Assembly: GCA_003242035.1 (NCBI GenBank)
Contig: QBMC01000008.1
Location: forward strand, 1 to 58,851
Direction: 5' to 3'
DNA: 58,851 nt
Origin: Nodosilinea foveolarum
GTDB taxonomy: Bacteria > Cyanobacteriota > Cyanobacteriia > Phormidesmidales > Phormidesmidaceae
Below, piece after piece: positions 1 to 58,851 of this stretch. The position numbers were made by a program, and so were the translations under genes. The notes under the pieces were generated by a model that saw only the letters and a list, made by a program, of their open reading frames with translations, did no database searches and was not told where the DNA came from. Positions within the stretch are counted from its first letter, which is position 1, and the number at the start of each line of letters is the position of its first letter.

Positions 1-65
1 CGATCGCTATACGTACTCGTCCATTATAAAAATCATCTCTTATTTATGCAACGCCAGCTAAACGA

Positions 66-737
66 TTGCGGACAGCATTTCCAAACTTCAGCGAAGACCA
101 AATACAACCGCAAACTTATAGTGTCACTGTTTCCTTCAGGGCGTCTGGGTTGGATGTTGATGTGGTTCCCATCCTGTATGATGACGCCCCTGACTGGTAC
201 GGGGACTTAGTAAGTCAGGATGATGGCTCCTTTCTCAAAACATGTATTCCAAGGCATCTAGATTTTTTCAAAAGCCGTAAGGAGGATCATGACAAGGACT
301 TTGTCCAGGTTGTCAGGCTCCTCAAATTCTGGGCGAGGAAGGTAAAGAGTGAGCAAGAAGGATTCCGTTTTAAGTCTTTCATGATTGAAATGATTCTTGC
401 CCATTTAAGCGATGAGGGCATAACCTTCAGCGACTATCCAGAAGCTCTTCAGCATTTCTTCACTTACGTCGCTGAAACGGGCCTGAAAGAGAAAATTGTA
501 TTCGACGATTACTACAAACCTACAGAGGTAGAGGAATTCTCAACACCTATCCAGATTATTGACCCAGTTAATCCAGAAAATAACGTAAGCGAGCTTTATA
601 CCGAAGAAAACGCAGATGACATTGTAATGGCGGCATTGGATGCTGGAGATGCTATAGATGCGGCTCTTAGAGCCACTAATAAGCAAGAGACGGTCAGATA
701 CTGGCAGAAAGTTTTTGGGAACTCCTTTCAAGGTTAG
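66..737 (+). CDS. cdnC: CBASS CD-NTase (oligonucleotide cyclase), C-terminal part; 5' end frameshifted or cut
   Basis: First gene of a type III CBASS operon. It should make a cyclic oligonucleotide, in this architecture cyclic tri-AMP, that activates the NucC nuclease after phage sensing. The third catalytic aspartate lies in the DVDVVP motif (residues 30-35 counted from the TTG at 66). The helical half follows, with KFWARKVK near 87 and FKSFMIEMILAHL near 103. The family is about 300 residues; only 223 remain from this TTG, and the GS and first DxD motifs are missing. This frame is closed by TAA at 27-29, but another frame (bases 2-58) encodes sequence that looks like the missing upstream helix, so a frameshift near 55-62 is likely. 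The remainder of the gene lies outside the window. The clade C label is from resemblance to remembered E. coli CdnC and is provisional. The HORMA gene starts 8 bases downstream. Confidence 0.85.
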   Translation: MRTAFPNFSEDQIQPQTYSVTVSFRASGLDVDVVPILYDDAPDWYGDLVSQDDGSFLKTCIPRHLDFFKSRKEDHDKDFVQVVRLLKFWARKVKSEQEGFRFKSFMIEMILAHLSDEGITFSDYPEALQHFFTYVAETGLKEKIVFDDYYKPTEVEEFSTPIQIIDPVNPENNVSELYTEENADDIVMAALDAGDAIDAALRATNKQETVRYWQKVFGNSFQG

Positions 738-745
738 CAGCGTAC

Positions 746-1261
746 ATGAGTTTTAGTTACACAGCAACAGATACAGCTACATTCACTGTTACTCATGCGA
801 GACACATTGCCTCTAAAGTAGCAACAGATCTTAAGAGGATGCAACGCTTTTACGGCCAACCTAGCGACTATAAGATAAACGACTTTGAGGCTGAGGTGAT
901 CGAGTTTCTTAGAGCTGGCTATCTTGGAACCGTTACTTATGGCTATTGTCAAAATGATCGCTGGATAGAGCCAACGTTAAAGTATTCCGCACACGATTTA
1001 GCAGATGGTTCGGTTGATGACGATCCAGGGCGAATCTTACCTGGAGCGAATGTTGATAACGCATCCTTTCACAGCTACTTAACGTATAGCTCAAAGTGGT
1101 ATGCACTGTCGCAAAAGGAAAAAGATGATTTCAAAGCCCGATTGCCATTCAAAAGGTCGACTGCTACCGAACCAACCGTAAATGGGCGCATAGATGTCGA
1201 TAAAACATATTCTGCTGCCGGTACATCGCTTTCCCGCTCATACGTTAGGAACTCTCAATGA
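746..1261 (+). CDS. cap7: Bacterial HORMA-domain protein of CBASS (Cap7)
   Basis: Peptide-sensing HORMA protein that, in the closed state, binds and switches on the CD-NTase. The N-terminal stretch SYTATDTATFTVTHARHIAS followed by KVATDLKRMQRFYG is the typical start of the bacterial HORMA family 1. At 171 residues it has normal length, and the C-terminal tail (DKTYSAAG...SLSRSYVR) resembles the family's ending. The start is ATG at 746, just after the cyclase stop. Its stop overlaps the next start as ATGA, suggesting translational coupling. Its neighbours (cyclase, TRIP13 ATPase, NucC) are exactly the partners known for type III CBASS. The call rests on sequence pattern plus context. Confidence 0.88.
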   Translation: MSFSYTATDTATFTVTHARHIASKVATDLKRMQRFYGQPSDYKINDFEAEVIEFLRAGYLGTVTYGYCQNDRWIEPTLKYSAHDLADGSVDDDPGRILPGANVDNASFHSYLTYSSKWYALSQKEKDDFKARLPFKRSTATEPTVNGRIDVDKTYSAAGTSLSRSYVRNSQ

Positions 1262-2196
1262 CAACACCTTCTTTAGACGAACTGTTTGAACGACGTTCAA
1301 TCTATCCTGACGTTGAACCGCAGCAGCGCCTTGCCCGTTTGGTAGGCTTAGACGATTATAAATCCAGACTGACGAAGCTTCTTGGCGTTCTGGTCAATCC
1401 AAAAGGTCTCGAAATGTGGGCCAATAAATATCATCCTGATGCAGGGGATTTGCTATCATCAGTTCTCACGCGCACTCCCCTTGTGGTCTTAGCTGGTGAT
1501 GTAGGGTCGGGAAAGACTGAACTGGCAGAGACAATAGGAGATGCAGTTGCCCGCAGCGAAAGCATAGATATTACTCTACTACCCTTGAGTTTATCTTCGA
1601 GGGGACAGGGACGTGTCGGTGAAATGACGAAGCTGCTATCTCTTGCATTTCAGTACACTGTTGCAGAAGCAGAGAAGTTCAAAAGCAATACTGGCAAGGC
1701 GCGTGGTGCAGTTATCTTATTAATTGATGAGGCAGATGCGATCGCTCAATCAAGAGAGTCGAACCAAATGCATCACGAGGATAGAGCTGGTGTAAATGCT
1801 TTTATTCGCGGTATCGACTCCATCGCAAAGAGTCAGGCTCCCGCTGCCGTCATTATGTGTACCAATCGACTGGACTCGCTCGATCCGGCGATAAAACGTA
1901 GGGCGGCTGAAATATTACTATTTTCCCGACCAAATGATGACCAGAGGAAGGCCGTGATTGAACCCTTGCTGGTTTCACTTGGGTTACAGCACACTCAGAT
2001 AGCTGAAATTGTCAAAGCTACTGGCGGCGAGCATTCTAATAAAGGATACGGTTTTACTTTCTCTGATCTCACTCAGCGATTATTGCCGACCATTATTCTG
2101 GACGCTTACCCGAATGGGCCAGTAGATGCTAAGAGAGCGCTAGAGATAGCGAATTCGATTGTTCCTACAACACCATTTAATGAAGAAGGGCAATGA
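1258..2196 (+). CDS. cap6: TRIP13/Pch2-like AAA+ ATPase of CBASS (Cap6)
   Basis: AAA+ remodeller that unfolds the HORMA protein and so turns off the cyclase, keeping the system silent without infection. Visible motifs: Walker A GDVGSGKT (residues 80-87), Walker B VILLIDEAD (152-160), sensor-1 Asn in MCTNRLD (about 203), and an arginine-rich KRR finger region near 213-215. At 312 residues it has the size of bacterial TRIP13 proteins. The start ATG overlaps the HORMA stop (ATGA) and its own stop overlaps the NucC start in the same way, so the four genes form one operon. All catalytic motifs look intact. Confidence 0.9.
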   Translation: MTTPSLDELFERRSIYPDVEPQQRLARLVGLDDYKSRLTKLLGVLVNPKGLEMWANKYHPDAGDLLSSVLTRTPLVVLAGDVGSGKTELAETIGDAVARSESIDITLLPLSLSSRGQGRVGEMTKLLSLAFQYTVAEAEKFKSNTGKARGAVILLIDEADAIAQSRESNQMHHEDRAGVNAFIRGIDSIAKSQAPAAVIMCTNRLDSLDPAIKRRAAEILLFSRPNDDQRKAVIEPLLVSLGLQHTQIAEIVKATGGEHSNKGYGFTFSDLTQRLLPTIILDAYPNGPVDAKRALEIANSIVPTTPFNEEGQ

Positions 2197-2918
2197 CCGG
2201 ATACTCACTATCAACGGTTTTAGAAAGTCTGCATGATGACATCCAACAAAAGTTGTCGATTGCCCGGAAGAGTTTTACCCACCCTGGCACTAAGGGTGAT
2301 GCAAGTGAGAGCGTATGGCTGGAGCTATTGCAAACTTATCTACCGCAGAGATACGAAGCGGCGCGTGCCCATGTTGTGGACAGTAACGGTAGATTCAGCG
2401 ATCAAATAGACGTGGTCGTCTTTGATCGGCAATATTCACCCTTCATTTTCCGGTTTAACGAACAAAATATCATACCGGCAGAAAGCGTTTACGCCGTTTT
2501 TGAAGCTAAACAGTCAGCAGACTCACAGCAGATAAATTACGCTATGCAGAAGGTATCCAGCGTACGGCAACTTCTTCGTACTAGCCTTCCGATCCCCCAT
2601 GCCGGAGGCACATATCCTCCTAAGCCGCTTAATCCAATATACGGTGGCATATTAGCATTTGAGAGTGAATGGAGTCCACCAATGGGAGATTCTCTCCTTA
2701 GAAACCTTCACGGAGGAGACTCCGACAGTCAGCTAGATATGGGCTGTATAGCTGCTCATGGATGCTTCAACTTAAATAAATTAGAGGACGCTTACGAGAT
2801 TTACACCGGCAATAAAGCAGCCACTTCTTTCTTGTTCGATTTGATTACAAAGCTTCAATGTTGCGGAACTGTTCCTATGATTGATATTCAGGCATACGCA
2901 AAGTGGCTAAACGTATAA
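2193..2918 (+). CDS. nucC: NucC effector nuclease of CBASS
   Basis: Restriction-like DNA endonuclease that assembles on binding cyclic tri-AMP and degrades DNA, causing abortive infection. The PD-(D/E)xK core is present: Asp73 in SDQIDVVVFD, then Glu104 and Lys106 in VFEAK. From memory these are the same residue numbers as in the E. coli enzyme. The N-terminal KGDASESVWLELL segment and the GG-containing loop after residue 138 also fit the family. Length 241 residues is normal. The start ATG overlaps the TRIP13 stop. It is the last gene of the CBASS operon; a terminator follows 265 bases downstream. Confidence 0.92.
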   Translation: MTGYSLSTVLESLHDDIQQKLSIARKSFTHPGTKGDASESVWLELLQTYLPQRYEAARAHVVDSNGRFSDQIDVVVFDRQYSPFIFRFNEQNIIPAESVYAVFEAKQSADSQQINYAMQKVSSVRQLLRTSLPIPHAGGTYPPKPLNPIYGGILAFESEWSPPMGDSLLRNLHGGDSDSQLDMGCIAAHGCFNLNKLEDAYEIYTGNKAATSFLFDLITKLQCCGTVPMIDIQAYAKWLNV

Positions 2919-2953
2919 CCTGTTCTAACTGCGTACAGTTATAGAACTCTCAG

Positions 2954-3151
2954 TTGCCGTTGGCGAGGCTGAGTCTATCAAGCCATTTCTCTATGCGCCC
3001 TGGCGTGATTACTGAACTGAACGACGATGATGGCGATCGCCGTGCCACTGTTCTTACGCCGGTTACCTACGACTTCAACGGCTCAGTCAACTATCTACCT
3101 CTAGATGAGCAGCGGGTTGATTTCGTAGTGGGTGTTGGTTACTGCTTCTAA
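2954..3151 (+). pseudogene. Remnant of the C-terminal end of an unknown, possibly beta-barrel, protein
   Basis: A 65-codon frame with only a TTG start and no ribosome-binding site. The translation has alternating hydrophobic residues (TVLTPVTYDF, RVDFVVGVGYCF) and ends in Phe, like the last strands of an outer-membrane barrel. A short, start-less end of this type after the CBASS operon suggests leftover sequence from the locus into which the defence operon was inserted. The family was not identified. Confidence 0.3.
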
Positions 3152-3183
3152 AATATGAGCCGAAGGACTTCACTCGTTAAAAC

Positions 3184-3221
3184 AAGGGCTTCCTGGTCAC
3201 TGTCAGGAAGCCCTTCTTATT
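3184..3221 (+). terminator. Strong rho-independent terminator after the CBASS operon
   Basis: Perfect 12-bp inverted repeat AAGGGCTTCCTG (3184-3195) and CAGGAAGCCCTT (3204-3215) with an 8-base loop, followed by CTTATT. It lies downstream of nucC and just before the IS1182 end, and could act in both directions. Confidence 0.8.
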
Positions 3222-3231
3222 GTCTGAAAAC

Positions 3232-4988
3232 TTGTAGAAGTTGTGTCAAAATCCTTCCGATGCTGTTGGCCAATTCAGCTTTTAGTCATTAGGCTGCTTC
3301 CAGTGCTTTGAAGCGCGAGACTCTAGTCTTCGCTGTAGTTACATTGTTGAGGTAGTTGACCAAACGGTCGATGTTGATGGCCGTGCCAATGGCGACATTC
3401 TGTAGGTGCGTCTTTGCTAGACCACGATAGCGAGAGCGTCGCAGACCGAAGCCGCGTACGCCTTGCGAGAGCGTACCTTCGATGCCTGCTCTGCGCTTAT
3501 AGCGCTCTTTCCCTTCCGGGCTGCTGTGAACTTCTCTAGCTCGCTCCAGCGCTTTGTACTGCGCTTGCGGCAGAAAGCTTAAACTCCGCTGCGGACTACG
3601 GGTACAGCGCTCCTTAGCATCGCATCCAGAGCAGTCGAGCTTGCTAAATCTGACTTGAACGTAGGCTCTATGACCTAGCTTGACTCGTGGGTTCCAACTT
3701 ATCGAGACTTTTCTTTCAGGACAGGTAACTGTTTCGGCTGCCCAATCGATGTCAAACCGGGCTTCATCGTAGCCATCTTCTATCTTTGACTGCCAGCTAG
3801 GGTTCTTGCGGGTTGGGCCAACTAGCTCAATCTGTTGTTGTTGCGCACTCACTAGATGTTCTGCACTGACGTAAGCTGAGTCAACAAAGTGTTCTGAGGG
3901 CAGCAAGTCTCTATCCGCTAGCGCCTGATGAATGACGGCTGTGCGCTGCGCTTCGTGAACGCTCGCATCGGTAGTCTCGACATGCGTAATCAGATGGCAC
4001 TGGTCATCGTCGCAGGTCTCGCTCAGATTAACCGCATACCCTACCCAGTTCACCCCATACCGAGACCGGAAGCGAGCATCTATGTCGTAGGGTGACTCGA
4101 TGCCAGCGTTAGCACGGGGGAGTTCCTTTTTTGACTTCCACCGTACGCGCGGCGTATCGGGCGTACCAGACGCATCAGCTCTGTACTCGTAGTGGCGTTC
4201 TAGGACTATCTTGAGCGCCACTATTTTCGACAGACTCTGCCAGTTAGCGATGTCTGAGGCTTCTAAACACTTCAGCAAGTAGTAAGCATCTTCGCCGACC
4301 TGCTGACCGTAGGCGTCTTGCTTCGCCTGCGAGGTTGGTAGCCGGTAGGTCTCGACTCGGCGTTCGTAGCGTACGTACCACTCGTCGGGGGCGATCGCCG
4401 TCAGCCAGTCCGGTTCCACAGTCGCGAGTTCGTTCAGGGCTGCTCGCATCGTTTCGCCGACTAGCTCTAGCCGGTTGAGCTTGCGGATAGACGCCAGCAC
4501 TCTAGTGGCATCAGTGCGCTGCTGTCCACGCGCCTTGAGTAGTCCGTTCTCTCTGCAACAAAGCAGAAGTTTGTCCAGCAGCAGGTTCTCCTGCTTGTTC
4601 TCTATCAGGCGTTTGCGAAACTCGCTCAGAACGCTGAAGTCGAAGCCTTCGTCAGTTAGTTTTAGTCCGAGCAAGTACTTCCAGTCGATACGAGAGCGCA
4701 CTGCGTCAGCCGCTTGGCGGTCGGACAAGTTCTCTCGAAACTGCATGACCGTCACGAGGGCTAGTCTCCAGGCAGGTAGCGCAGGCTGACCTCTAGTGGC
4801 AAACAGCGCTTCGAAGTCGCTGTCCTTGAAGATGGGGCCAAGTTCGTCGCGCAGCGTCAGGTAAGGATTGCCTTTTGGAAAGGCCGCTTTAGCAACGCGA
4901 ACGGTTTCTGTCGGGACAGGTTTGATAGATTGCGGATGCAGAGACATCAGTTGCCGTTTCCATACGGATGTACACCGCTTCTACAGTA
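3232..4988 (-). mobile_element. IS1182-family insertion sequence
   Basis: One transposase gene is enclosed by imperfect terminal inverted repeats. The left end carries TGTAGAAGTTGTGTCAAAAT (from 3233). The right end, read on the minus strand from about 4987, carries TGTAGAAGCGGTGTACATCC. The outer limits are approximate and no clear target duplication could be picked out. The right end lies about 23 bp from the 3' boundary of the group II intron. Confidence 0.75.
3289..4947 (-). CDS. IS1182-family DDE transposase
   Basis: Transposase of 552 residues, full family length and without internal stops. The N-terminal region has the RQAADAVRSRIDWKYLLGL signature and then DFSVLSEFRKRL, the usual DUF772-type start of IS1182/IS5-like enzymes. 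The middle carries the RNase H-like core (HVETTDASVHEA, then HFVDSAYVSAEHL). A cysteine-rich insert (LDCSGCDAKERCTRS) follows, then the terminal RAGIEGTLSQGVRGFGLRRSRYRGL motif region with the final catalytic Glu. The element looks intact, so it may still move. The + strand frame overlapping its 3' half is a shadow. Confidence 0.92.
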   Translation of the reverse strand: MSLHPQSIKPVPTETVRVAKAAFPKGNPYLTLRDELGPIFKDSDFEALFATRGQPALPAWRLALVTVMQFRENLSDRQAADAVRSRIDWKYLLGLKLTDEGFDFSVLSEFRKRLIENKQENLLLDKLLLCCRENGLLKARGQQRTDATRVLASIRKLNRLELVGETMRAALNELATVEPDWLTAIAPDEWYVRYERRVETYRLPTSQAKQDAYGQQVGEDAYYLLKCLEASDIANWQSLSKIVALKIVLERHYEYRADASGTPDTPRVRWKSKKELPRANAGIESPYDIDARFRSRYGVNWVGYAVNLSETCDDDQCHLITHVETTDASVHEAQRTAVIHQALADRDLLPSEHFVDSAYVSAEHLVSAQQQQIELVGPTRKNPSWQSKIEDGYDEARFDIDWAAETVTCPERKVSISWNPRVKLGHRAYVQVRFSKLDCSGCDAKERCTRSPQRSLSFLPQAQYKALERAREVHSSPEGKERYKRRAGIEGTLSQGVRGFGLRRSRYRGLAKTHLQNVAIGTAINIDRLVNYLNNVTTAKTRVSRFKALEAA

Positions 4989-5011
4989 GCGCTGAAGTCA
5001 GATACTGAATT

Positions 5012-5088
5012 GTCGGGTAAGAGGGAACACGTCGCCGTGTCCCCCTCCCCTAAGAACGGCTCGTGACAGTTATCCCATCAAGCCGCTC
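5012..5088 (-). ncRNA. Group II intron domains V and VI
   Basis: Domain V is 5088 to 5054 (35 nt). GAGCGGCU pairs with AGCCGUUC, a short bulge follows, then UGAUGG pairs with CUGUCA around a GAUAA loop; the AGC triad lies at the 5' base. Domain VI follows to about 5015: a GC-rich hairpin with a GCGA loop and an unpaired A in the 3' strand (CTCTTACCC) in branch-point position. The intron then ends ...GAC at 5012. Domain V lies inside the last codons of the RT gene. Confidence 0.75.
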
Positions 5089-6456
5089 AAGCCTTTGACC
5101 ACTCAAAACCACACCCTCATTGTTGTGTAAGTAGCGATGACAGTTATGATGAAGATGAACAAGATTCTCCTCATTGTCTCTGCCGCCTTCTCTCAGAGGC
5201 AACCGATGATGGGTGTGTAAGGCTTCTCCATTGAATAAGGCATCATGACAGACTGGGCATCGCCAGTTCTGGCTCTGAGCTACCTTACGGTATTTCGAGC
5301 CGCTACCCCAATATGATTTCCCATACCGGGTTTGACGATGGAGCCAGTAGTCTTGAAGTTCTGGATTATCCGGTGAAGCCGTCCCTTTGACCTTGACATG
5401 GCGTTGAATCGGAATCCTGTTTAGACACATTAGCGTCAGCAGTTTCCGGTCGCCTACTCGGTCAGTGACGTAGGTAGAGAATGTCCACGCACGTCCTTGG
5501 AAGGTACGGTAGTACTTCCTTCTAATCCATAACTTCGACTTGTTCGGATGCCGCCGACAGCACCATTTCCAGAGTGTTCCCCAGAGCTGGTGGTCAACAT
5601 AGCCAAACACGTCTTTACTGACGCCATGTTTGTAGTAGTTGCCCCAGCCTCGCAGTATCGGGTTCAAGTGGTAAATCACTGCCGCTGGAGAGACCGAAGC
5701 GTTGTGCTTCAACCAGCTCCGTAGCCGCGCGAGGAAGGCTAACACCTTTTCCTTTTGTGGTCGGCAGAGACACTTCCCGTTATAGTGCCGAATGAAGAAA
5801 CCCAGAAATGGAAAACCCTGTTGGATATTCACTATCTGAGTCTTCTCCATATTCAGCGCTAGCCCGCGTGGTTTGAGCCACGCCTGCAAGACAGGAACAA
5901 CTGCTTCGATGTCTGCTTTGGTTTTCGCCGTCACCACGAAGTCATCTGCATAACGGCAGTAGCCGTAGGTTTGTAGCGTGCTTTTAAGCGGTGACTGATA
6001 CTTTGCCGTTGAGGAAGGCTGGTAGGTTCGAGTGGTTGTAAATGACAACAACAAGTCCTGCATCCCAGTCAAGGCAATGTTCAACAGTAGAGGCGAAAGC
6101 GGCCCACCCTGGGGCGTACCCTCAGGAGTGGCATGAAACATCTCAGCTTCTACATAGCCTGCTTTGAGCCACTGCTTAATCAGCTCTCGACCCGGCACTA
6201 AGCCGATGGTGTTGAGCAAAGAACAGTGATCTACTTTATCAAATGCACCTTTTAGATCCGCATCAAGTACCCAAGTATCGCGGCCTCCTCGAAGTCGTAG
6301 AAAACACTGCACAATGGCATCGTGACAACTACGACCCGGACGGAAGCCATAACTATGGGCCTCAAAGCGGGCCTCCCAATGGGGTTCAAGTGCATTTTTC
6401 ACTATCGTTTGGCTAACTCGATTTTCGAGCGCAGGCACAATTAGATCGAACTGCAC
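5050..6456 (-). pseudogene. Group II intron RT/maturase with HNH domain, C-terminal part (gene split by insertion)
   Basis: Carries RT motifs from domain 2 onward: SYGFRPGRSCHDAI, DADLKGAFDKVDH, GTPQGGPLSPLL, the YADD catalytic box, then GFPFLGFF. The maturase/X region and a C-terminal HNH endonuclease follow (CPVCHDALFNGE, HTHHRLPLREGG, NLVHLHHNCH). The apparent GTG start at 6456 and the first eight residues belong to the inserted element. Genuine intron coding begins at the GTGCC core (6438-6434). The missing RT domains 0-1 lie at 9122-9486. Joined in frame the two parts give about 582 residues, a full-length maturase. The ORF stop overlaps intron domain V. Confidence 0.9.
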
Positions 6457-6473
6457 AGTATCCCAACCAAGAT

Positions 6474-6731
6474 TTGGGATCTGTCACCATTACCCATCCA
6501 TTTCACCCCTACTCGGGGCAAACCTTTGAAGTTCTGAAGACTCGTCGCGTCTCAGGACGAGAGACGGTTTTGGTCAAAGGCGGCATCAGTGGGACATTTG
6601 CGATTCCTATATCTTGGACTGACAGGGTGCGGCCAATGGGCTATCAGTCCGAGTTTCGCCTTGCGCCAGATTCGTTTCAGGAGCTGTTGTCAGCCTTGAA
6701 ACGACTAGAAAGAGACTTTCAACAACATTGA
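6474..6731 (+). CDS. DUF5372-like small protein of the recombinase element
   Basis: An 85-residue protein starting TITHPFHPYSGQTFEVL, with ISWTDR near residue 48. This resembles the DUF5372 family as I remember it, whose genes often sit next to large serine recombinases. The role is unknown; it may be a recombination-directionality or regulatory protein. The residue-1 ATG at 6474 is only 36 bases inside the element's left end, so the promoter may lie in or across the junction. Confidence 0.6.
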   Translation: MGSVTITHPFHPYSGQTFEVLKTRRVSGRETVLVKGGISGTFAIPISWTDRVRPMGYQSEFRLAPDSFQELLSALKRLERDFQQH

Positions 6732-6819
6732 ACATTTCCTATGAACCCGATATGAAAGAGGCTAGACCCGTTCAGTCGAACGTGGTTCTAAGCAAAACAG
6801 TTAACAAGGGAGAGTGACA

Positions 6820-7035
6820 ATGATGGATAGAGTACCCTGTGATGCGGACTTTATTCCCTCCGTCAGCGCCATTATTGCGGAAATACTTTTGACGCATGTT
6901 GAGGCTCTCCTAAACACGAAAGGAGAGAACGATGAACGAGCCGAAAATCCATCCTGTCCACCTACAGCGCAAAGCCTATGTCTATCTGCGCCAGTCCACG
7001 ATGGGACAGGTGCGTCTGAATCGAGAGAGCACTGA
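6820..7035 (+). CDS. Small protein of the recombinase element, unknown function
   Basis: About 70 residues. The ATG at 6820 follows a good ribosome-binding site (AAGGGAGAG, 6806-6814). The first part (DRVPCDADFIPSVSAIIAEI, then LLTHVEALLN) is plausible as a short helical protein. The last third overlaps the recombinase start by 104 bases in another frame. It lies between the DUF5372-like gene and the recombinase, so it may be a partner subunit or a leader gene coupling translation. The family was not recognised. Confidence 0.45.
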   Translation: MMDRVPCDADFIPSVSAIIAEILLTHVEALLNTKGENDERAENPSCPPTAQSLCLSAPVHDGTGASESREH

Positions 7036-9016
7036 GCGGCAATATGCCTTGAAAGACCGAGCCTTAGCCCTGGGGTGGCCAGATTCCCTCATCGAGGTAC
7101 TCGATGGAGACTTAGGCCTATCGGGTAGCCAAAGCACGACTCGAAAGGACTTCCAGCTACTGGTATCTGATGTATCAATGGGCAAAGTTGGTGCCATCTT
7201 AGCGTTAGAAGCCTCTAGACTATCCCGCTCTTCGGCCGACTGGAGCCGACTTGTTGAGCTGTGTGCATTTTCAGGCGTGCTGATCATCGATGAAGATGGT
7301 TGCTATGACCCCAGTAACTTCAACGACCAATTGCTGTTGGGGCTGAAAGGCACAATGTCGCAAGCAGAGCTTCACTTTATCCGCTCTCGACTACTGGGTG
7401 GCAAACAAAACAAAGCTAAGAAAGGTGAATTACGATTTCCACTGCCTATCGGATATTGCTACGATGATCATGGTCAAACTGTCTTTGACCATGATGAGCA
7501 AGTGCGTGAGGTGGTCGAGTTATTCTTCCAAGTATTTGCCAATAAAAGGAGTGCCTATGGGGTTACTCGCTACTTTGGAGAACAGCAGATAGACTTTCCA
7601 AAGCGAGCCTATGGTGGCGTATGGAACGGAAAAATTATTTGGGGCAAGCTTACCTATGGCAGAGCGCTGACCCTACTGAAGAATCCATCTTATACGGGCG
7701 CTTATGTCTATGGTCGCTACAAAGTTGAGAAATCGCTATCGGCAGATGGTACGTTCACCTCAGGCATAAAACAACAACCTCGTGAAAGTTGGGAGGTGAT
7801 TATTCAGGAGCACCACTCTTCATATATTAGCTGGCAGACCTATCTTCAAAACCAAGACATCTTGCAAAACAATCGAACCAATGGAGCTAAAACGCTTGTG
7901 ACCAGTGCCGCCAGAGAAGGGAAAGCGCTCCTGCACGGCTTACTGATCTGTAGCAAATGTGGTCGAAGGCTGACGGTGCGCTACACAGGAAATGGTGGCC
8001 TCTGGCCGCAGTATGAGTGCAACTGGCGCAAGAAGGAAGGACTAACCGGGCGAGCCTGTCTCAATACTCGTGCTGACATCGTTGATAACGCCATCATTCC
8101 CTTAATTTTTGAAGCACTGGAGCCGCAAAAACTCGAAATCGCCCTAATGTCGCTCGATAAGCTCGAAGCGCACTATGCCAAAGTAGACAAGCAATGGCAG
8201 TTAGCATTAGAACGAGCCGAATATGAGGCGCAAATTGCACAGCGGCGCTTTGAAGAGGTAGACCCGGCTAACCGTTTAGTGGCTGCCACGCTAGAAAACC
8301 GATGGGAACAAGCACTGCTCAAAGTGCAGCAGACTAGGGAAGCCCGCTTACAACAGCGTCAAACGCAACCCCTCAACCGGATGAGTGAAACTGATAAGGC
8401 AGACCTTTTCAGGCTGGCCGAGCACTTACCTCAACTCTGGAATGCAGAACACACCCAGTCTAAGCAAAAAAAACAGGTTATTCGCTTGCTAATTGAGGAC
8501 GTTACCGTAGAACGGCACCAGCAGCCTCGGCAGCTAGCACTACATATTCGATGGAAGGGGGGAAAGCAGGAGTCCTTAACCATTCCGATTCCTCTAAAAC
8601 AGGCAGACAGAGTGCGCTACCCGGCTGAGACCATCCACAAGATTAGAGAGTTAGCCAAAACGTTTCACGACAAGAACATTGCCGATACGCTCAATCAGCT
8701 TAGTATCAAAAGCTCGTCTGGAAAACCGTTTACCTCTAGCATGGTCAAGTGGTTGCGATACAAGCATGACATCACTGTTTGTCCCACACATCGTCAAGGT
8801 GAATTAACCGTTAAACAAGTCGCTCAGAGCTATGGTGTATCCACACATATCGTTTACTACTGGATTGAAACTGGTCTCCTACAGGCACAGAGAAGTCATC
8901 GTGGCACTTATCGGATTGTTATCTCCGAATCAAAACATCAAGAGTTGACGGCCTGGGCACAGGTTCCACGAACAGAAAAAATTAGGCAAGCACGGCTTGG
9001 CCAGAGACAGCAATAA
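6932..9016 (+). CDS. Large serine recombinase
   Basis: 694 residues. The N-terminal resolvase domain has the catalytic serine in YVYLRQSTMGQV (Ser22), then EASRLSRSSADWSRLVELC (near 98) and the QAELHFIRSR helix. A recombinase domain follows (residues about 190-290, with LLKNPSYTGAYVYGR), then a zinc-ribbon of the CSKCGRRL...YECNWRKKEG type (about 340-375) and a coiled-coil stretch (about 425-480). The C-terminus adds a MerR/excisionase-like helix-turn-helix (LTVKQVAQSYGVSTHIVYYW, about 630-650). The start ATG has an excellent site (AAAGGAGAGAACG). It should catalyse integration and excision of the surrounding element by 2-bp staggered cuts. It looks intact. Confidence 0.92.
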   Translation: MNEPKIHPVHLQRKAYVYLRQSTMGQVRLNRESTERQYALKDRALALGWPDSLIEVLDGDLGLSGSQSTTRKDFQLLVSDVSMGKVGAILALEASRLSRSSADWSRLVELCAFSGVLIIDEDGCYDPSNFNDQLLLGLKGTMSQAELHFIRSRLLGGKQNKAKKGELRFPLPIGYCYDDHGQTVFDHDEQVREVVELFFQVFANKRSAYGVTRYFGEQQIDFPKRAYGGVWNGKIIWGKLTYGRALTLLKNPSYTGAYVYGRYKVEKSLSADGTFTSGIKQQPRESWEVIIQEHHSSYISWQTYLQNQDILQNNRTNGAKTLVTSAAREGKALLHGLLICSKCGRRLTVRYTGNGGLWPQYECNWRKKEGLTGRACLNTRADIVDNAIIPLIFEALEPQKLEIALMSLDKLEAHYAKVDKQWQLALERAEYEAQIAQRRFEEVDPANRLVAATLENRWEQALLKVQQTREARLQQRQTQPLNRMSETDKADLFRLAEHLPQLWNAEHTQSKQKKQVIRLLIEDVTVERHQQPRQLALHIRWKGGKQESLTIPIPLKQADRVRYPAETIHKIRELAKTFHDKNIADTLNQLSIKSSSGKPFTSSMVKWLRYKHDITVCPTHRQGELTVKQVAQSYGVSTHIVYYWIETGLLQAQRSHRGTYRIVISESKHQELTAWAQVPRTEKIRQARLGQRQQ

Positions 9017-9105
9017 ATACTCTGCCCCTTTAGTTCTCCTGTATCTTAGGAGTAGCTCAAGGGCAGGAATGCTCTATATCCCGAAAGTAAGTTGTAAAAG
9101 GTGCA

Positions 9106-9486
9106 TTATGACCACACCGTCGGCACCTTGAGCAGCCGTGTGGTTCCATCCTTTTTGGGAATCGGGACTTCCCGCAAGCCTTGGTGGTGCCAATCGAAGA
9201 CGTTGGCCGCTAGCACCTCAGCTAGTTGAAACCGTTCGTGATGCTGAAGAGAAGCTCTCCCGTCCACACCAGCGGTTCTTTTCCCCTGGTTGAGTTGGGT
9301 AACTTGTCGGACTGCCATGAGCTGGGCACATCTCGAACGAAGGAGTAACTTTTGCAAGTTCTTCGCTCTATCCGTATCCTTCGCTTGAATCGCTTTCCAG
9401 ATGCGATGTTGTAGCCGGAACAGTGCGCGTCTAAACCTTTTCCAAGGCAGCGCGTTCCAAGATTCGCTATGTCGAGTAATCGTCAT
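9106..9486 (-). pseudogene. Group II intron RT/maturase, N-terminal part (gene split by insertion)
   Basis: Codes for the start of the intron protein: WNALPWKRFRRALFRLQHRI, then KNLQKLLLRSRCAQLMAVRQ, and KRTAGVDG, the RT-0 and RT-1 signature of bacterial maturases. It ends in the IPKKDGTTRLLKVP motif and then four foreign residues (TVWS) encoded by the inserted element. Real intron coding therefore ends at the GGCAC core (9122). The remaining 460 residues are at 5050-6438. The start is ATG at 9486, in the usual position in domain IV. Confidence 0.9.
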
Positions 9487-10041
9487 GCGTCTAACCTATG
9501 GTCTACGTCATCATCGTCTGGTCTTCAGACCTCAAGCCAATTACGGCTTGTCCTAGCCGAGGGCAGGAATTGTACATCCCATCTTGCCTACTGCTAGTTC
9601 GACAGCTAGCAGACCGTACCCTCGTTTTTCTTCGTTCCTTCCAAGAGATTGTTTGACGATTTAGGGCGGTTCATTTTGCCTACCGACTTCTCAAGAGAGG
9701 TGCTGCTCAGCACTTAAATGTCAGCGAGAAATGGTCGGTGGGAGGGAAGGTAGAGATAGTCCTTCGCACTCATAATTTCAGACACTTTTCTAGAACCTGT
9801 TTACCCTTGTCGCCTCCCGTGACCGCCAGTGTGCCTATCTATCTTCGGCTCTGATTGCGACCTGGTTCCCGCTTCACTCTGTAAGATTCTGGGCTTACTC
9901 GGTGGGGACAGCCTTGGAGTCAACCCCCTCTCTGGGCGGTGGGTCTCTCACCCACATCTTTTGGAAAGTTAGACTAGCAAATGGGCTAGCCCCTCTGGTT
10001 ATCAGCAACAAGGCGGCTGTTTCGCAGAGAACGAATCGCAC
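9487..10041 (-). ncRNA. Group II intron 5' RNA region (domains I to IV start)
   Basis: 555 bases upstream of the maturase start, with no ORF. Read on the minus strand it begins GTGCGATTCGTTCTCTGCGA and is rich in short complementary GC blocks, as expected for domains I-III. A second GTGCG-like motif (GAGTGCGAAGG, near 9766) was not chosen because the outer one has the better 5' consensus and leaves room for domain I. Individual helices were not folded. Confidence 0.7.
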
Positions 10042-10042
10042 T

Positions 10043-10061
10043 AAGCGGAATTATTCTGCTT
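10043..10061 (-). repeat. Hairpin in the 5' exon immediately beside the intron
   Basis: On the minus strand AAGCAGAA-TAA-TTCCGCTT forms an 8-bp stem with one mismatch, ending one base before the intron. It may be the old terminator of the minus-strand genes upstream. Some bacterial introns insert next to such stem-loops. Confidence 0.45.
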
Positions 10062-10159
10062 AGAAAAGCTACGCGATCGCAGACTTAGTCATTTTTAGTC
10101 AACCGCAAATAATGGTCTGTTGAGCCTTGAGTAGCCGTCATCCAGCATCGCAGCGTCAC

Positions 10160-10396
10160 TCACCAAGCGGTATAGCCACGTTTCGCCCGCCGTTTCTCAA
10201 CAGCCTCAAAGATTGCCAGCCCTTCTTCGTAGCGATCGCACACAACCTCAATACACTGCCCATGCATCGCACTCATCCGACCCCAACGACGCAGTACAAC
10301 CCACTGACCAAATAGGTTCTGCCGCACCTCACAGGAATAGTGCTTCGAGTTCTTCCGCCAGTCTTGCCGCTTCCATTTGTCTAACTGATACCCCAT
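10160..10396 (-). CDS. WGR-domain-like small protein
   Basis: 78 residues. The pattern YSCEVRQNLFGQWVVLRRWG, followed by R, then a stretch ending in FEAVEKRRAKRGY, matches the WGR domain. That is a small fold named for its Trp-Gly-Arg and is thought to bind nucleic acid ends. The protein is little more than the domain. It lies 9 bases after the 238-codon gene on the same strand, so the three minus genes 10160-11630 likely form one transcript, ending near the hairpin by the intron. Its cellular role on the plasmid is unknown. Confidence 0.7.
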   Translation of the reverse strand: MGYQLDKWKRQDWRKNSKHYSCEVRQNLFGQWVVLRRWGRMSAMHGQCIEVVCDRYEEGLAIFEAVEKRRAKRGYTAW

Positions 10397-10405
10397 GCTT
10401 AAGCC

Positions 10406-11071
10406 TCACCGACACCTGCTCACCCAAACTTCCTGCGTTTGGTAAAAGCTGCCGCGCTGCTCCATCGGAAAGCCACCGAGCAGCGCGGCGATCCACACCT
10501 CCACCATCGGCATCTTCAACCGCCTTTGCAGATCAACCAATCGCTGCGGCTCGTCCGTCTGCCCATCGGTCAATACCTTCACCCAGTCAGATACGTTTTC
10601 GGCATGGGAAACGGCCAATGCCTGACTTTTCAAATCAGTATCCTCCAGCGCGTCGATCATATCCAAGACCGACAGCTTCCCTACATCACCTGCAACAGAA
10701 TCGTCATCGCTTTTATCCTCCTCGCCTGTGCGATCGCCCCCCGTCTTATAAGAACGACTCACCAAATCAGAAAAGTCCAGCTCCTGCGTCTGCCGGGTCA
10801 GCCCTTGCAGCCAGTCATCCCCCATCACCGGCTCCTCAGCATTATGCGCGTCCTGCCAATCCTCCCAAAGCACATCAGCCTTCGCCTCGAAAATTCCTGC
10901 GAGCTGCCCCAAAAAATCACCCGCGATCCTAAGCTGATCGCGCCGACCCAACCCATCTATCTCCCCTTCAAACCGCGCCCAAAGACTCAGCACATCCGCC
11001 CGCTCTGGAACCTCAGCCGCTTCTTCCAAAGCAACTCCCAAGTTCAGCTCTAACTGACGCACACTAACCAC
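10406..11071 (-). CDS. Hypothetical plasmid protein
   Basis: About 221 residues from the GTG at 11071, chosen because a strong GGGAGGAGG site lies just upstream and the start overlaps the preceding stop by 8 bases. A longer ATG start at 11122 is possible but would overlap more. The protein is acidic and soluble, with a charged low-complexity middle (GEEDKSDDDSVAGD), no membrane segment and no motif I recognise. Position suggests co-expression with the zinc-finger-like and WGR proteins. Two long plus-strand frames over this gene are shadows. Confidence 0.7.
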   Translation of the reverse strand: MVSVRQLELNLGVALEEAAEVPERADVLSLWARFEGEIDGLGRRDQLRIAGDFLGQLAGIFEAKADVLWEDWQDAHNAEEPVMGDDWLQGLTRQTQELDFSDLVSRSYKTGGDRTGEEDKSDDDSVAGDVGKLSVLDMIDALEDTDLKSQALAVSHAENVSDWVKVLTDGQTDEPQRLVDLQRRLKMPMVEVWIAALLGGFPMEQRGSFYQTQEVWVSRCR

Positions 11072-11630
11072 CGTGCCCTCCTCCCAGCAAATCGATCTGC
11101 TCCAGCGAAGCGTCTTCCTCAACCTTTAATGAACAACCTTGAATAGAACACTCAATCGGTTCCAGTCGAACCTCATTAGCAAAAAAAGTAATGCCAAACC
11201 GCGCCTTCAGATAACCCATCACATCTTTTTGAACGTACTTCTCTAGCGATCGCTTACGGAGGCCCGCACAGTGAATCGGTTTAATTTCCAGCACTTTGGA
11301 ACTGCCTTGAAACACAGAAGCTGAGATCGCATGAACCGGCGCATCCTTCCGCTTCTCTCGCCAAATGTACAGCGTTGCATAAGGCGTCATATCTTCTGCG
11401 ATCGCCAACGAAACCTCTTCAACGACCCGCTGAGCAGGTGCGTCCTCCACCTCCCGATAAGCAGAGCGCCGCTTTTCATTCACCTCCAGCCGGTTGCGAT
11501 AGTGAGAACGCCGACGACGGCAGCGACTTTCAACCCAGCAACCATCGCCCTCCGGCCCATGTAGCTGCTGTGCCACTGGCGCACTGAGCCGAGCGCACTC
11601 CACGCACTTTTTACTAATCCTACGAGGCAT
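11064..11630 (-). CDS. Hypothetical protein with N-terminal Cys/Arg-rich region
   Basis: 188 residues. The N-terminus has a CxxC pair (KKCVECARL) followed by two more cysteines (GCWVESRC) and a very basic run (RRRRSHYRNR), which may form a zinc-binding, nucleic-acid-binding element. The rest is mixed alpha/beta with ATLYIWREKRKDAPVHAISA and a C-terminal GGGHGG. It is first in a three-gene minus-strand unit. A 66-codon frame overlapping its start is not supported. Family not recognised. Confidence 0.65.
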   Translation of the reverse strand: MPRRISKKCVECARLSAPVAQQLHGPEGDGCWVESRCRRRRSHYRNRLEVNEKRRSAYREVEDAPAQRVVEEVSLAIAEDMTPYATLYIWREKRKDAPVHAISASVFQGSSKVLEIKPIHCAGLRKRSLEKYVQKDVMGYLKARFGITFFANEVRLEPIECSIQGCSLKVEEDASLEQIDLLGGGHGG

Positions 11631-11969
11631 CGGCCCAACCCCTCAAAAGCCTTGCTATCGCTGCACTTACCATAACGCAACTCGCTCTAGTAAATTCGTA
11701 GCGTAACATTTAGTGTAACAGCCCCTCCCCTCCAGACCCCCGATTCCTGGTATACATTATGTATATAGAACTCTGATTTTCTGTCGCACTCGCAGTCAGT
11801 TGGTATTGTCTATAGGCGATCGCCCTCCGCCTCTGTAAGCTGCTTGGGTAGGGCGATCTCAAATAATCTAAGAGGCTTGCATAAAACCAATAAACCAAAC
11901 AATACTTGAGTTATTGGTTTTATGGTTAAATGGTTTTAGAGATACCAATAAACCATTTAACCAATATTT
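11631..11969. promoter_or_regulatory. Divergent control region upstream of parA1, with parS/operator-like repeats
   Basis: 339 bases with no gene. The 3' part is AT-rich and built of ACCAATAA/TTATTGGT-type motifs. A perfect 14-bp inverted repeat, TGGTTAAATGGTTT (11923-11936) and AAACCATTTAACCA (11950-11963), ends 6 bases before the parA1 start. It contains the same 8-bp family as the arrays at 12593-12648 and 12992-13039, so it is a probable operator or partition site. The 5' part should hold the promoter of the minus-strand genes. Confidence 0.65.
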
Positions 11970-12587
11970 ATGAAAACAGTCAGTTTCGTATCGAAAAAAG
12001 GCGGTGTGGGAAAAACCACTTCTGCCATACATTTCGCTTATTGGTTGGCCATCAATGGTTATGCCGTCGTGCTAGTAGACGATGACAACAACCGCACGGC
12101 TACTAATTGGGCCGAACGTGCCGAATCTAACCCTAAGTTTGATGTTCCTTTCAAGATTGTCAGCTTTAGAGCCATGTCTAAAGCTATTGGTGGCGCAGAC
12201 TACGTTGTAATTGATTCACAAGCAAGTCACACGGACGATGATCTTAAAGATTTTGCAGAAGACTGTAATTTAGTCATTATTCCAACTAAGGCAGATATCT
12301 CTAGTGCTAGAGCGGCGACAGAGACAGCCGATGCAATCGTTAACTCTAACGGCCAGTATAAAATCCTAATTGCAGATGCACCTGGCTACAACAAGAATGC
12401 AAAAGAGCTAAGAGACGATCTTGTAGAGTCTGGCTATTCCGTCTTTGCAAAAGCGATTCGTCGCGGAGAGGGTGTTAATCACGCAGCTCTAAATGGCAAC
12501 ACTCTGGCTCAAATGACCGGAAAGTATAAGATGCCGTGGCGAGACTACGAAACGGTATTCAGCGAAATTTCTGAGTTAATAGCTTAA
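11970..12587 (+). CDS. parA: ParA-family partition ATPase, locus 1
   Basis: 205 residues, the short (type Ib) ParA without an N-terminal DNA-binding domain. The deviant Walker A is SKKGGVGKTT (residues 8-17), Walker A' is VVLVDDDNNRTATNW (about 33-47), and the Walker B-like strand is YVVIDSQAS (about 75-83). It should bind nucleoid DNA with ATP and position the plasmid. A small ParB-like gene follows, separated by a 7-copy repeat array. Further repeats lie upstream and downstream, so the locus is a complete parABS. A second, divergent ParA is at 50227. Confidence 0.88.
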   Translation: MKTVSFVSKKGGVGKTTSAIHFAYWLAINGYAVVLVDDDNNRTATNWAERAESNPKFDVPFKIVSFRAMSKAIGGADYVVIDSQASHTDDDLKDFAEDCNLVIIPTKADISSARAATETADAIVNSNGQYKILIADAPGYNKNAKELRDDLVESGYSVFAKAIRRGEGVNHAALNGNTLAQMTGKYKMPWRDYETVFSEISELIA

Positions 12588-12592
12588 GATAG

Positions 12593-12648
12593 ACCAGTAA
12601 ACCAGTAAACCAGTAAACCAGTAAACCAGTAAACCAGTAAACCAGTAA
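12593..12648. repeat. Seven tandem copies of an 8-bp repeat (ACCAGTAA), candidate parS of locus 1
   Basis: Exact tandem copies of ACCAGTAA fill the parA1-parB1 gap, starting at 12593, 12601, 12609, 12617, 12625, 12633 and 12641, followed by a degenerate ACCAAAAG that runs into the parB1 ribosome-binding site. Such short iterated sites are typical centromeres for small ribbon-helix-helix ParB proteins. Confidence 0.85.
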
Positions 12649-12663
12649 ACCAAAAGGAAAAAT

Positions 12664-12978
12664 ATGGGACGTTTCTCAGATAACGGACTTAAGAAAACAT
12701 CACCTAAAGTCAGTGAAGATGCGCTAGCGGCAGAAGATCAAAAAACCAATAAACCAATAGTAGAGAAGCATGACCAAAAAACCGCCGAAGATATCTACAC
12801 TGCTGAACAGCTCAAGCCAGTTAATGTAGGCGGATTTCGCGTTCCGTTAGCCGTAAGAGCACATTGGCAATCCTCCGCAAAGCTTAATGGGGACAAGGTG
12901 GCCACGCTACTACGAGACTACCTAAAAGATCGCTACGGTCTACCGGATGGCATTAGCGAAGAGGATCTATTCTGTTGA
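12664..12978 (+). CDS. Small ParB-like centromere-binding protein, locus 1
   Basis: 104 residues directly downstream of parA1, with AAAAGGAAAAAT before the ATG. The basic N-terminal tail is likely disordered. The C-terminal half (FRVPLAVRAHWQSSAKLNGD, then KVATLLRDYLKDRYGLP) looks like a ribbon-helix-helix dimerisation and DNA-binding domain. The C-terminal part resembles the locus-2 partner at 50857 (LxxxVRxxxx...YGLP/FDLPEG endings). Codons near 12740 themselves contain the repeat-like string AAACCAATAAACCAAT. It should bind the flanking 8-bp repeats and stimulate ParA. Confidence 0.7.
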   Translation: MGRFSDNGLKKTSPKVSEDALAAEDQKTNKPIVEKHDQKTAEDIYTAEQLKPVNVGGFRVPLAVRAHWQSSAKLNGDKVATLLRDYLKDRYGLPDGISEEDLFC

Positions 12979-12991
12979 TAGTAATTTCACT

Positions 12992-13039
12992 AACCAATAA
13001 GCCAGTAAACCAATAAGCCAGTAAACCAATAAGCCAGTA
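12992..13039. repeat. Three tandem 16-bp repeats downstream of parB1
   Basis: AACCAATAAGCCAGTA occurs three times in tandem (12992, 13008, 13024). Each is two copies of the 8-bp locus-1 motif (ACCAATAA and GCCAGTAA). Nothing else is apparent between 13040 and 13165. Confidence 0.85.
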
Positions 13040-13165
13040 AACCTATTTAAGCGTGGTACTACTCCGCTGAAAAACAGTGCTAAAGCAATTAAGATTTGAG
13101 TTGAAATCATTCATAGTCTGCCCCTAGCGGGAAAGCTAAGCGTAGACCCCTCAGCCTACATACCT

Positions 13166-13519
13166 ATGGCTAACCCTGCCGCAATGAGAAATCCTGTAAT
13201 CGACTGTATTCTTGCGCTGGGTGAGTCAGACATCCCAGACCAAAAAATTCCCCCAGGCGCTTTTCTCTTAGCCTTTACGAAAGCATTCAAGCGAAATCGA
13301 GCGTCTATGGAAACGCAAGAGATTCCCCAGCTCTTTGTCGAAGAGATAAAGGAAATTCTTGCCGCTCCGTCGATACCTGATACGCACGATATTATGTTGG
13401 AGACTAGAGAAGCAATCGCATCGCTAGAGAAAGCGGGGGATCGCCCAGGAGCGCAAGTACTTTCGGTCTCGCTGACGATGCTTCAGGCTAAATTTGCTAG
13501 AGAAGTTCAAAGGAACTAA
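13166..13519 (+). CDS. Hypothetical protein
   Basis: 117 residues, predicted soluble and helical, starting MANPAAMRNPVIDCILALGE with a C-terminal helix pair (REAIASLEKAGD, then LSVSLTMLQAKFAREVQ). No signal, membrane segment or catalytic motif is visible. It stands alone between the par locus 1 repeats and the convergent end of the T4SS operon (6 bases away). Codon use resembles its neighbours. Not recognised. Confidence 0.6.
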   Translation: MANPAAMRNPVIDCILALGESDIPDQKIPPGAFLLAFTKAFKRNRASMETQEIPQLFVEEIKEILAAPSIPDTHDIMLETREAIASLEKAGDRPGAQVLSVSLTMLQAKFAREVQRN

Positions 13520-13524
13520 CCTCA

Positions 13525-13902
13525 CTAAATACCTGCCACGAACATTTGGTGGCTCATTCCTTTGTGCTTAAGCACCTTCAGATGCCGCGCCGTTCCGATA
13601 GGGATGCTGCACTTTTCAATCAGCTCAAAGCCAGTGAAAAGGCGATCGCTTTGACAAACCATCTCCCACTTTCCACCTACTTTGTGGGAGACGGCTTCCT
13701 CCCCAGATGCTGACGAAGCATAAGCGTAGTCCTGGTAGGTCGCTACATCCTCATAGTCAGTCAAGACATCGGGTGATTGCTGAGGCTGAAATGCCATTGC
13801 CGGAACGGCGGCGATAAAGCTGGCCGCCATCCAGACCAAAATGGAGCAAAACAAAATAGCCTGCGCCTGCTGCCTGATTCGTCTTTGCCGTTGCTTTCTC
13901 AT
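13525..13902 (-). CDS. Small exported or membrane-anchored protein, last gene of the T4SS operon
   Basis: 125 residues. A basic start (MRKQRQRRIRQQAQ) is followed by one hydrophobic segment (ILFCSILVWMAASFIAAVPA) ending in AMA, a signal peptide or anchor. The rest would be periplasmic, with two cysteines (EMVCQSDRL, EKCSIP) that could form a disulfide. The start overlaps the preceding gene's stop (ATGA). Being the terminal gene of the transfer operon suggests an accessory role in the envelope channel; the function is unknown. Confidence 0.65.
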   Translation of the reverse strand: MRKQRQRRIRQQAQAILFCSILVWMAASFIAAVPAMAFQPQQSPDVLTDYEDVATYQDYAYASSASGEEAVSHKVGGKWEMVCQSDRLFTGFELIEKCSIPIGTARHLKVLKHKGMSHQMFVAGI

Positions 13903-14870
13903 GGTGTTAGCTGCCGTTGTTTTGGTGTTTTAGTCCGAGGCGCAATGCCTTTCGCCGCGCTGCCACCCACGTCAAACGCTGCTGCTGCCTCACGAGTAGC
14001 CTCCCGCACTGCTTGTTGGCCTTGATTGCCGATGGTCTCTAGTCGAACGGCATCGCGGACAATACCGCGTTCCTTATCAATGACAATGACTTCATCGCTA
14101 TCAGAGTAGACAACGAGGGTTTGGCCCGAGAAGATGTGAGGCCCGTCATCGAGGCTAAGCTCGTTCATGGTCTGCTTGATTTTCTGTGCTCCAGGACTCC
14201 GCTGGCGAATCAATTCTTGCTGCATGTCCTGCGCGGAGAGCTGTCCTGAGGGTTCGCCAACGATTTGCCACCCTTGATTGCTCTCGGTGCTGGCAAAGAA
14301 TTGTGACTGCCGCCCAAACTCATCTTGAACCTGAATAGAAACATCTTGCGAAGGAAAATTGCCAGCCATCGCCGCGTCTAGCGCCTGCTTTTTATCATCC
14401 GGCATCTTTTCAAAGTGGCTCGGCAGGTTCTGATAGCTATCTTTTATACAATAGTCCCCGACTTGTACAACCACCGCTAGATGTTCCTTACGAGAAATCG
14501 GCGCGATTCTACCCGTAGTCGTTAGGCTCAAAGCACTGCTCATACCCTCCCCGTCCGGTGCCTGCCGCAGGCGCTTTTGCTCCCTGCCTTCTATCTGCGC
14601 CCGATTACTTCCAGTGAGTTGAGGCTGATCTGCCTCTATCTGCCTAATATCAGTATTTAGGACAGAATCTATATTCTCCTCACCCGCTGGGTCTACTGTC
14701 TGATCAGATAACGGTCTTCTGTTTTTGCCCCTATCCTCATCTTGATTTTTAATAACGGCCGTCATTAACCCTATATAGCTAACAGCATTTAGAACACTGA
14801 GTAGACTAGAGTGAGTGCCGCTGCCGTCCACCCCTACGGTTCCTTGACTGTTAGAAGAAAGCTGAGCCAT
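13899..14870 (-). CDS. Hypothetical protein in the T4SS operon, downstream of virD4
   Basis: 323 residues, abutting the VirD4 gene (stop and start adjacent at 14870/14871). The N-terminus is short and weakly hydrophobic (NAVSYIGLMTAVI), then a polar linker (about 45-110). A compact C-terminal region has alternating strands (HLAVVVQVGDYCIKDSY, IFSGQTLVVYSDSDEVIVID) like a small beta-rich domain. The end is Gln/Ala/Lys-rich. Its position suggests a partner of the coupling protein or a secreted DNA-processing accessory. No family recognised. Confidence 0.6.
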   Translation of the reverse strand: MAQLSSNSQGTVGVDGSGTHSSLLSVLNAVSYIGLMTAVIKNQDEDRGKNRRPLSDQTVDPAGEENIDSVLNTDIRQIEADQPQLTGSNRAQIEGREQKRLRQAPDGEGMSSALSLTTTGRIAPISRKEHLAVVVQVGDYCIKDSYQNLPSHFEKMPDDKKQALDAAMAGNFPSQDVSIQVQDEFGRQSQFFASTESNQGWQIVGEPSGQLSAQDMQQELIRQRSPGAQKIKQTMNELSLDDGPHIFSGQTLVVYSDSDEVIVIDKERGIVRDAVRLETIGNQGQQAVREATREAAAAFDVGGSAAKGIAPRTKTPKQRQLTP

Positions 14871-16658
14871 TTACCAAACCTCCGCTACTTTCTTGTTCAT
14901 TAACTCTCTTTTATTCATCAGAGCTTCGGCAGGTCTAGCTGCCCTGGGAGATTTAGCCTTCGAATCCTCTAAGGCGAATAGATCCTCAAGAAACTTTCTG
15001 CGCTTGACCACAACTTCTGGGTCAGAGCTGCCCACTTGAGTTCTGTCAATCAACCGCTGCCTCACTTTTGGCCATAACGCCTCGCACCTATCCGAGATCG
15101 CCGCTTCGGACTGCGGTATTTTGATTTGGCCGATGATGGGAACGTATGCTTCTTGCTTGGAAGCGTAGCCAGGATTAATAAAAATCCCCTTCCCGGTAGG
15201 ATATTTCAGCAGCGTGGCAGGTTCGACCAGGGGCCGTTTGTTGAGCTGTTTAGAAGAGGTTGTAGAAGCCTGCTTCCCACGACTGCGACTAAGCTGCTTA
15301 ATGTCCATATTCTCCTCACCTAAGTAGCTAGAAAAGTACTCAGCGCTGGCCTTATCCTGCGGATTGAGGATAAACTTTGTCCCGCAGCCGCCGATCACCG
15401 TTTGTAAAACCCCCTTACCGTAGCTTTCTTCGAGCTGACCGATATTTTGAAAGCCGATGATGGTACATAATCCCTTAAACCGCCCTTCGGTCACCCACCT
15501 TTTAAGATTGGGCAAATAAAGTGAGTCAATCTCATCTAGAGAAACGACCAGCGGATCTTTGCGTTCCTTCCCGTACAGGTTGTGGTTGACAATCATTTGA
15601 AGCACCGTCGCGAGCAGTGGAGAGACCGCATCGCGCCGAGTTTGATCCATCCCAATCACTAAAAGCTGTTTGCCTTCCATATCAATCGGAATCGTCGTTT
15701 CACCACAAAGCGTAGCAATCAGCTCTCTGACTAAAAACCGAGAGAAAATCCGCTGCGCCGTCCCGATCACGCCGCTCACCGTTTTCTCCGAGTCCTTGAG
15801 CTGAATAACCTGAGAAAACGCCATATGTGTCAGCGTCGATAGCTGCCACTCGTCTTTTGCCGCGTTTTCACTCCGGGTCTTCGCCGCTAAAATCCGCTCA
15901 GGCAGCTTATCCAAACTAGATAGCAGCGCCGCCGTCATCAGATCAGGTTCAGGCAGACTTTTCGCCAGCATCATCAGCGCCTGCATAAGCTGGTCGCCCG
16001 CATCGCCGAAGAACTCATCGCGCTGGGCACTGGCCTTGCCTGCTAAGTTGGCATTGAGCGCCGCGCCAATCTGCCGCGCCATCAGTCCATCGTCGCCATC
16101 CTTCATAAAGTCGAGGACATTGCAGACGCCGCTTTCAGGAAAGCCAGGGGCAAAAACGTTGACCTCATAGCCCTGCTGGGCAGCATAGGCGACTATCTTA
16201 GAAGACTGCTCTGGATACTTGAAGTCATAAATGATAGTGGGAAAACCCTGCTCAATAGAAGAGCGAATCAACGGATCGATGACGCTGTAGGTCTTACCTG
16301 AGCTAGACGAGCCAATGGCCGCGATCGCCCTCTGCGCATCCGTAACGAACAAAGCGCCTGGCCTAGTTGTATAGCCCTTCTCAGTGACTGTGACTGACTG
16401 GGTGCAGAGCGTTACTTTGTTATGCTTTTTCTCAGCAATCTGTTCAAAGCCCTTTTTCTTAGCGGCCTTCTCATCGACCCGTCCGCCCTTTCTTGCATGT
16501 GCCAGCTTACGCCGCTCACTGCCACCCCCCTCACCCATAAATAGCGTCGCGACAAAAAGCAGAAGAACAAAGACACCTGTTTTGACAATAGTGGGATCAA
16601 CAGAGATGCCCAAATCGACTGGGGCTTCCTTGACTTCGGTTTGAGCAATCACGTTCAT
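14871..16658 (-). CDS. virD4: Type IV coupling protein VirD4/TraG/TraD-like
   Basis: 595-residue ATPase that links the relaxosome to the secretion channel. One hydrophobic segment (GVFVLLLFVATLFMG, residues 28-42) anchors it in the membrane. Walker A is GSSSSGKT (116-123) and Walker B LVVSLDEID (369-377). FIINP-type sequence and a TSSK-rich C-terminal half follow. The N-terminal membrane part is short compared with TraD/VirD4, which usually has two or more segments. The start ATG overlaps the previous stop (ATGA) with GGAGAATT as ribosome-binding site. It is encoded in the mating-pair operon, as in many conjugative plasmids. Confidence 0.88.
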   Translation of the reverse strand: MNVIAQTEVKEAPVDLGISVDPTIVKTGVFVLLLFVATLFMGEGGGSERRKLAHARKGGRVDEKAAKKKGFEQIAEKKHNKVTLCTQSVTVTEKGYTTRPGALFVTDAQRAIAAIGSSSSGKTYSVIDPLIRSSIEQGFPTIIYDFKYPEQSSKIVAYAAQQGYEVNVFAPGFPESGVCNVLDFMKDGDDGLMARQIGAALNANLAGKASAQRDEFFGDAGDQLMQALMMLAKSLPEPDLMTAALLSSLDKLPERILAAKTRSENAAKDEWQLSTLTHMAFSQVIQLKDSEKTVSGVIGTAQRIFSRFLVRELIATLCGETTIPIDMEGKQLLVIGMDQTRRDAVSPLLATVLQMIVNHNLYGKERKDPLVVSLDEIDSLYLPNLKRWVTEGRFKGLCTIIGFQNIGQLEESYGKGVLQTVIGGCGTKFILNPQDKASAEYFSSYLGEENMDIKQLSRSRGKQASTTSSKQLNKRPLVEPATLLKYPTGKGIFINPGYASKQEAYVPIIGQIKIPQSEAAISDRCEALWPKVRQRLIDRTQVGSSDPEVVVKRRKFLEDLFALEDSKAKSPRAARPAEALMNKRELMNKKVAEVW

Positions 16659-17815
16659 GACTTAATTCTCCTTCGCATTAGCCAATATGAACTTGGCAGA
16701 CCCAAACCCAAGACTATCAGCGTTCCAATGCCAGCTATTTTGAGTAGAAACGCTTGATAGAAAGGATCAGTCGCTGCGCTAGGCATGGCAGGCGTAATCT
16801 CCCGCTTAAACTCCATCCCGCCACTGTTTTGAGCTAAAACGGACTTCCAGTCCGCCGCTGAGACGTAGAAGCGATCGCCTACCTGGTAGTCAGGATAAGC
16901 AAAAGGGCCAATAAACCGGCAGCTATTTGAATTAAGCGAGCAAGATTTAAAGTAGGCACTCATTTTTATCTTTTCACCAGCGATCGTTGGCTGTAAGAAA
17001 AAGCTATTGAAGGGCTGCAACCTATGCTTCTCATCGTCGTACCAGATTGCAGACGGCCTTGAGCCTTGAGCGAGCTGGATCTCAGTCCGGTTATTTTTGC
17101 GAACGGTTGAAAGGGAAACAATCTCACCGTCTAGCTGTATGGCCTGGTGAATCGGCAGCTCGCTCAATCCAACGATGTTGCTGATTTCTAATTCTTGCCA
17201 CCCTGGGATAGCTGTAATGGGCGTAGACAATAGCTTGGGAATAGTGGAGTAGTGATACTCGGATAGCTGCAACAAACCCAGCTTTATGCTGCCTATTTCC
17301 GGATACCTGTCTAAAAATTGGGACAAGGTAAGATTTCGCTCACCCGCTAAGACAGGATTCTTGAGAAAGGTCGAGATTGCCTTTTCAACCATCGGAATAT
17401 CGTCAACGGACGCCGAGTAAAGCCCGCTCATGTCAGCGACCTCTGCAATCGTCATATCGGCTAAAAACGCATATTGGTCTAGGGTAAGCTGCTGTAGTTG
17501 CGGGCGTGGCCAATGAGCGACGGCTGAGCCTAGCGTCATGTCACGTAGGTCAAACATGTCGGAGAGATCGCCCAAAACCAATAAGTCAGCGGCCCCATTA
17601 TCAGTCCCTGAGAGAGCGCCAAACGAATCTAAGGTGATCTGAGTGATATCAGGAATAATCGTTGTTTTGTCGTCGATCACGGCCTCGGCCATCGGCATCT
17701 CAGCGGCGATCGCGCTCGATAGTGGAAACAGGAGCGCGAGCGCTACAGCGAGACAGTTTCTGTATAAGACACCGTTTTTTCGCCCTGTCTGGCTAATTCG
17801 AGAATAAGTGGCCAT
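16655..17815 (-). CDS. Exported T4SS-associated protein with helical repeats and a C-terminal membrane anchor
   Basis: 386 residues. The signal peptide (NCLAVALALLFPLSSAIAA, about 20-38) is preceded by a long polar n-region. A Leu/Ile-rich repeat domain follows (about 45-215, with ITQITLDSFGALSG, LQQLTLDQYAFLADM, LLSTPITAIPGWQE), then a cysteine-containing beta domain (SCSLNSNSCRFIGPF). A C-terminal membrane helix (IAGIGTLIVLGLGLPSSYWL) is followed by RRR. The repeat domain resembles the N-terminal part of the wall hydrolase at 42651-44837. The start at 17815 has AGGAG 11 bases upstream and overlaps the VirB9-like gene by 73 bases; no later start keeps the signal peptide. Function unknown, but placed between VirB9 and VirD4. 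Confidence 0.75.
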   Translation of the reverse strand: MATYSRISQTGRKNGVLYRNCLAVALALLFPLSSAIAAEMPMAEAVIDDKTTIIPDITQITLDSFGALSGTDNGAADLLVLGDLSDMFDLRDMTLGSAVAHWPRPQLQQLTLDQYAFLADMTIAEVADMSGLYSASVDDIPMVEKAISTFLKNPVLAGERNLTLSQFLDRYPEIGSIKLGLLQLSEYHYSTIPKLLSTPITAIPGWQELEISNIVGLSELPIHQAIQLDGEIVSLSTVRKNNRTEIQLAQGSRPSAIWYDDEKHRLQPFNSFFLQPTIAGEKIKMSAYFKSCSLNSNSCRFIGPFAYPDYQVGDRFYVSAADWKSVLAQNSGGMEFKREITPAMPSAATDPFYQAFLLKIAGIGTLIVLGLGLPSSYWLMRRRIKS

Positions 17816-18465
17816 TGTATTTCTAGCTCCTGCGCTGTGGACTTCTGCTCTGCTCCGTTCCTAGCTCGTGCAATGAACGCTCTAACTCGAATGACCACCG
17901 GATTATCTTCTCCCAGCGATCGCGCGTTAGCATTGATGCCCGCCTCTACCCCGTCAAGATTGACTGATGAGATGCGAAGCCGCCGCGCCACGGGATCGTC
18001 GTCCTCCTCCGAGGCGATCGCCCTAGAATTAGGCTCCTCACTCGGCATCAGCTTCAAACTGGTATAGCTGGGCAACGATGAGCTATAAGAGACGGGGATT
18101 TGACAGACCTCAGAGCCGCTAGTGCTGATTAAAACAGTCGTTAGCACGGTACTCGCAGTAGAGGGTAAGCCGTCAAAATTTAATCCGTTGATCCGTCTGA
18201 GGAACAGAACGCGGCTGCCCTCTTCGATGGGCCTGTCCGCATCCAAAGTTATCTGGGAAGGATCGCCTAGCCAAGCCCGCTGGACTACTTTGCCAGTCTG
18301 AGTAAAATCCACCGTTGCGCCCATGCCAGAATGAACAACTAGCGGCACGTCACCGCGACAAACTGACTCTAGCGAGGCTTCTTTAACGAGAGAAGCCTGT
18401 GCCGCGAGTGGTAAACCGGGAATGGCGATCGCCGCGACGACTGCTGAAGCAAGAAAAGATTTCAT
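17743..18465 (-). CDS. VirB9/TraK-like outer channel protein
   Basis: 240 residues with a signal peptide (FLASAVVAAIAIPGLPLAAQA). The pattern VVHSGMGATVDFTQTGKVVQ, then RAWLGDPSQITLDAD and RVLFLRRINGLNF, is the beta-sandwich layout of the VirB9/TraK N-terminal domain. These proteins form the periplasmic core ring with VirB10. It is followed by an acidic linker and a C-terminal half without a clear match. It sits 4 bases after VirB10, as expected for core-complex partners. The exact family (VirB9 or TraK) cannot be settled by eye. Confidence 0.68.
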   Translation of the reverse strand: MKSFLASAVVAAIAIPGLPLAAQASLVKEASLESVCRGDVPLVVHSGMGATVDFTQTGKVVQRAWLGDPSQITLDADRPIEEGSRVLFLRRINGLNFDGLPSTASTVLTTVLISTSGSEVCQIPVSYSSSLPSYTSLKLMPSEEPNSRAIASEEDDDPVARRLRISSVNLDGVEAGINANARSLGEDNPVVIRVRAFIARARNGAEQKSTAQELEIQWPLILELARQGEKTVSYTETVSL

Positions 18466-18469
18466 CGTA

Positions 18470-20209
18470 TTAACCTCCTATCGCGACGGCTTGATTGATA
18501 AATATTTCAATGTCGGTGCCTTCTTCTAGAACCCAAACAGAAGGTCGCTCTCGTAACTCCTCTGCCCGCTGCTGATTGCGAGCAGTCCTCTGATTAATTA
18601 TGGTGTTGGCCCCGCCCTCCAAGACCGCCCCAAGAATATTGGGAGAACCATAGTCAGTAGAACTGATAGAGCCAGTTAATCCAACAGAACTAGAAGAATT
18701 GCTAGGGCGGTTAAGCACTCTACCGACCGTTCCGAGCGCACCGAGAAACGCCTGCCCAACATCTAATCGGCGGAGTTCCTGATCAGAACCGGAGATATCC
18801 TTTGCCATTAGCACTTTTCCGTCAGCCCCTTGAATAGAAATAGCCTCAGCCGGAATCTGCATATCCTCGTAGCCCGCGTAGGGAAGAATGATGGAGGTGA
18901 CGCTTAGGCCGGTCATGCCGCTTTCACTTATTTGATCTAGTGCCACGATGAGCTGCGTCCCAACGGGCATAATGATGCCACCGCCTGAAATCAAATCTTC
19001 AGTCAGCTCAATCGCCCCCGACGTGCTCTGCATATCCTCAGCCCAGGCAATCGGCATAATGATTTGGCCGCTAGCCCTGACGCCAGGTAAGACAACCGTC
19101 TCTCTTTGTGGTTCTATTGACTGGCTGCTATTGCCCATAATGAAGTCAACTCCCGTCTCGTAGCGATTGTCAGCGACCAGCGCCACATCGGTAAGCTCGT
19201 CTCTAGCCATGACTTCTGACTGGATAGGCGATCGCGCATCGTATTCAGCGTTTTGGAACGAGCTACTACTCTTGTTGCTAACGAGCACAGGAATAGGTTC
19301 GTTGCCAACCGGCATGGAGGTTATCCCTGGCTCTGCTACCTCTGTAGCGGCTGGCGTATTGCTGATCTGCCCATAGCTACCGAGAGCGGCTAACTTTTGC
19401 CACTCAGTAAAAGGATCTACCGGTCGTTGATTTTGCGGAATAGATTGATTTTGCTGAATCGGTAGACTTTGCTGAATCGGTAGACTTTGCTGAACCGGTT
19501 GAGATCTAGATGCCTGGAAGACCGGCGCTGCGACAACCTGTGATGGTCTAGAGACAACCGGGCGTGGCCCGACGGGCGGAGTGGATACTGCAATAGGTCT
19601 AGAACGTGCAATGGGGCGTGGCTGTGCGACGATGGGCTGTACCGGTGGGCGTGGTTGCTGTACCTTTGCCGGTTCAGAGACTCTAGTGGATGGTCGTTCT
19701 GCAACCGGTCTAATCTCAGTCCGTCGAGTCGGCTGATTCTCTAGTACAGAAGCTTGATTGCCCAGCGCGTTAGAGGTCTTGAGCCTAGCAATTTCCTCCT
19801 GCTGGTCTTGCTCTACTGAAGTGTCAGCCGGTTCAATGCTTTCAACAACTTCAGTCTCCTCAGCCTTCCCAGACAGCTTCATGCTAGTCAGACTAATTAA
19901 GATAAATCCTGAGACCGCGCAAACTACACCCAGCGGCAGTGCAATAGAGACTATTTTTGCCGTCGGCTTTTCCCACAGCTTGCGCTGCGTGGGGCCGTCT
20001 TCTCCTCCTATATCAAAGTCACCGTCATCAACGAGCGTTTCAGTCTCCGTAGCTATCTCAGCTTCCGTTACGACAGGTTCGTCTACCGGTGATAGACCGA
20101 CTAAAGATCTCATCTCGTTGATAGAGGGTACTTCGCTATTCTCAGCACTTGAGACAGAGCTGTTGTTTTTCTCTTCTATGGGTAGATTGTCAACTGTGTT
20201 CGCTAGCAT
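18470..20209 (-). CDS. virB10: VirB10/TraB/TrbI-like core channel protein
   Basis: 579 residues. The cytoplasmic N-terminus is acidic, followed by one membrane helix (IVSIALPLGVVCAVSGFILI, about 87-106) and a long Pro/Gln/Arg periplasmic linker (about 140-280). The C-terminal VirB10 beta-barrel region follows (GQIIMPIAWAEDMQ, ISGGGIIMPVGTQLIVALDQ, then the end EEGTDIEIFINQAV). The linker contains a short Gln-rich tandem repeat encoded at 19451-19500. It would span both membranes and couple ATP use to channel gating. The start ATG overlaps the VirB8-like stop by one base. Confidence 0.85.
   Translation of the reverse strand: MLANTVDNLPIEEKNNSSVSSAENSEVPSINEMRSLVGLSPVDEPVVTEAEIATETETLVDDGDFDIGGEDGPTQRKLWEKPTAKIVSIALPLGVVCAVSGFILISLTSMKLSGKAEETEVVESIEPADTSVEQDQQEEIARLKTSNALGNQASVLENQPTRRTEIRPVAERPSTRVSEPAKVQQPRPPVQPIVAQPRPIARSRPIAVSTPPVGPRPVVSRPSQVVAAPVFQASRSQPVQQSLPIQQSLPIQQNQSIPQNQRPVDPFTEWQKLAALGSYGQISNTPAATEVAEPGITSMPVGNEPIPVLVSNKSSSSFQNAEYDARSPIQSEVMARDELTDVALVADNRYETGVDFIMGNSSQSIEPQRETVVLPGVRASGQIIMPIAWAEDMQSTSGAIELTEDLISGGGIIMPVGTQLIVALDQISESGMTGLSVTSIILPYAGYEDMQIPAEAISIQGADGKVLMAKDISGSDQELRRLDVGQAFLGALGTVGRVLNRPSNSSSSVGLTGSISSTDYGSPNILGAVLEGGANTIINQRTARNQQRAEELRERPSVWVLEEGTDIEIFINQAVAIGG
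19451..19500. repeat. 18-bp tandem repeat inside the virB10 linker
   Basis: TTGCTGAATCGGTAGACT occurs twice in tandem (19451, 19469), followed by a third partial copy. In protein it gives repeated S-L-P-I-Q-Q units. Such in-frame repeats can vary the length of the periplasmic linker. Confidence 0.8.
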
Positions 20210-20952
20210 TACTGATCACTTCCTAGTTCAAAAATCTCGTAAATTTCTAACCCTTTTGACCGTGTTCGATAAACCGCCTTCTGAATAGCCGTGGTTTCTT
20301 CTGGGAGCGGATCGAGCGATGGCTTAACCGCTCTTAAAATCAGCGTCTTATTAAATGAAGTTGCTTTTCCCTGCGGGTTCTGGCCGTCAAAGATGACTAG
20401 AAACGAAACCATATCCACCTGCCACAGCCCCGGCTTTGTCTGAATAGGATCGGACAAAGACTCTATGAGTAAGGCACTTTGAGCCTCGCCGGATAGAACC
20501 CCTGGTGGGATAAAAGATTCTGCCATTTCCTGCATAAACGTCTCTCTAAAATCGCTAGAAAGAGAAAAGGACGCCTGCCATGCGCGAGTCGGTACTTTAC
20601 GGCTAGTTCCGACTGAAATGCCCGGATCGGTAACGCGCCGCGACCCGTTGTTGTCCTGATTGACCGTGTTCCAGGTAAATAGCTGTGACATGGACTCTTG
20701 AGTAAATGCCTTAATCAACTCATCTGAGCGAAACTGGCTATCGACCGGCTCTACTAAAGCCGACTGTCCATCTTGAAGCTGAACTAGGCTAGGAACGTCC
20801 TTGCCGCCAATGTATAGGCCGATAATCAGATTCAACAGTCCTAGAACAGTGCCGGTAATGCCGGTAACGAGGCTGGCCCAGATCAGCAAGGGCAGTAAGT
20901 TGGACTGCTGAAGTATCTTATGCTTGGCAATCTCTCGGTTTATTGAAGTCAT
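20209..20952 (-). CDS. VirB8/TraE-like channel assembly protein
   Basis: 247 residues. A short cytoplasmic N-terminus is followed by one membrane helix (LLPLLIWASLVTGITGTVLG and on, about 18-48) and a periplasmic domain. That domain has AWQASFSLSSDFRETFMQEM and a strand-rich end, the usual VirB8/TraE plan. It lies between the VirB6- and VirB10-like genes, as VirB8 homologues do, and would recruit channel subunits. Sequence identity to any one family is not obvious, so the call leans on topology and position. Confidence 0.7.
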   Translation of the reverse strand: MTSINREIAKHKILQQSNLLPLLIWASLVTGITGTVLGLLNLIIGLYIGGKDVPSLVQLQDGQSALVEPVDSQFRSDELIKAFTQESMSQLFTWNTVNQDNNGSRRVTDPGISVGTSRKVPTRAWQASFSLSSDFRETFMQEMAESFIPPGVLSGEAQSALLIESLSDPIQTKPGLWQVDMVSFLVIFDGQNPQGKATSFNKTLILRAVKPSLDPLPEETTAIQKAVYRTRSKGLEIYEIFELGSDQ

Positions 20953-20958
20953 AGTTTT

Positions 20959-22137
20959 TTATCTCCTTGCGCCAGTCGGCGCTGACTTGGCGGCAATGCC
21001 AGCGGATGCGAGCGCTAAGCCAACGGTGCCAGATGTAATTACGTCGAAAACGGCCATGCCGCCGCCTTGAGCTAGCTTCATCGCTAGGACAGGGCCGAAA
21101 ATAGCCATAATAATTAGGAAACCGTTGATGTCGTAGGCATTTGAGTTAAGAACAACATTCGCCATGATGCCAATCATGATGTTGTAGTAAAACTGCACCA
21201 TTACCATGCTGGTATAAGCAATGACCCAGGCGATGATAGGCCGTCCCTTTCCAGGTAAGAAACTCAGCGCTAAGGCGAATGGAGACACCAGGGCCGTTAG
21301 CAGCATGGCCAGCTCTAGCAGGTTGACGAATGCCCACTGCATCGCCAGTAGTATCCCTTGCGTTAGCGCTTGAACTGTACTGCCCAAGGCACCGAGTAGC
21401 GCCCCTCTAAACCCGCCATCGCCAACCCCCGGTAATCCATCTGCTTGCCCTGAGATCGCCGCGTTTCGTATCCGGCTAAGATTTTCGCCTTCGCCGTTGA
21501 GAATATCTGCCCCGTTCTCAGGAGCGAGCTTCGCCCCCAGCCCCGTTTCAACTGCTTTCAGTCCCTGGGGAACATCTACGAGGTATTCCGCCTGATAGGC
21601 TTCAATCATCTGCTTCACCTGCTGGTGCGCGTTGCTTAAGCAAGCAAACTGCCGTTCCCCCACGAGTCCCTCACACTGAGCTGCCTGAGCGGATATATCT
21701 GCTTGCAAGGTGCCTCTAGCGACCGTGGCTCGAATGGCATCTTCTAAGGCAATATCGTTAAGCTGAAACTCTAAAGCCTGTTGGTTAAACTGCTGGCCGA
21801 AGCTGTGAAGCCCTTGCACGAGCGCTGCTAGCCTATTGCCATTTGGTACTAGCATTGCCATTACGAAGATGGCCCAGAATAAATTGACGTAAAAGCTCCT
21901 TCTAAACAAAAGATCTCCCGTATCAAAGTCTCTTAACTCTTCAACCATCCATACAGTAATGGCGACTACCCCGGCGAAGGTAGACATGTAGATGATGATA
22001 TTAAAGAGCTGAGAATCGAAAAGGTTAAGCCATTTGTCATCCCAAGAAGCGATCGCATCCTGGTTTACATTGACCGCATCCTGCATAATTTTGGTCGCGC
22101 CGTCTACGGCCAGATAGAGAGCTGGAAGATTAGTCAT
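20959..22137 (-). CDS. VirB6/TrbL-like polytopic inner-membrane channel protein
   Basis: 392 residues from the ATG at 22137 (MTNLPALYLAVDG), which overlaps the previous stop (ATGACTAA); the 19 codons upstream are probably not translated. Membrane segments: FNIIIYMSTFAGVVAITVWM, YVNLFWAIFVMAMLV, then after a periplasmic loop LLELAMLLTALVSPFALALS, IIAWVIAYTSMVMVQFYY and INGFLIIMAIFGPVLAM. The central loop carries two cysteines (AAQCEGLV, FACLSNAH). The plan matches VirB6/TrbL proteins of the translocation channel. Confidence 0.8.
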   Translation of the reverse strand: MTNLPALYLAVDGATKIMQDAVNVNQDAIASWDDKWLNLFDSQLFNIIIYMSTFAGVVAITVWMVEELRDFDTGDLLFRRSFYVNLFWAIFVMAMLVPNGNRLAALVQGLHSFGQQFNQQALEFQLNDIALEDAIRATVARGTLQADISAQAAQCEGLVGERQFACLSNAHQQVKQMIEAYQAEYLVDVPQGLKAVETGLGAKLAPENGADILNGEGENLSRIRNAAISGQADGLPGVGDGGFRGALLGALGSTVQALTQGILLAMQWAFVNLLELAMLLTALVSPFALALSFLPGKGRPIIAWVIAYTSMVMVQFYYNIMIGIMANVVLNSNAYDINGFLIIMAIFGPVLAMKLAQGGGMAVFDVITSGTVGLALASAGIAAKSAPTGARR

Positions 22138-23410
22138 CGGCCATTTCTCCCGGTAGGTGTAGCTGTCCGGCGGCTGAATGCATCCTTGCGGCATTGCCCG
22201 CTATATCAGCGCGACGAGCGCGGTTCTGTTCGCTCAGGAGCTGGGCAGTCTCAGCGTTGACCACGGCGTCAGCCGCCGCCTGTTGGCGTGAAAGCATATC
22301 CTGTTTGTACTGGCCCGCTCTAAGAACGCTATCGTTAGCGAGCTGCGCGGTAAGATTTTTCATCACATCTTGAGTGACATCCATATCTTGACTATCGTCG
22401 CCAAGCTTCGTAATGACCTCAAGTGTCCTGGTCGCCCCGTCTAAATCCGCCTTCATGTCGGCTTGACCCGCTTCACTGAGCGTTGCCTGCGCGATAGAGC
22501 GAGAGCCAAGCCGCTCTATTTCTCCTGCTAGCGACATCTTCAACGTTTCAGGTGTGGTGCTAAATCGGTCAGCGCCTTGCAACATGGCGTTAGGATTGCC
22601 ATTCTCTCCCTTAGCCAGCGCATCTAGCGTCGGCATAATCTTGCTGTAGTCAGGCAGACCCATGCTGCCAAGAGCAAAGGGGATTGACTCGGTGTAGGGT
22701 GCGGTCACGCCTGCTAATCCAGCCTGAAAAGAAGTTGCGGCCACGATTGAGGCGAGCGGGGAGGTGGGGTTGTACTGAGGCTCTACTTTGGTGCGACCGC
22801 CATTGCCAAAAATGCCACCGAAGAGGCCGCCAGTCGCTTCGTCGAGAATGCCGCCAATGGCCCCATCCTTGCCAAAAAGTCCGCCTAAAAGATTATCTAT
22901 ATAGCCGTCGATGCTGGCCATCACCCCGTCAATGGCGCGATCAACGGGTGACATAATGTTGCCAATTGCCTTATCAATCACGCCATCGACTTTGCCAAAG
23001 ACTCCATCAATTGCGCCGTCGATAGGAGACAAAAAGCCGTTGAGCACCCGGTTAATGGCCTCGTTAACCCGGCCGGTCACGCCGTCGATCGCGCCGTCGA
23101 TTTTTCCGGTCACCGGATCGATAAACCGGTTGGGGTTAAAAGTATGGTTGATGCCATCAGAGATAGTGCCTGAAATGTTAGGACGCGGCCCTGCTGTGGA
23201 CTGGCTGGCGTACGAAGGTGGAGCGCTACTAGATTGTGATGCTCTAAGGTCATCAAGGGTGATAGTCGGGCGTCCGCCCGCGCCGGGTGCAAAACCATTA
23301 CTGCTTTCAAGCTGGGTTGAGATCTCATCTAATGTGTTCTGCGCGATCGCCCGCGAGGGTGCAAGCGCACAAAGAGCGACGAGCATTACGCTTAAAGGTC
23401 TTTTCATCAC
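22130..23410 (-). CDS. Secreted VirB5/TrbJ-position protein with Ile-Asp-Gly repeats
   Basis: 426 residues with a signal peptide (SVMLVALCALAPSRAIAQ). Residues about 98-185 are a repeat tract built on IDGAIDGV, GKVDGVID, SPVDRAIDGV, likely an extended amphipathic structure. The C-terminal half is helical (LKMSLAGEIERLGSRSIAQA, TAQLLSEQNRARRADIAGNA), like TrbJ/VirB5 proteins that aid pilus tip assembly. It lies between VirB4 and VirB6, the normal VirB5 place. The repeat tract is not something I know from VirB5, so the assignment is positional. Confidence 0.65.
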   Translation of the reverse strand: MMKRPLSVMLVALCALAPSRAIAQNTLDEISTQLESSNGFAPGAGGRPTITLDDLRASQSSSAPPSYASQSTAGPRPNISGTISDGINHTFNPNRFIDPVTGKIDGAIDGVTGRVNEAINRVLNGFLSPIDGAIDGVFGKVDGVIDKAIGNIMSPVDRAIDGVMASIDGYIDNLLGGLFGKDGAIGGILDEATGGLFGGIFGNGGRTKVEPQYNPTSPLASIVAATSFQAGLAGVTAPYTESIPFALGSMGLPDYSKIMPTLDALAKGENGNPNAMLQGADRFSTTPETLKMSLAGEIERLGSRSIAQATLSEAGQADMKADLDGATRTLEVITKLGDDSQDMDVTQDVMKNLTAQLANDSVLRAGQYKQDMLSRQQAAADAVVNAETAQLLSEQNRARRADIAGNAARMHSAAGQLHLPGEMADD

Positions 23411-26166
23411 TGGATATCCTCCATTGGTTTTCCGTTCCTAATGGCCTCGGCGTATAGCTTTGAGAACTCCACATAGCCCTTTAGCTTGTCGCCTTTGAAA
23501 CGTTGTAAAACTCGGTTTCGCGCGGCTTGTTCTTCCATGTTGTTTGCCACAATCCCGAGCTGCACTTCTGACGGGTAGTATCGGCAGTGCGTTAGCATCC
23601 CGCCTGCGTCTACGAGCCAGTTCGAGTACAGCCCTGACCGTTGGGGAAAGAAAGACTTTCCGGCGTTCTTAGAGATAATCTTTTCGTCATATCTAAGGTA
23701 TTTAACAAAAGACTCAACGGCCGTTTCCTTAATTCTCCCGGTTAGAAATACGCTCATGTTTTGCATGATTTTTGCGCCTGCTGGAGATTCGCAGATGGTA
23801 TTAGGATCTTGAGCCGAGAGGAAGAGTCGGATGCCCTGTTTAGCACCGTTGGCTGCAATTCGTCCAATGAGCTTTGCGATTGAATCGTACTCAAACAGAA
23901 TGGGGCTTTCGTCAATGAAGAAGATTGACTTTGGCGCACTGTAGGCAGCTCGCAGCGCAGCGGCGTAAGCGCTGAGGGCCAGGACAGCCGCCTCATCATC
24001 ATTGGCTACGTTTCTAAGCGCAAAGACTAGAAACTGAGCGTTGGTTGGGAATGAGCTGGGCCGCGCGATCGCATTACCGATTTTAGAGTTAATCCAATAC
24101 TCAAGCTGAACGGCAATATGCTCTCTGGCATTCTTAAGCGCGGCCCCAGTCTCTTCATCGAAGCCCAGATATTCAGGTGAGTAGAAAGGGGCGAGATCGA
24201 TTAGGGTCGGTATCTGTTGCCATTCTGGTGACTTATAGCCCCCATCCATCGCCCTCTCGTAGCGAGCTTGGATAGTTTCATCTTCGAAGAACCCCTTTAA
24301 CGCTTTACCAAAAATGGCTCTGGACATTTGATTAACGCTTTGGTCAGTTGACTGCACCAGCATCAACAAAGAGCTTTCTAGAAAAGAGGTGTAGTCGCTG
24401 AATCGTTCTCTCTGAATTTCAGGAGAAAGCTCTCTAAGATCGGGAATCTCCATCAAGTTAGAACTTTCTTTTCCAATATCGAAGTAGGCCGCAATATCCC
24501 CTAAGAAATCAGCGTAGTCGGTGAACGTGCTGGTGCCGTCCGCCTTGGGATAGTCCAGTGCCACAACGGGATAGCCCTGGGCTATAAACAGCGTCAACAT
24601 GCCGCTAATCGTGACTGACTTGCCCGCGCGAGTGGTTCCCCAAATGCCTACGTTTTGATGCTGATCTATGTAGTCAATGCAAATCGGCGTACCGCCTGCG
24701 TCCGCGATCAGCTCAAAGCCCTTGCCGTCTAATTGCCGAGTCATAGTTAAAGGAACTACGCCCAGCGCTGTATCGGTCAAATAGGGAATCGTTCTTCGAT
24801 AAGGCTTATTTAGCAGCCGATCCCACACAATCGGCAACGTTTGTAGCCAATATATCCAGGCAACATCTTTCTCCCTGATAAGTCGTGCTGGGAGCGGGAA
24901 GCATCCCGAGATCAGATTGCAAGCATCATCAATTTGAGAGGGCTTATCCCGATGGACTAAGAAGACAGTGCCCGTTGTAACCGGCGCTGCGCCTTCGTAG
25001 AGCTGATATTGGGCCTCCAGTCCCTTTCTTAGCTTGATATCTGCGCCAACGTCGATAGATGACTGCGAGCTGGCAACCTCTGCCTTTCTCTGGGACGTTT
25101 TAATCACGTCCTGCATTTTTTCCCTCATGGCTTTGACACTAGAGGAGCTGACCTGAGTCACGATCTCGATGTCCTTAACTTGCGGCCTGCATACCACATT
25201 CCATAAGTACGAGAGCTGATGCCGCACGTTGGAAAAGACCTCTGGGGACTCGGTAAAGGCCATCACGCCGACGTACTTGTCTTTTACCTTTACCCACTGG
25301 TGGTCTGAGACCGGGACACGCGACTGGCCGTATTCCCCTTGAACCAAAGCCGAGCGGGGATGCATGGGCGAATTGATAGTTTCGCTAAGCCCTTGTCGGG
25401 TGCAGGTAACGTATTGGGGAATAGGCGGTGCCTCATGCTTATTAAAGCGCTGGTACAGCCGCTTCCACAGATCTTCTTTTGATAGGGGCATGACCTCTAA
25501 GCCCATCCTGACAGATAGAATTTGCTCCCACCGTAGATAGCCATTATTGAATGCGGATTCGATCAGGTTTTTGTATTTGAGGGCAGTCGTATCATTATCG
25601 AGCGCACTCTTTTTAGTAGACTCCCAAAGCGACATCACCTGTGCGATCGCCTTCTCGCTCCAATCACCGCCGCTAGCTGCTGCCGTGTCGAGACTCATGG
25701 TCTGATCGACATAGATGGTTAGCCGCTTAACTTGGCGAACACCATCCTCAGTTAGCTCCTGAGTTCGTTTTTTCTCAGAGAACAAAATAACTTGAGCCTC
25801 AGGCGAGCTTGAGTTAGCGATCAGGTTGTCCAGGTAATCCTGTCGCGCCTGATCATCGGAAAAGGATTCCATGTGGAAGGTAACCGTTCCACTCATTTCC
25901 TTAAAGCCCTGACGAAGCGCGGTTATGGTTCTTTCTACCTGCGAATCTCTGAGATTGTCGTGAATGCCCAAGCACTCAAACCCAAAGACAGACCGGATGC
26001 TTTTACTGCCCTTCTGCAGCAATGCGCAGCCAACTTGCCGTCCTTTCAATCTGATATCGACAAACGTTTCTAAGGCTAATTCCTTTTCAAAAGCGCTGAG
26101 GGTTACTGACCTAGCCCCCTTAGCAGTTGGCATTCTAATCTTCTGGTCTTTGACTTTTGTTCGCAT
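23407..26166 (-). CDS. virB4: VirB4/TraC-like conjugation ATPase
   Basis: 919-residue ATPase that powers pilus assembly and substrate transfer. Walker A is GTTRAGKS (about 507-514, in NVGIWGTTRAGKSVTISG) and Walker B SIFFIDESP (about 748-756), followed by FLSAQDPNTICESPAGAKIM. The N-terminal half has the expected nonconserved alpha/beta domain. The ORF begins with MRTKVKDQKIRMPTAKG; the ATG at 26166 overlaps virB3 by 32 bases, and the internal ATG at 26133, right after the virB3 stop, is an equally good start. All ATPase motifs look intact. Confidence 0.9.
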   Translation of the reverse strand: MRTKVKDQKIRMPTAKGARSVTLSAFEKELALETFVDIRLKGRQVGCALLQKGSKSIRSVFGFECLGIHDNLRDSQVERTITALRQGFKEMSGTVTFHMESFSDDQARQDYLDNLIANSSSPEAQVILFSEKKRTQELTEDGVRQVKRLTIYVDQTMSLDTAAASGGDWSEKAIAQVMSLWESTKKSALDNDTTALKYKNLIESAFNNGYLRWEQILSVRMGLEVMPLSKEDLWKRLYQRFNKHEAPPIPQYVTCTRQGLSETINSPMHPRSALVQGEYGQSRVPVSDHQWVKVKDKYVGVMAFTESPEVFSNVRHQLSYLWNVVCRPQVKDIEIVTQVSSSSVKAMREKMQDVIKTSQRKAEVASSQSSIDVGADIKLRKGLEAQYQLYEGAAPVTTGTVFLVHRDKPSQIDDACNLISGCFPLPARLIREKDVAWIYWLQTLPIVWDRLLNKPYRRTIPYLTDTALGVVPLTMTRQLDGKGFELIADAGGTPICIDYIDQHQNVGIWGTTRAGKSVTISGMLTLFIAQGYPVVALDYPKADGTSTFTDYADFLGDIAAYFDIGKESSNLMEIPDLRELSPEIQRERFSDYTSFLESSLLMLVQSTDQSVNQMSRAIFGKALKGFFEDETIQARYERAMDGGYKSPEWQQIPTLIDLAPFYSPEYLGFDEETGAALKNAREHIAVQLEYWINSKIGNAIARPSSFPTNAQFLVFALRNVANDDEAAVLALSAYAAALRAAYSAPKSIFFIDESPILFEYDSIAKLIGRIAANGAKQGIRLFLSAQDPNTICESPAGAKIMQNMSVFLTGRIKETAVESFVKYLRYDEKIISKNAGKSFFPQRSGLYSNWLVDAGGMLTHCRYYPSEVQLGIVANNMEEQAARNRVLQRFKGDKLKGYVEFSKLYAEAIRNGKPMEDIQ

Positions 26167-26464
26167 GGCCCTGGGATTGAAGAAGAGGTGTATAGCTCAG
26201 TTGAGCGAAGGTGTAGCGTTTGGGCTGATGGAATCGGTTTAGAAATTTCCACGACTGCTGTCCGGTTAAAATCCAGGATGTACCTGCCATCCAGACGAAT
26301 AGAGGAAAGCCTAGCGGCCATCCCCTACCGAATAGCCGACAAATCAAGATAGTAAGCAGCATGGCCCCAGACCACCACCAAATCTGACTGCCTGGAACGG
26401 GGCCAATGTTCACCTCTGCGTCCAACGCTTTGTGAACGCGAATTGGCGCGTGAATTGAGTCCAT
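26135..26464 (-). CDS. VirB3/TraL-like membrane protein
   Basis: 109 residues with two adjacent hydrophobic segments (IWWWSGAMLLTILICRLFG and WPLGFPLFVWMAGTSWILTG) and a basic C-terminus. This is the usual size and topology of VirB3, which works with VirB4 and the pilin. It lies between the pilin-like gene and virB4, exactly as in most T4SS operons. Its ATG overlaps the stop of the gene upstream by one base. Confidence 0.75.
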   Translation of the reverse strand: MDSIHAPIRVHKALDAEVNIGPVPGSQIWWWSGAMLLTILICRLFGRGWPLGFPLFVWMAGTSWILTGQQSWKFLNRFHQPKRYTFAQLSYTPLLQSQGHANKSQRPED

Positions 26465-27039
26465 TACGTAGCACCGCTACTAGAACCAACGAGGAAATCT
26501 ACAGAGGTTGCGCCTGCTAGCACGATGCCCACGACTAGCATGGGTGTCTTCGCTAGGGAACGCCATTCATCGCCTTCCCTAGCTGCCTGGATTGCGGGGA
26601 GGAGGGCGATCGCAACGCCAATGACAAAAGCGCCTCTAATAATCCAAAAAATCAATGAAACCAGGAGGGCTACTTGATTGCCTAGTCCAAAAGTACTTGC
26701 TCCAGTTGTGAAAAAGTCTTCTGCATTTTGAAGAAACTGTGCGTCTGCTGCGCCCGCATTGCTGAGGACAAAGACGATGGTTGCGCTTGCTAAGAAGAAA
26801 GCCAGTGCTTTTTGCCATCTATTAAACCTCTTTCTTAGCAGAGTCAGAAAGTATCCGCCGATTAGGAGAAACGCCGTGCTAAAAGCAATGCCTAACAGAT
26901 GAGAGAAGTGGTTGAGGTGAGCTGAGACGGTTACACACTCTCTAATCAGTAATGCGCTGATACCAATAACGCTGGCCCAGCTTGTAATATCTATCCAGGG
27001 ATATTTGATGTTTAGCCGATCTGCTAGTGACATATTCAA
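26464..27039 (-). CDS. VirB2/TraA-like pilin with a long N-terminal extension
   Basis: 191 residues and first gene of the T4SS operon. The C-terminal 91 residues after a likely cleavage site (NAGAADA, then QFLQNAEDFF) have two hydrophobic helices (VALLVSLIFWIIRGAFVIGV and MLVVGIVLAGATSVDFLVG) flanking a short charged loop, the pilin plan. The helix before the cleavage site (KALAFFLASATIVFVLS) fits a leader. Unusually, about 70 more residues with two further membrane segments precede it. Either the leader is very long, as in some TraA proteins, or a small membrane protein is fused to the pilin. No internal ATG, GTG or TTG was noticed that would give a normal leader. Confidence 0.65.
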   Translation of the reverse strand: MNMSLADRLNIKYPWIDITSWASVIGISALLIRECVTVSAHLNHFSHLLGIAFSTAFLLIGGYFLTLLRKRFNRWQKALAFFLASATIVFVLSNAGAADAQFLQNAEDFFTTGASTFGLGNQVALLVSLIFWIIRGAFVIGVAIALLPAIQAAREGDEWRSLAKTPMLVVGIVLAGATSVDFLVGSSSGAT

Positions 27040-27350
27040 AGAGTCTCTTACGTATGTTCACTTAAGAGCTTATGAATATTGTCTAGACGTGTAAATACTG
27101 CAAGACAGCAGTAGATATCTAAAAAAGTGCTGCTATCTTGCAGCGTTTTTTCCAATAACTGAGGCTATTCTGCTAAAAAAAGTAAAACGGCAGAAAAAAT
27201 AATGGCTAAAACCTGAATACCTCATGCAGTTAGGTGTGTTTCTGTTGTTTTAATTGCTCGCTAGACGTAATAAAAGTTTAATCTTTGAAAATGACAGCTT
27301 CTTCAGACTGAAAATAATTCACAACCAGAGTTGCCTTTTTAACTTGTTCT
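27040..27350. promoter_or_regulatory. Control region between the T4SS operon and the RHH regulators, with a hairpin
   Basis: 311 gene-free bases. CTGCAAGACAGCAG (27098-27111) and CTGCTATCTTGCAG (27130-27143) form a 14-bp inverted repeat with one mismatch, followed on the plus strand by seven T. In the T4SS mRNA (minus) it would lie in the leader. It may be an operator, an attenuator or an upstream terminator that insulates the operon. The region is AT-rich and should contain the promoters of both directions. Confidence 0.55.
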
Positions 27351-27731
27351 ATGTTTAGACTGAGAAAAAATACCGGCAAATTTGTGTTTTTAATTCGTTC
27401 TACCGGAGAAACTAACCCAATGGGATTTACTCTGAGCTGTCCGCCTGAGATTATAAAGTTAATTGCTAGGGAGGCTAAAGTCAGTGGAACTAGCCGGACT
27501 CAATATATCAACAGAATTTTGAAAGAGCTATTTAGCCCTCGTAGTTCTCTAATAGAGGGCACACGATTAGAAGAGTTGCAAGCCTACTCAAGACTGTTTG
27601 GCGATGAGCTAATGCTGAAGATTCCAGATCTAGCGAGTAGAGCGCGTCGGACTCCCGATCAGATGCTGCTCTATTTAATCGAACTAGGTGTAAAGGCTGC
27701 TGAAGAAAACTCAGCTAGCACAGCACCTTAG
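27351..27731 (+). CDS. Ribbon-helix-helix-like regulator
   Basis: Up to 126 residues. The domain proper starts at the internal ATG at 27420 (MGFTLSCPPEIIKLIAREAK); neither start has a clear ribosome-binding site. A first RHH-like unit (TLSCPPEIIKLIAREAKVSG, TSRTQYINRILKEL) is followed by a second (IPDLASRARRTPDQMLLYLI, ELG). The second unit matches the repeats of the protein at 28388. It lies opposite the T4SS operon across one control region and is a candidate transfer regulator. Confidence 0.6.
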   Translation: MFRLRKNTGKFVFLIRSTGETNPMGFTLSCPPEIIKLIAREAKVSGTSRTQYINRILKELFSPRSSLIEGTRLEELQAYSRLFGDELMLKIPDLASRARRTPDQMLLYLIELGVKAAEENSASTAP

Positions 27732-27763
27732 CCCTTAATCTCAGATTTTTAGAATGTGTCGCT

Positions 27764-28060
27764 TCATTGAGTGGGAATATCCTCCCTTCCTATTCCTTGG
27801 GCGATCGCTCTACTTAGCAGAAAAAATATTACATCTGCCGAATCTACTCCCTGCTTTTTAGCAATGAGATCAATATCTGTTAAAAGTTGAGACGAGACTA
27901 GCTCTTCTGAAGGAATAATATTGGACTCAATGGCTTTGATGACTGCCTGTTCCAAGATAAAAGCGGCTGTATTGCTAGGCTCTCGTCCCTGCCTGATAGA
28001 AAGCCGCTTAATTCCATTGGCAACGTAGTCCGGCACGGTAGCAGTTATTCGAGCTGTCAT
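27764..28060 (-). CDS. CopG-type ribbon-helix-helix regulator
   Basis: 98 residues. The N-terminal strand and helices (TARITATVPDYVANGIKRLS, then PSNTAAFILEQAVIKAI) are a typical CopG/RHH DNA-binding unit. A second similar unit follows (LTDIDLIAKKQGVDSADVIF, FLLSRAI). It is convergent with the 27351 gene and divergent from the 28388 gene; three RHH-type genes in under 2 kb suggest a small regulatory cluster. Target sites unknown. Confidence 0.65.
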   Translation of the reverse strand: MTARITATVPDYVANGIKRLSIRQGREPSNTAAFILEQAVIKAIESNIIPSEELVSSQLLTDIDLIAKKQGVDSADVIFFLLSRAIAQGIGREDIPTQ

Positions 28061-28387
28061 TAGTAACTAAGATTTTTATGTAAAACATGGATTCAGCTCA
28101 ATGCTAGAAGTAGCTGCGCTATTTTGTCTGTGTAGTATTGTGTATTTGTAATCTTACAGATCGCACTTTTGCACAATATTGTGAAATGAAAAGCTTTGGT
28201 AAAGTTGTAGCCTTTCGTTAGTACAGACATTAGATTGGGTCTAAGTATAATTAGCCACCCCTGAGTAGCGATTTACGTAGAGGTGTACTTACAGTCCCTA
28301 AGCGCAAATCTTTAACCGCATTTTTGTTGTTACAGCTCTTTAGCTAATTGCTCAAGCGCTACTTGTTGTCATCAATCCTCTACCGTC
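28061..28387. other. Gene-free interval between divergent RHH genes
   Basis: 327 bases without an ORF. AT-rich, so likely to hold the two divergent promoters. A small near-palindrome, GCACAATATTGTG (28172-28184), may be an operator. Nothing else stands out. Confidence 0.4.
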
Positions 28388-29209
28388 ATGACCGACCCCA
28401 AAAGAAGTTCATTCAGCCTCAACTTAAAGACTCCAGAAGTTGCAGCTTTTCTAGAGTCAGACAGATTGAAAGCAGATGTTTCTAAGACTACTTACCTAAA
28501 CGATTTACTTGCAGTTTTATCTAATTTACCTGTTATTTTCTCTTCCCCAGGCAGCTCCATACTTCACGAACTGGTGGCTCTTAAACAGTTGCTAGCAGAA
28601 GATATAATCCATCAAATTCCGCAGCTAGCGGCGACTACTCGAAGAGACCCTGTTCAGATGCTGCTCTACCTCGTTGAGAAAGGCATAGCAGCAGATGAGC
28701 AGCTTAGTCGCTTAAATCTGAGAAAGCACAGGAAAGCCCATGTCAGTTTAAGAGTCACTTGCCATCAGCTCTCTACAGCTATAGCTAATCCCAAAAGAAG
28801 TTCGTTCAGCCTCAACTTAAAAACTATAGAAGTTGCAGCCTTCCTAGAGTCGGATAGATTGAAAGCAGGCGTTTCTAAGACCGCTTACCTGAACGATCTG
28901 CTTGCTGTTTTGTCTAACCTGCCTGCTATCTTTTCTTCCTCAGATAGCTCTATGCTCGATGAAATAGCAGCCTTCAAACAGTTGTTAGAAGATGACGTGA
29001 TTAACCAAATTCCACAGCTAGCAGCGGCTACTCGAAGAGATCCTATTCAGATGCTGCTCTATCTTGTTGAGAAGGGCATAGGGGCGGACGAACAGCTTAA
29101 TAATCTAAATCTGAGAGAGGGTACAAAAGCTGATATTAATAGGTCATTAGCTACGATACATTCTGAGTTAGTCGGTCAGTCAAATGATCAAATGACCATT
29201 GCTGCCTAA
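28388..29209 (+). CDS. Tandemly duplicated RHH-like regulator
   Basis: 273 residues made of two near-identical halves exactly 131 codons apart. Each begins PKRSSFSLNLKT.EVAAFLES and ends RRDP.QMLLYLVEKGI.ADEQL. Each half equals one protein like the 27351 product (two RHH-like units), so the chain would carry four units and could bind DNA as a single-chain dimer. The DNA copies differ mostly at third positions, so both halves seem to be under selection. Start ATG at 28388. Target unknown; its neighbours suggest control of transfer or maintenance genes. Confidence 0.7.
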   Translation: MTDPKRSSFSLNLKTPEVAAFLESDRLKADVSKTTYLNDLLAVLSNLPVIFSSPGSSILHELVALKQLLAEDIIHQIPQLAATTRRDPVQMLLYLVEKGIAADEQLSRLNLRKHRKAHVSLRVTCHQLSTAIANPKRSSFSLNLKTIEVAAFLESDRLKAGVSKTAYLNDLLAVLSNLPAIFSSSDSSMLDEIAAFKQLLEDDVINQIPQLAAATRRDPIQMLLYLVEKGIGADEQLNNLNLREGTKADINRSLATIHSELVGQSNDQMTIAA

Positions 29210-29538
29210 AAGCACTGTAAGCACGGTGTTGCTACGAGAGGGTATGCCGACTGTTTGCTTTCTGGCGTAGGACTGCATAGCTTAACCAGAGTGACGTTGT
29301 CTCCGAGTTCTTGGATATGTTTTCTATCTGAGCGGTTCCCTTGGAAGGCTTCGCCATCGCCCTCAGAATAACGCTCATTTCCTACGGCAAGATGGAACCG
29401 CTGTCTGCTCCAATCGGCCGAGTGGGCGTCTCAGTAATTAGAGAACATATCGCGCTCGGTGCTGCGTGCCTGATTACTCAGGCGCTTAGTAAGGATAATT
29501 AACCGGATGGTTCAAATTCTCCATCCTGATATCAAACT
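29210..29538. other. Interval upstream of the OYE gene with a start-less open frame
   Basis: 329 bases. On the minus strand one frame stays open for about 75 codons from about 29440 to 29207 (for example WSRQRFHLAVGNERYSEGDG), with no ATG, GTG or TTG placing and no family I recognise. It may be a decayed gene. The promoter of the downstream reductase should also lie here. Confidence 0.35.
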
Positions 29539-30615
29539 ATGAAAACACTGTTTCAGCCTTTGCAAATGGGCGCACTTGAGCTGCCCAATCGGATTTTGAT
29601 GGCCCCGCTCACCCGTTCTCGCGCCGAAGACGGCCATGTCCCGAGTAGCTTAATGGCCCAATACTATGCCCAGCGAGCGAGCGCTGGCTTAATTATCGCT
29701 GAAGCAACAATGGTGATGGAGGGAAATTCATCATTCTGGCACGAGCCAGGAATTTACTCTGAGGCTCAGATTGCTGGCTGGCGAGAGACAACCGATGCCG
29801 TTCATGCCGCAGGCGGTCGCATTTTTCTTCAGATTTGGCATGGCGGCAGGGCTTGTCATCCTTTACTTAACGAGGGCAAACAGCCGGTTGCGCCGAGTCC
29901 GCTGCCGATTGTGGACGATGAAGTCCATACCCCTGAAGGCAAGAAGCCTTACGTTGTGCCACTAGAATTACGTGATGATGAGATTCCAGACATTATTGAA
30001 GGCTTCAAACAGGCTGCTATAAACGCCAAAGCCGCCGGTTTTGACGGTGTGGAAGTTCATGGTGCAAATGGCTATTTACTAGATGAATTTCTGCGAGATG
30101 GCTCGAACCAGCGAACGGGTAGCTATGGCGGGCCAATAGAAAATCGGGCACGGCTGATGCTTGAAGTGCTAGCAGCCGTTTCTGAGGTGTTCGGGAGCGA
30201 TCGCGTAGGCTTACGCATTTCCCCTCTCAACAGCTACAACAGCATGATCGATAGCGACCCAATCGGCTTATGCGTTTGGCTAGCAACCCAGCTCAATGAA
30301 TACAACTTGGCCTATCTTCACGTCATGCGCAGCGATTTTGCCCAGCAGCAAACCGGAGATGTCATAACGCCGATTCGCGCCAACTACAAAGGCATTATCG
30401 TGGGCAATATGGGGTACACCGCCGCCGAAGCGACTACAGCCATTGACTCAGGCCGAGTGGATGCGGTGGCCTTTGGCGTTAGTTTTCTGGCGAACCCTGA
30501 TCTACCGAAACGCTTTGAAATAGGTGCAGAACTCAACGCGCCTGATCCAGCAACCTTCTATTCTCAAGGCGCAGCCGGATACACTGATTACCCTACCTTG
30601 AGCGAGGGAGCCTAA
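29539..30615 (+). CDS. Old Yellow Enzyme family alkene reductase (NemA-like)
   Basis: 358-residue FMN-dependent TIM-barrel enzyme that uses NAD(P)H to reduce activated C=C bonds, for example enones, maleimides or nitro compounds. The active-site triad pattern H-x2-N-x-Y is present in EVHGANGYLLDEFLRDGSN (His174, Asn177, Tyr179). The N-terminal LPNRILMAPLTRSRA and the C-terminal GVSFLANPDLPKRF flavin/phosphate-binding segments are typical. Length is normal. It stands alone, without the usual TetR regulator, and is metabolic cargo on the plasmid, perhaps for electrophile detoxification. Confidence 0.93.
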   Translation: MKTLFQPLQMGALELPNRILMAPLTRSRAEDGHVPSSLMAQYYAQRASAGLIIAEATMVMEGNSSFWHEPGIYSEAQIAGWRETTDAVHAAGGRIFLQIWHGGRACHPLLNEGKQPVAPSPLPIVDDEVHTPEGKKPYVVPLELRDDEIPDIIEGFKQAAINAKAAGFDGVEVHGANGYLLDEFLRDGSNQRTGSYGGPIENRARLMLEVLAAVSEVFGSDRVGLRISPLNSYNSMIDSDPIGLCVWLATQLNEYNLAYLHVMRSDFAQQQTGDVITPIRANYKGIIVGNMGYTAAEATTAIDSGRVDAVAFGVSFLANPDLPKRFEIGAELNAPDPATFYSQGAAGYTDYPTLSEGA

Positions 30616-30787
30616 GCCACGCAAGCGTATGAACTCAAATCTTCAGCGCTTCTGGATGGCCGCTCATTTATAGGTAATGCGCTGGCGATCACAGGTTTGT
30701 ATTTGGAAGGTGGCTGAGAGAATCAAGGGCAGAAGTCATGCAGCGATGCAGCTCGTGCGGAAATCACTTTGTTTTTCAGTTGGTCAC

Positions 30788-31348
30788 CTATCTCATACTC
30801 AACCAGCTAAAGACCTGATCGACAGTGAGCGTCAGCTCTAAATCAGGAAAGATAGGAAGAGGGTGATTGCTTTGGCAAAGCACAGGTTGTTGCTGTGGTA
30901 GCAAATACAAGACGCTAAGATCATCCGGATCAACAAACCAGCCTAAGTGACTGCCATGCTCTAGACAGTGAAGAATGTTTCCTAAGACTCTGTTGGGCCT
31001 TTGAGCGGGAGAGAGAATTTCAATCGTCCAATCTGGGGGAAGGTCAAAGTTGTCTGGAACGTTGCCTTCTGGTGTAAATGGGATACGCTCCCATCGAAAT
31101 ACAGCCACATCAGGTACGATTGATCGCCCGCCAAAGCTGCATCTCAATTCTGGAAAAGCGTAGGCTATTTTAGGTGCCTCTGCCACTTGATTGATGACAG
31201 CGCAGAGTTTTCCTTGCAGGCGGCTGTGTCGTCCTTTTGGCATCGGTTTTTGAATTATGTGGCCGTTGACGTATTCGCTGGCAGGTTTAGTTTCTGGCAT
31301 TTGCAGAAATTCTGTCAACGTCAGTGGTTTAGTAAGGGCTTGAACCAT
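30788..31348 (-). CDS. Uma2-family (DUF820) putative endonuclease
   Basis: 186 residues of the Uma2 family, abundant in cyanobacteria and related to PD-(D/E)xK nucleases. Motifs: FLQMPETKPASEYVNGHI at the start, SIVPDVAVFRW (the PD motif), DWTIEILSP (the E residue) and GSHLGWFVDPDDLSV. The usual Lys after the SP motif is replaced in a PAQRPNRVLGN context, so activity is uncertain. Substrate and role are unknown for the family. Monocistronic, convergent with the OYE gene. Confidence 0.85.
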   Translation of the reverse strand: MVQALTKPLTLTEFLQMPETKPASEYVNGHIIQKPMPKGRHSRLQGKLCAVINQVAEAPKIAYAFPELRCSFGGRSIVPDVAVFRWERIPFTPEGNVPDNFDLPPDWTIEILSPAQRPNRVLGNILHCLEHGSHLGWFVDPDDLSVLYLLPQQQPVLCQSNHPLPIFPDLELTLTVDQVFSWLSMR

Positions 31349-31550
31349 TCGGACTACCTATAAAACGATAGGGTGGTTTCTTTACCTTATTTTAGCGGGT
31401 CGGCGGGAAGCCTTGCATTCTAGTATTTGTGTGAGTGTCAAGGGAGAAGCCAGATCACGCTTTGATAATCCTAGTGCTGTCGTTTTCGTTTTTGGTGAGA
31501 AGCGCATAATCTTGCTTTTACTGATCGCCATCGCGATATTAATCAAGTCC

Positions 31551-34500
31551 TTATACCTGCATTGACACCATCTTTTCGGGTTTCGATGCAGCCATTAGCT
31601 TTTCGCTAATCGTTCGCAGCATTTTTGCGTCATCTAAAGTAAGTTCATTTTTAATGACTTCGCCGGACATGGCTAAACTCATTTCGCTGCTAGTTTGCTT
31701 ATGAGTGAGCGTCAGCGTTCCATCTTGCGCAGATGTAATGCTGTAGTTTACGCCTGCAAACGCCAGATTGCCGTTGCTCTCTTGTGTAACCAGCTCGTTA
31801 GATACCGCCAGCTCCCAAATTGAACGAAGGCTCGGTTCAATCTCACGCGCTATCTGAAATTGAAAGGCTTTAACCTCTCTTTCCATTCGCACGTAATCAG
31901 CCGGTCTGAGTTGATAGCTATCTTGGCTAGTCTCTTTCATCCTGAGCGCAATCTTCTGGATGTTTTGCGCATGGCTACCCTGTGAGATGGCAGCATTGGC
32001 TCTATACCATGTGCGCAGCTCGCCTACAGTGGTTTTGGGCTGGCTTTTAGAGAAGCGGTCTATATCGGCGGTCATTTTTTCCGCCTCCGAAAATGTCAGA
32101 TGGGGTTTTTCCAGCTCTTTAGCCTGCTTTCCTTTTTCTACAATCGCTTTGAGCTGTTCGCTAAGTTTGGATGACTGTTGTGCTTGTACAGCAGCGTACC
32201 AATCTCGCAGTTGCCCTACCTCTACTGGAACAGTGGCTTCTTTACCGGTAAGGGCTGCGTGCAGTTTTGGGTCTCGCAGTTTAATCGCCTGCTGAACTAC
32301 GGCAGAGGCTAACTTCTCCCCTGCTGGTGGTTGCTTCTCAGCGTGAATGCTGTCCAGGGCGGGTACAGCAGATATTGACATCTGCGGCTTAGCTCGGCGG
32401 GTATCAGCTTGTGCTATCGGAATAGGCTGTCTGCCTTCTAGATCTAATGACTGCTGTACTTCAGCAACGATCTCATGCTGATCGCTTTGCTTAGTCACTT
32501 GCTGCGCTGGTATGTCAGCGTACCAATTTTGTAGCTGCTTAACCTCTAAAGAGGCCGTCGCCCCTTCATTAGTAAGGGTTGCGTGCAGTTTGGGGTCTCG
32601 CAGCTCTAGTGCTTGTTGAATCACAACAGAAGCTAACCCTTGTCCTGCTTGCTGTAGCTGTTCAAATTGGGTTGATGTAGCGGGTGATATAGATTCTAGG
32701 TTTAGCGATCGCTCCTCTGTGTCTTGGGCTAGCTGTGCGGCCGCTACTGCTAGCCCATCGCTGTGTTGACTCTGCTTATCGTCTAGATTAGGCTGATTCG
32801 CTAGGCTATCCTGCAACTGCTGAATAGCCTCAGCAGTTGCGAAGGTGCGATCACTCTCATGCCGTGATTCGCCTGGGGTAAGTGGATCTTGAGGTGCAGC
32901 TCTCTCAGTACGATCCGATTGGCCGATAGATACTAATCCAGACGATGCCTGTTCTGTCTCCTTTTCTAGTCTGGGATGGATGGTAGTGGTGTTGTCCGCT
33001 TCAACGGCTACTACCAAAGTAGTTTTTTGAAGCCTTTCTACGAGCGCATCAAAGCCAGTGGGAAATACTCTGCTGAGATTGACTCGTCCGTGCTGAGGAC
33101 TTTTAGAAGGAACGCTAGAAATCATAACTTTCAGAGAATCTGCCACTAGAACAGCATCCTCTTTATAAGTCTCAAAGTATGTCCCAGGTGTTTTTATTAG
33201 AACAACTGAGTCGGGATACTGCTCCTTCCATTCCAAATAGCGTTTGAAAGCTGGCCGTATGGCGTCGTCTGCTTTGCTAGCAGTTGTTTTTTCTGCTTGG
33301 GGTGATTCCTGTTTATCCGGCTGTGCTTTTACTGAGGATGTTGTCTGTTCTATGGTTTGGGAGGATATCGGCTGCTGTACGTTATCTGTGGGCGCGATCG
33401 CTCCCACCTGCTGATCGTTGACCGCTACTGCTTGAGTATATTTTTCGGCAAAGCTAGTCAGCAGAGAGACGAAGACGTTTGATTCCTTCCGATACCAGCG
33501 CGGATCGCCGCCTTTTTTAGAGAACCGAAACTTTTGAGCGCTTAGTTGCTGCGTCCATTCTTTCGAGGGTTTTTCGGTGAAGCGAACCTCGATACCCTCT
33601 TGCGCTGGATTTCGAGAGACTGTAATGTGGTCGCTTTGATATATGTGCAAATCATCGGCTTGAGATTTTGAATCTGTCTTTAGCAGATGAGAATGATCTG
33701 CTGACACCGTTAGCAGTTTGTCATCTTTTCTAGTTTCGACGGTCTGTGGTTGGCTTACCGTAATGCGTTCTATTGGCGGTAGGACGATCTCTTCTTCGCG
33801 CCCTGAGAACAGCGATTTAATGCGCAGGACGACGCTTTCTTCCTCTACTGGCGCAACTCTCCCCTTTTCTACACCGTTAGTATCTACAGTCTGCTGCTCT
33901 GCCTCACCGATGAGTTCTGGTGTGATCGCCTCCACCAGCTCATCTAGCGCTGAACCCTTTTCACCCCCTTGATTTTCTGTAGTAACGTTGTGAATAGGCT
34001 CCTTTGTTTCCGCTTTGAGTGATTGAGCCTGATGTGCATACTGATTGGTAGATAGATAGAGCGCTAAGCGAGCGGCTAGTATATCCTCATCGGCAGTGAA
34101 ATCGCCCTCTGCTTGAATGCTTTCTAGCGTTAGTATTCCGGCATCGTCTACTTGAAATATGGCTGTCGTTTTGGCCTGGGGTAGATTGGCGATCTGAACG
34201 TTGGCAGTTAGCTTAATTTGCTTGCCGTCTTCTGCATCAATAACCAGATCGTTGTCTTTGTCTGCATGTTGGAGAGTCAGATAGAAGCCATCTTTAGAAA
34301 GCACTTCGCGCTCAAGTCCGACGGCGGCGATAAATTTAGCGATGCGCTCGGTTACGCCAGTTGTTTGCTGTTCCTGTGGGGCGACCCGAGGCTGTGAAAG
34401 ACTCCCCGTGGCGGATGAACCGTCATCTATGCCTGCTGTGCTTTGTCCTACCCCTTCCCTTTTAGAGTCGGCCTTCAATGCCTCATGTACTTCGGCAAGG

Positions 34501-37500
34501 CGCTGAATGGCGACGGCTAGTTCTTTCTCTTTAGGAAAGGTCTGCTCCAACTGCCCAGAAAGGTCTGAAAGGTCTTTTTGTCGATTTGCAAGCTGCTTAT
34601 TAAAGTCGTTCAGGTTTTCTACGACATCTCTTTCTAGTAGACGCTTCAGGGGGCTGTATGCGCCTGATTTGGATCTTGATATGTCCTTGTAGTAATAGTG
34701 CTTCTCGCCCGATATTCTTATGCGAGTGCCGAGTCCGCCGTCCAATCCCTCGTTTTGAAGGTACAGATTAAACCCACCTAAAGCGCCTATTTGCTTTGAT
34801 ACAGGCTCCTGACTCTTATTAAGAAAAGCTGCCTGACTTCTAATGCGTTTGCCGATCTCTTCCTCTTGGTCAAGCGCTAACGTCTGCCCAAATAGCTGGA
34901 CTGTCCCATTTGAAAGGGCTGCTTTGGCCGTATTGCTATCTATCTGAGTCCGTCTGAGCGCTTCGGTCAGCCGATCAATCTCGACCGGTAATTTCTTTAA
35001 GCGATTCCTAATTTGATAGTTGCTATTAGTGTGCGCTCTGCTCTGTGCTGATAGTTGCCTGATGGTATTGTCGAGCGTGGCCTTCTCCATGATGAGCGGG
35101 TTGCCAGTAGCGATCGCCTTAATTTCAGAGTAGCTAAGCGCCTCAGTCGAAATATCTGACATCCGGCGAACATCGCTAGAGCCTTTCATCACCTGGGAGA
35201 TGAATCCGGCCTTATTTTCTAGCGTTTGCCAGAAATAGCCATCAATCCCCGGCTGGTCGTTGCGGCCTTGAGTGACATAGCGAATGCTTTCTACAACTGC
35301 GTTTTGATTGCCCTGTCGCACCATCCGTCCGTCCCTTTGCTCGATTTGATCAGGACGCCAGGGCACCGTGAGATGACTAATGCGAGCCAGCCTGCGCTGG
35401 CCGTTGAAGCCCGTTTCTAGCTGCGCTCCCGATATCAGTATCGAGATTTTTCCTTTATTAAAGTCTTGCTGAAGCTTGAGTTTATTCGCATCCGTTTTAT
35501 AGTCCTGAGCAAAGGCGATCGCTTTCGCAGGCACCCCCTTATCAATCAGCTTCTCTTTAATGTCCTGATAGATAGAGAACTCACCTGCTTTCTTCGGTGT
35601 CCCTAAGTCGCAGAATACGAGATGCGTCTTCTCGCCCTTACTCTCCTGCCAGAACTGGTAGGCATCGCTGACGAAGCGGTTAATTTTACTATCTGGATCG
35701 TCAAAAGCCTCTGGAAAGAGCAGACGCATATCGGCTGAGGCCGAGCGACCGTTCCCGGTCAGCTTTAGCATATTGTCTTCGGTCGGATCGACGTTGCGCA
35801 TATTCTCAGCGCGTTTGACTAGCTCGTCCATATAGGCGAGCTGATCGTCTGTCGCAGGCACTGCTATAACAGTTGGCTTGCCGCTGACTAATTCAGGGAC
35901 AGGCAGCTTCAGCATGTCAGCCGTCTGAATATCCATCACCTGCCGAACGCTGCTCATTAGCTCAGGCAAATTGACGAAAGAAGAGAATCGGGTTCTAACC
36001 TGGAATTTTCCAGTCGCCGCTAGCTCCGCCGAGGTGACAGTTTCGCCAAAGACGCTGGCCCAGTCGTCAAAAGAGGCCAGACCCATCCGCCCTAGCTCTT
36101 TGGGTTGTAGGTAGCGTTGAACGGTATATAGCTCTGCCATTGAGTTAGCAATCGGTGTACCCGTCGCAAAGATGACGCCTTTACCTTCGCCGCGCACCTC
36201 TGCCATATAGCGCACCTTCATGTGCATATCGAAAGCCCGCTTACTTTCGGTATTGGGTAAGCCAGCGATGCTTCGCATCTTAGTGACATAGCCTAGATTC
36301 TTGAAGTAATGCGATTCATCGACCAGCAATAGATCGACGCCTAGCTGCTCAAAGGTAATCGTGTTGTCTTTCGCTGGGCTTTGGGCGATCTCATTGATCC
36401 GTTCTTGAAGGGATGACTTTTTCTTCTCCAGGTCTTTCATCACCCGGCGAGATTCCTCACCGCGACCTTTGACGCTTAGGATGGCTTCTCTAACTTTCGC
36501 GTATCCTTCCGCTAAGAAATTCGTTTGTGCCTGCTCGCTTAGCTTAAGCTTCTCAAAGGCCGTATGCGTAACGACAACTGCGTCCCATTGACCGGTCGCA
36601 ATTCGAGCCATGAGCTGCTGCCGATTAGCTGCTGCCGAGTCTTTCTTAGTTGCGGCTAGTATGTTGGCCGTGGGATAGAGGTGCTTGATGTCTCCGGCCA
36701 TCTGTTCGAGTAAATGGTTAGGCACCACGAACATGGGCTTATTGGCTAGCCCTAGTCGCTTCTGCTCCATTGCCGAGCAAATCATCTCAGCAGTCTTACC
36801 TGCGCCGACGACATGGGCTAGGAGCATGTTGCCAGCGAGCGAGCGATATACCGCGTCGGTCTGATGCTTTCTCAGGACGAAATTAGGATTCTTCCCAGGC
36901 AGCTCTAGGTGGCTTCCGTCGTACTGCCGCTCGCGATTGGTATTGAATTTGGCGTTGTATAGGTTAGTGAGCCGATCTGTTCTGTCTGGGTCTTGCCAAA
37001 TCCAGTCTTTGAATTTCTCCTTAATGCCTTCCTGTTTAAGTCGGGCGGCGGCTGTTGCATCTTGATCGACAATTCGCTGGTTGGGTTCGCTCGGATGATC
37101 TGTGTAAACAGTGGGGTTTTGCAGATTGAGCGATAGCTCAATAAGCTTAGTCGCCGCTACATTCTCAGTTCCGTAGACGATTGTGTTGGCTTCGAGCGAT
37201 CGCACTTCATAGGTACTGGTCACATACCAAGCATTCGCGCTCGGAGAATGCTTGATAGACAAACCGTCTTCTATGCCTAATAGTTCGTAAGCAAATGCTT
37301 CGACTTCTGTGGATGGTACCCATACAGAGCCTAAGCGCACGTCGATATCGCCAGGAAGGAGTGGCTCGGGCTGAACGTCTTGAAGTGCCTCCACGTTAAC
37401 AGTGAACTGGCTGTCTTTTGTTGCCGCTTCCTGTGCGATCGCTAGTTTTTCTTTGACATTACCGCTCAGGTATTCGCCCTGTGTCTGCCATACGTCTGCT

Positions 37501-39188
37501 ACGGGGTCGCGGAAGATGAGCGACTCCTTTTGCAGCTCCAGCACCACCTCTGGCTTGGACTGTGACGTTAGCCGAGCAATATAGTCAGTATCGACCTTGC
37601 CCAGCTCATTCAAGCTGAATAAGAGTCCTTCTTTGGCACTCTCTGCGTGAGTTTTAGGCTGATAGGCTTGAATCGTTCGCTTGAAGAAGATGTCAGTTTT
37701 CTGCGCTGTTTTCTCTTCTGGGTCGTATTTCTCTAATGCTCGTAGTAGCGGGTAGTCGGGGTCGCCATTATAAACAAGCTTATTCCCGCCCTGGCTAACG
37801 TATCCGTGCTTGCTGACAAAACGGTCGTATGCCGCGATTAACTTCGCCTGTGCTGCTTCTAGCTGTTCATCCGTGCCTTCTTTTAGCTGAACGTCAAAGA
37901 CCTTCTGAACTGCATCGCGGACTTTGATCAATCCAATAACGCGCTCGTAGGGCTTGCCAGTCAATCCTGATGGTTCAAGATAATCACCTATGCGAATCAT
38001 CAGCTCGCCGTTGTGCACGACGCGTCCGTTTTGCTTAGCCTTTGACTGAAGCTCTGGCGGAACTAATATTCGTTGGGTCTCAGCTTCTGGCTCCAGCCTC
38101 TCTTGATAAATGCCAGGAGGCATGGCGGCAAAAGCCTGTCTGATGGCCTCGGAGATGTTTCTGCCATCTCCTTTAAGGGCTAGCCGCCCAGGGTAAAGCT
38201 TGTCATCGCTCAGCTCGCCCAGCATCAGCGCTGGCCGCTGTGCGTAATATTCGTTTGTTTTTAATAGCTTGCCGTCATTATCCTGAATGTTTGTCTCTTT
38301 TAGTTCAGTCCAGGCGATCCCGTTAGGCACAACGCCACTGCCTAACTTTTGCAAAATGATGAGGTCTGTCGTCACCTCCGTGCCAGCGTTTTTCTTAAAG
38401 GCGTCTCCGGGTAAGCGCATTGCCCCTACTAAATTAGCGCGGTCGCTCAGGTATTGGCGAAATGCCTGACCTTTCGCCGATTGCATCGTTCCTGTCGAGG
38501 TGATGTAGACTAGCAAGCCGCCAGGACGCAGCTTGTCCAGCCCCTTTGCGAAGAAATAGTCGTGTAGCGTGTTAACAGACTGATTTTTATAACGGGGGTC
38601 GCTGACGCCAATTTCCGAAAAAGGTACGTTGCTGATGGTCAAATCGAAATAATTATCAGCAAGAGCTACGTCCTGAAATCCCTGAACGTAAATATCTGAA
38701 TCAGGATAGAGCTGCGATGCAATGCGCCCTGAAATAGAGTCCAGCTCAATCCCTGTAACCTGAGAATTACTCGCTATTGCTGTAGGTAGTGTGCCTTCAA
38801 AAGCGCCGGTTGCGCCCATAGAAGGGTCTAGGATCGTTCCACCGGTAAAGCCTAACCGTTCAACTCCCTGATAGATCTCGGCGGCAATGTCGATATCTGT
38901 GTAGAAGGCATTGATAGTCGAAGCTCTAGCAGCCGCAAACTCTCCTTCGGTGAGGGTTGCTTCTAAAACGCTTCTAAGCTCAGTCCACTCTGGCTTAGTT
39001 GTAAAAATGTCAGCCGCGACGCCCCATCCCGAGTAACGAATGAGGACAGCTTGTTCTTCTGGGGTAGCTGGCCGTTGCGCTGCCTCTATTTCTTTAAGAA
39101 GTTGGATGGCAGCGATGTTTTTTCTTGCCTTTGTCTTCGCACCGCCGCTCGACAGATCATCTGTATCTGTGATCTGGTAGTTAGCCAT
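31551..39188 (-). CDS. Polyvalent DNA methylase-helicase giant protein
   Basis: 2545 residues. Order: N-terminal DDLSSGGAKTKARKNIAAIQ lead; N6-adenine methylase with motif I ILDPSMGATGAF (119-130) and motif IV SNVPF (186-190); SF2/SNF2-like helicase with Walker A GAGKT (near 797), DESH box (near 957), FATGTPIANS (near 1006) and GRMVRQGNQ (near 1290); then polyvalent-type modules. Near 1980-2060 is a MutS domain I-like segment (YLEWKEQYPDSVVLIKTPGT, then YFETYKEDAVLVADSL). A duplicated ~45-residue unit (LRDPKLHATLT..., LRDPKLHAALT...) lies near 2200 and 2310. Such proteins travel with conjugative elements and are thought to protect or process incoming DNA. It is last in the minus-strand transfer operon. 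Confidence 0.85.
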   Translation of the reverse strand: MANYQITDTDDLSSGGAKTKARKNIAAIQLLKEIEAAQRPATPEEQAVLIRYSGWGVAADIFTTKPEWTELRSVLEATLTEGEFAAARASTINAFYTDIDIAAEIYQGVERLGFTGGTILDPSMGATGAFEGTLPTAIASNSQVTGIELDSISGRIASQLYPDSDIYVQGFQDVALADNYFDLTISNVPFSEIGVSDPRYKNQSVNTLHDYFFAKGLDKLRPGGLLVYITSTGTMQSAKGQAFRQYLSDRANLVGAMRLPGDAFKKNAGTEVTTDLIILQKLGSGVVPNGIAWTELKETNIQDNDGKLLKTNEYYAQRPALMLGELSDDKLYPGRLALKGDGRNISEAIRQAFAAMPPGIYQERLEPEAETQRILVPPELQSKAKQNGRVVHNGELMIRIGDYLEPSGLTGKPYERVIGLIKVRDAVQKVFDVQLKEGTDEQLEAAQAKLIAAYDRFVSKHGYVSQGGNKLVYNGDPDYPLLRALEKYDPEEKTAQKTDIFFKRTIQAYQPKTHAESAKEGLLFSLNELGKVDTDYIARLTSQSKPEVVLELQKESLIFRDPVADVWQTQGEYLSGNVKEKLAIAQEAATKDSQFTVNVEALQDVQPEPLLPGDIDVRLGSVWVPSTEVEAFAYELLGIEDGLSIKHSPSANAWYVTSTYEVRSLEANTIVYGTENVAATKLIELSLNLQNPTVYTDHPSEPNQRIVDQDATAAARLKQEGIKEKFKDWIWQDPDRTDRLTNLYNAKFNTNRERQYDGSHLELPGKNPNFVLRKHQTDAVYRSLAGNMLLAHVVGAGKTAEMICSAMEQKRLGLANKPMFVVPNHLLEQMAGDIKHLYPTANILAATKKDSAAANRQQLMARIATGQWDAVVVTHTAFEKLKLSEQAQTNFLAEGYAKVREAILSVKGRGEESRRVMKDLEKKKSSLQERINEIAQSPAKDNTITFEQLGVDLLLVDESHYFKNLGYVTKMRSIAGLPNTESKRAFDMHMKVRYMAEVRGEGKGVIFATGTPIANSMAELYTVQRYLQPKELGRMGLASFDDWASVFGETVTSAELAATGKFQVRTRFSSFVNLPELMSSVRQVMDIQTADMLKLPVPELVSGKPTVIAVPATDDQLAYMDELVKRAENMRNVDPTEDNMLKLTGNGRSASADMRLLFPEAFDDPDSKINRFVSDAYQFWQESKGEKTHLVFCDLGTPKKAGEFSIYQDIKEKLIDKGVPAKAIAFAQDYKTDANKLKLQQDFNKGKISILISGAQLETGFNGQRRLARISHLTVPWRPDQIEQRDGRMVRQGNQNAVVESIRYVTQGRNDQPGIDGYFWQTLENKAGFISQVMKGSSDVRRMSDISTEALSYSEIKAIATGNPLIMEKATLDNTIRQLSAQSRAHTNSNYQIRNRLKKLPVEIDRLTEALRRTQIDSNTAKAALSNGTVQLFGQTLALDQEEEIGKRIRSQAAFLNKSQEPVSKQIGALGGFNLYLQNEGLDGGLGTRIRISGEKHYYYKDISRSKSGAYSPLKRLLERDVVENLNDFNKQLANRQKDLSDLSGQLEQTFPKEKELAVAIQRLAEVHEALKADSKREGVGQSTAGIDDGSSATGSLSQPRVAPQEQQTTGVTERIAKFIAAVGLEREVLSKDGFYLTLQHADKDNDLVIDAEDGKQIKLTANVQIANLPQAKTTAIFQVDDAGILTLESIQAEGDFTADEDILAARLALYLSTNQYAHQAQSLKAETKEPIHNVTTENQGGEKGSALDELVEAITPELIGEAEQQTVDTNGVEKGRVAPVEEESVVLRIKSLFSGREEEIVLPPIERITVSQPQTVETRKDDKLLTVSADHSHLLKTDSKSQADDLHIYQSDHITVSRNPAQEGIEVRFTEKPSKEWTQQLSAQKFRFSKKGGDPRWYRKESNVFVSLLTSFAEKYTQAVAVNDQQVGAIAPTDNVQQPISSQTIEQTTSSVKAQPDKQESPQAEKTTASKADDAIRPAFKRYLEWKEQYPDSVVLIKTPGTYFETYKEDAVLVADSLKVMISSVPSKSPQHGRVNLSRVFPTGFDALVERLQKTTLVVAVEADNTTTIHPRLEKETEQASSGLVSIGQSDRTERAAPQDPLTPGESRHESDRTFATAEAIQQLQDSLANQPNLDDKQSQHSDGLAVAAAQLAQDTEERSLNLESISPATSTQFEQLQQAGQGLASVVIQQALELRDPKLHATLTNEGATASLEVKQLQNWYADIPAQQVTKQSDQHEIVAEVQQSLDLEGRQPIPIAQADTRRAKPQMSISAVPALDSIHAEKQPPAGEKLASAVVQQAIKLRDPKLHAALTGKEATVPVEVGQLRDWYAAVQAQQSSKLSEQLKAIVEKGKQAKELEKPHLTFSEAEKMTADIDRFSKSQPKTTVGELRTWYRANAAISQGSHAQNIQKIALRMKETSQDSYQLRPADYVRMEREVKAFQFQIAREIEPSLRSIWELAVSNELVTQESNGNLAFAGVNYSITSAQDGTLTLTHKQTSSEMSLAMSGEVIKNELTLDDAKMLRTISEKLMAASKPEKMVSMQV

Positions 39189-39215
39189 TTGTCATTCTGT
39201 TGTAGATTTGCTGGT

Positions 39216-39569
39216 TCAGCCGCTCTGTTCGGGCTGATAGATGTATATCCCTGCTTCTGTCGTCATGAGATTAGGTACATCTTCTTCTGTCGGTAGATAG
39301 ATGTAACGTTCTCTCGTTGCCTGCTTAGCAATTATGAAGGCTGTTGCCCCTTCGTATCCTTGTTCGATAAGACCATTCTCAATCTCGGTAGCATCGTCCA
39401 TTGTTGCTTCTTGAGCTGCATTCGCCGCTTCAAACAACTTTCCTTGCTGAAGTAGATCTGCGTACATTTTGGGACGATGTTCGTGCCAGTGTCGAAGGGC
39501 GCTAGCAGCATCTGGTAGTGTACCTTTCGGGATTCTTAGTGTGGATGTTCTCCCTGGTTGAACGGGCAT
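39216..39569 (-). CDS. Hypothetical protein of the transfer operon
   Basis: 117 residues, soluble and helical in the middle (HRPKMYADLLQQGKLFEAAN, then AAQEATMDDATEIENGLIEQ), with strands at the end (ERYIYLPTEEDVPN, EAGIYIYQPE). The 'YADLLQQGKL' type helix pair resembles small TnpV- or Tra-associated proteins that precede large helicases on plasmids, but I cannot name a family. It lies 27 bases upstream of the giant gene. Role inferred only from context. Confidence 0.6.
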   Translation of the reverse strand: MPVQPGRTSTLRIPKGTLPDAASALRHWHEHRPKMYADLLQQGKLFEAANAAQEATMDDATEIENGLIEQGYEGATAFIIAKQATRERYIYLPTEEDVPNLMTTEAGIYIYQPEQSG

Positions 39570-39606
39570 GAGTTTACTCCCTATTATGTCTATTCTTATT
39601 TAAACG

Positions 39607-39831
39607 TTATCCCGTCTCACCATCAAGACTAAGTGAATAAACTGGTATCGGATTGCCGTCAAAAAAGATTGTCATTAACCATCTAGGTTTGTTGATGTCG
39701 ATGGGAGCATCTAGTATTGTTTCAATACCGCTATCAGTAAACTTGCCTTTGAAGATTTCAGTGCCATCAAGCACTACAGAGAAGCCCTCGGGCTTCTGCT
39801 GGGTCAATAAGTCTAGTAAGAAGTGCTGCAT
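39607..39831 (-). CDS. Small hypothetical protein
   Basis: 74 residues, mixed beta-strand (FSVVLDGTEIFKGKF, WLMTIFFDGNPIPVYSLSLD), no membrane segment or cysteine. It begins 2 bases after the stop of the 556-residue gene, indicating translational coupling. Family not recognised; it could be a partner of the preceding protein. Confidence 0.6.
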   Translation of the reverse strand: MQHFLLDLLTQQKPEGFSVVLDGTEIFKGKFTDSGIETILDAPIDINKPRWLMTIFFDGNPIPVYSLSLDGETG

Positions 39832-39833
39832 GT

Positions 39834-41504
39834 TTACCCGATCTCAATACCTACTTTGCTTTGCTTTTCTGTCTGCGCTGGCTTCTGGTTGAGCAGCTCT
39901 TCGCGGTAGTTTTGAAGCTCAATCGCTTTAGCAATACTGTTCTCTAGCTTATCCATATCAGCGATGGTTAGCGTGCTTTTTGCCCCGTTTAATGAATCGA
40001 CTATCAGTTCTTTACGCGGATGTCCCTGAGTGGCTACGGTAACTCGTTCATCCGTTCGGCTGACAAAGAAGTTAGGGCCATTGCGCGATTCACCTTCAGG
40101 AACCGCCAGTTTTACACCTTCTGCAAGCCTAGCGACCCTCTGCGCGTAGTTAGCTTCGGCTTCAGGGCCACCTTCAATGATGGGTAGTTTAGAAGCCTGG
40201 TTCAGGTTTTTGTAGTCTGCTGGCTGTAGCGACATGCCCTTTGAGATGCTGATTGGCTTGCCTTTATCATCTGTGGCAAAGCTCATGATTAAGCGGTCTT
40301 GACTGTCCTTAACTTTGTAGCCATCAGTGACGGCTTCGACCGTGTAACCTTTTGCCTTAAAGATAGATTCTCCGGTTCTTTCATGCCCTTTGTCATAGAG
40401 TCGTAGCGCTGCCTTGGCCATGCCATAGGACTTCACCTTATCGGCCCTATCTTTGAGGTAGTGACTAGCTCTACCGAGTCCTTTGCTGGCGGCATCGACC
40501 GCTAGACTGCTGCCGCTAATAGCCGCACTCGCAATATCATCAAGGGATGTTTGCTTAACCTTAGTCTGTAGGGTTTGCTGAATAGTGGTTAGCTGCTGCC
40601 TTGCCTGTTGGAGCAGCACTTCCGTATCCTGTTTGATAGCTTGAGGTGCTTTGGCTACCGCACTAACGATTTCTTTATTTTTCTGATGGACACCTTTGAG
40701 CTGTGCGTTTAGCTGATGAAAGTCAGCCGCTACCCTTTGCCATAGAGCTTTAGTTTTACTGTCAGGCAGTTTCTCAACGCTGCTTTTGAATGTCTCTACT
40801 GCATGGGGCGCGACGAGCGGTTTAGACGGGAGACTGGCCTCAGAAACACTAGAATTGCGCTCTCTAGCAGCCTGATTGCTAGCTTCTAAAGCTGAACTAA
40901 GAGAATCAATCGTCGAACTTTGAATATTAATAGTTGCTTGATGAAGCTGGTCAATCCTTTCGGAGCCTGATTCGAGAGAGGAAATTATTGAATCTTGAGC
41001 TGTAATAATCCTATCCTGTGCCTCTATCGACTTATCCTGAGTTTCTATATAAGCGATCGCCTCAGTAAGCTGCACTGAATTATCGGCTTCTCTCTCTGTA
41101 GCCTCTGCTGTCGGCTCCGGCTGTACTGCTCTTGTACTGCGCTGCTGAGCTAAGTCGGCAACTTCATTCACTGAGACAGCTAGCCCCTTCTCCTGCCGAA
41201 AGAGCAGCCGTTCGCCTGCCTTGCCTTTACCGCTGACAGCAATGACTTCGATCTCAGGCGCTTTGGGATTGCCATTGCCCGTAAGTGGAATATCGACGCG
41301 ATCGCCCTCATCTTGAAGGACTGCGTTTCTGATGCTTGATAGCATCTCACCGGTCAGCCGGTCTTGTGGCTTTCCTACGTCACTGTCGTTGAGGAAAACC
41401 GTCTGTCCGACCTTGACTTTAAGTTCTTCGCCTTCTTTTACGACTTCTGCGAATAGTTCGCGAGCTTCAGCCGCTATGCCGCTTATAGACTTTTCTTGAG
41501 GCAT
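39834..41504 (-). CDS. Coiled-coil transfer accessory protein with a polyvalent-type C-terminal module
   Basis: 556 residues. The N-terminal module (VKVGQTVFLNDSDVGKPQDR, about 30-110) is strand-rich. A long coiled coil (about 150-330) has runs such as IAYIETQDKSIEAQDRIITA and QDSIISSLESGSERIDQLHQ. The C-terminal domain (about 365-535) includes FKAKGYTVEAVTDGYKVKDS, SLQPADYKNLNQASK and STLTIADMDKLENSIAKAIE. Its PADY...LT..D..KL pattern resembles the C-terminal end of the 2545-residue protein. Together with its position this points to a shared interaction or DNA-processing module. No enzymatic motif was seen. Confidence 0.65.
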   Translation of the reverse strand: MPQEKSISGIAAEARELFAEVVKEGEELKVKVGQTVFLNDSDVGKPQDRLTGEMLSSIRNAVLQDEGDRVDIPLTGNGNPKAPEIEVIAVSGKGKAGERLLFRQEKGLAVSVNEVADLAQQRSTRAVQPEPTAEATEREADNSVQLTEAIAYIETQDKSIEAQDRIITAQDSIISSLESGSERIDQLHQATINIQSSTIDSLSSALEASNQAARERNSSVSEASLPSKPLVAPHAVETFKSSVEKLPDSKTKALWQRVAADFHQLNAQLKGVHQKNKEIVSAVAKAPQAIKQDTEVLLQQARQQLTTIQQTLQTKVKQTSLDDIASAAISGSSLAVDAASKGLGRASHYLKDRADKVKSYGMAKAALRLYDKGHERTGESIFKAKGYTVEAVTDGYKVKDSQDRLIMSFATDDKGKPISISKGMSLQPADYKNLNQASKLPIIEGGPEAEANYAQRVARLAEGVKLAVPEGESRNGPNFFVSRTDERVTVATQGHPRKELIVDSLNGAKSTLTIADMDKLENSIAKAIELQNYREELLNQKPAQTEKQSKVGIEIG

Positions 41505-41580
41505 GATCGTTCTCTCTGTTTGATGGTGCTGTTGAGATATGTGATACTTTCCGCTTTGGGTGCTGACCTTTACGGAGCGG

Positions 41581-41994
41581 TTATGAGTACTGAGTGGCTA
41601 ATATTTGGCTTCCTGGCTGGTCTGAAAAAGCACAGTGTTCCAAGAGGAAATCTAGCTTGGCCATACCGCTCGTTCTATCGAGTAGAACCTCGTCGTTACC
41701 TAAGACAAAGAGCGCGGTTTCTTCCTCATCGAAGCAAATCTCCCAGAAGGGGGGGACATAGCCTTTTGAGCATTCTCTAGTGGCGGTTAGCTGACCGTTC
41801 TCGTAGCGTAGATAGGTCAGACCGAAAAACTTGACTTCGACGATGGCGGGCGTGAAGCCTGCATCAAAGTTTCCCTTAGCATTTTGCTCCGTAATCTGCT
41901 GAGCAATTTCGGGAAACTCAGCGAAAAAGGCATGTGCAGCGTTAGATTGTGGTGTGGTCTTCATCTGTGTTGCTCCTGTCATAATATTCTCCAT
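41581..41994 (-). CDS. Hypothetical protein of the transfer operon
   Basis: 137 residues, or 127 if it begins at the internal Met of MKTTPQSNAAHAFFAEFPEI. It is soluble with alternating strands (AIVEVKFFGLTYLRYENGQL, WEICFDEEETALFVLG) and no membrane segment. The ATG at 41994 overlaps the stop region of the exported 214-residue protein. Not recognised; expressed with the transfer genes. Confidence 0.55.
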   Translation of the reverse strand: MENIMTGATQMKTTPQSNAAHAFFAEFPEIAQQITEQNAKGNFDAGFTPAIVEVKFFGLTYLRYENGQLTATRECSKGYVPPFWEICFDEEETALFVLGNDEVLLDRTSGMAKLDFLLEHCAFSDQPGSQILATQYS

Positions 41995-42638
41995 TAAAAT
42001 CCTATAGGGCCAAATTCGTCGTACTTGTAGTTGCTGTCAATATCTTGCAGAACATATTGGTCGCTTGGCACAGTGAGTCCAACCTGCTTCCAGACCCAGA
42101 CATCGACCGAAGTAAATTTCGGTCTTTCAAAGGGATCTAGATTTCGCTCTTCTAAATTAGCTTTGAAGTCTGTTCTAAAGTTTTCTATACCGCCTGCTGC
42201 GTTTATAGAGTGCTGGTAGGACTGAAGTGATAGAGAGCGAGCTGCATTCAGCTCAATTCTGTCGGTGATGGCTGTATCTATAGAAGGGTCATACGACACT
42301 CCGCACACTGGCCCTGTTAAAGTGGTGACCTTGAAGAAGAAGTTTTCACCCGCATCAGTGTTTCCAACCTCGCCCCTGGTGTATAGCCAGAAAACATGTT
42401 CGTCCCCACTAGAATCAATCGCTCTGCCAATAATTCCAGCAGTACGACTGCCGTATGGCTTACAGGCTTCATGAGGGTCTTGCGAAGTCTGTTGGGCGAC
42501 GAGCGCTATAGCCTTCGCGTTAGCTTGACTGCTGGTGTTAGCCTTTAAGCCAGTTGCGTAGTCTATGCGATTGACTAGAACGACAGACAAACATGCCAAC
42601 GCCAGCACGGTTAAAAAACGCTTATATTTTCTTTTCAT
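41994..42638 (-). CDS. Exported hypothetical protein
   Basis: 214 residues with a signal peptide or anchor (FLTVLALACLSVVLVNRI after a KRKYKR start). The exported part has two cysteines (HEACKPYGS, TGPVCGVSYD) and conserved-looking aromatic motifs (DEHVFWLYTRGEVGN, DVWVWKQVGL). It lies 12 bases after the wall hydrolase gene and is likely secreted with it. It may be a periplasmic transfer accessory. Family unknown. Confidence 0.6.
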   Translation of the reverse strand: MKRKYKRFLTVLALACLSVVLVNRIDYATGLKANTSSQANAKAIALVAQQTSQDPHEACKPYGSRTAGIIGRAIDSSGDEHVFWLYTRGEVGNTDAGENFFFKVTTLTGPVCGVSYDPSIDTAITDRIELNAARSLSLQSYQHSINAAGGIENFRTDFKANLEERNLDPFERPKFTSVDVWVWKQVGLTVPSDQYVLQDIDSNYKYDEFGPIGF

Positions 42639-42650
42639 ATGCCCTTGCTA

Positions 42651-44837
42651 TTAATAATCCCAATCAATGACAGAATCAGGGTCTATTCGAACCTCCCCTG
42701 GGCCAATTACCTCAAAGTGCAGATGAGGCCCACTGCTGTGGCCGCTAGAGCCAATCGCGCCAATCTTGTCGCCTTTAGCAACGCTGTCACCCGTGCGCAC
42801 AAAGACGTTACTCATGTGGCCGTATAGCGTCTTAAATTCGCCGTGGTCAATGATGACGTGAAGCCCCCAGCTCACATCCCCGTGGTCGTCTACGGTCACA
42901 GTTCCACCATCGGCGGCAAAGATTGGATCGCCAAAATTGCCGCCGACATCAACGCCCTTGTGGACGCGCCGCCCACCGCTACCGTTTGGATTGAAGGGAC
43001 TGTGAGGCTTATAGCCAACCGTAGGGCTTTGTAGATCTCCGGTAGCTTGCCCGCACTTAGAAGTCCCTACATTTTTGTGATAGCTTTTCTTCGTAGCTTG
43101 GCCATAATCCCAGAGTGATAACGTTCCGTAGCCATCACTGACCGAGGTTGAATCTAAGGTGCCGTTGCGTAATACGTCGCCCCCGCCGAAATGCATCTGT
43201 CCAAGAATTTCGAGAATGCGATCGCCTGAATACCCTTTGTCTAACAAAGATTGAATTGTTCTACTTTGGTCTTCTACGAACAACTTATCTTGTTCTTTGG
43301 GTGGAAAGTACTTTGCGATCTCTGCGGGCGTTGGTTGTTGTCCGCGAAAGGTTTTTTCTAAGAACGCGCCACCTCCTGGTGTTGCGGAGATGATAGCTAC
43401 CACATCTTCTCTGTAGCTCATGTACTGATAGCGCCCAAGTGCGTATCCGCGCTCGTTCGGATATCCATAGGGGCCACCATCAACGTACAGTCCGCCAGGA
43501 ACGGTATAAGGATCGCCGCTGACGTTGGATTCTATACTGTGAATGGCTTCAGCTAGCGCGTTAAAATCTACTCCGCCTGGGCCTTTTCCACACAAAGAGC
43601 CGCTGCCGCCGCTCCCTCTGGGCCGGTATTTGCCCATGATGTCATTAATCTCTTGAGAGTTAGCGGGCTTGAGTTTTTCCCAAGCTTTAGGCATTTCTAG
43701 TCCGCTGGTGATGCCCCCGAGCGCATCGAGAAAGCCAGTGACAACCATGCCCTTTTCCTTGCTATTGAGCACTGGCATCGGAACGGGGCCAAGAAAATAA
43801 GGCGTACAGCCTAAGTCAGGAAAGCCGCGATAGCAGTATCGGAAGTAGAGGGCGAACTCTGCTGTACCTTTGGACTCGTCTGTTTTATCTAAAACTATTT
43901 TGACGGTATCGCCAAAGGGGAGCCGTCCGGTTGGCTCCTTACCCCCGTTGACGACTCCCAGGACGCCCTCGCCGCCGTTCACTATCTGCTGCCCTTCCTT
44001 GCTACCGCCTGCTATCCACTGCGCCCCGTGCATGTTGCCAGCACCGCTCAGTTCGATATGCGCACAGCCCCTCTCCTGTACGCACTGAACCGAGAAGCCG
44101 TCTGAGTTGCTGCCAGTAATAGAGCGTTTAGTGCGCGTCTTAGTGTGTTCCTTTGGCCCGTAGGTCATATCGTGAGTGGCCGTAATGCCGCTAAAAATAT
44201 CTGGTATCTGAGACAACTTGCCGAAGCCGATATCTCCTAAGCCCGGTACTTCAGATAGCGCGGTTTCCTTCCAGTTCTGAAACTCAGAGAACTCAGTCAG
44301 GTCTAGATTGGGAATTTCCAGCACGGAATAGTCGCCTAACAACTCGCTGAAGTTTAGATCGCCGATGAAGTGATCGGCTTCTATCATCTCGCCCAAGGTG
44401 GCTGAGAGATCGAAGTCAATCACTTCAGCGATCGCCGGGACTTCTTTGAGGGTAAAGTTTTCTAGTGCCGGAACTGCCTTTACTACTTCGGCCAAGGACT
44501 TGTCTTGAAGAAAGGGTACATCAGCGATTCTGAGTCCTTCCAAATCCAGGCCCGATAGCTGGGAAACAAGATCTAAGTTCATCTCTTGTGCACCGAAAGA
44601 GGATTGAAAGTCGCCGAGCGTGAAAACATCAACGGGAAGGTCGCCCGCTTCCCAGTGTCGGCCAGGGTCATAACCCATCTCGATAGCGAGATCCCCAGCA
44701 GAGGCAATGTCACCTGCCTCCTGATAAGCCGGAAGCGAGTTAAACGTCACGTTTGACAAATCAATTGCACCGCCTTCAGCCTGGGCAGGAGATGCCCAAA
44801 GCAGATAACAAAGCAGAAAAGTGATGATTACTCTAAT
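42651..44837 (-). CDS. Secreted bifunctional cell-wall hydrolase (lysozyme-like plus M23 peptidase)
   Basis: 702 residues are certain (TTG at 44759). The frame is open further upstream and encodes a clear signal peptide (RVIITFLLCYLLWASPAQA), so translation probably starts at the ATT at 44837 or a nearby non-AUG codon; no ATG, GTG or TTG is available before the TGA. Order: signal, a Leu/Ile-rich repeat domain (about 30-230), a beta region with cysteines, a lytic-transglycosylase-like domain (NALAEAIHSIES, then YALGRYQYMSYREDV), and a C-terminal M23 zinc peptidase with HKGVD and HLHFE. It would locally open peptidoglycan for the conjugation channel, like VirB1. Confidence 0.85.
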   Translation of the reverse strand: MRVIITFLLCYLLWASPAQAEGGAIDLSNVTFNSLPAYQEAGDIASAGDLAIEMGYDPGRHWEAGDLPVDVFTLGDFQSSFGAQEMNLDLVSQLSGLDLEGLRIADVPFLQDKSLAEVVKAVPALENFTLKEVPAIAEVIDFDLSATLGEMIEADHFIGDLNFSELLGDYSVLEIPNLDLTEFSEFQNWKETALSEVPGLGDIGFGKLSQIPDIFSGITATHDMTYGPKEHTKTRTKRSITGSNSDGFSVQCVQERGCAHIELSGAGNMHGAQWIAGGSKEGQQIVNGGEGVLGVVNGGKEPTGRLPFGDTVKIVLDKTDESKGTAEFALYFRYCYRGFPDLGCTPYFLGPVPMPVLNSKEKGMVVTGFLDALGGITSGLEMPKAWEKLKPANSQEINDIMGKYRPRGSGGSGSLCGKGPGGVDFNALAEAIHSIESNVSGDPYTVPGGLYVDGGPYGYPNERGYALGRYQYMSYREDVVAIISATPGGGAFLEKTFRGQQPTPAEIAKYFPPKEQDKLFVEDQSRTIQSLLDKGYSGDRILEILGQMHFGGGDVLRNGTLDSTSVSDGYGTLSLWDYGQATKKSYHKNVGTSKCGQATGDLQSPTVGYKPHSPFNPNGSGGRRVHKGVDVGGNFGDPIFAADGGTVTVDDHGDVSWGLHVIIDHGEFKTLYGHMSNVFVRTGDSVAKGDKIGAIGSSGHSSGPHLHFEVIGPGEVRIDPDSVIDWDY

Positions 44838-44996
44838 AACAGCGATGGGTCAGTCCAAACACTTAGACTGCCAGCCTAGAACAGAATCGAAAGTTCTCCT
44901 ATAGCCGCTACTTGAGCTAATTTTTGCGGTTTTTAGCTGTTAGCTGAAGGGCATTAAACAGTTATCAGCAGTGAATAGGAGCTGTTTTGTTGCACC
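44838..44996. other. Gene-free spacer
   Basis: 159 bases between the wall hydrolase and the small plus-strand frame. It should contain the promoter or leader of the hydrolase operon. No repeat or strong hairpin seen. Confidence 0.3.
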
Positions 44997-45119
44997 ATGT
45001 CTAAAATCTCGATAGAAAGAGCAGTAAGAAAGAGAACTTTAGCTGCACAATTGGCAAAAAGTACTGCACTGAAGCAGCATCAAGAATTAACAAAACTCAA
45101 AATTCTAGCTGGGGTCTAG
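44997..45119 (+). CDS. Possible 40-residue basic peptide
   Basis: An ATG at 44997 opens a 40-codon frame (MSKISIERAVRKRTLAAQLA, then KSTALKQHQELTKLKILAGV) with Lys/Arg-rich helical composition. An AGGAG lies too far upstream to be a normal ribosome-binding site. It is convergent with the relaxase gene and overlaps its 3' end by 23 bases. It may be a small DNA-binding peptide or a chance frame. Confidence 0.25.
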   Translation: MSKISIERAVRKRTLAAQLAKSTALKQHQELTKLKILAGV

Positions 45120-46047
45120 GCTCGACTTCAATATCTGATTGTTCATGTTCAATGCGCAATCGCTCCTCCATATCTTGATAGAGGCTTTTACACTCTGCTA
45201 GCGGGAGCGCTAGTATCTCGTCTACCAGCTCCTTCGAGTCAGCTCTGTGCTGAACGCCGTGGTAACGCCTTAAGCCGTTGAGCGAGTAGGCTCTGCCTAG
45301 CTTGCCGCCTGAGAAGGCGACTCCATCAACGGCAAAGCTGATACCGACATGCGCTCCGGCTTTCTCCTTAAGCTGAATAGAGATGTCGGGATATTTAACC
45401 CGTAGCTCCATAACTAGTCGCGTAAGCGAGGTGGACATTGGTAGGCATTCATCCAATGCCGCCCAAAGCCTTTCCTTTGGCAATAGCCGCCCTGTTCTTC
45501 GCTTTTGCCGATACTCGCCGGTCGAAAGGTTCCTCACCGCCGCTGTGGGCCTAGTCTGAGTTTGCTTGAGACTAAATCTAAGCTCTAAGTCTTTTTCTAG
45601 CTGACGGATACGGTAGCGGTCAAAGCTATTGCCAACCCACATGCCATCGTAGTCAACCGTACTGGCTGCAAGATGCCAATGACGATGGTTCGTATCATGA
45701 TGCTCAACGCCGACGTAAGGACACCGCCCATGTCCAAGCTGTTTTAGCAACATCCTCGAAATTTCGTACATAGCGGCCTGTTCGACTTGTACGCTGTCCT
45801 CAATAGGAAGACTAATCGAGTAGTGCGCAATAACCTTATCGACCTTTGGGTTCAGCCTAGCTACCTGCTTAAAGTTATGAGCAAGCTCCGATACAGTCCG
45901 CCCCGGCACGGTGCGGCAGATAACTATGTTCTGGATATTTCCAGTCCTTTGAAGCTCAGCCTCTACTGTTTCGAGCTGCTTTTTGGGATCGAACAAATAG
46001 TCAAGCAGCTTGAGCGGTTCGCCTCCCCTGGTTACCTTAATCCTCAA
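45097..46047 (-). CDS. Conjugative relaxase (MobA/VirD2-type)
   Basis: About 316 residues from the TTG at 46047 (M-R-I-K-V-T-R-G-G), which overlaps the MobC-like stop by 11 bases; the ORF is open further upstream but only over mobC. The metal-binding His triad is VEHHDTNHRHWHLAAS, motif III of MOBP/MOBV-type relaxases. Upstream is KVIAHYSISLP. The catalytic tyrosine is probably in the first 30 residues (LLDYLFDP). It nicks oriT and pilots the strand through the T4SS. It is short compared with RP4 TraI (over 700 residues) and lacks a C-terminal primase or helicase. A basic tail (EYRQKRRTGRL) may aid DNA binding. Confidence 0.85.
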   Translation of the reverse strand: MRIKVTRGGEPLKLLDYLFDPKKQLETVEAELQRTGNIQNIVICRTVPGRTVSELAHNFKQVARLNPKVDKVIAHYSISLPIEDSVQVEQAAMYEISRMLLKQLGHGRCPYVGVEHHDTNHRHWHLAASTVDYDGMWVGNSFDRYRIRQLEKDLELRFSLKQTQTRPTAAVRNLSTGEYRQKRRTGRLLPKERLWAALDECLPMSTSLTRLVMELRVKYPDISIQLKEKAGAHVGISFAVDGVAFSGGKLGRAYSLNGLRRYHGVQHRADSKELVDEILALPLAECKSLYQDMEERLRIEHEQSDIEVEPRPQLEF

Positions 46048-46333
46048 ATTGACACAACTCTGCCATGCGTTTTCGGCTATCTCCGAGGGATGCGCCGTCA
46101 AGGACATCTTGAGCGATTTCAAATAAGCGATCGCTCATTGAAGGGGAAAGCCGATCCGTTTCTATCAGACTCACCATGCAGCTAACCATTTCTACAAACA
46201 TGGCTCTGCTGTGGAGGTCTGCAAAAGCTTGTCGCTTAAGGTATTTGCTAATGCTATATCCAGCGGCCTTTGCCTTTTTTTCTATCTGATTTTTTTCGCT
46301 CTCTGAGCAGTACACACTAATTTCCATAAGCAC
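46037..46333 (-). CDS. MobC/NikA-like ribbon-helix-helix relaxosome protein
   Basis: 98 residues. The pattern EISVYCSESEKNQIEKKAKA, then AGYSISKYLKRQAFADL, is the ribbon-helix-helix of MobC/TraJ/NikA proteins, which bind oriT next to nic and recruit the relaxase. It precedes the relaxase with overlapping genes. Its start (46333) is about 20 bases from the candidate nic site, so it would regulate its own operon as it binds oriT. Confidence 0.75.
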   Translation of the reverse strand: MLMEISVYCSESEKNQIEKKAKAAGYSISKYLKRQAFADLHSRAMFVEMVSCMVSLIETDRLSPSMSDRLFEIAQDVLDGASLGDSRKRMAELCQFED

Positions 46334-46346
46334 CCCCGTTTTGCCA

Positions 46347-46354
46347 TATCTTGC
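46347..46354 (+). other. Candidate nic site (TATCTTG|C)
   Basis: TATCTTGC fits the MOBP nick consensus YATCYTG/Y, with cleavage expected between 46353 and 46354 on the plus strand. It lies between mobC and the 22-bp repeats. An eight-base match alone is weak; the position makes it attractive. Confidence 0.45.
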
Positions 46355-46390
46355 TATTCCAAAAAGCTGAGAGAAAATGCAGTTAGCATT

Positions 46391-46566
46391 ATAAGAATAA
46401 TATACGAGTAATATAAGAATAATATACGAGTAATATAAGAATAATATACGAGTAATATAAGAACAATATACGAGTAATATAAGAACAATATAGGAGCATT
46501 ATAAGAATAGTACACAAGTATTATAAGAATAATATACGAGTATTATATGAATAATATAGGAGTATT
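46391..46566. repeat. Eight tandem 22-bp AT-rich repeats in oriT
   Basis: Units start every 22 bp at 46391, 46413, 46435, 46457, 46479, 46501, 46523 and 46545, with consensus ATAAGAATAATATACGAGTA plus two bases. The first three are identical and later ones diverge. The spacing of two helical turns would put all sites on one DNA face and may bend the DNA. Likely binding sites for the adjacent TraK-like protein. Confidence 0.9.
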
Positions 46567-46578
46567 TATTCATATAAT
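46542..46578. repeat. 13-bp inverted repeat at the end of the repeat array
   Basis: ATTATATGAATAA (46542-46554) and TTATTCATATAAT (46566-46578) are exact complements around an 11-base loop. The left arm is made by the variant last unit of the array. It may be an operator for the traK-like operon. Confidence 0.75.
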
Positions 46579-46699
46579 TATCTTCGTGAAATTTAGATGT
46601 ACTTTCACCAATAGATTGAGGATAGCGATATGGTAGGAAAAAGAAACAACTTTCAAAAGCTTGATCGCTTTTCCTAGCGTTTTTCTAAAAGGTTTATGC

Positions 46700-47116
46700 A
46701 TGGGCAAAATTTACAAAGTAGACTTCGGTGAAGAGGAACAGAAAACTAAGACTATTCAGGAGCTGTTTGAAAGCATTCAGTTTTACCGCAGTGAAGGCAA
46801 AACCATTCGCTCTATACATGCTGCGCTTGAGCGTTCTGGACTATGGAAGAAAAGTCTCAGCAGCTTTTTGAAAGATTACTATCAGCATTGCAACTCAGAA
46901 AAGGGTGCTAGGACAAAAGGGTCTAAGTCTACCGTGTCTTTGCAAAGTGCTCCCACTGACAGCAAGCAGAATTCAACTGCTAACAGCCTTCAAGAGAAAA
47001 ACATCGAGAGTAAGCCACAGATTGATATTAGGACAGGCATCAAGCCAGATATGACTTTAGAGGAGAAGAGAGCAATCTCAGCTCAGATTTTTAAGAGAAA
47101 ACGAGAACAGCAGTAA
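46700..47116 (+). CDS. TraK-like oriT-binding protein
   Basis: 138 residues from the ATG at 46700, chosen because AAAAGG lies 7 bases upstream; an upstream TTG-type extension to 46661 is less likely. The N-terminal half (IQELFESIQFYRSEGKTIRS, then IHAALERSGLWKKSLSSFLK) is the helical module of RP4 TraK, 134 residues long, which binds and bends oriT. The C-terminal half is a polar Ser/Lys-rich tail. It is directly downstream of the 22-bp repeats and 7 bases upstream of the TraL-like gene. Two further proteins with this module are at 49051 and 49481. Confidence 0.7.
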   Translation: MGKIYKVDFGEEEQKTKTIQELFESIQFYRSEGKTIRSIHAALERSGLWKKSLSSFLKDYYQHCNSEKGARTKGSKSTVSLQSAPTDSKQNSTANSLQEKNIESKPQIDIRTGIKPDMTLEEKRAISAQIFKRKREQQ

Positions 47117-47123
47117 GGAAACC

Positions 47124-48008
47124 ATGACCAGACTTCATATTGTGACCGGCGATAAAGGCAACGTAGGCAAAAGCGCTTGGTGTACAGCCATGATTGAGTG
47201 CTACCGCCATCATGGAACACCGCTTGCGTTAGTAGATGCAGATAGTGATAGTCAGACGCTGAGTAAGGTGTATGACTCAGCCTTTCCAATTGAGTTTTCG
47301 GACGACCTTGAATATGCACCGTTCACAGATAGCATTTATGAGATTGCGCTCAAAGAGGTAGGGAAGAAGAAAAAAGGCGGGGACGTTCTAGTCGATCTGC
47401 CTGCCGGTGGAGAGAAGTTTATCAATAAGTGGATAAATGATTGCGATCTCACCGAGCGAGCCAAAGCCGACGAAATTACGATCATTAAATGGTGGGTATC
47501 AGACTCCGATTCAAGTTCGATTCAGATGTTTGAAAAAGACGTAGCGCGATACCCCTCTATTAAATATGTGTTCCTTAAAAACATGGGTAGAAGCTCACCC
47601 CCTCAGTGGACTAGCTTTGACGAGAGTGAAACGATAGAAGCATTGGTGAAGAAAAAGCGAATCAGCGTATATGAAGTGCCCGGTATCCCATCGGCTATTT
47701 TGGATAAGCTGAGAGTGGCAGGCGCACAGCTAATAGACGTTATCAATGATGAAGAATACAAAAAATACGGCTTGAGCACGGTGATGCGAGTGAGAAGCTG
47801 GGTCACCAGTACTCGTCGTCTCATTGATTCAGCTATGCCAGAAGAAAAGAAGAAAGCTACCAGAAAGAAAGCCGTCGCTCAAGAGTCAGGAGCTGCTACA
47901 GCCGCTGACTCTACTATGGTTGCTGAACTCTTAGAAGCACCGACAACCGTTGAAGCTAGTCCATCAGATCAACAGACGAAAGTGCCTGCAACCGTCGAAT
48001 CTCGTTAG
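47124..48008 (+). CDS. TraL-like ParA-superfamily ATPase
   Basis: 294 residues with a deviant Walker A (GDKGNVGKSAW, residues about 9-19), then ALVDADSDSQTLSKVYDS and a strand with DVLVDLPAGGEKFI. This is the MinD/ParA fold but with the substitutions seen in TraL of IncP plasmids. The C-terminal 60 residues are Ala/Lys-rich and likely disordered. Its place after a TraK-like gene and before a coiled-coil membrane protein matches RP4 traK-traL-traM. It probably links relaxosome DNA to the cell pole or channel. No centromere-binding partner of the ParB type lies beside it. Confidence 0.7.
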   Translation: MTRLHIVTGDKGNVGKSAWCTAMIECYRHHGTPLALVDADSDSQTLSKVYDSAFPIEFSDDLEYAPFTDSIYEIALKEVGKKKKGGDVLVDLPAGGEKFINKWINDCDLTERAKADEITIIKWWVSDSDSSSIQMFEKDVARYPSIKYVFLKNMGRSSPPQWTSFDESETIEALVKKKRISVYEVPGIPSAILDKLRVAGAQLIDVINDEEYKKYGLSTVMRVRSWVTSTRRLIDSAMPEEKKKATRKKAVAQESGAATAADSTMVAELLEAPTTVEASPSDQQTKVPATVESR

Positions 48009-48035
48009 CAAACTTAAGTCATATTGTAGGAAGTA

Positions 48036-48935
48036 ATGGAAACAGTCGAATATGCGAATGCGATCGCCTATCTAAGCGAACGGATAGATGGGCTAGTCGT
48101 AAAGCAAGATACATACCACGAGAAAACATGGGAGAGACTTGAGCAGTGGTCGGAGACAAACGTACAGTTAGTCAGGAGCCTGCGGGAACAATCGCAAGAC
48201 AATCGCGCATCGACCGGCACCTATCAGTCGCTCGTGCAGCACTTGCTGACATTCGCACAGACAACGCAGCAGCTCACCTCAACCACCTGGAAACTCGACA
48301 GCTCATCGGAAAAATTGATGCGCTACTTGATGGAGGAGCAAGCCGCCCAGTTCAGGAGCCTCGAAGCGAACAACGAGAAATTACAGGAGTCATCGAGCCT
48401 GCTAGCGAGATACCTGATAGAGGAGCAGTCGCCCCAGCTAGAGAACCTGAAAGCAAACAGCCAGCAGCTCAAAACCTCGTCGAGCGACTTAGAGACCTAT
48501 TTGAAGACAGAGCAGTCGCAGCGCCTGAAGCTACTGGAAACCAGCATAAGGACGTTGCTAGAGATGATCGAAGCGTCTCAGAAGACCTCATCTTCTCCAA
48601 TAGCGATCTCCTCGGTAAAGAGTACGACGACTCCGGTGCAGGACAGTTCGCCAGTCGAGGCGAACCCGAAAGCCAAGAGCCAGCCAGCCAGCAGCTCCAT
48701 GACAGCGATCGCTCACAGCATAAAGGAGAAGCAGAGCTATAGCCTATATACAGTGATGCTTTCGGTTGGGGCTTCTTTTATAACGACTGTTTTTCTACTG
48801 ATAGCCGCCTGGAGCGTTGGGGGTATTGGAAATGCACTTGCAAACATTTCGCGGATGTCGGAGCTGAGTCCTGACAAACTAGAAAATCCTGAACCTGCGT
48901 TAGGGATTGAGGAGCAGAAATCTGACGAGCTGTAA
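48036..48935 (+). CDS. TraM-position coiled-coil membrane protein with 29-residue repeats
   Basis: 299 residues. A long coiled coil (about 1-190) includes three consecutive 29-residue repeats, beginning KLMRYLMEEQAAQFRSLEAN, LLARYLIEEQSPQLENLKAN and DLETYLKTEQSQRLKLLETS (about 90-176). A polar linker leads to one C-terminal membrane helix (LSVGASFITTVFLLIAAWSV). Third gene after oriT, in the place of RP4 traM. It could tether the TraL-like ATPase or the relaxosome to the membrane. A 198-codon frame (48146-48742) runs within it in another phase. Confidence 0.7.
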   Translation: METVEYANAIAYLSERIDGLVVKQDTYHEKTWERLEQWSETNVQLVRSLREQSQDNRASTGTYQSLVQHLLTFAQTTQQLTSTTWKLDSSSEKLMRYLMEEQAAQFRSLEANNEKLQESSSLLARYLIEEQSPQLENLKANSQQLKTSSSDLETYLKTEQSQRLKLLETSIRTLLEMIEASQKTSSSPIAISSVKSTTTPVQDSSPVEANPKAKSQPASSSMTAIAHSIKEKQSYSLYTVMLSVGASFITTVFLLIAAWSVGGIGNALANISRMSELSPDKLENPEPALGIEEQKSDEL

Positions 48936-49050
48936 CGTAGCGAATCAGATTTGGGCAAGTTCTTAAAATATTATGGATACAGGGCAGCATGACCCGCAAG
49001 GAAATGCCAACTTTGTTAACTCTTTTTATGCCGGATATCACTGAGACACT

Positions 49051-49461
49051 ATGGCTGAATCTGTCTATTCCCGCGAGCAGGTTGAACAGTGGCAAACCAA
49101 GCTTGAGGCGATCGCTTCTGAGCCACGCACGACCTTTACTAAAAAGCAGGTAGTCGAAGAACTGATCGACACGATTGAAACGGCACTGGAGTCGCGCTCT
49201 TATCTAGAGGTTGCAAATGGACTAAAGGACTGGGGACTAGATATCTCTGAAGGGTCACTCAAGCAGTATGTTTCTCGCTACCGCAAGGCGAATAAAACAA
49301 AGCCAGTTTCTTTGGGGAAGAAACGCGCTACGAAGACATCCGTACTGGAGGGTGATGAGAAGTCGGTGCAGGCGTCAGTAGCGGCGGATGAACCGATGAA
49401 GAAAAAGAAGGCAACGGGTGGTAAGCAAAAAGGCTTTGTTGAAATGCCTGAAGAGTTGTAA
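49051..49461 (+). CDS. TraK-like helical DNA-binding protein, second copy
   Basis: 136 residues. After a charged start, the module ELIDTIETALESRSYLEVAN, then GLKDWGLDISEGSLKQYVSR, matches the TraK-type pattern (AL..G.s...ia..L...g...s..tfk.yv.R). The tail is basic (LGKKRATKTS, MKKKKATGGKQKG). It lies 115 bases after the coiled-coil gene and is probably in the same transcript. It may bind oriT repeats with a different specificity or regulate the operon. Confidence 0.6.
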   Translation: MAESVYSREQVEQWQTKLEAIASEPRTTFTKKQVVEELIDTIETALESRSYLEVANGLKDWGLDISEGSLKQYVSRYRKANKTKPVSLGKKRATKTSVLEGDEKSVQASVAADEPMKKKKATGGKQKGFVEMPEEL

Positions 49462-49480
49462 ATTACGAATTGAATATACG

Positions 49481-49801
49481 ATGACAGTCAATATTTTAAA
49501 ACTGGAATTCAAAAGTGACTCTCACGATGCGACAGTCAAGAAGCTTATGCCGACGATAGAGTTCTATCGCTCAGAGGGTAGGAGTTTACCGGATATCTAT
49601 GCGGCACTTTGTGAGGCAAAGGCGCTTTCAAAAGGAAACGCACCTCCAATGAGTCTCTCCACATTTAGAAACGGTTATTACCAGAACCGCACCGACTCAG
49701 CCACTCAGAGTACAACGAAAAAAAACTACCAAGGAATGGGAAAAAAAGCGACTATTTCCTCTGCAAATTTCCTCTGCAAAGACGCCTGTGAAAAGTCGTA
49801 A
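49481..49801 (+). CDS. TraK-like helical protein, third copy
   Basis: 106 residues from the ATG at 49481; the frame is open from 49418 but overlaps the previous gene, and no good ribosome-binding site is seen. The module KKLMPTIEFYRSEGRSLPDI, then YAALCEAK...MSLSTFRNGYY, is closest to the 46700 protein (both have FYRSEG). The C-terminus is poor in order. Last gene of the oriT-proximal plus-strand set. Confidence 0.55.
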   Translation: MTVNILKLEFKSDSHDATVKKLMPTIEFYRSEGRSLPDIYAALCEAKALSKGNAPPMSLSTFRNGYYQNRTDSATQSTTKKNYQGMGKKATISSANFLCKDACEKS

Positions 49802-49848
49802 ATCGCGATCTTAACGTCCAATTGTTAGGAACCAGCGCGATCGTCCTT

Positions 49849-50001
49849 CTATTCTATTTTCTGCTGGTGTCTTATCCAAACCTTTTCTGCGAGGACTTTT
49901 GCCTGTTCGATTACAGCGTTTGTGAGTTCTGGGGAAGCTAGCTCCAATCCACCCATTTTGACAGCAACAAAATCGTACTCAATGATCGTGGCAATCAGGA
50001 C
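49849..50001 (-). pseudogene. Remnant of an unidentified gene's 3' end
   Basis: 50 codons open between two stops, coding-like (IIEYDFVAVKMGGLELASPE, then LTNAVIEQAKVLAEKVW), with only an internal Met. It looks like the C-terminal end of a lost gene. Family not recognised. Confidence 0.35.
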
Positions 50002-50089
50002 TCATCGTACCGCTGGACGATCCAGCCAGCCATGACAGCTCCTACCAGATGGCTAACTCCCACCTCCAGCCGGATGCTACGAATGGCAA

Positions 50090-50119
50090 CCCTATAAACA
50101 AGTAAACATATTTATAGGG
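50090..50119. repeat. Par locus 2 inverted-repeat site 1
   Basis: CCCTATAAA (50090-50098) and TTTATAGGG (50111-50119), exact complements with a 12-base spacer, 107 bases before parA2. The same arm sequence recurs at 51226-51275 and 53100-53141. Confidence 0.7.
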
Positions 50120-50226
50120 TTTTAGGTAAATATGGCGATATAAAAGGCTAGAGGTATTGCCATTAGTCCGTCATCCCTATTTATATGGTTATATGAAAGC
50201 ATAGTTACTTGTAAGCACGTAAACCT

Positions 50227-50853
50227 ATGCAATGGATCGCGGTTTCCAATATAAAAGGAGGAGTAGGAAAATCAACCATAGCCCTATCTCTAGCCCACTG
50301 GCTCGCACAAAAGGGCTACACAGTCGCCGTCGTTGATGACGACCGCAACCGCACTGTTAGCAAATGGCAAGCCCGAGCAGCCATGAACCCAAATTCAGAA
50401 CAGCCAGCCTTTAAGATCTATCCGTTTGAAGAAATAGGTAAAGCAGAAGGATGTGACTACGGCATCGTCGATACAGCAGCGAGTGTGAGTGATGAAACGA
50501 TTAAAGAGGTTACAGAGTTCGCCAACATCGTTTTAATCCCCTGCACCCCCGATATAGACGCGCTAACGGCAACCCAAGAGACTGCCGATCAGGTGATAGC
50601 CAACGGAGGCACCTATGCCATCTTGCTTAACGACTGCCCACGCGCATCAAAACGAGAAAACCAAGATATAGCAGAAGCAATCGCCGATGGAGAATACGAA
50701 CTTATCAGCCAATTCGTGAGGCACGGTATAGGTATCAAACGTGCATCGCTAGCAGGTAAGACCGTTGAGCAGATGAAAGGCACTCAGCGACTCCCGTGGC
50801 TAGACTTCAATGCAGCTTTTCAAGAATTTTCGACTAATTATCTAGAGGTGTAA
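50227..50853 (+). CDS. parA: ParA-family partition ATPase, locus 2
   Basis: 208 residues, short ParA type. Walker A is NIKGGVGKSTIAL (residues 8-20), Walker A' is VAVVDDDRNRTVSKW (about 33-47), and the B strand is YGIVDTAASVS. Similar in layout to ParA1 (11970), sharing GY.V..VDDD.NRT and ADI..A.A..ETAD-type stretches, but clearly diverged. A small ParB-like gene follows after 3 bases. The two systems have different flanking repeats, so they should not interfere. Two intact loci on one molecule suggest plasmid fusion. Confidence 0.88.
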   Translation: MQWIAVSNIKGGVGKSTIALSLAHWLAQKGYTVAVVDDDRNRTVSKWQARAAMNPNSEQPAFKIYPFEEIGKAEGCDYGIVDTAASVSDETIKEVTEFANIVLIPCTPDIDALTATQETADQVIANGGTYAILLNDCPRASKRENQDIAEAIADGEYELISQFVRHGIGIKRASLAGKTVEQMKGTQRLPWLDFNAAFQEFSTNYLEV

Positions 50854-50856
50854 CCA

Positions 50857-51183
50857 GTGGCTAACAAATTCACGCAGCAAATGAAGGCTAGCAAGGTGCC
50901 TGCTACTAAGACCTCAGTCGATATCCACCCCACACAACCAGCAGCCGCCACCGTAGAGCCAGAAGAAATTGATCCCCTCGCTCAATATTCAGAAGCAGAC
51001 CTCAAAGACGTAGTGACGCTATCGGTGAAGCTGCCCGCAGTGGTTAGGCAAGCGATTAGAACTCAATGTGCACAGGAAAACATCAAGCTTGCCACAGAAG
51101 TAAAAAAGTGGCTTGTAGAGCGCTTTGACTTACCTGAAGGTTTCACCGCTGAAACCATTTTGTCTGACGGTAGGACTAAGTAA
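50857..51183 (+). CDS. Small ParB-like centromere-binding protein, locus 2
   Basis: 108 residues from a GTG start with TAGAGGTG 6 bases upstream. The basic, polar N-terminal tail is followed by a C-terminal RHH-like domain (VVTLSVKLPAVVRQAIRTQC, then IKLATEVKKWLVERFDLPEG). Expected to bind the CCTATAA inverted repeats on either side of the locus and activate ParA2. The organisation is the same as at locus 1. Confidence 0.7.
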   Translation: MANKFTQQMKASKVPATKTSVDIHPTQPAAATVEPEEIDPLAQYSEADLKDVVTLSVKLPAVVRQAIRTQCAQENIKLATEVKKWLVERFDLPEGFTAETILSDGRTK

Positions 51184-51199
51184 GGCCCGCTTATTAAAG

Positions 51200-51302
51200 T
51201 CAAATATGAAAACATACAAGCAGATAAACCTATAGCCCTATAAGCACAGTTAAATATTTATAGGGTTATAGGTTTATGCTATGGTCGCTGTGTCAGGGGA
51301 GC
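51200..51302. repeat. Left copy of a duplicated control segment around the nucleotidyltransferase gene
   Basis: Begins TCAAATATGAAAACA, contains the CCTATAA inverted repeat and ends ATGCTATGG...TCAGGGGA. The partner is at 53086-53171 in the same orientation. The copies share both ends and differ in the middle. Confidence 0.75.
51226..51275. repeat. Par locus 2 inverted-repeat site 2
   Basis: AAACCTATAGCCCTATAA (51226-51243) and TTATAGGGTTATAGGTTT (51258-51275) are complementary at 17 of 18 positions with a 14-base spacer. It lies 43 bases after parB2 and is the longest of the three sites; a probable centromere. Confidence 0.8.
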
Positions 51303-51660
51303 GCCAGCCCCGCCCACCAGCAGTGCCCCGTGAGGCGGTCAATGAAATGCTGTCTAAAATCAATGGTGGCTAGCGGCTGCGTGAGCGCCAAACGACAGGA
51401 GCAGAAAAAAACCTTGAAAACGATAAATACAGGCTTTTTTAGGCGTTTTGCCAGGGAGGGGTTGTCAGCGTCAGACTATATCGTTGTGCTGAATCACTGT
51501 GTCTTTGGCTTATGGCTTCCTACGCGTGATCGCTATCTGCCTAAAGCCGTGTTGCTGGAAGTGGTTGCGCAAGTTATCGAGATCTCAAGAGCTATAACGC
51601 CAGCAGCACTGGTGACAGCTATTAGCTCAACCACCGATGCCTTTGACTGGGCAGAGATCG

Positions 51661-52854
51661 CTAGGGTTCGATTTGTTGGTCAGGCGCTTGCGCTGCTTCT
51701 TCAATGTCTCGAATACGCTTAGCAATCTCATTCCATCGCTGTCGGTCTTCTAAAGAAGGCTGAGAATGCAGCACTATTTTATCGCTATCGAATTGAGCTA
51801 CTAGCCGTCCATCGCCCTTACTTTCAATCGTAAAGACCTGCGTTTGGTTATGCAGAATCAGATTGTAGAAATTCCCCCGCGCAACCGTCATCCCCTCCTT
51901 TGATACGACAGCTCGCCCGATGCTCTGAGCTGAGACAAACGCCTGTAATGCAACTGGATAGATATCGTCAGCCCACTGCCGGTCAGCCACCTCCCTAATG
52001 CCCGCACTGACAGTAAGCGCCTGGACGATGGCTAATAAATCGAACTCAGCCGCCCAACGATAGATATAGAGGTAATCTAACTCGCCTTGCAGCACTTTCA
52101 AAATAGCAAGCACATCGCGCCGTTGCTTTTCAGATTCACTCCGTAACCCCCAGCGGAGCTTGCTAATAATGACATCTTCAGGTGAAGCCAGATAGACCTC
52201 CGTCGCGTTCGGAAACGCGTAGCGCCTGCGCCGCTCAAACTGTTGTTGAGTATAGGTATCCTCATCTGCAATCATCAAATCTGCACGGGAAATGGTTTCC
52301 ATGTGAGTGACTTGCAGCGTCTTCATCCGTCCAGCGGCCACGTCATCTGCACCTGCGACGTAAAACCCATTTTGTTCGAGTGCAGCTACAAGCTGCGCAA
52401 TACTCGCTCTAGGCACTTGAATAACAACATCAAGATCGCGGGTAGTGCGGGGGTCACCATAGGCGATCGCCGCCACCCCACCCGTGATGTAATAGGGGAT
52501 ATTAGCATTTTCAAAGAGTGTTTGGAGCTGAGTGGCAAGTTCGGCAGAATTTTGAATCCAGGTCATGCGATTGCCCTGAGGAATATAGTTAGGGGGACAA
52601 TCATCTTGTAGCCAAGCCTCAGCTATTTTTCTAGCAAACTGCTGAGGCTTGAGATGAGAAAACTGCTGCTCCAGGCACTGTAGCGAGAATTGTCTTGCGC
52701 CGTTGATGAGATTAGCCGCGATCTCGACCCGCTCAGTGACTGAGCGCTGCCTGAGCAAGTGGAAGTCTAGCAGGTCGGCCTCCACCGAGATATCGATAGC
52801 TTGAGGCCGATATCCAGCAGGTGCTGATAGTTTGGGAAGCTTTTGGATAATCAT
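51661..52854 (-). CDS. Two-domain nucleotidyltransferase-like protein
   Basis: 397 residues. The N-terminal 95 residues form a separate helical domain (DLLDFHLLRQRSVTERVEIA) I cannot name. The centre is a nucleotidyltransferase fold: GG at 125-126 in YYITGGVAAIAYGDPRTTRD, then the DxD pair Asp140/Asp142 and a third acidic stretch in RADLMIADED. A C-terminal region with strands and RWNEIAKRIRDIEEA follows. The NTase core resembles MNT/AbiEii-type enzymes, some of which are toxins or antitoxins, but no partner gene is adjacent. The gene is enclosed by the duplicated control segment, suggesting it came in as a cassette. Target unknown. Confidence 0.7.
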   Translation of the reverse strand: MIIQKLPKLSAPAGYRPQAIDISVEADLLDFHLLRQRSVTERVEIAANLINGARQFSLQCLEQQFSHLKPQQFARKIAEAWLQDDCPPNYIPQGNRMTWIQNSAELATQLQTLFENANIPYYITGGVAAIAYGDPRTTRDLDVVIQVPRASIAQLVAALEQNGFYVAGADDVAAGRMKTLQVTHMETISRADLMIADEDTYTQQQFERRRRYAFPNATEVYLASPEDVIISKLRWGLRSESEKQRRDVLAILKVLQGELDYLYIYRWAAEFDLLAIVQALTVSAGIREVADRQWADDIYPVALQAFVSAQSIGRAVVSKEGMTVARGNFYNLILHNQTQVFTIESKGDGRLVAQFDSDKIVLHSQPSLEDRQRWNEIAKRIRDIEEAAQAPDQQIEP

Positions 52855-53085
52855 TGCTACTGCGCAGTCAAGTTATTTCTATCCAATTGGCAGGAAGACG
52901 ACGGAAGCCGGAAGCTGCTCGATCATTTTACTAGACATATCGCTCGACCCTTATAGACTAAGCCAACGTAGAACGATTCTGTGAAGCGCTGTGGGCGTTG
53001 ATTTATCTACTCAACGCTGCTGAAGCAGACCCATCGCGCCTAAGCGAACGGTAAGCCACTCCACGTCAATTAAAGCTAGATGTAT

Positions 53086-53171
53086 TCAAATATGAAAACA
53101 GATAAACCTATAAGTGTAATTACATATTTATAGGTTTATCTGCCTATGCTATGGCTGCTGGATCAGGGGAA
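53086..53171. repeat. Right copy of the duplicated control segment
   Basis: Begins TCAAATATGAAAACA and ends CCTATGCTATGG...TCAGGGGA, matching 51200-51302. It is followed by a 22-codon frame starting MLW, like the left copy. Confidence 0.75.
53100..53141. repeat. Par locus 2 inverted-repeat site 3
   Basis: AGATAAACCTATAA (53100-53113) and TTATAGGTTTATCT (53128-53141) are exact 14-bp complements with a 14-base spacer. It is 1.9 kb from parB2. Confidence 0.8.
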
Positions 53172-53494
53172 CTTCATACCCTTTGACATAGATGAACATG
53201 GAAGCCCACGCTGAATATTAAGAATCTCAAGGCATCGATCCGCTAGACGCTATGTCTATTGTGGGCTGTAATACGCCATTGTCTAGAATTGGAGAGATTT
53301 TGGTCGTTAAAGCTGAAACTATTTACTGACGGTAGTTTCGGCTCTAAGTCTTTATGCTCATCGAAAGCTTGCGTTTAGGCTTAGCGATGCCTGAAACCAT
53401 TGGAAAATCGTTAATAGAGTCTAAAGGGATCGGCTTAATGACCAAAATTTCTCGGCTTCTATGCATAAGCGACTCCCTAATTAAACTGTGTGAA

Positions 53495-53529
53495 AGCCGC
53501 CTTGCACCTTAGCTACAAGGCGGCTTTTT
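53495..53529 (+). terminator. Rho-independent terminator
   Basis: AGCCGCCTTG (53495-53504) and CAAGGCGGCT (53516-53525) form a perfect GC-rich 10-bp stem with an 11-base loop, followed by TTTTT. It insulates the dynamin operon from upstream transcription. Confidence 0.85.
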
Positions 53530-53619
53530 GATGGGCATATTGTCTTTTGTTGTTTGATGCTTTTGGCAGTGGCTTGTCTACACTGAGCCAGCAATGTACT
53601 CTATCTAGGCGTTTTTACG

Positions 53620-56043
53620 ATGCAGCCTCTCCCTCAATGTCAGCATCTGCAAGCAGATGTCGATCAGCTTTTGCACCTTGTGTCAGATCAACCGCAGTTG
53701 GCAGCTATCGAGACTCACCATGTGCAGGCTGCCTTAGAAAAAGCGATTGCCCCTGTTTTTGAAATTGTTTTTGCAGGCGCGTTTAGCGCGGGTAAATCGA
53801 TGCTGATTAATGCATTGCTAGAGCGAGAGCTGCTCTACAGCGCGGAGGGTCATGCTACTGGCACGGAATGCCGGATTGCCTACGCTGAGGCCGATGCTGA
53901 ACGGGTGGTGCTGACGTTTTTGTCGGAGGCAGATATTTGGGAGCAGGCCGCAGCCTTGTGCCAGCGGCTAAATCTTGTAGAAGGCTCACCGCTGGATACC
54001 TTAAGAGCCTTGACTGAACTAGAAACTCAAGCTACGGCGATCATTCAAGCAGAGGGCGGTGAGAGCAAATCGGAGCGGGCTAAGCAGGCTACAGCGCTGC
54101 GGTATTTGGCTCAGGGCTATCAGGCCAATCAAGTGCGGATTGACGCGCATAGCAATCGCATCTGGTCGATGGAGCAGTTAAATTTTGGAGATTTGCAGGC
54201 AGCGGCCAGTTACGCGCGACGTGGCATCAACAGCGCTGTGCTCAAACGAATTGATTATTTTTGCCATCATCGGCTGCTGCAAGATGGCAACGTTTTGATC
54301 GATACGCCGGGGATTGATGCGCCGGTTAAAAAGGACGCTGAACTTACCTATGCCAAAATTCAAGATCCTGAAACGTCTGCCGTAGTTTGTGTGCTAAAAG
54401 TGGCCTCAGCCGGGGATATGACCACTGAAGAAACTGAACTGTTGGATAAAATCCGGCGAAATCCGGGTATCCGAGATCGCGTCTTCTATGCCTTTAACCG
54501 AATAGACGAAGCTTGGTACAACACCCAGCTCCGGCAGCGGCTAGAGCAGCTCATTGCCAGCCAATTTCACGATTCAAAAAACCGAGTGTACAAAACTAGC
54601 GGGCTGTTGGGTTTTTGGGGTAGTCAGCTCAGACAAACTGATGCGAGCGATCGCTTTGGCCTAGATTCGCTGTTTGCCAACTCGCTACAGAGTGCCGATG
54701 GCCGCGAAGATACGCCTCAATTTGTCAATGAGTTTAACCGCTACTGTGCCAGCTCGGGAAAATTGCCAGTTGAGCGATTTCACATTGATGTGCGTAGCTA
54801 CGAAACGCCTAATCAAAACTATGTGCGAATTTTGACAGAGCAGGGGCCAGCCCTGACGGAGCAGCTAATTGCTGACAGTGGCATTGAGCGATTTAGAGCT
54901 GAAATTAGTCGCTATTTGCTCGAAGAAAAGCGCCCCATGTTACTGATGAATTTGGTAGAGGACTTGCAGCCGATTTGCAACGAGCTTCGGCAAGTGCTGT
55001 TGACGGCGCATGATCAGCTCAAAAGCCAGCCCACTGACCTTGAAGCGCTTAAAAATGAGGAGTTTAGGCAGCTCGGGCTAGAGATGCAAACTGTAGCTCA
55101 GCAGTTTCAGCAGCATTTAGAAGAGAAGATCAATCAGGTGGTTTCTAGCAACCAAAATCAAGTCTTTGAAGCAGAATTTCTGACTTTAAAGCGCTCAATG
55201 GTGCAGACGCTTGATCAGCTTTTGCAAACATTTTCGGTAGGAGAGGTGCATCAGCGGGCGCAGCGCAGTCATCGGCGCAATTCGGTAGTGCCGCTTTTGG
55301 GGATCTTGGCAGAGGCGTTTTACTATTTGGCCAATGGCTTAGAAGATGAGCTGGTAGGGGCTTCTCAATCGTTAGGCCGATTGTTGTTTGAGCAGTTGCG
55401 GGCTGAAATTCCTCAGCAGCGCTATTACCATCAACTGCTGCGGATGTTGGGAGATGATAGCGGCATTGAGCAGTTGCTGGCTCAGACTGAACAGACGACG
55501 CTGCATGTGTTGATGAGTGCAGCCCAGACGGAGTGCGATCGCTATGTGCGCGAGTGTCCAGAGTTTTTTGCAGCAGAGACAGCTTCATTATTTCAATTGC
55601 AAGAGACCTTGCAGCAGGCATGTCAGGGCTATGATTATCAGAGCATGATCGACGCTGAACCTGCGATTCGGCAGTTGTTGAAAATGGATTTCGAGCAGAA
55701 GGTGTCTAAAACCGTGATGCGAACCTTTCGGCAAACGATTAACCAAACGCTCAATACGCACTTGCTGCCAGCCATTCAGCAGCAAGTAGCTGTCATTTTG
55801 GGACAATATGATCGTGCGCGTCATTATATGACTGCGATTTTGCATAGAGAAGCTGAAGAAAAACTGCAAAATCAGCAGCGACTTTTATCTGAGCTGGGGC
55901 AGAGCATCGCTGAGTATAACGAATCGGTAGGCAATATTAATAGCTGTTTGGTGATGATGGGATGCGATCACCAGAAAATAGCCACAATATCACTCAGTCC
56001 TGCATCTACAGCTTTTAACCGTGAACCAGCCTACAGCCGTTAG
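53620..56043 (+). CDS. Dynamin-like GTPase
   Basis: 807 residues. The G1 motif is GAFSAGKS (53-60), the switch Thr is in GHATGTECRIA (near 85), G3 is DTPGID (about 226-231) and the G4-like motif is FNRIDEAW (about 290). Long helical stalk regions follow (residues about 420-560 and 680-780) with a hydrophobic patch (VVPLLGILAEAFYYLANGLE, near 550) that could contact membrane. This is the bacterial dynamin plan, GTP-driven membrane remodelling; several bacterial relatives act in membrane repair or phage defence. Start ATG at 53620, weak ribosome-binding site. Two KGK genes and an HNH gene follow with 25-34-base gaps, a likely operon. Confidence 0.85.
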   Translation: MQPLPQCQHLQADVDQLLHLVSDQPQLAAIETHHVQAALEKAIAPVFEIVFAGAFSAGKSMLINALLERELLYSAEGHATGTECRIAYAEADAERVVLTFLSEADIWEQAAALCQRLNLVEGSPLDTLRALTELETQATAIIQAEGGESKSERAKQATALRYLAQGYQANQVRIDAHSNRIWSMEQLNFGDLQAAASYARRGINSAVLKRIDYFCHHRLLQDGNVLIDTPGIDAPVKKDAELTYAKIQDPETSAVVCVLKVASAGDMTTEETELLDKIRRNPGIRDRVFYAFNRIDEAWYNTQLRQRLEQLIASQFHDSKNRVYKTSGLLGFWGSQLRQTDASDRFGLDSLFANSLQSADGREDTPQFVNEFNRYCASSGKLPVERFHIDVRSYETPNQNYVRILTEQGPALTEQLIADSGIERFRAEISRYLLEEKRPMLLMNLVEDLQPICNELRQVLLTAHDQLKSQPTDLEALKNEEFRQLGLEMQTVAQQFQQHLEEKINQVVSSNQNQVFEAEFLTLKRSMVQTLDQLLQTFSVGEVHQRAQRSHRRNSVVPLLGILAEAFYYLANGLEDELVGASQSLGRLLFEQLRAEIPQQRYYHQLLRMLGDDSGIEQLLAQTEQTTLHVLMSAAQTECDRYVRECPEFFAAETASLFQLQETLQQACQGYDYQSMIDAEPAIRQLLKMDFEQKVSKTVMRTFRQTINQTLNTHLLPAIQQQVAVILGQYDRARHYMTAILHREAEEKLQNQQRLLSELGQSIAEYNESVGNINSCLVMMGCDHQKIATISLSPASTAFNREPAYSR

Positions 56044-56074
56044 GAAAACTTTAACTAATTTTTAGAACGTAAAA

Positions 56075-56689
56075 ATGAAAAATCAGGAATTTCAGCTTCT
56101 ATCTGATGACGATGTTGTGAGCTTGCACCATAGTAAACAAGCTCTATTCGAGAAGACAAACTTTAGAGTGCAAGACTGTTATCTAGCGTTTGACAATCAC
56201 TTTGGTATAGATACTAGACCCCGGCAGAATGGAGGGATTACTGCTAGCTTTCTTAAAGCGAATGATAGCGCTTTGGGCTGGATTGAGGGACAGATGAATG
56301 TTTGCCTAGCCTTTTTGCCAGAACAGGTTATAACGGCTTCTGAAACTGCGAAAACGAGCTATCAACCCTTAGACAAAGATCTTCTGAAAACTCAACATAA
56401 TGTGGGCAAGCTATGGTGTCCAGGATGCGAGTTAATATATGAATTGAAAGACAGGCTACGTATAAATCTGGGTATTCAGGATGCAGCCTACAGCAAGTAT
56501 TTTTGGCTGGATCGCGGCATTGAGTGCGAGGTACTTCAAACCACGGGCAGAACCTCTGGTTGGCAGTCGGGCCTAGTTCGTCTACAGATTATTTTTGTGC
56601 CAAAAGATGAAATCGCTGATCCAGAAGAGTCTGCTAGTGAGAACTCTGCCTTAGAAAGCTTACGTCAACCGGTTTTGACTACGCTTTGA
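56075..56689 (+). CDS. KGK-domain family protein
   Basis: 204 residues. The C-terminal half has the KGK-family pattern: WLDRGIECEVLQTTGRTSGW, then QSGLVRLQIIFVPKDE. It is preceded by DDDVVSLHHSKQALFEKTNF, a typical start. The family is mainly cyanobacterial and of unknown function. A two-cysteine motif (KLWCPGCELIYEL) may bind metal. It lies 31 bases after the dynamin gene and is followed by a shorter paralogue. Confidence 0.75.
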   Translation: MKNQEFQLLSDDDVVSLHHSKQALFEKTNFRVQDCYLAFDNHFGIDTRPRQNGGITASFLKANDSALGWIEGQMNVCLAFLPEQVITASETAKTSYQPLDKDLLKTQHNVGKLWCPGCELIYELKDRLRINLGIQDAAYSKYFWLDRGIECEVLQTTGRTSGWQSGLVRLQIIFVPKDEIADPEESASENSALESLRQPVLTTL

Positions 56690-56714
56690 GAATATTAATA
56701 CCGAGATATAAACA

Positions 56715-57062
56715 ATGAATAATCAATCTATGAGCAATGTTGAAATTCTGGACGCTGATGATGTTATTTCCTGTAAAGATTCTTGGGTAATGAGTAATAA
56801 TACATATCTTACTGAAGAGTTGTTGAAGCGCTCTTGGCATCTGATAGATTTTGACGGAAGTAGGTGCGATGAAGATTGGATCGTACAACAGATGGACTGT
56901 CGTGTGCTGCGGGCAGGTGATTCAAAAGGATGGCAATCAGGGACAATGACCGTGCGTATCGAAGTTGTAGTTGAATTTGAACCCGATGTGTCCGAAGACG
57001 AGGCTGAGGAAAGCTTTACGTTAGAATCAGATGAGTCGCCGTTGGCGGTTTTGCGAGACTAG
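56715..57062 (+). CDS. KGK-domain family protein, shorter paralogue
   Basis: 115 residues. The same order of motifs as its neighbour in compact form: ILDADDVISCKDSWVMSN, then MDCRVLRAGDSKGWQSGTMT and VRIEVVVEFEPD, with an acidic tail. It starts at the first ATG (56715); a second Met at residue 6 is also possible. Paired KGK genes suggest a heteromer. Function unknown. Confidence 0.75.
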   Translation: MNNQSMSNVEILDADDVISCKDSWVMSNNTYLTEELLKRSWHLIDFDGSRCDEDWIVQQMDCRVLRAGDSKGWQSGTMTVRIEVVVEFEPDVSEDEAEESFTLESDESPLAVLRD

Positions 57063-57096
57063 CGCATCAAGCCTAAAGCATACAGAATCCATCCTG

Positions 57097-57336
57097 ATGA
57101 AACCGCAAAAGACCCAGCGAATTTGCATACCGGCAGCGGCTCGTGCCTATGTTTTTGAGCGCGATCATCACAAGTGCCAAAGGTGTGGCGCTGCCAAGAA
57201 CTTGACCATTGACCATATCATCCCGCTGGCGCTGGGTGGCAGTAACGACCTCAGCAACTTTCATACGCTCTGCCAAAGCTGTAACTCTAGTAAAGGCAAT
57301 CGCCTCGACGCTGCTTTTCAACGTCATTCTTTATAA
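57097..57336 (+). CDS. Small HNH endonuclease
   Basis: 79 residues from the ATG at 57097; the upstream extension to 57031 lies in the previous gene. It has two CxxC zinc pairs (CQRC at 27-30, CQSC at 59-62), the catalytic DH at 39-40 (LTIDHIIPLALGGSNDLSNF) and Asn54, the complete HNH core. Small stand-alone HNH nucleases of this kind are common; substrate unknown. It is the last gene of the dynamin/KGK set. Confidence 0.85.
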   Translation: MKPQKTQRICIPAAARAYVFERDHHKCQRCGAAKNLTIDHIIPLALGGSNDLSNFHTLCQSCNSSKGNRLDAAFQRHSL

Positions 57337-57605
57337 GTAGAAAGGGTACAGATGCCTTACTTTCTGTAGATATGTTGTCGGTAGTCCTTAACAGGTAAGG
57401 ATTTTCCAAGATTGGTGCGCAAAACACTCTCATTTTCAAAGAAGTTAGAGAATCATATCGGTGCCATTTGGCACTTCATTCACCACTACAACGAATTCTT
57501 ACCTGTTTAGGACTATCCGGGTTGGTAGTCCTGGTAGTCCTTAACGGGTAAGGATAATTCTATCGATTAGGCGATGAGATCGCTCCTGATACCTGGTCGT
57601 GAGAA
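57337..57605. repeat. Interval with three copies of TAGTCCTTAAC.GGTAAGGA
   Basis: Copies: 57382-57401 (direct), 57496-57515 (inverted, two mismatches) and 57535-57554 (direct, one mismatch). The first two can form a long hairpin between the HNH gene and hicB, and a short TGGTAGTCC duplication precedes the third. No gene seen. Possible transcription end, recombination site or remains of a small mobile repeat. Confidence 0.65.
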
Positions 57606-57932
57606 TTATTCCACCGAGAGTTTTTTGCTAGCCAAACGGTTTAGGCTGACGCCTTGCTCAGCCGCCTGAATGGCCAGTTCCCTATGCTGCTCAGGCGGAA
57701 TTCTGACCATAAACTTCCCGCTGTACTGTTTCTTTGACAGTGGTGTGGGCGGTAATTCGTTATTGGCTTCTAGATCGTTAACGCAAGTTTGAACTAATTC
57801 GATGATGCTAGAGAAAGCGATCTGCTGATTTTCATCGAGCCAACTCAGTCCTGGAAATTCAGCACAAAGGCCAACAAACTCCTCGTCCTCTTCTGACCAA
57901 AACACTCTGTACGTGTAGAATTTAGCATCCAT
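57606..57932 (-). CDS. hicB: HicB-family antitoxin
   Basis: 108 residues. The N-terminal HicB fold (FWSEEDEEFVGLCAEFPGLS) mimics a degraded RNase H-like domain and should block HicA. The C-terminal ribbon-helix-helix (KFMVRIPPEQHRELAIQAAE, then QGVSLNRLASKKL) binds the operator. The start overlaps the hicA stop by one base (TAATG), toxin gene first, the usual order. Probable autorepressor through the palindrome at 58189-58202. Confidence 0.88.
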   Translation of the reverse strand: MDAKFYTYRVFWSEEDEEFVGLCAEFPGLSWLDENQQIAFSSIIELVQTCVNDLEANNELPPTPLSKKQYSGKFMVRIPPEQHRELAIQAAEQGVSLNRLASKKLSVE

Positions 57933-58177
57933 TACACTTCCTCCATTTTCTCAATTGCTGCTAGCACCTGTTTGACCTGATAAGGCTTCCCTTTCCCTTT
58001 TTTAGATTGGATATTGACATAGGGTTCGCCCTGCCAAGGAGTTCTATAAACTTGATGGCTACCACCCGTTTGACGAGGCTCACCGAAGTAATGGTGACAA
58101 ACCTTGCACAAATCAGAGAACTTGACCCCTTGAGAATTATTCTCCATATCTGCCAAAATTTTCTGAATACTAGCCAT
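57932..58177 (-). CDS. hicA: HicA-family mRNA interferase toxin
   Basis: 81 residues. The active-site His41 is in TGGSHQVYRTPWQGEP, the conserved HicA motif of the double-stranded-RNA-binding fold; KGKGKPYQVKQVLAAIE ends the domain. It would cleave mRNA when HicB is lost, stabilising the plasmid or arresting the cell. The start ATG at 58177 was chosen because the frame matches the family; an overlapping 77-codon frame is a shadow. Confidence 0.88.
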   Translation of the reverse strand: MASIQKILADMENNSQGVKFSDLCKVCHHYFGEPRQTGGSHQVYRTPWQGEPYVNIQSKKGKGKPYQVKQVLAAIEKMEEV

Positions 58178-58188
58178 CGTTTAACTGA

Positions 58189-58202
58189 TATCAATATTGA
58201 TA
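58189..58202. promoter_or_regulatory. Palindromic operator upstream of hicA
   Basis: TATCAATATTGATA is a perfect 14-bp palindrome starting 12 bases upstream of the hicA ATG, in the position of a HicB operator over the promoter or start region. Confidence 0.6.
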
Positions 58203-58851
58203 CTGTAACACCAGTTAAAAATCATGGCATGGAAATACGCAGTGATTGGTACAGAAGACAAAGCGTTGGATGGCGATCGCCCTAGCTGTTCCAATAGCTT
58301 GTTCCCTAATTTATCCTACTTGTTCCCTAGTCTCGTATAGTCTATTTTGTTCCCAAGCATTCCTTTGAATATGCTCAGCTAGGCCGCAGGCGATCGCACC
58401 ACAACCCACAACACAACTGAAGGTGTAAAGAGTAGTGCCTGATCGAATGAGCGAGCGCACCCTCAGCCGCCTCACCGCCCACAATGCGCAGTAAATACTG
58501 GGAGCCATCCACCGTGAATTGCCAAGGGCCGCAAAACGCTGAAGCCTTTACTGTGAATCATTGACGACTCTAAGGCCACCGCCCGAAAGAGTGCGATCGC
58601 TCACTCTGCCACCGCCTAGCCGCTTACAAGATGTTGTTCCCTTTCGCAAAATGCTGTTGTTCCTTGCCCTTTAGCGGCAAAAAACAAGATTAAAAGAGAT
58701 AACGCAATAGTTGTTGTATGTCTGGTGTCGAAGCCTACACCCCTTTTTATCAAGGGCTTCAAGAGTTGTTTTATATTGTAATGCTGTTGAGAGAAGTTGT
58801 TATTGTTACTCAAATACTTCCTGCCCCTTTTTGCCAATATGACTGTAAATA
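58203..58851. other. Gene-free end of the window
   Basis: 649 bases. TTGTTCCCTA-type motifs recur (near 58301, 58319), HIP1-like sites are present, and two short minus-strand frames (65 and 73 codons) look non-coding. No gene, RNA or clear repeat array seen. Confidence 0.5.

Follow-up and report, generated by a model that had tools for sequence, protein, structure and literature searches.

The reverse transcriptase (RT) gene of a group II intron (5012..10041, minus strand) is split by a small serine-recombinase element in the window, the whole 58,851-nucleotide stretch of Nodosilinea foveolarum DNA analysed. As judged from sequence comparison, and with a probability of about 0.88, this is a small mobile element whose recombinase would integrate a circular form into an attB site in a conserved RT motif; its excision would be precise and would leave an in-frame RT, and the two RT halves that flank it here are of mixed origin. 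The recombinase would recombine the attP of the circular form with attB in the RT gene, the latter being the codons of the motif R-P-L-G-I-P-T-x-x-D-R of group II intron RTs. Crossover would take place at the CC with which the Pro codon begins, and this core would fix the orientation of the inserted element.

The intron runs from 10041 to 5012 on the minus strand and is 2,342 nt long without the nested element. Its domain V-VI RNA was matched by Rfam RF00029 at 5090-5012 (minus) in a narrow search, with 40.5 bits against a cut-off of 40; the family was absent from a faster scan of the whole window at the gathering threshold. Homology to the introns of other genomes begins exactly at 10041 and mostly stops at most 2 nt from 5012, so the bounds are independently supported by the RNA match and by the limits of homology. 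The intron ORF encodes RT and maturase domains (RVT_N, RVT_1, GIIM and HNH), in keeping with a group II intron. The N-terminal half of the RT (9109..9486, minus) carries RVT_N (PF13655, 8.7e-30); its RT-derived portion stops at the core at 9122-9123, and its final residues are encoded by the element. The C-terminal half (5050..6456, minus) carries RVT_1 (PF00078), the GIIM maturase domain (PF08388) and HNH (PF01844), and its RT-derived portion begins at the core at 6434-6435. The element sits in the intron ORF, outside the ribozyme core, and splicing might persist with a maturase supplied in trans. The recombinase, RT and RF00029 matches agree with the initial annotation, which had placed a serine-recombinase element inside a group II intron.

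The nested element occupies 6436..9123 (plus strand), 2,688 bp counting one core, as delimited by comparison with relatives. It carries a DUF5372 (Y4bD/Y4pK-like) gene at 6474..6731 (plus; PF17342, 4.5e-14) and, at 6932..9016 (plus), a large serine recombinase of 694 amino acids that is present as a single copy in the genome. The resolvase catalytic (PF00239), recombinase (PF07508) and zinc ribbon (PF13408) domains of the large serine recombinases were all found above cut-off; a Y-L-R-Q-S motif lies near the N-terminus, and the C-terminus has an HTH-like segment with weak HTH_17/MerR matches. A short ORF overlapping the recombinase start (6814..7035, plus) is located where relatives carry DUF6788; it has no family match and may not be a gene. 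DUF6788 itself was found in the elements at L036 and L039. DUF5372 and DUF6788 are candidates for a directionality factor.

The core dinucleotide is GG on the plus strand at both ends (left, 6434..6435; right, 9122..9123) and corresponds to CC at positions 1 and 2 of the Pro codon in the conserved RT motif. The cores and the left attachment arm, CACAATTAGATCGAACTGCAC (21 nt, 6436..6456, plus), were defined by comparison with relatives. The right arm, GTGCATTATGACCACACCGTC (21 nt, 9101..9121, plus), is conserved in relatives, and the right-end pattern co-occurs with the recombinase: in two draws of 386 and 64 genomes it was confined to recombinase-bearing genomes (G000, G020, G370 and G438), and the reversed control gave 0 matches in the same draws. 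Read in the RT sense, the N-side end is CC followed by GACGGTGTGGTCATAATGCAC and the C-side end is GTGCAGTTCGATCTAATTGTG followed by CC, so the predicted circular attP is GTGCAGTTCGATCTAATTGTG-CC-GACGGTGTGGTCATAATGCAC, two 21-nt arms around a CC core. The attP arms match each other at 10-15 of 21 positions, and the symmetry of attB is maximal when centred on the core (98/273, versus 53-74 for shifted centres). The sites thus have a 2-bp core, half-symmetric arms and an orientation fixed by the core, with one mismatched core in L042. A 5-bp repeat, GGCAC, had been pointed out at the two junctions. The pentamer is present at 6434-6438 and 9122-9126 with a spacing of 2,688 bp, but the true repeat is just GG: relatives share only GG or CC, and the remaining three bases agree by chance, the CAC at 6436-6438 belonging to the 21-nt arm of the element and the CAC at 9124-9126 to the RT gene. 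The ends of homologous elements, on which the earlier proposal had been made to depend, are not clearly different; the 21-nt arms and the core are shared.

The RT halves on the two sides of the element have different closest relatives. The N-half is 72% identical in amino acids to the uninterrupted RT L064 from a congeneric genome (G059), but the C-half of L064 reaches just 28%. The C-half matches another uninterrupted intron (86-87%), with 86% identity to RT L069 (G016), whose N-half reaches just 36%; across RT sequences in G016, G054, G007 and G055 the C-half values are 86-89%. Identity at the DNA level switches at the core, and homology of the C-half starts at the core base itself. Trees of the N-half and the C-half give the window different partners, with support of 0.999 (N) and 0.96-1.0 (C). 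The element here links the 5' part of one intron to the 3' part of a different one. Because the halves come from different intron lineages, excision here would give a chimeric RT and not the ancestral one; of the exact repair on removal that had been claimed, the precise in-frame join holds, but the restoration of an ancestral RT does not. Mixed ancestry was seen in this one draft genome only (299 contigs). Both halves match the same uninterrupted RTs in the other cyanobacterial elements compared (L043, L046, L065 and L066), and the Caballeronia case described below concerns a single intron, so mixed ancestry is not the rule. The same element end was found in the same C-half type in G055 (L068), which indicates an earlier association of the element with this intron type.

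The simplest route to the joined halves would be recombination between copies of the element residing in two introns. An exchange by the recombinase itself, acting on the att sites of two introns, is a lesser though real possibility: the breakpoint coincides with the core within resolution, but homologous recombination anywhere in the element yields an identical outcome, and serine integrases normally recombine attP with attB, other pairs needing a directionality factor (PMC3783163). It is rather unlikely that the mixed ancestry is an assembly error, in which the copies of the element from two introns were collapsed into one and wrongly joined. The fragmentation of the draft would allow for such an error, and two contigs of G055 end at the element core or no more than about 60 bp from it (L135:1, L068:1-60), which would fit the presence of several copies of the element or the intron half. 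However, the present genome has a single recombinase, one N-half and one C-half of these types, the reciprocal halves are absent from it, and one 58.8-kb contig spans the arrangement.

The in-frame rejoining of the RT put forward in the initial annotation was reproduced, the joined flanks encoding a 582-aa RT that reads RLLKVPALENRV at the junction. Both ends are readable in 13 elements, and removal leaves a long open RT frame in 12 of them; in L047, the remaining one, a different frame is the longest across the site, yet the site is in frame at the motif and reads L-R-R-L-G-I-P-T-V-A-D-R when translated by eye. An empty-site RT matching the predicted join, which had been asked for, does exist. 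Plasmid pSBC2-3 of Caballeronia sp. SBC2 holds occupied and uninterrupted copies of one intron, and the occupied copy minus the element aligns with the intact copy over 2,038 bp at 99.4% identity, without gaps across the junction. The core on the recombinase strand is GG in 10 elements, all opposite to the RT, and CC in 3 (L042, L047 and L048), all parallel to it, the pattern predicted for recombination across a dinucleotide that is not palindromic. The two ends of L042 differ, CC against TC, and its recombinase match is broken in two; the TC end may be a later mutation.

A precise in-frame join would also be produced by a programmed excision element of the fdxN/XisF or skin kind, whose conditional removal would here switch the intron protein on, a possibility that the initial annotation had also raised, and XisF is the closest NCBIfam model. 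The fdxN element of heterocystous cyanobacteria shares with the present one a cyanobacterial large serine recombinase and a position within a gene. Nevertheless, programmed excision is very improbable: the recombinase scores 96.6 bits, far below the XisF equivalog cut-off of 375, developmental excision is not indicated, and no sign of regulation was found. Furthermore, the host gene is itself part of a mobile element, the halves derive from different introns, and occupied introns belong to many lineages across phyla.

Related recombinases were found at the same RT codons in other genomes, as had been anticipated. The 14 further relatives (L035, L037-L048 and an element end in L068) share the insertion point x-L-G-I^P-T-x-x-D-R and span cyanobacteria, alpha- and betaproteobacteria and Streptomyces, that is, three phyla. 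The closest, in Adonisia turfae, is 80% identical and adjoins the RT N-half of another intron, cut at the same codon. Relatives with 40-53% identity at this codon occur in Caballeronia, Paraburkholderia, Cupriavidus, Microvirga, Nostoc and Aulosira, in two further cyanobacterial genomes and on two Streptomyces plasmids. An ordinary transposon inserting at random, with the RT site a matter of chance, can be dismissed as a reading: distant relatives do lie in other genes, e.g. in an IS21 element, but one clade contributes 15 elements that all interrupt the RT at a single codon, with arms and core in common, in hosts from three phyla. The conserved protein motif would keep attB similar enough for insertion into very different introns, and the intron's own gene as target would probably be a mobile landing site that is dispensable to the host.

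The recombinases of the RT site form one clade in the tree, with L036 (1102-1738) within it. L036 is located at a PD-(D/E)XK transposase gene instead, and the target of the clade can therefore change; the core at its left end is apparently TC/GA. No RT adjoins the lower-identity cyanobacterial relatives (L007-L034, about 32-42%). No close relatives were found in viral contigs, and phage matches are distant only. A second related lineage (Pseudomonas mandelii, L052:5600-5932, and Cupriavidus sp. KK10, L055:6980-7309, respectively) also adjoins cut RT genes, which are cut elsewhere, near a conserved D-L-x-x-F-(F)-D motif. A more distant relative (L051:522-6312) seems to interrupt an IS21 element, flanked by istB and, at its opposite end, by a fragment of istA.

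The splitting of genes by site-specific serine recombinases is well known. The element resembles the phiC31, Bxb1, TndX and CcrA/B integrase systems in domain order, 2-bp central core, half-symmetric attP, core-fixed orientation and a split protein-coding target gene. Unlike them, it targets an RT gene that belongs to another mobile element, and it is small, carrying DUF5372 but neither phage nor conjugation genes. In the Y4bD/Y4pK-DUF6788-recombinase elements of rhizobia and others, a DUF5372 gene likewise precedes a related recombinase (about 34-50% identical); unlike here, the distant ones lie in other genes. DUF5372 (PF17342) is found upstream of the recombinase as in that type, and no intervening DUF6788 could be recognised in the window. 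The open-access papers searched yielded no account of these elements. A nested insertion, with one mobile element inside a gene of another, has been demonstrated for Tn1806 in ICESa2603-family elements (PMC12942858), where a serine-integrase element likewise occupies a conserved gene of its host element; there the host is a large conjugative element and the target is snf2, whereas here a 2.7-kb element is found in the RT gene of a group II intron. No earlier account of a family devoted to the RT genes of group II introns was found in the open-access papers searched, and the main text of Durrant et al. (PMC10083194) makes no mention of reverse transcriptase. This absence is weak evidence of novelty.

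In this arrangement, found in three phyla, one selfish element relies on a protein motif that is conserved in a second. It is a source of new integrases whose predicted attP/attB pairs are open to direct testing, and of natural core variants that flip the orientation. A broader proposal is offered only tentatively: a widespread clade specialised on group II intron RTs could act as an exchange point at which occupied introns swap halves and excision yields in-frame chimeras. This would be a possible route for group II introns to exchange halves, and it bears on the mixing of intron and RT lineages.

Several other features were noted around the intron. An IS1182-family transposase (3289-4947) lies 64 bp past the intron 3' end, and IS1182-like sequence is found near the intron end in G055 (L068) as well, in the opposite orientation. 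The region upstream of the intron (10042-11700) has several diverged copies in the genome (86% on C289, 74% on C105), and the C289 copy of this 5' flank diverges about 340 bp before the intron. An ORF for a ParA-like ATPase is located at 11970-12587 and suggests, from its sequence, plasmid-like DNA.

What the first reader, a model, noticed from the sequence alone, without database searches (positions are those of the whole stretch)
46334..48935. RP4-like oriT region in a cyanobacterial plasmid
MobC and relaxase on one side, then TATCTTG|C at 46347-46354, then 176 bp of 22-bp repeats, then TraK-, TraL- and TraM-like genes on the other side. RP4 has the same order, with a similar length of TraK-bound bent DNA. 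If correct, this gives a defined oriT for a poorly studied phylum.
Basis: partly seen in the sequence, partly recalled or inferred. Interest (0 to 1): 0.7.

Follow-up and report, generated by a model that had tools for sequence, protein, structure and literature searches.

The report
Predicted cyanobacterial plasmid transfer origin (oriT)
This stretch of a Phormidesmis plasmid is very probably the spot where the plasmid is nicked to start its transfer between cells; it shares a conserved nick sequence with relatives across cyanobacteria and, in many of them, an adjoining array of 11-bp repeats, in a phylum where natural plasmid transfer has hardly been tested.

Summary
The relaxase, MobC (TraJ-like), TraK-like (StbA/TraK family) and TraL-like proteins are confirmed by profile comparisons, most with shuffled controls; TraM is alike only in architecture. 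Three Phormidesmis relatives keep the layout and GCCAYATCTTGCT exactly, while the repeat sequence differs and only its period (11, 11-12/23, 23 bp) is kept. Cyanobacteria-wide, CAYRKCTTGC lies 5' of many arrays: 15 of 33 locus clusters carry it on the predicted strand, none on the other, shuffles 0.14. Two parts of the RP4 analogy fail: the array is not predicted to be intrinsically bent (R751, pKS77, R388 and R46 controls are), and the 19-bp inverted repeat beside the nick is absent. The closest working model is R388's StbA bound to stbDRs, direct repeats of 11-bp period that serve plasmid stability and transfer control. Verdict: a MOBP oriT with a phased TraK/StbA-type iteron array, a new variant of a known kind. 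Nicking and protein binding are inferred, not shown.

The parts
45097..46077 (-). MOBP-type relaxase (326 aa as taken here); catalytic Tyr27 (...LLDYLFDPKKQ) and HxDxxxxHxH metal motif kept
   Evidence: PF03432 E 6e-21; invariant Y27, H126, D128, H133, H135 across 11 cyanobacterial relatives; hhalign to IncP TraI 98.1%, E 7e-14
46037..46333 (-). MobC, ribbon-helix-helix relaxosome protein of the NikA/TraJ kind (start GTG 46333 or ATG 46327)
   Evidence: PF21983 NikA-like above cut-off; hhalign to IncP TraJ 96.3%, column-shuffled controls at most 0.8%
46343..46355 (+). nick-region core GCCATATCTTG|CT; predicted nick between 46353 and 46354 on the + strand
   Evidence: GCCAYATCTTGCT identical in 4 of 4 Phormidesmis loci; CAYRKCTTGC in 15 of 33 cyanobacterial locus clusters on this strand, 0 on the other; the only exact match in the window
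46388..46563 (+). array of sixteen 11-bp units (eight 22-bp units), predicted binding site of the TraK/StbA-like protein
   Evidence: same place and similar period but different sequence in the three relatives
46542..46578 (+). 13-bp perfect inverted repeat (ATTATATGAATAA / TTATTCATATAAT, 11-nt loop) at the traK end of the array
   Evidence: role not tested
46700..47116 (+). TraK/StbA-like protein (138 aa): N-terminal three-helix HTH-like domain, flexible linker, C-terminal helix
   Evidence: hhalign to R388/R46/NAH7 StbA 95.5% (shuffled at most 0.1%), to IncP TraK 45%; StbA (7pc1) third best of 177,635 PDB sequences at a non-significant E of 0.26; AlphaFold helices 19-69 with pLDDT about 90
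47124..48008 (+). TraL/StbB/MobD-like ParA-family ATPase (deviant Walker A GDKGNVGKS)
   Evidence: PF01656; hhalign to IncP TraL 99.2%, E 8e-20, full length; relatives annotated MobD-like
48036..48935 (+). TraM-position protein (299 aa) with a hydrophobic, probably membrane-spanning segment near its C-terminus
   Evidence: no sequence match to IncP TraM (hhalign 0.4%); C-terminal hydrophobic segment in both
14871..16658 (-). VirD4-type coupling protein of the same plasmid
   Evidence: PF02534 E 5e-27
18470..20209 (-). weak TrbI/VirB10-like protein (candidate transfer-channel component)
   Evidence: PF03743 E 1.5e-5, below cut-off
23407..26166 (-). VirB4/TraC-like ATPase candidate
   Evidence: TIGR02746 TraC E 5e-7, far below cut-off

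Best explanation
46328-46699 is the origin of transfer of a conjugative or mobilisable plasmid of a Phormidesmis-like cyanobacterium. MobC (RHH) and the MOBP relaxase bind at GCCATATCTTGCT. The relaxase cuts the + strand between G46353 and C46354, stays joined to the 5' end, and the strand leaves with the array and traK-L-M first and the relaxase gene last. The TraK/StbA-like protein binds the sixteen 11-bp units, about one per helical turn, as a nucleoprotein block next to the nick. By analogy with R388 StbA it probably represses its own operon, steadies and positions the plasmid, and with the TraL ATPase brings the relaxosome to the membrane channel. Shown: gene order, homologies, conserved nick core, conserved period. 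Inferred: nicking, exact cut position, protein binding, every in vivo role.
For: Relaxase, MobC, TraL and TraK/StbA homologies, the last three with shuffled controls. Three congeneric loci keep order and nick core while the repeat sequence differs and the period persists. Nick core CAYRKCTTGC strand-specific in 15 of 33 clusters, shuffles 0.14 clusters, seven GTDB families. Lags 11-12 or 22-24 dominate the significant periodicities downstream, 33 of 44 loci. R388, R46 and NAH7 have lag-11 repeats in the same place, where in R388 StbA is known to bind stbDRs and to control stability and transfer (PMC3098194) and to repress PstbA 50-fold (PMC3937220). The array is unique in the genome.
Against: No biochemical data. 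The window core departs by one base from the P-type consensus YATCCTG|Y (consensus from general knowledge). No nick-adjacent inverted repeat and no predicted intrinsic bend. The nick regex was written after seeing the relatives. 18 of 33 clusters lack the motif within the region scanned (in some, mobC may have been mis-called). Fold search found no match for the small helical domain.
Confidence: 0.8

Rival explanations
1. The array is mainly a partition centromere (stbDR- or parC-like) that happens to lie beside oriT; TraK-like plus TraL-like act as a segregation system and the repeats are not needed for nicking or transfer.
For: R388 StbA/stbDRs are needed for stability, and deleting the whole stb operon leaves transfer unchanged (PMC3098194). 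TraL is ParA-family. In Anabaena- and Nostoc-type relatives the oriT-side operon begins with a ParM/StbA-annotated protein and 11-bp repeats lie there.
Against: The window carries two other ParA genes (11970-12587, 50227-50853), the first followed by its own 8-bp repeat array. The array follows the oriT/traK pair in the relatives. The two roles are not exclusive.
Confidence: 0.35
2. The repeats are replication iterons of the plasmid's replication origin.
For: 22-bp AT-rich direct repeats with an adjacent inverted repeat are typical of iteron origins (general knowledge).
Against: No Rep gene was found beside the array or in the ORFs scanned. The period is 11 bp and matches the stbA-upstream repeats of R388, R46 and NAH7. 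In the relatives the array stays between nick core and traK.
Confidence: 0.05
3. The array is only the autoregulatory operator of the traKLM promoter.
For: StbA represses PstbA 50-fold (PMC3937220); the array ends 136 bp before traK.
Against: Sixteen units is long for an operator; no sigma-70-like promoter was found near it, though cyanobacterial promoters may be missed; the array starts only about 34 bp from the nick.
Confidence: 0.2

Closest known systems
RP4/R751 (IncP-1) oriT-Dtr region, TraJ/TraI | nic | TraK-TraL-TraM
   Same: Gene order, polarity, gap length (372 vs 373 bp), MOBP relaxase, RHH protein, TraL; nick core CACATCCTGC in R751 vs CAYATCTTGC here
   Different: CTTG instead of CCTG (though Azotobacter pAcX50c also has TCTTGC); nick about 20 bp from mobC instead of about 130 bp from traJ; no nick-adjacent inverted repeat; tandem 11-bp array that R751 lacks; no predicted bend; TraM unlike in sequence
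R388 / R46 / NAH7 stbABC operon with stbDRs
   Same: Three-gene operon in the leading region; StbA-family protein (95.5%); direct repeats with 11-bp period directly upstream
   Different: R388, R46 and NAH7 have MOBF relaxases; StbB group 2 Walker motif vs KGNVGKS here; their repeats are 5 + 5 copies (R388) vs 16 continuous units, and predicted bent in R388 and R46 but not here
pTF-FC2-type mobA-E regions (MobD = TraL)
   Same: Relatives of the TraL gene are annotated MobD-like; synteny with R388 and RP4 stated in PMC3098194
   Different: Not compared here at sequence level
Cyanobacterial MOBP plasmids (Leptolyngbya, Nodosilinea, Nostoc/Anabaena, Pseudanabaena)
   Same: Same relaxase family, and in many CAYRKCTTGC followed by 11-12- or 22-24-bp periodic repeats
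   Different: The operon beside oriT varies: TraK-L-M type, other HTH type, or ParM type

Membership tests
RP4-type (IncP-1, MOBP) oriT/relaxosome | MOBP relaxase with catalytic Tyr and HxDxxxxHxH motif | tested here: met
RP4-type (IncP-1, MOBP) oriT/relaxosome | RHH TraJ homologue encoded next to the nick, divergent from traK | tested here: met
RP4-type (IncP-1, MOBP) oriT/relaxosome | Nick consensus YATCCTG|Y | tested here: inconclusive
   One base off (CTTG); the cyanobacterial family has CAY[AG][TG]CTTG|C
RP4-type (IncP-1, MOBP) oriT/relaxosome | Inverted repeat (TraJ site) directly 5' of nic | tested here: not met
   19-bp arms in R751, none in the window or G006, only an 8-bp palindrome 3' of the nick core in G001
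RP4-type (IncP-1, MOBP) oriT/relaxosome | Intrinsically bent TraK-binding region in the leading region | tested here: not met
   Window array 56 degrees, shuffles 75 +/- 21; R751 100, pKS77 138, both reached by at most 3/200 shuffles (wedge values quoted from memory, positive controls behave)
RP4-type (IncP-1, MOBP) oriT/relaxosome | TraK, TraL, TraM homologues in that order | tested here: inconclusive
   TraL 99.2%, TraK 45% directly but 95.5% to StbA, TraM 0.4% with shared architecture
RP4-type (IncP-1, MOBP) oriT/relaxosome | Relaxase-dependent nicking and mobilisation | not testable with these tools
   needs bench work
R388-type StbABC/stbDR | StbA-family DNA-binding protein encoded first in the leading region | tested here: met
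   (supporting but non-significant)
R388-type StbABC/stbDR | ParA-superfamily StbB-like ATPase second | tested here: met
   (resembles the RP4 group of StbB proteins, not the R388 group: 25% to R388-type StbB)
R388-type StbABC/stbDR | Direct repeats of 11-bp period upstream of stbA, beside oriT | tested here: met
R388-type StbABC/stbDR | StbA binds the repeats and is needed for plasmid stability | not testable with these tools
   needs EMSA and plasmid-loss assays

The most novel reading that the evidence does not exclude
Cyanobacteria have their own oriT class: a nick core CAY[AG][TG]CTTG|C followed by a helically spaced iteron array whose sequence changes quickly while its period is kept, read by interchangeable adaptor systems (TraK/StbA plus ParA-like, or ParM-type), so that plasmid segregation and transfer are loaded from one site throughout the phylum.
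Probability: 0.4. Interest if true: 0.75.

Novelty: new variant of a known kind. Interest (0 to 1): 0.55.

Why it matters
A 2021 survey states that pCC7120alpha is the only cyanobacterial plasmid reported to be transmissible in vivo and that oriT is relatively little explored (PMC8600333). A sequence-defined oriT with a nick motif recurring in seven GTDB families makes natural mobilisation in cyanobacteria directly testable and helps to call mobilisable plasmids by sequence. That the repeat period is kept while the repeat sequence changes also gives a comparative system for how StbA/TraK proteins recognise phased iterons.

Tried and rejected
TATCCTGC upstream of mobC in Pseudanabaena plasmids first looked like the canonical P-type nick, but it is not kept in all members, whereas CATAGCTTGC about 285 bp away, just before their arrays, is in nearly all, so it was dropped. 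Intrinsic bending: tested and rejected. Dinucleotide periodicity spectra were suggestive but not uniform. Fold search with the TraK-like model gave nothing usable. RP4 accessions NC_001621 and BN000925 are not held, so R751 was used; pBP136 was fetched and not used. A class-wide ORF pass that missed truncated relaxases was redone with open ends. TraM homology not found. Replication iterons: no Rep gene found in the ORFs scanned. No literature search found an experimentally mapped cyanobacterial MOBP oriT, but the library is partial.

Full report
WHAT IS THERE. The window is one whole contig (G000:C288) of a 4.75-Mb cyanobacterial assembly; its nearest relatives are Phormidesmis genomes. At 46328-46699 lies a 372-bp gap between two divergent operons. 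Leftward: mobC (46037-46333) and a relaxase (45097-46077). Rightward: three genes, 46700-47116, 47124-48008, 48036-48935. In the gap, TATCTTG|C is at 46347-46354 and sixteen 11-bp units run from 46388 to 46563, alternating ATTATAAGAAT-type and AATATACGAGT-type so that the period is also 22. Autocorrelation z is 10 at lag 22 and 8-9 at lag 11. The unit occurs nowhere else in the genome.

PROTEINS. The relaxase matches PF03432 (E 6e-21) and IncP TraI (98.1%); its Tyr27 and H126-x-D128-(x4)-H133-x-H135 are invariant in 11 relatives. MobC matches PF21983 NikA-like and IncP TraJ (96.3%; shuffled alignments at most 0.8%). The TraL-like ATPase aligns with IncP TraL over its full length (99.2%, E 8e-20; shuffled at most 9%). 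The TraK-like protein is a small helical, HTH-like protein: 95.5% to R388/R46/NAH7 StbA and 45% to IncP TraK, with shuffled and reversed controls under 1%; AlphaFold gives a confident three-helix domain at 19-69 and a disordered middle. R388 StbA (7pc1) was also the third-best hit of its profile in the PDB sequences, at a non-significant E of 0.26. The TraM-position protein has no detectable homology to IncP TraM but, like it, ends with a hydrophobic, probably membrane-spanning segment.

RELATIVES. Three Phormidesmis loci (L043, L044, L045) have the same layout. All carry GCCAYATCTTGCT about 14-21 bp from the mobC start, then repeats of different sequence but similar period: L044 GGATAATATAC, about 12 copies (lag 11); L045 GACTGTATACGGATCGAGGATGA (lag 23); L043 degenerate (lags 11-12 and 23). 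I then searched 388 genomes of the class, fetched 60 loci around the best relaxase matches and placed relaxase, mobC and traL by profile. The motif CAY[AG][TG]CTTGC occurs on the predicted transferred strand in 15 of 33 clusters of alignable regions and on the other strand in none; shuffles give 0.14 clusters. Members come from seven GTDB families (read). The significant periodicities downstream are mostly 11-12 or 22-24 bp (33 of 44 loci; the loci are not all independent). The regex was derived from the relatives, so the strand asymmetry is a fairer measure than the raw count.

COMPARISON WITH RP4 AND R388. R751 has the same gene order, a 373-bp gap and CACATCCTG|C. But R751 has a 19-bp inverted repeat next to the nick that the window lacks, no tandem array and a predicted bend that the window array lacks: 56 degrees against a shuffled mean of 75, while R751, pKS77, R388 and R46 reach 100-139 and beat nearly all shuffles (wedge values from memory; that RP4's region is bent is general knowledge, and the controls agree). 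In contrast the regions upstream of stbA in R388, R46 and NAH7 have a lag-11 signal (z 4.7-6.6). In R388, StbA binds these stbDRs (9 bp plus 2), is needed for stability, and together with StbB sets transfer; TraK_RP4 is a distant StbA relative and TraL_RP4 belongs to the StbB family (PMC3098194). StbA also represses its own promoter 50-fold (PMC3937220). So the mechanism I favour joins both: a MOBP nick site as in IncP, and an StbA-style phased array.

HOW IT MOST LIKELY WORKS. MobC and relaxase occupy the nick core; the relaxase cuts between 46353 and 46354 (inferred by homology). The array side leaves first, so traK-L-M is the leading region (inferred). The TraK/StbA-like protein coats the array, about one unit per turn (inferred), with likely roles in autorepression, plasmid positioning and handing over to the TraL ATPase and the VirD4-type coupling protein at 14871-16658. 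Weak VirB10- and VirB4-like hits suggest that the plasmid may be self-transmissible; this is not established.

RIVALS. A pure partition role of the repeats cannot be excluded and is the main rival, strengthened by Anabaena-type loci in which a ParM-annotated gene sits beside oriT. Against it, the window has two other ParA genes. Replication iterons are unlikely since no Rep gene is near.

VERDICT. A real and probably functional oriT; new variant of a known kind; not an RP4-type oriT in the strict sense because two defining features were tested and not met.

Noticed in passing
window 49418-51183: Second TraK-like paralogue (49487-49801; matches the first) preceded by another HTH-like ORF (49051-49461) and followed by a ParA (50227-50853) and a small ORF: a second Stb/Par-like cluster in tandem.
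   Followed up: partly
window 11970-13043: ParA gene followed by exact 8-bp tandem repeats ACCAGTAA (7.5 copies, 12593-12652) and a 16-bp array at 12992-13043: a probable separate partition locus with its own centromere-like repeats.
   Followed up: no
window 5050-9486: A group II intron-type reverse transcriptase/HNH ORF appears split (9106-9486 and 5050-6456, minus strand), with a 694-aa large serine recombinase gene (6932-9016, plus strand) lying between the halves. Judged from the translations only.
   Followed up: no
window 31551-39188: 2545-aa ORF with methyltransferase-like, helicase and MutS_I-type matches; best NCBIfam match is DISARM DrmD helicase, far below cut-off.
   Followed up: partly
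G000:C177 (L058): A second TraL/TraM-like locus on another contig of the same genome, with a different protein at the TraK position.
   Followed up: no
L040, L159, L160, L164: In Anabaena/Nostoc-type plasmids the operon beside oriT starts (in L040, the annotated one) with a ParM/StbA-annotated actin-like protein; 11-bp repeats (GTTCGATGGTT type) follow the nick core on that side, as if parC and oriT were fused.
   Followed up: partly
window near 27088 and 44982: Strongest predicted intrinsic bends of the window (138-143 degrees over 126 bp), both outside the array.
   Followed up: no
Azotobacter pAcX50c (L082): An IncP-like proteobacterial oriT with TGTCTTGC instead of YATCCTGC, suggesting that CTTG is tolerated in the IncP family.
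   Followed up: no
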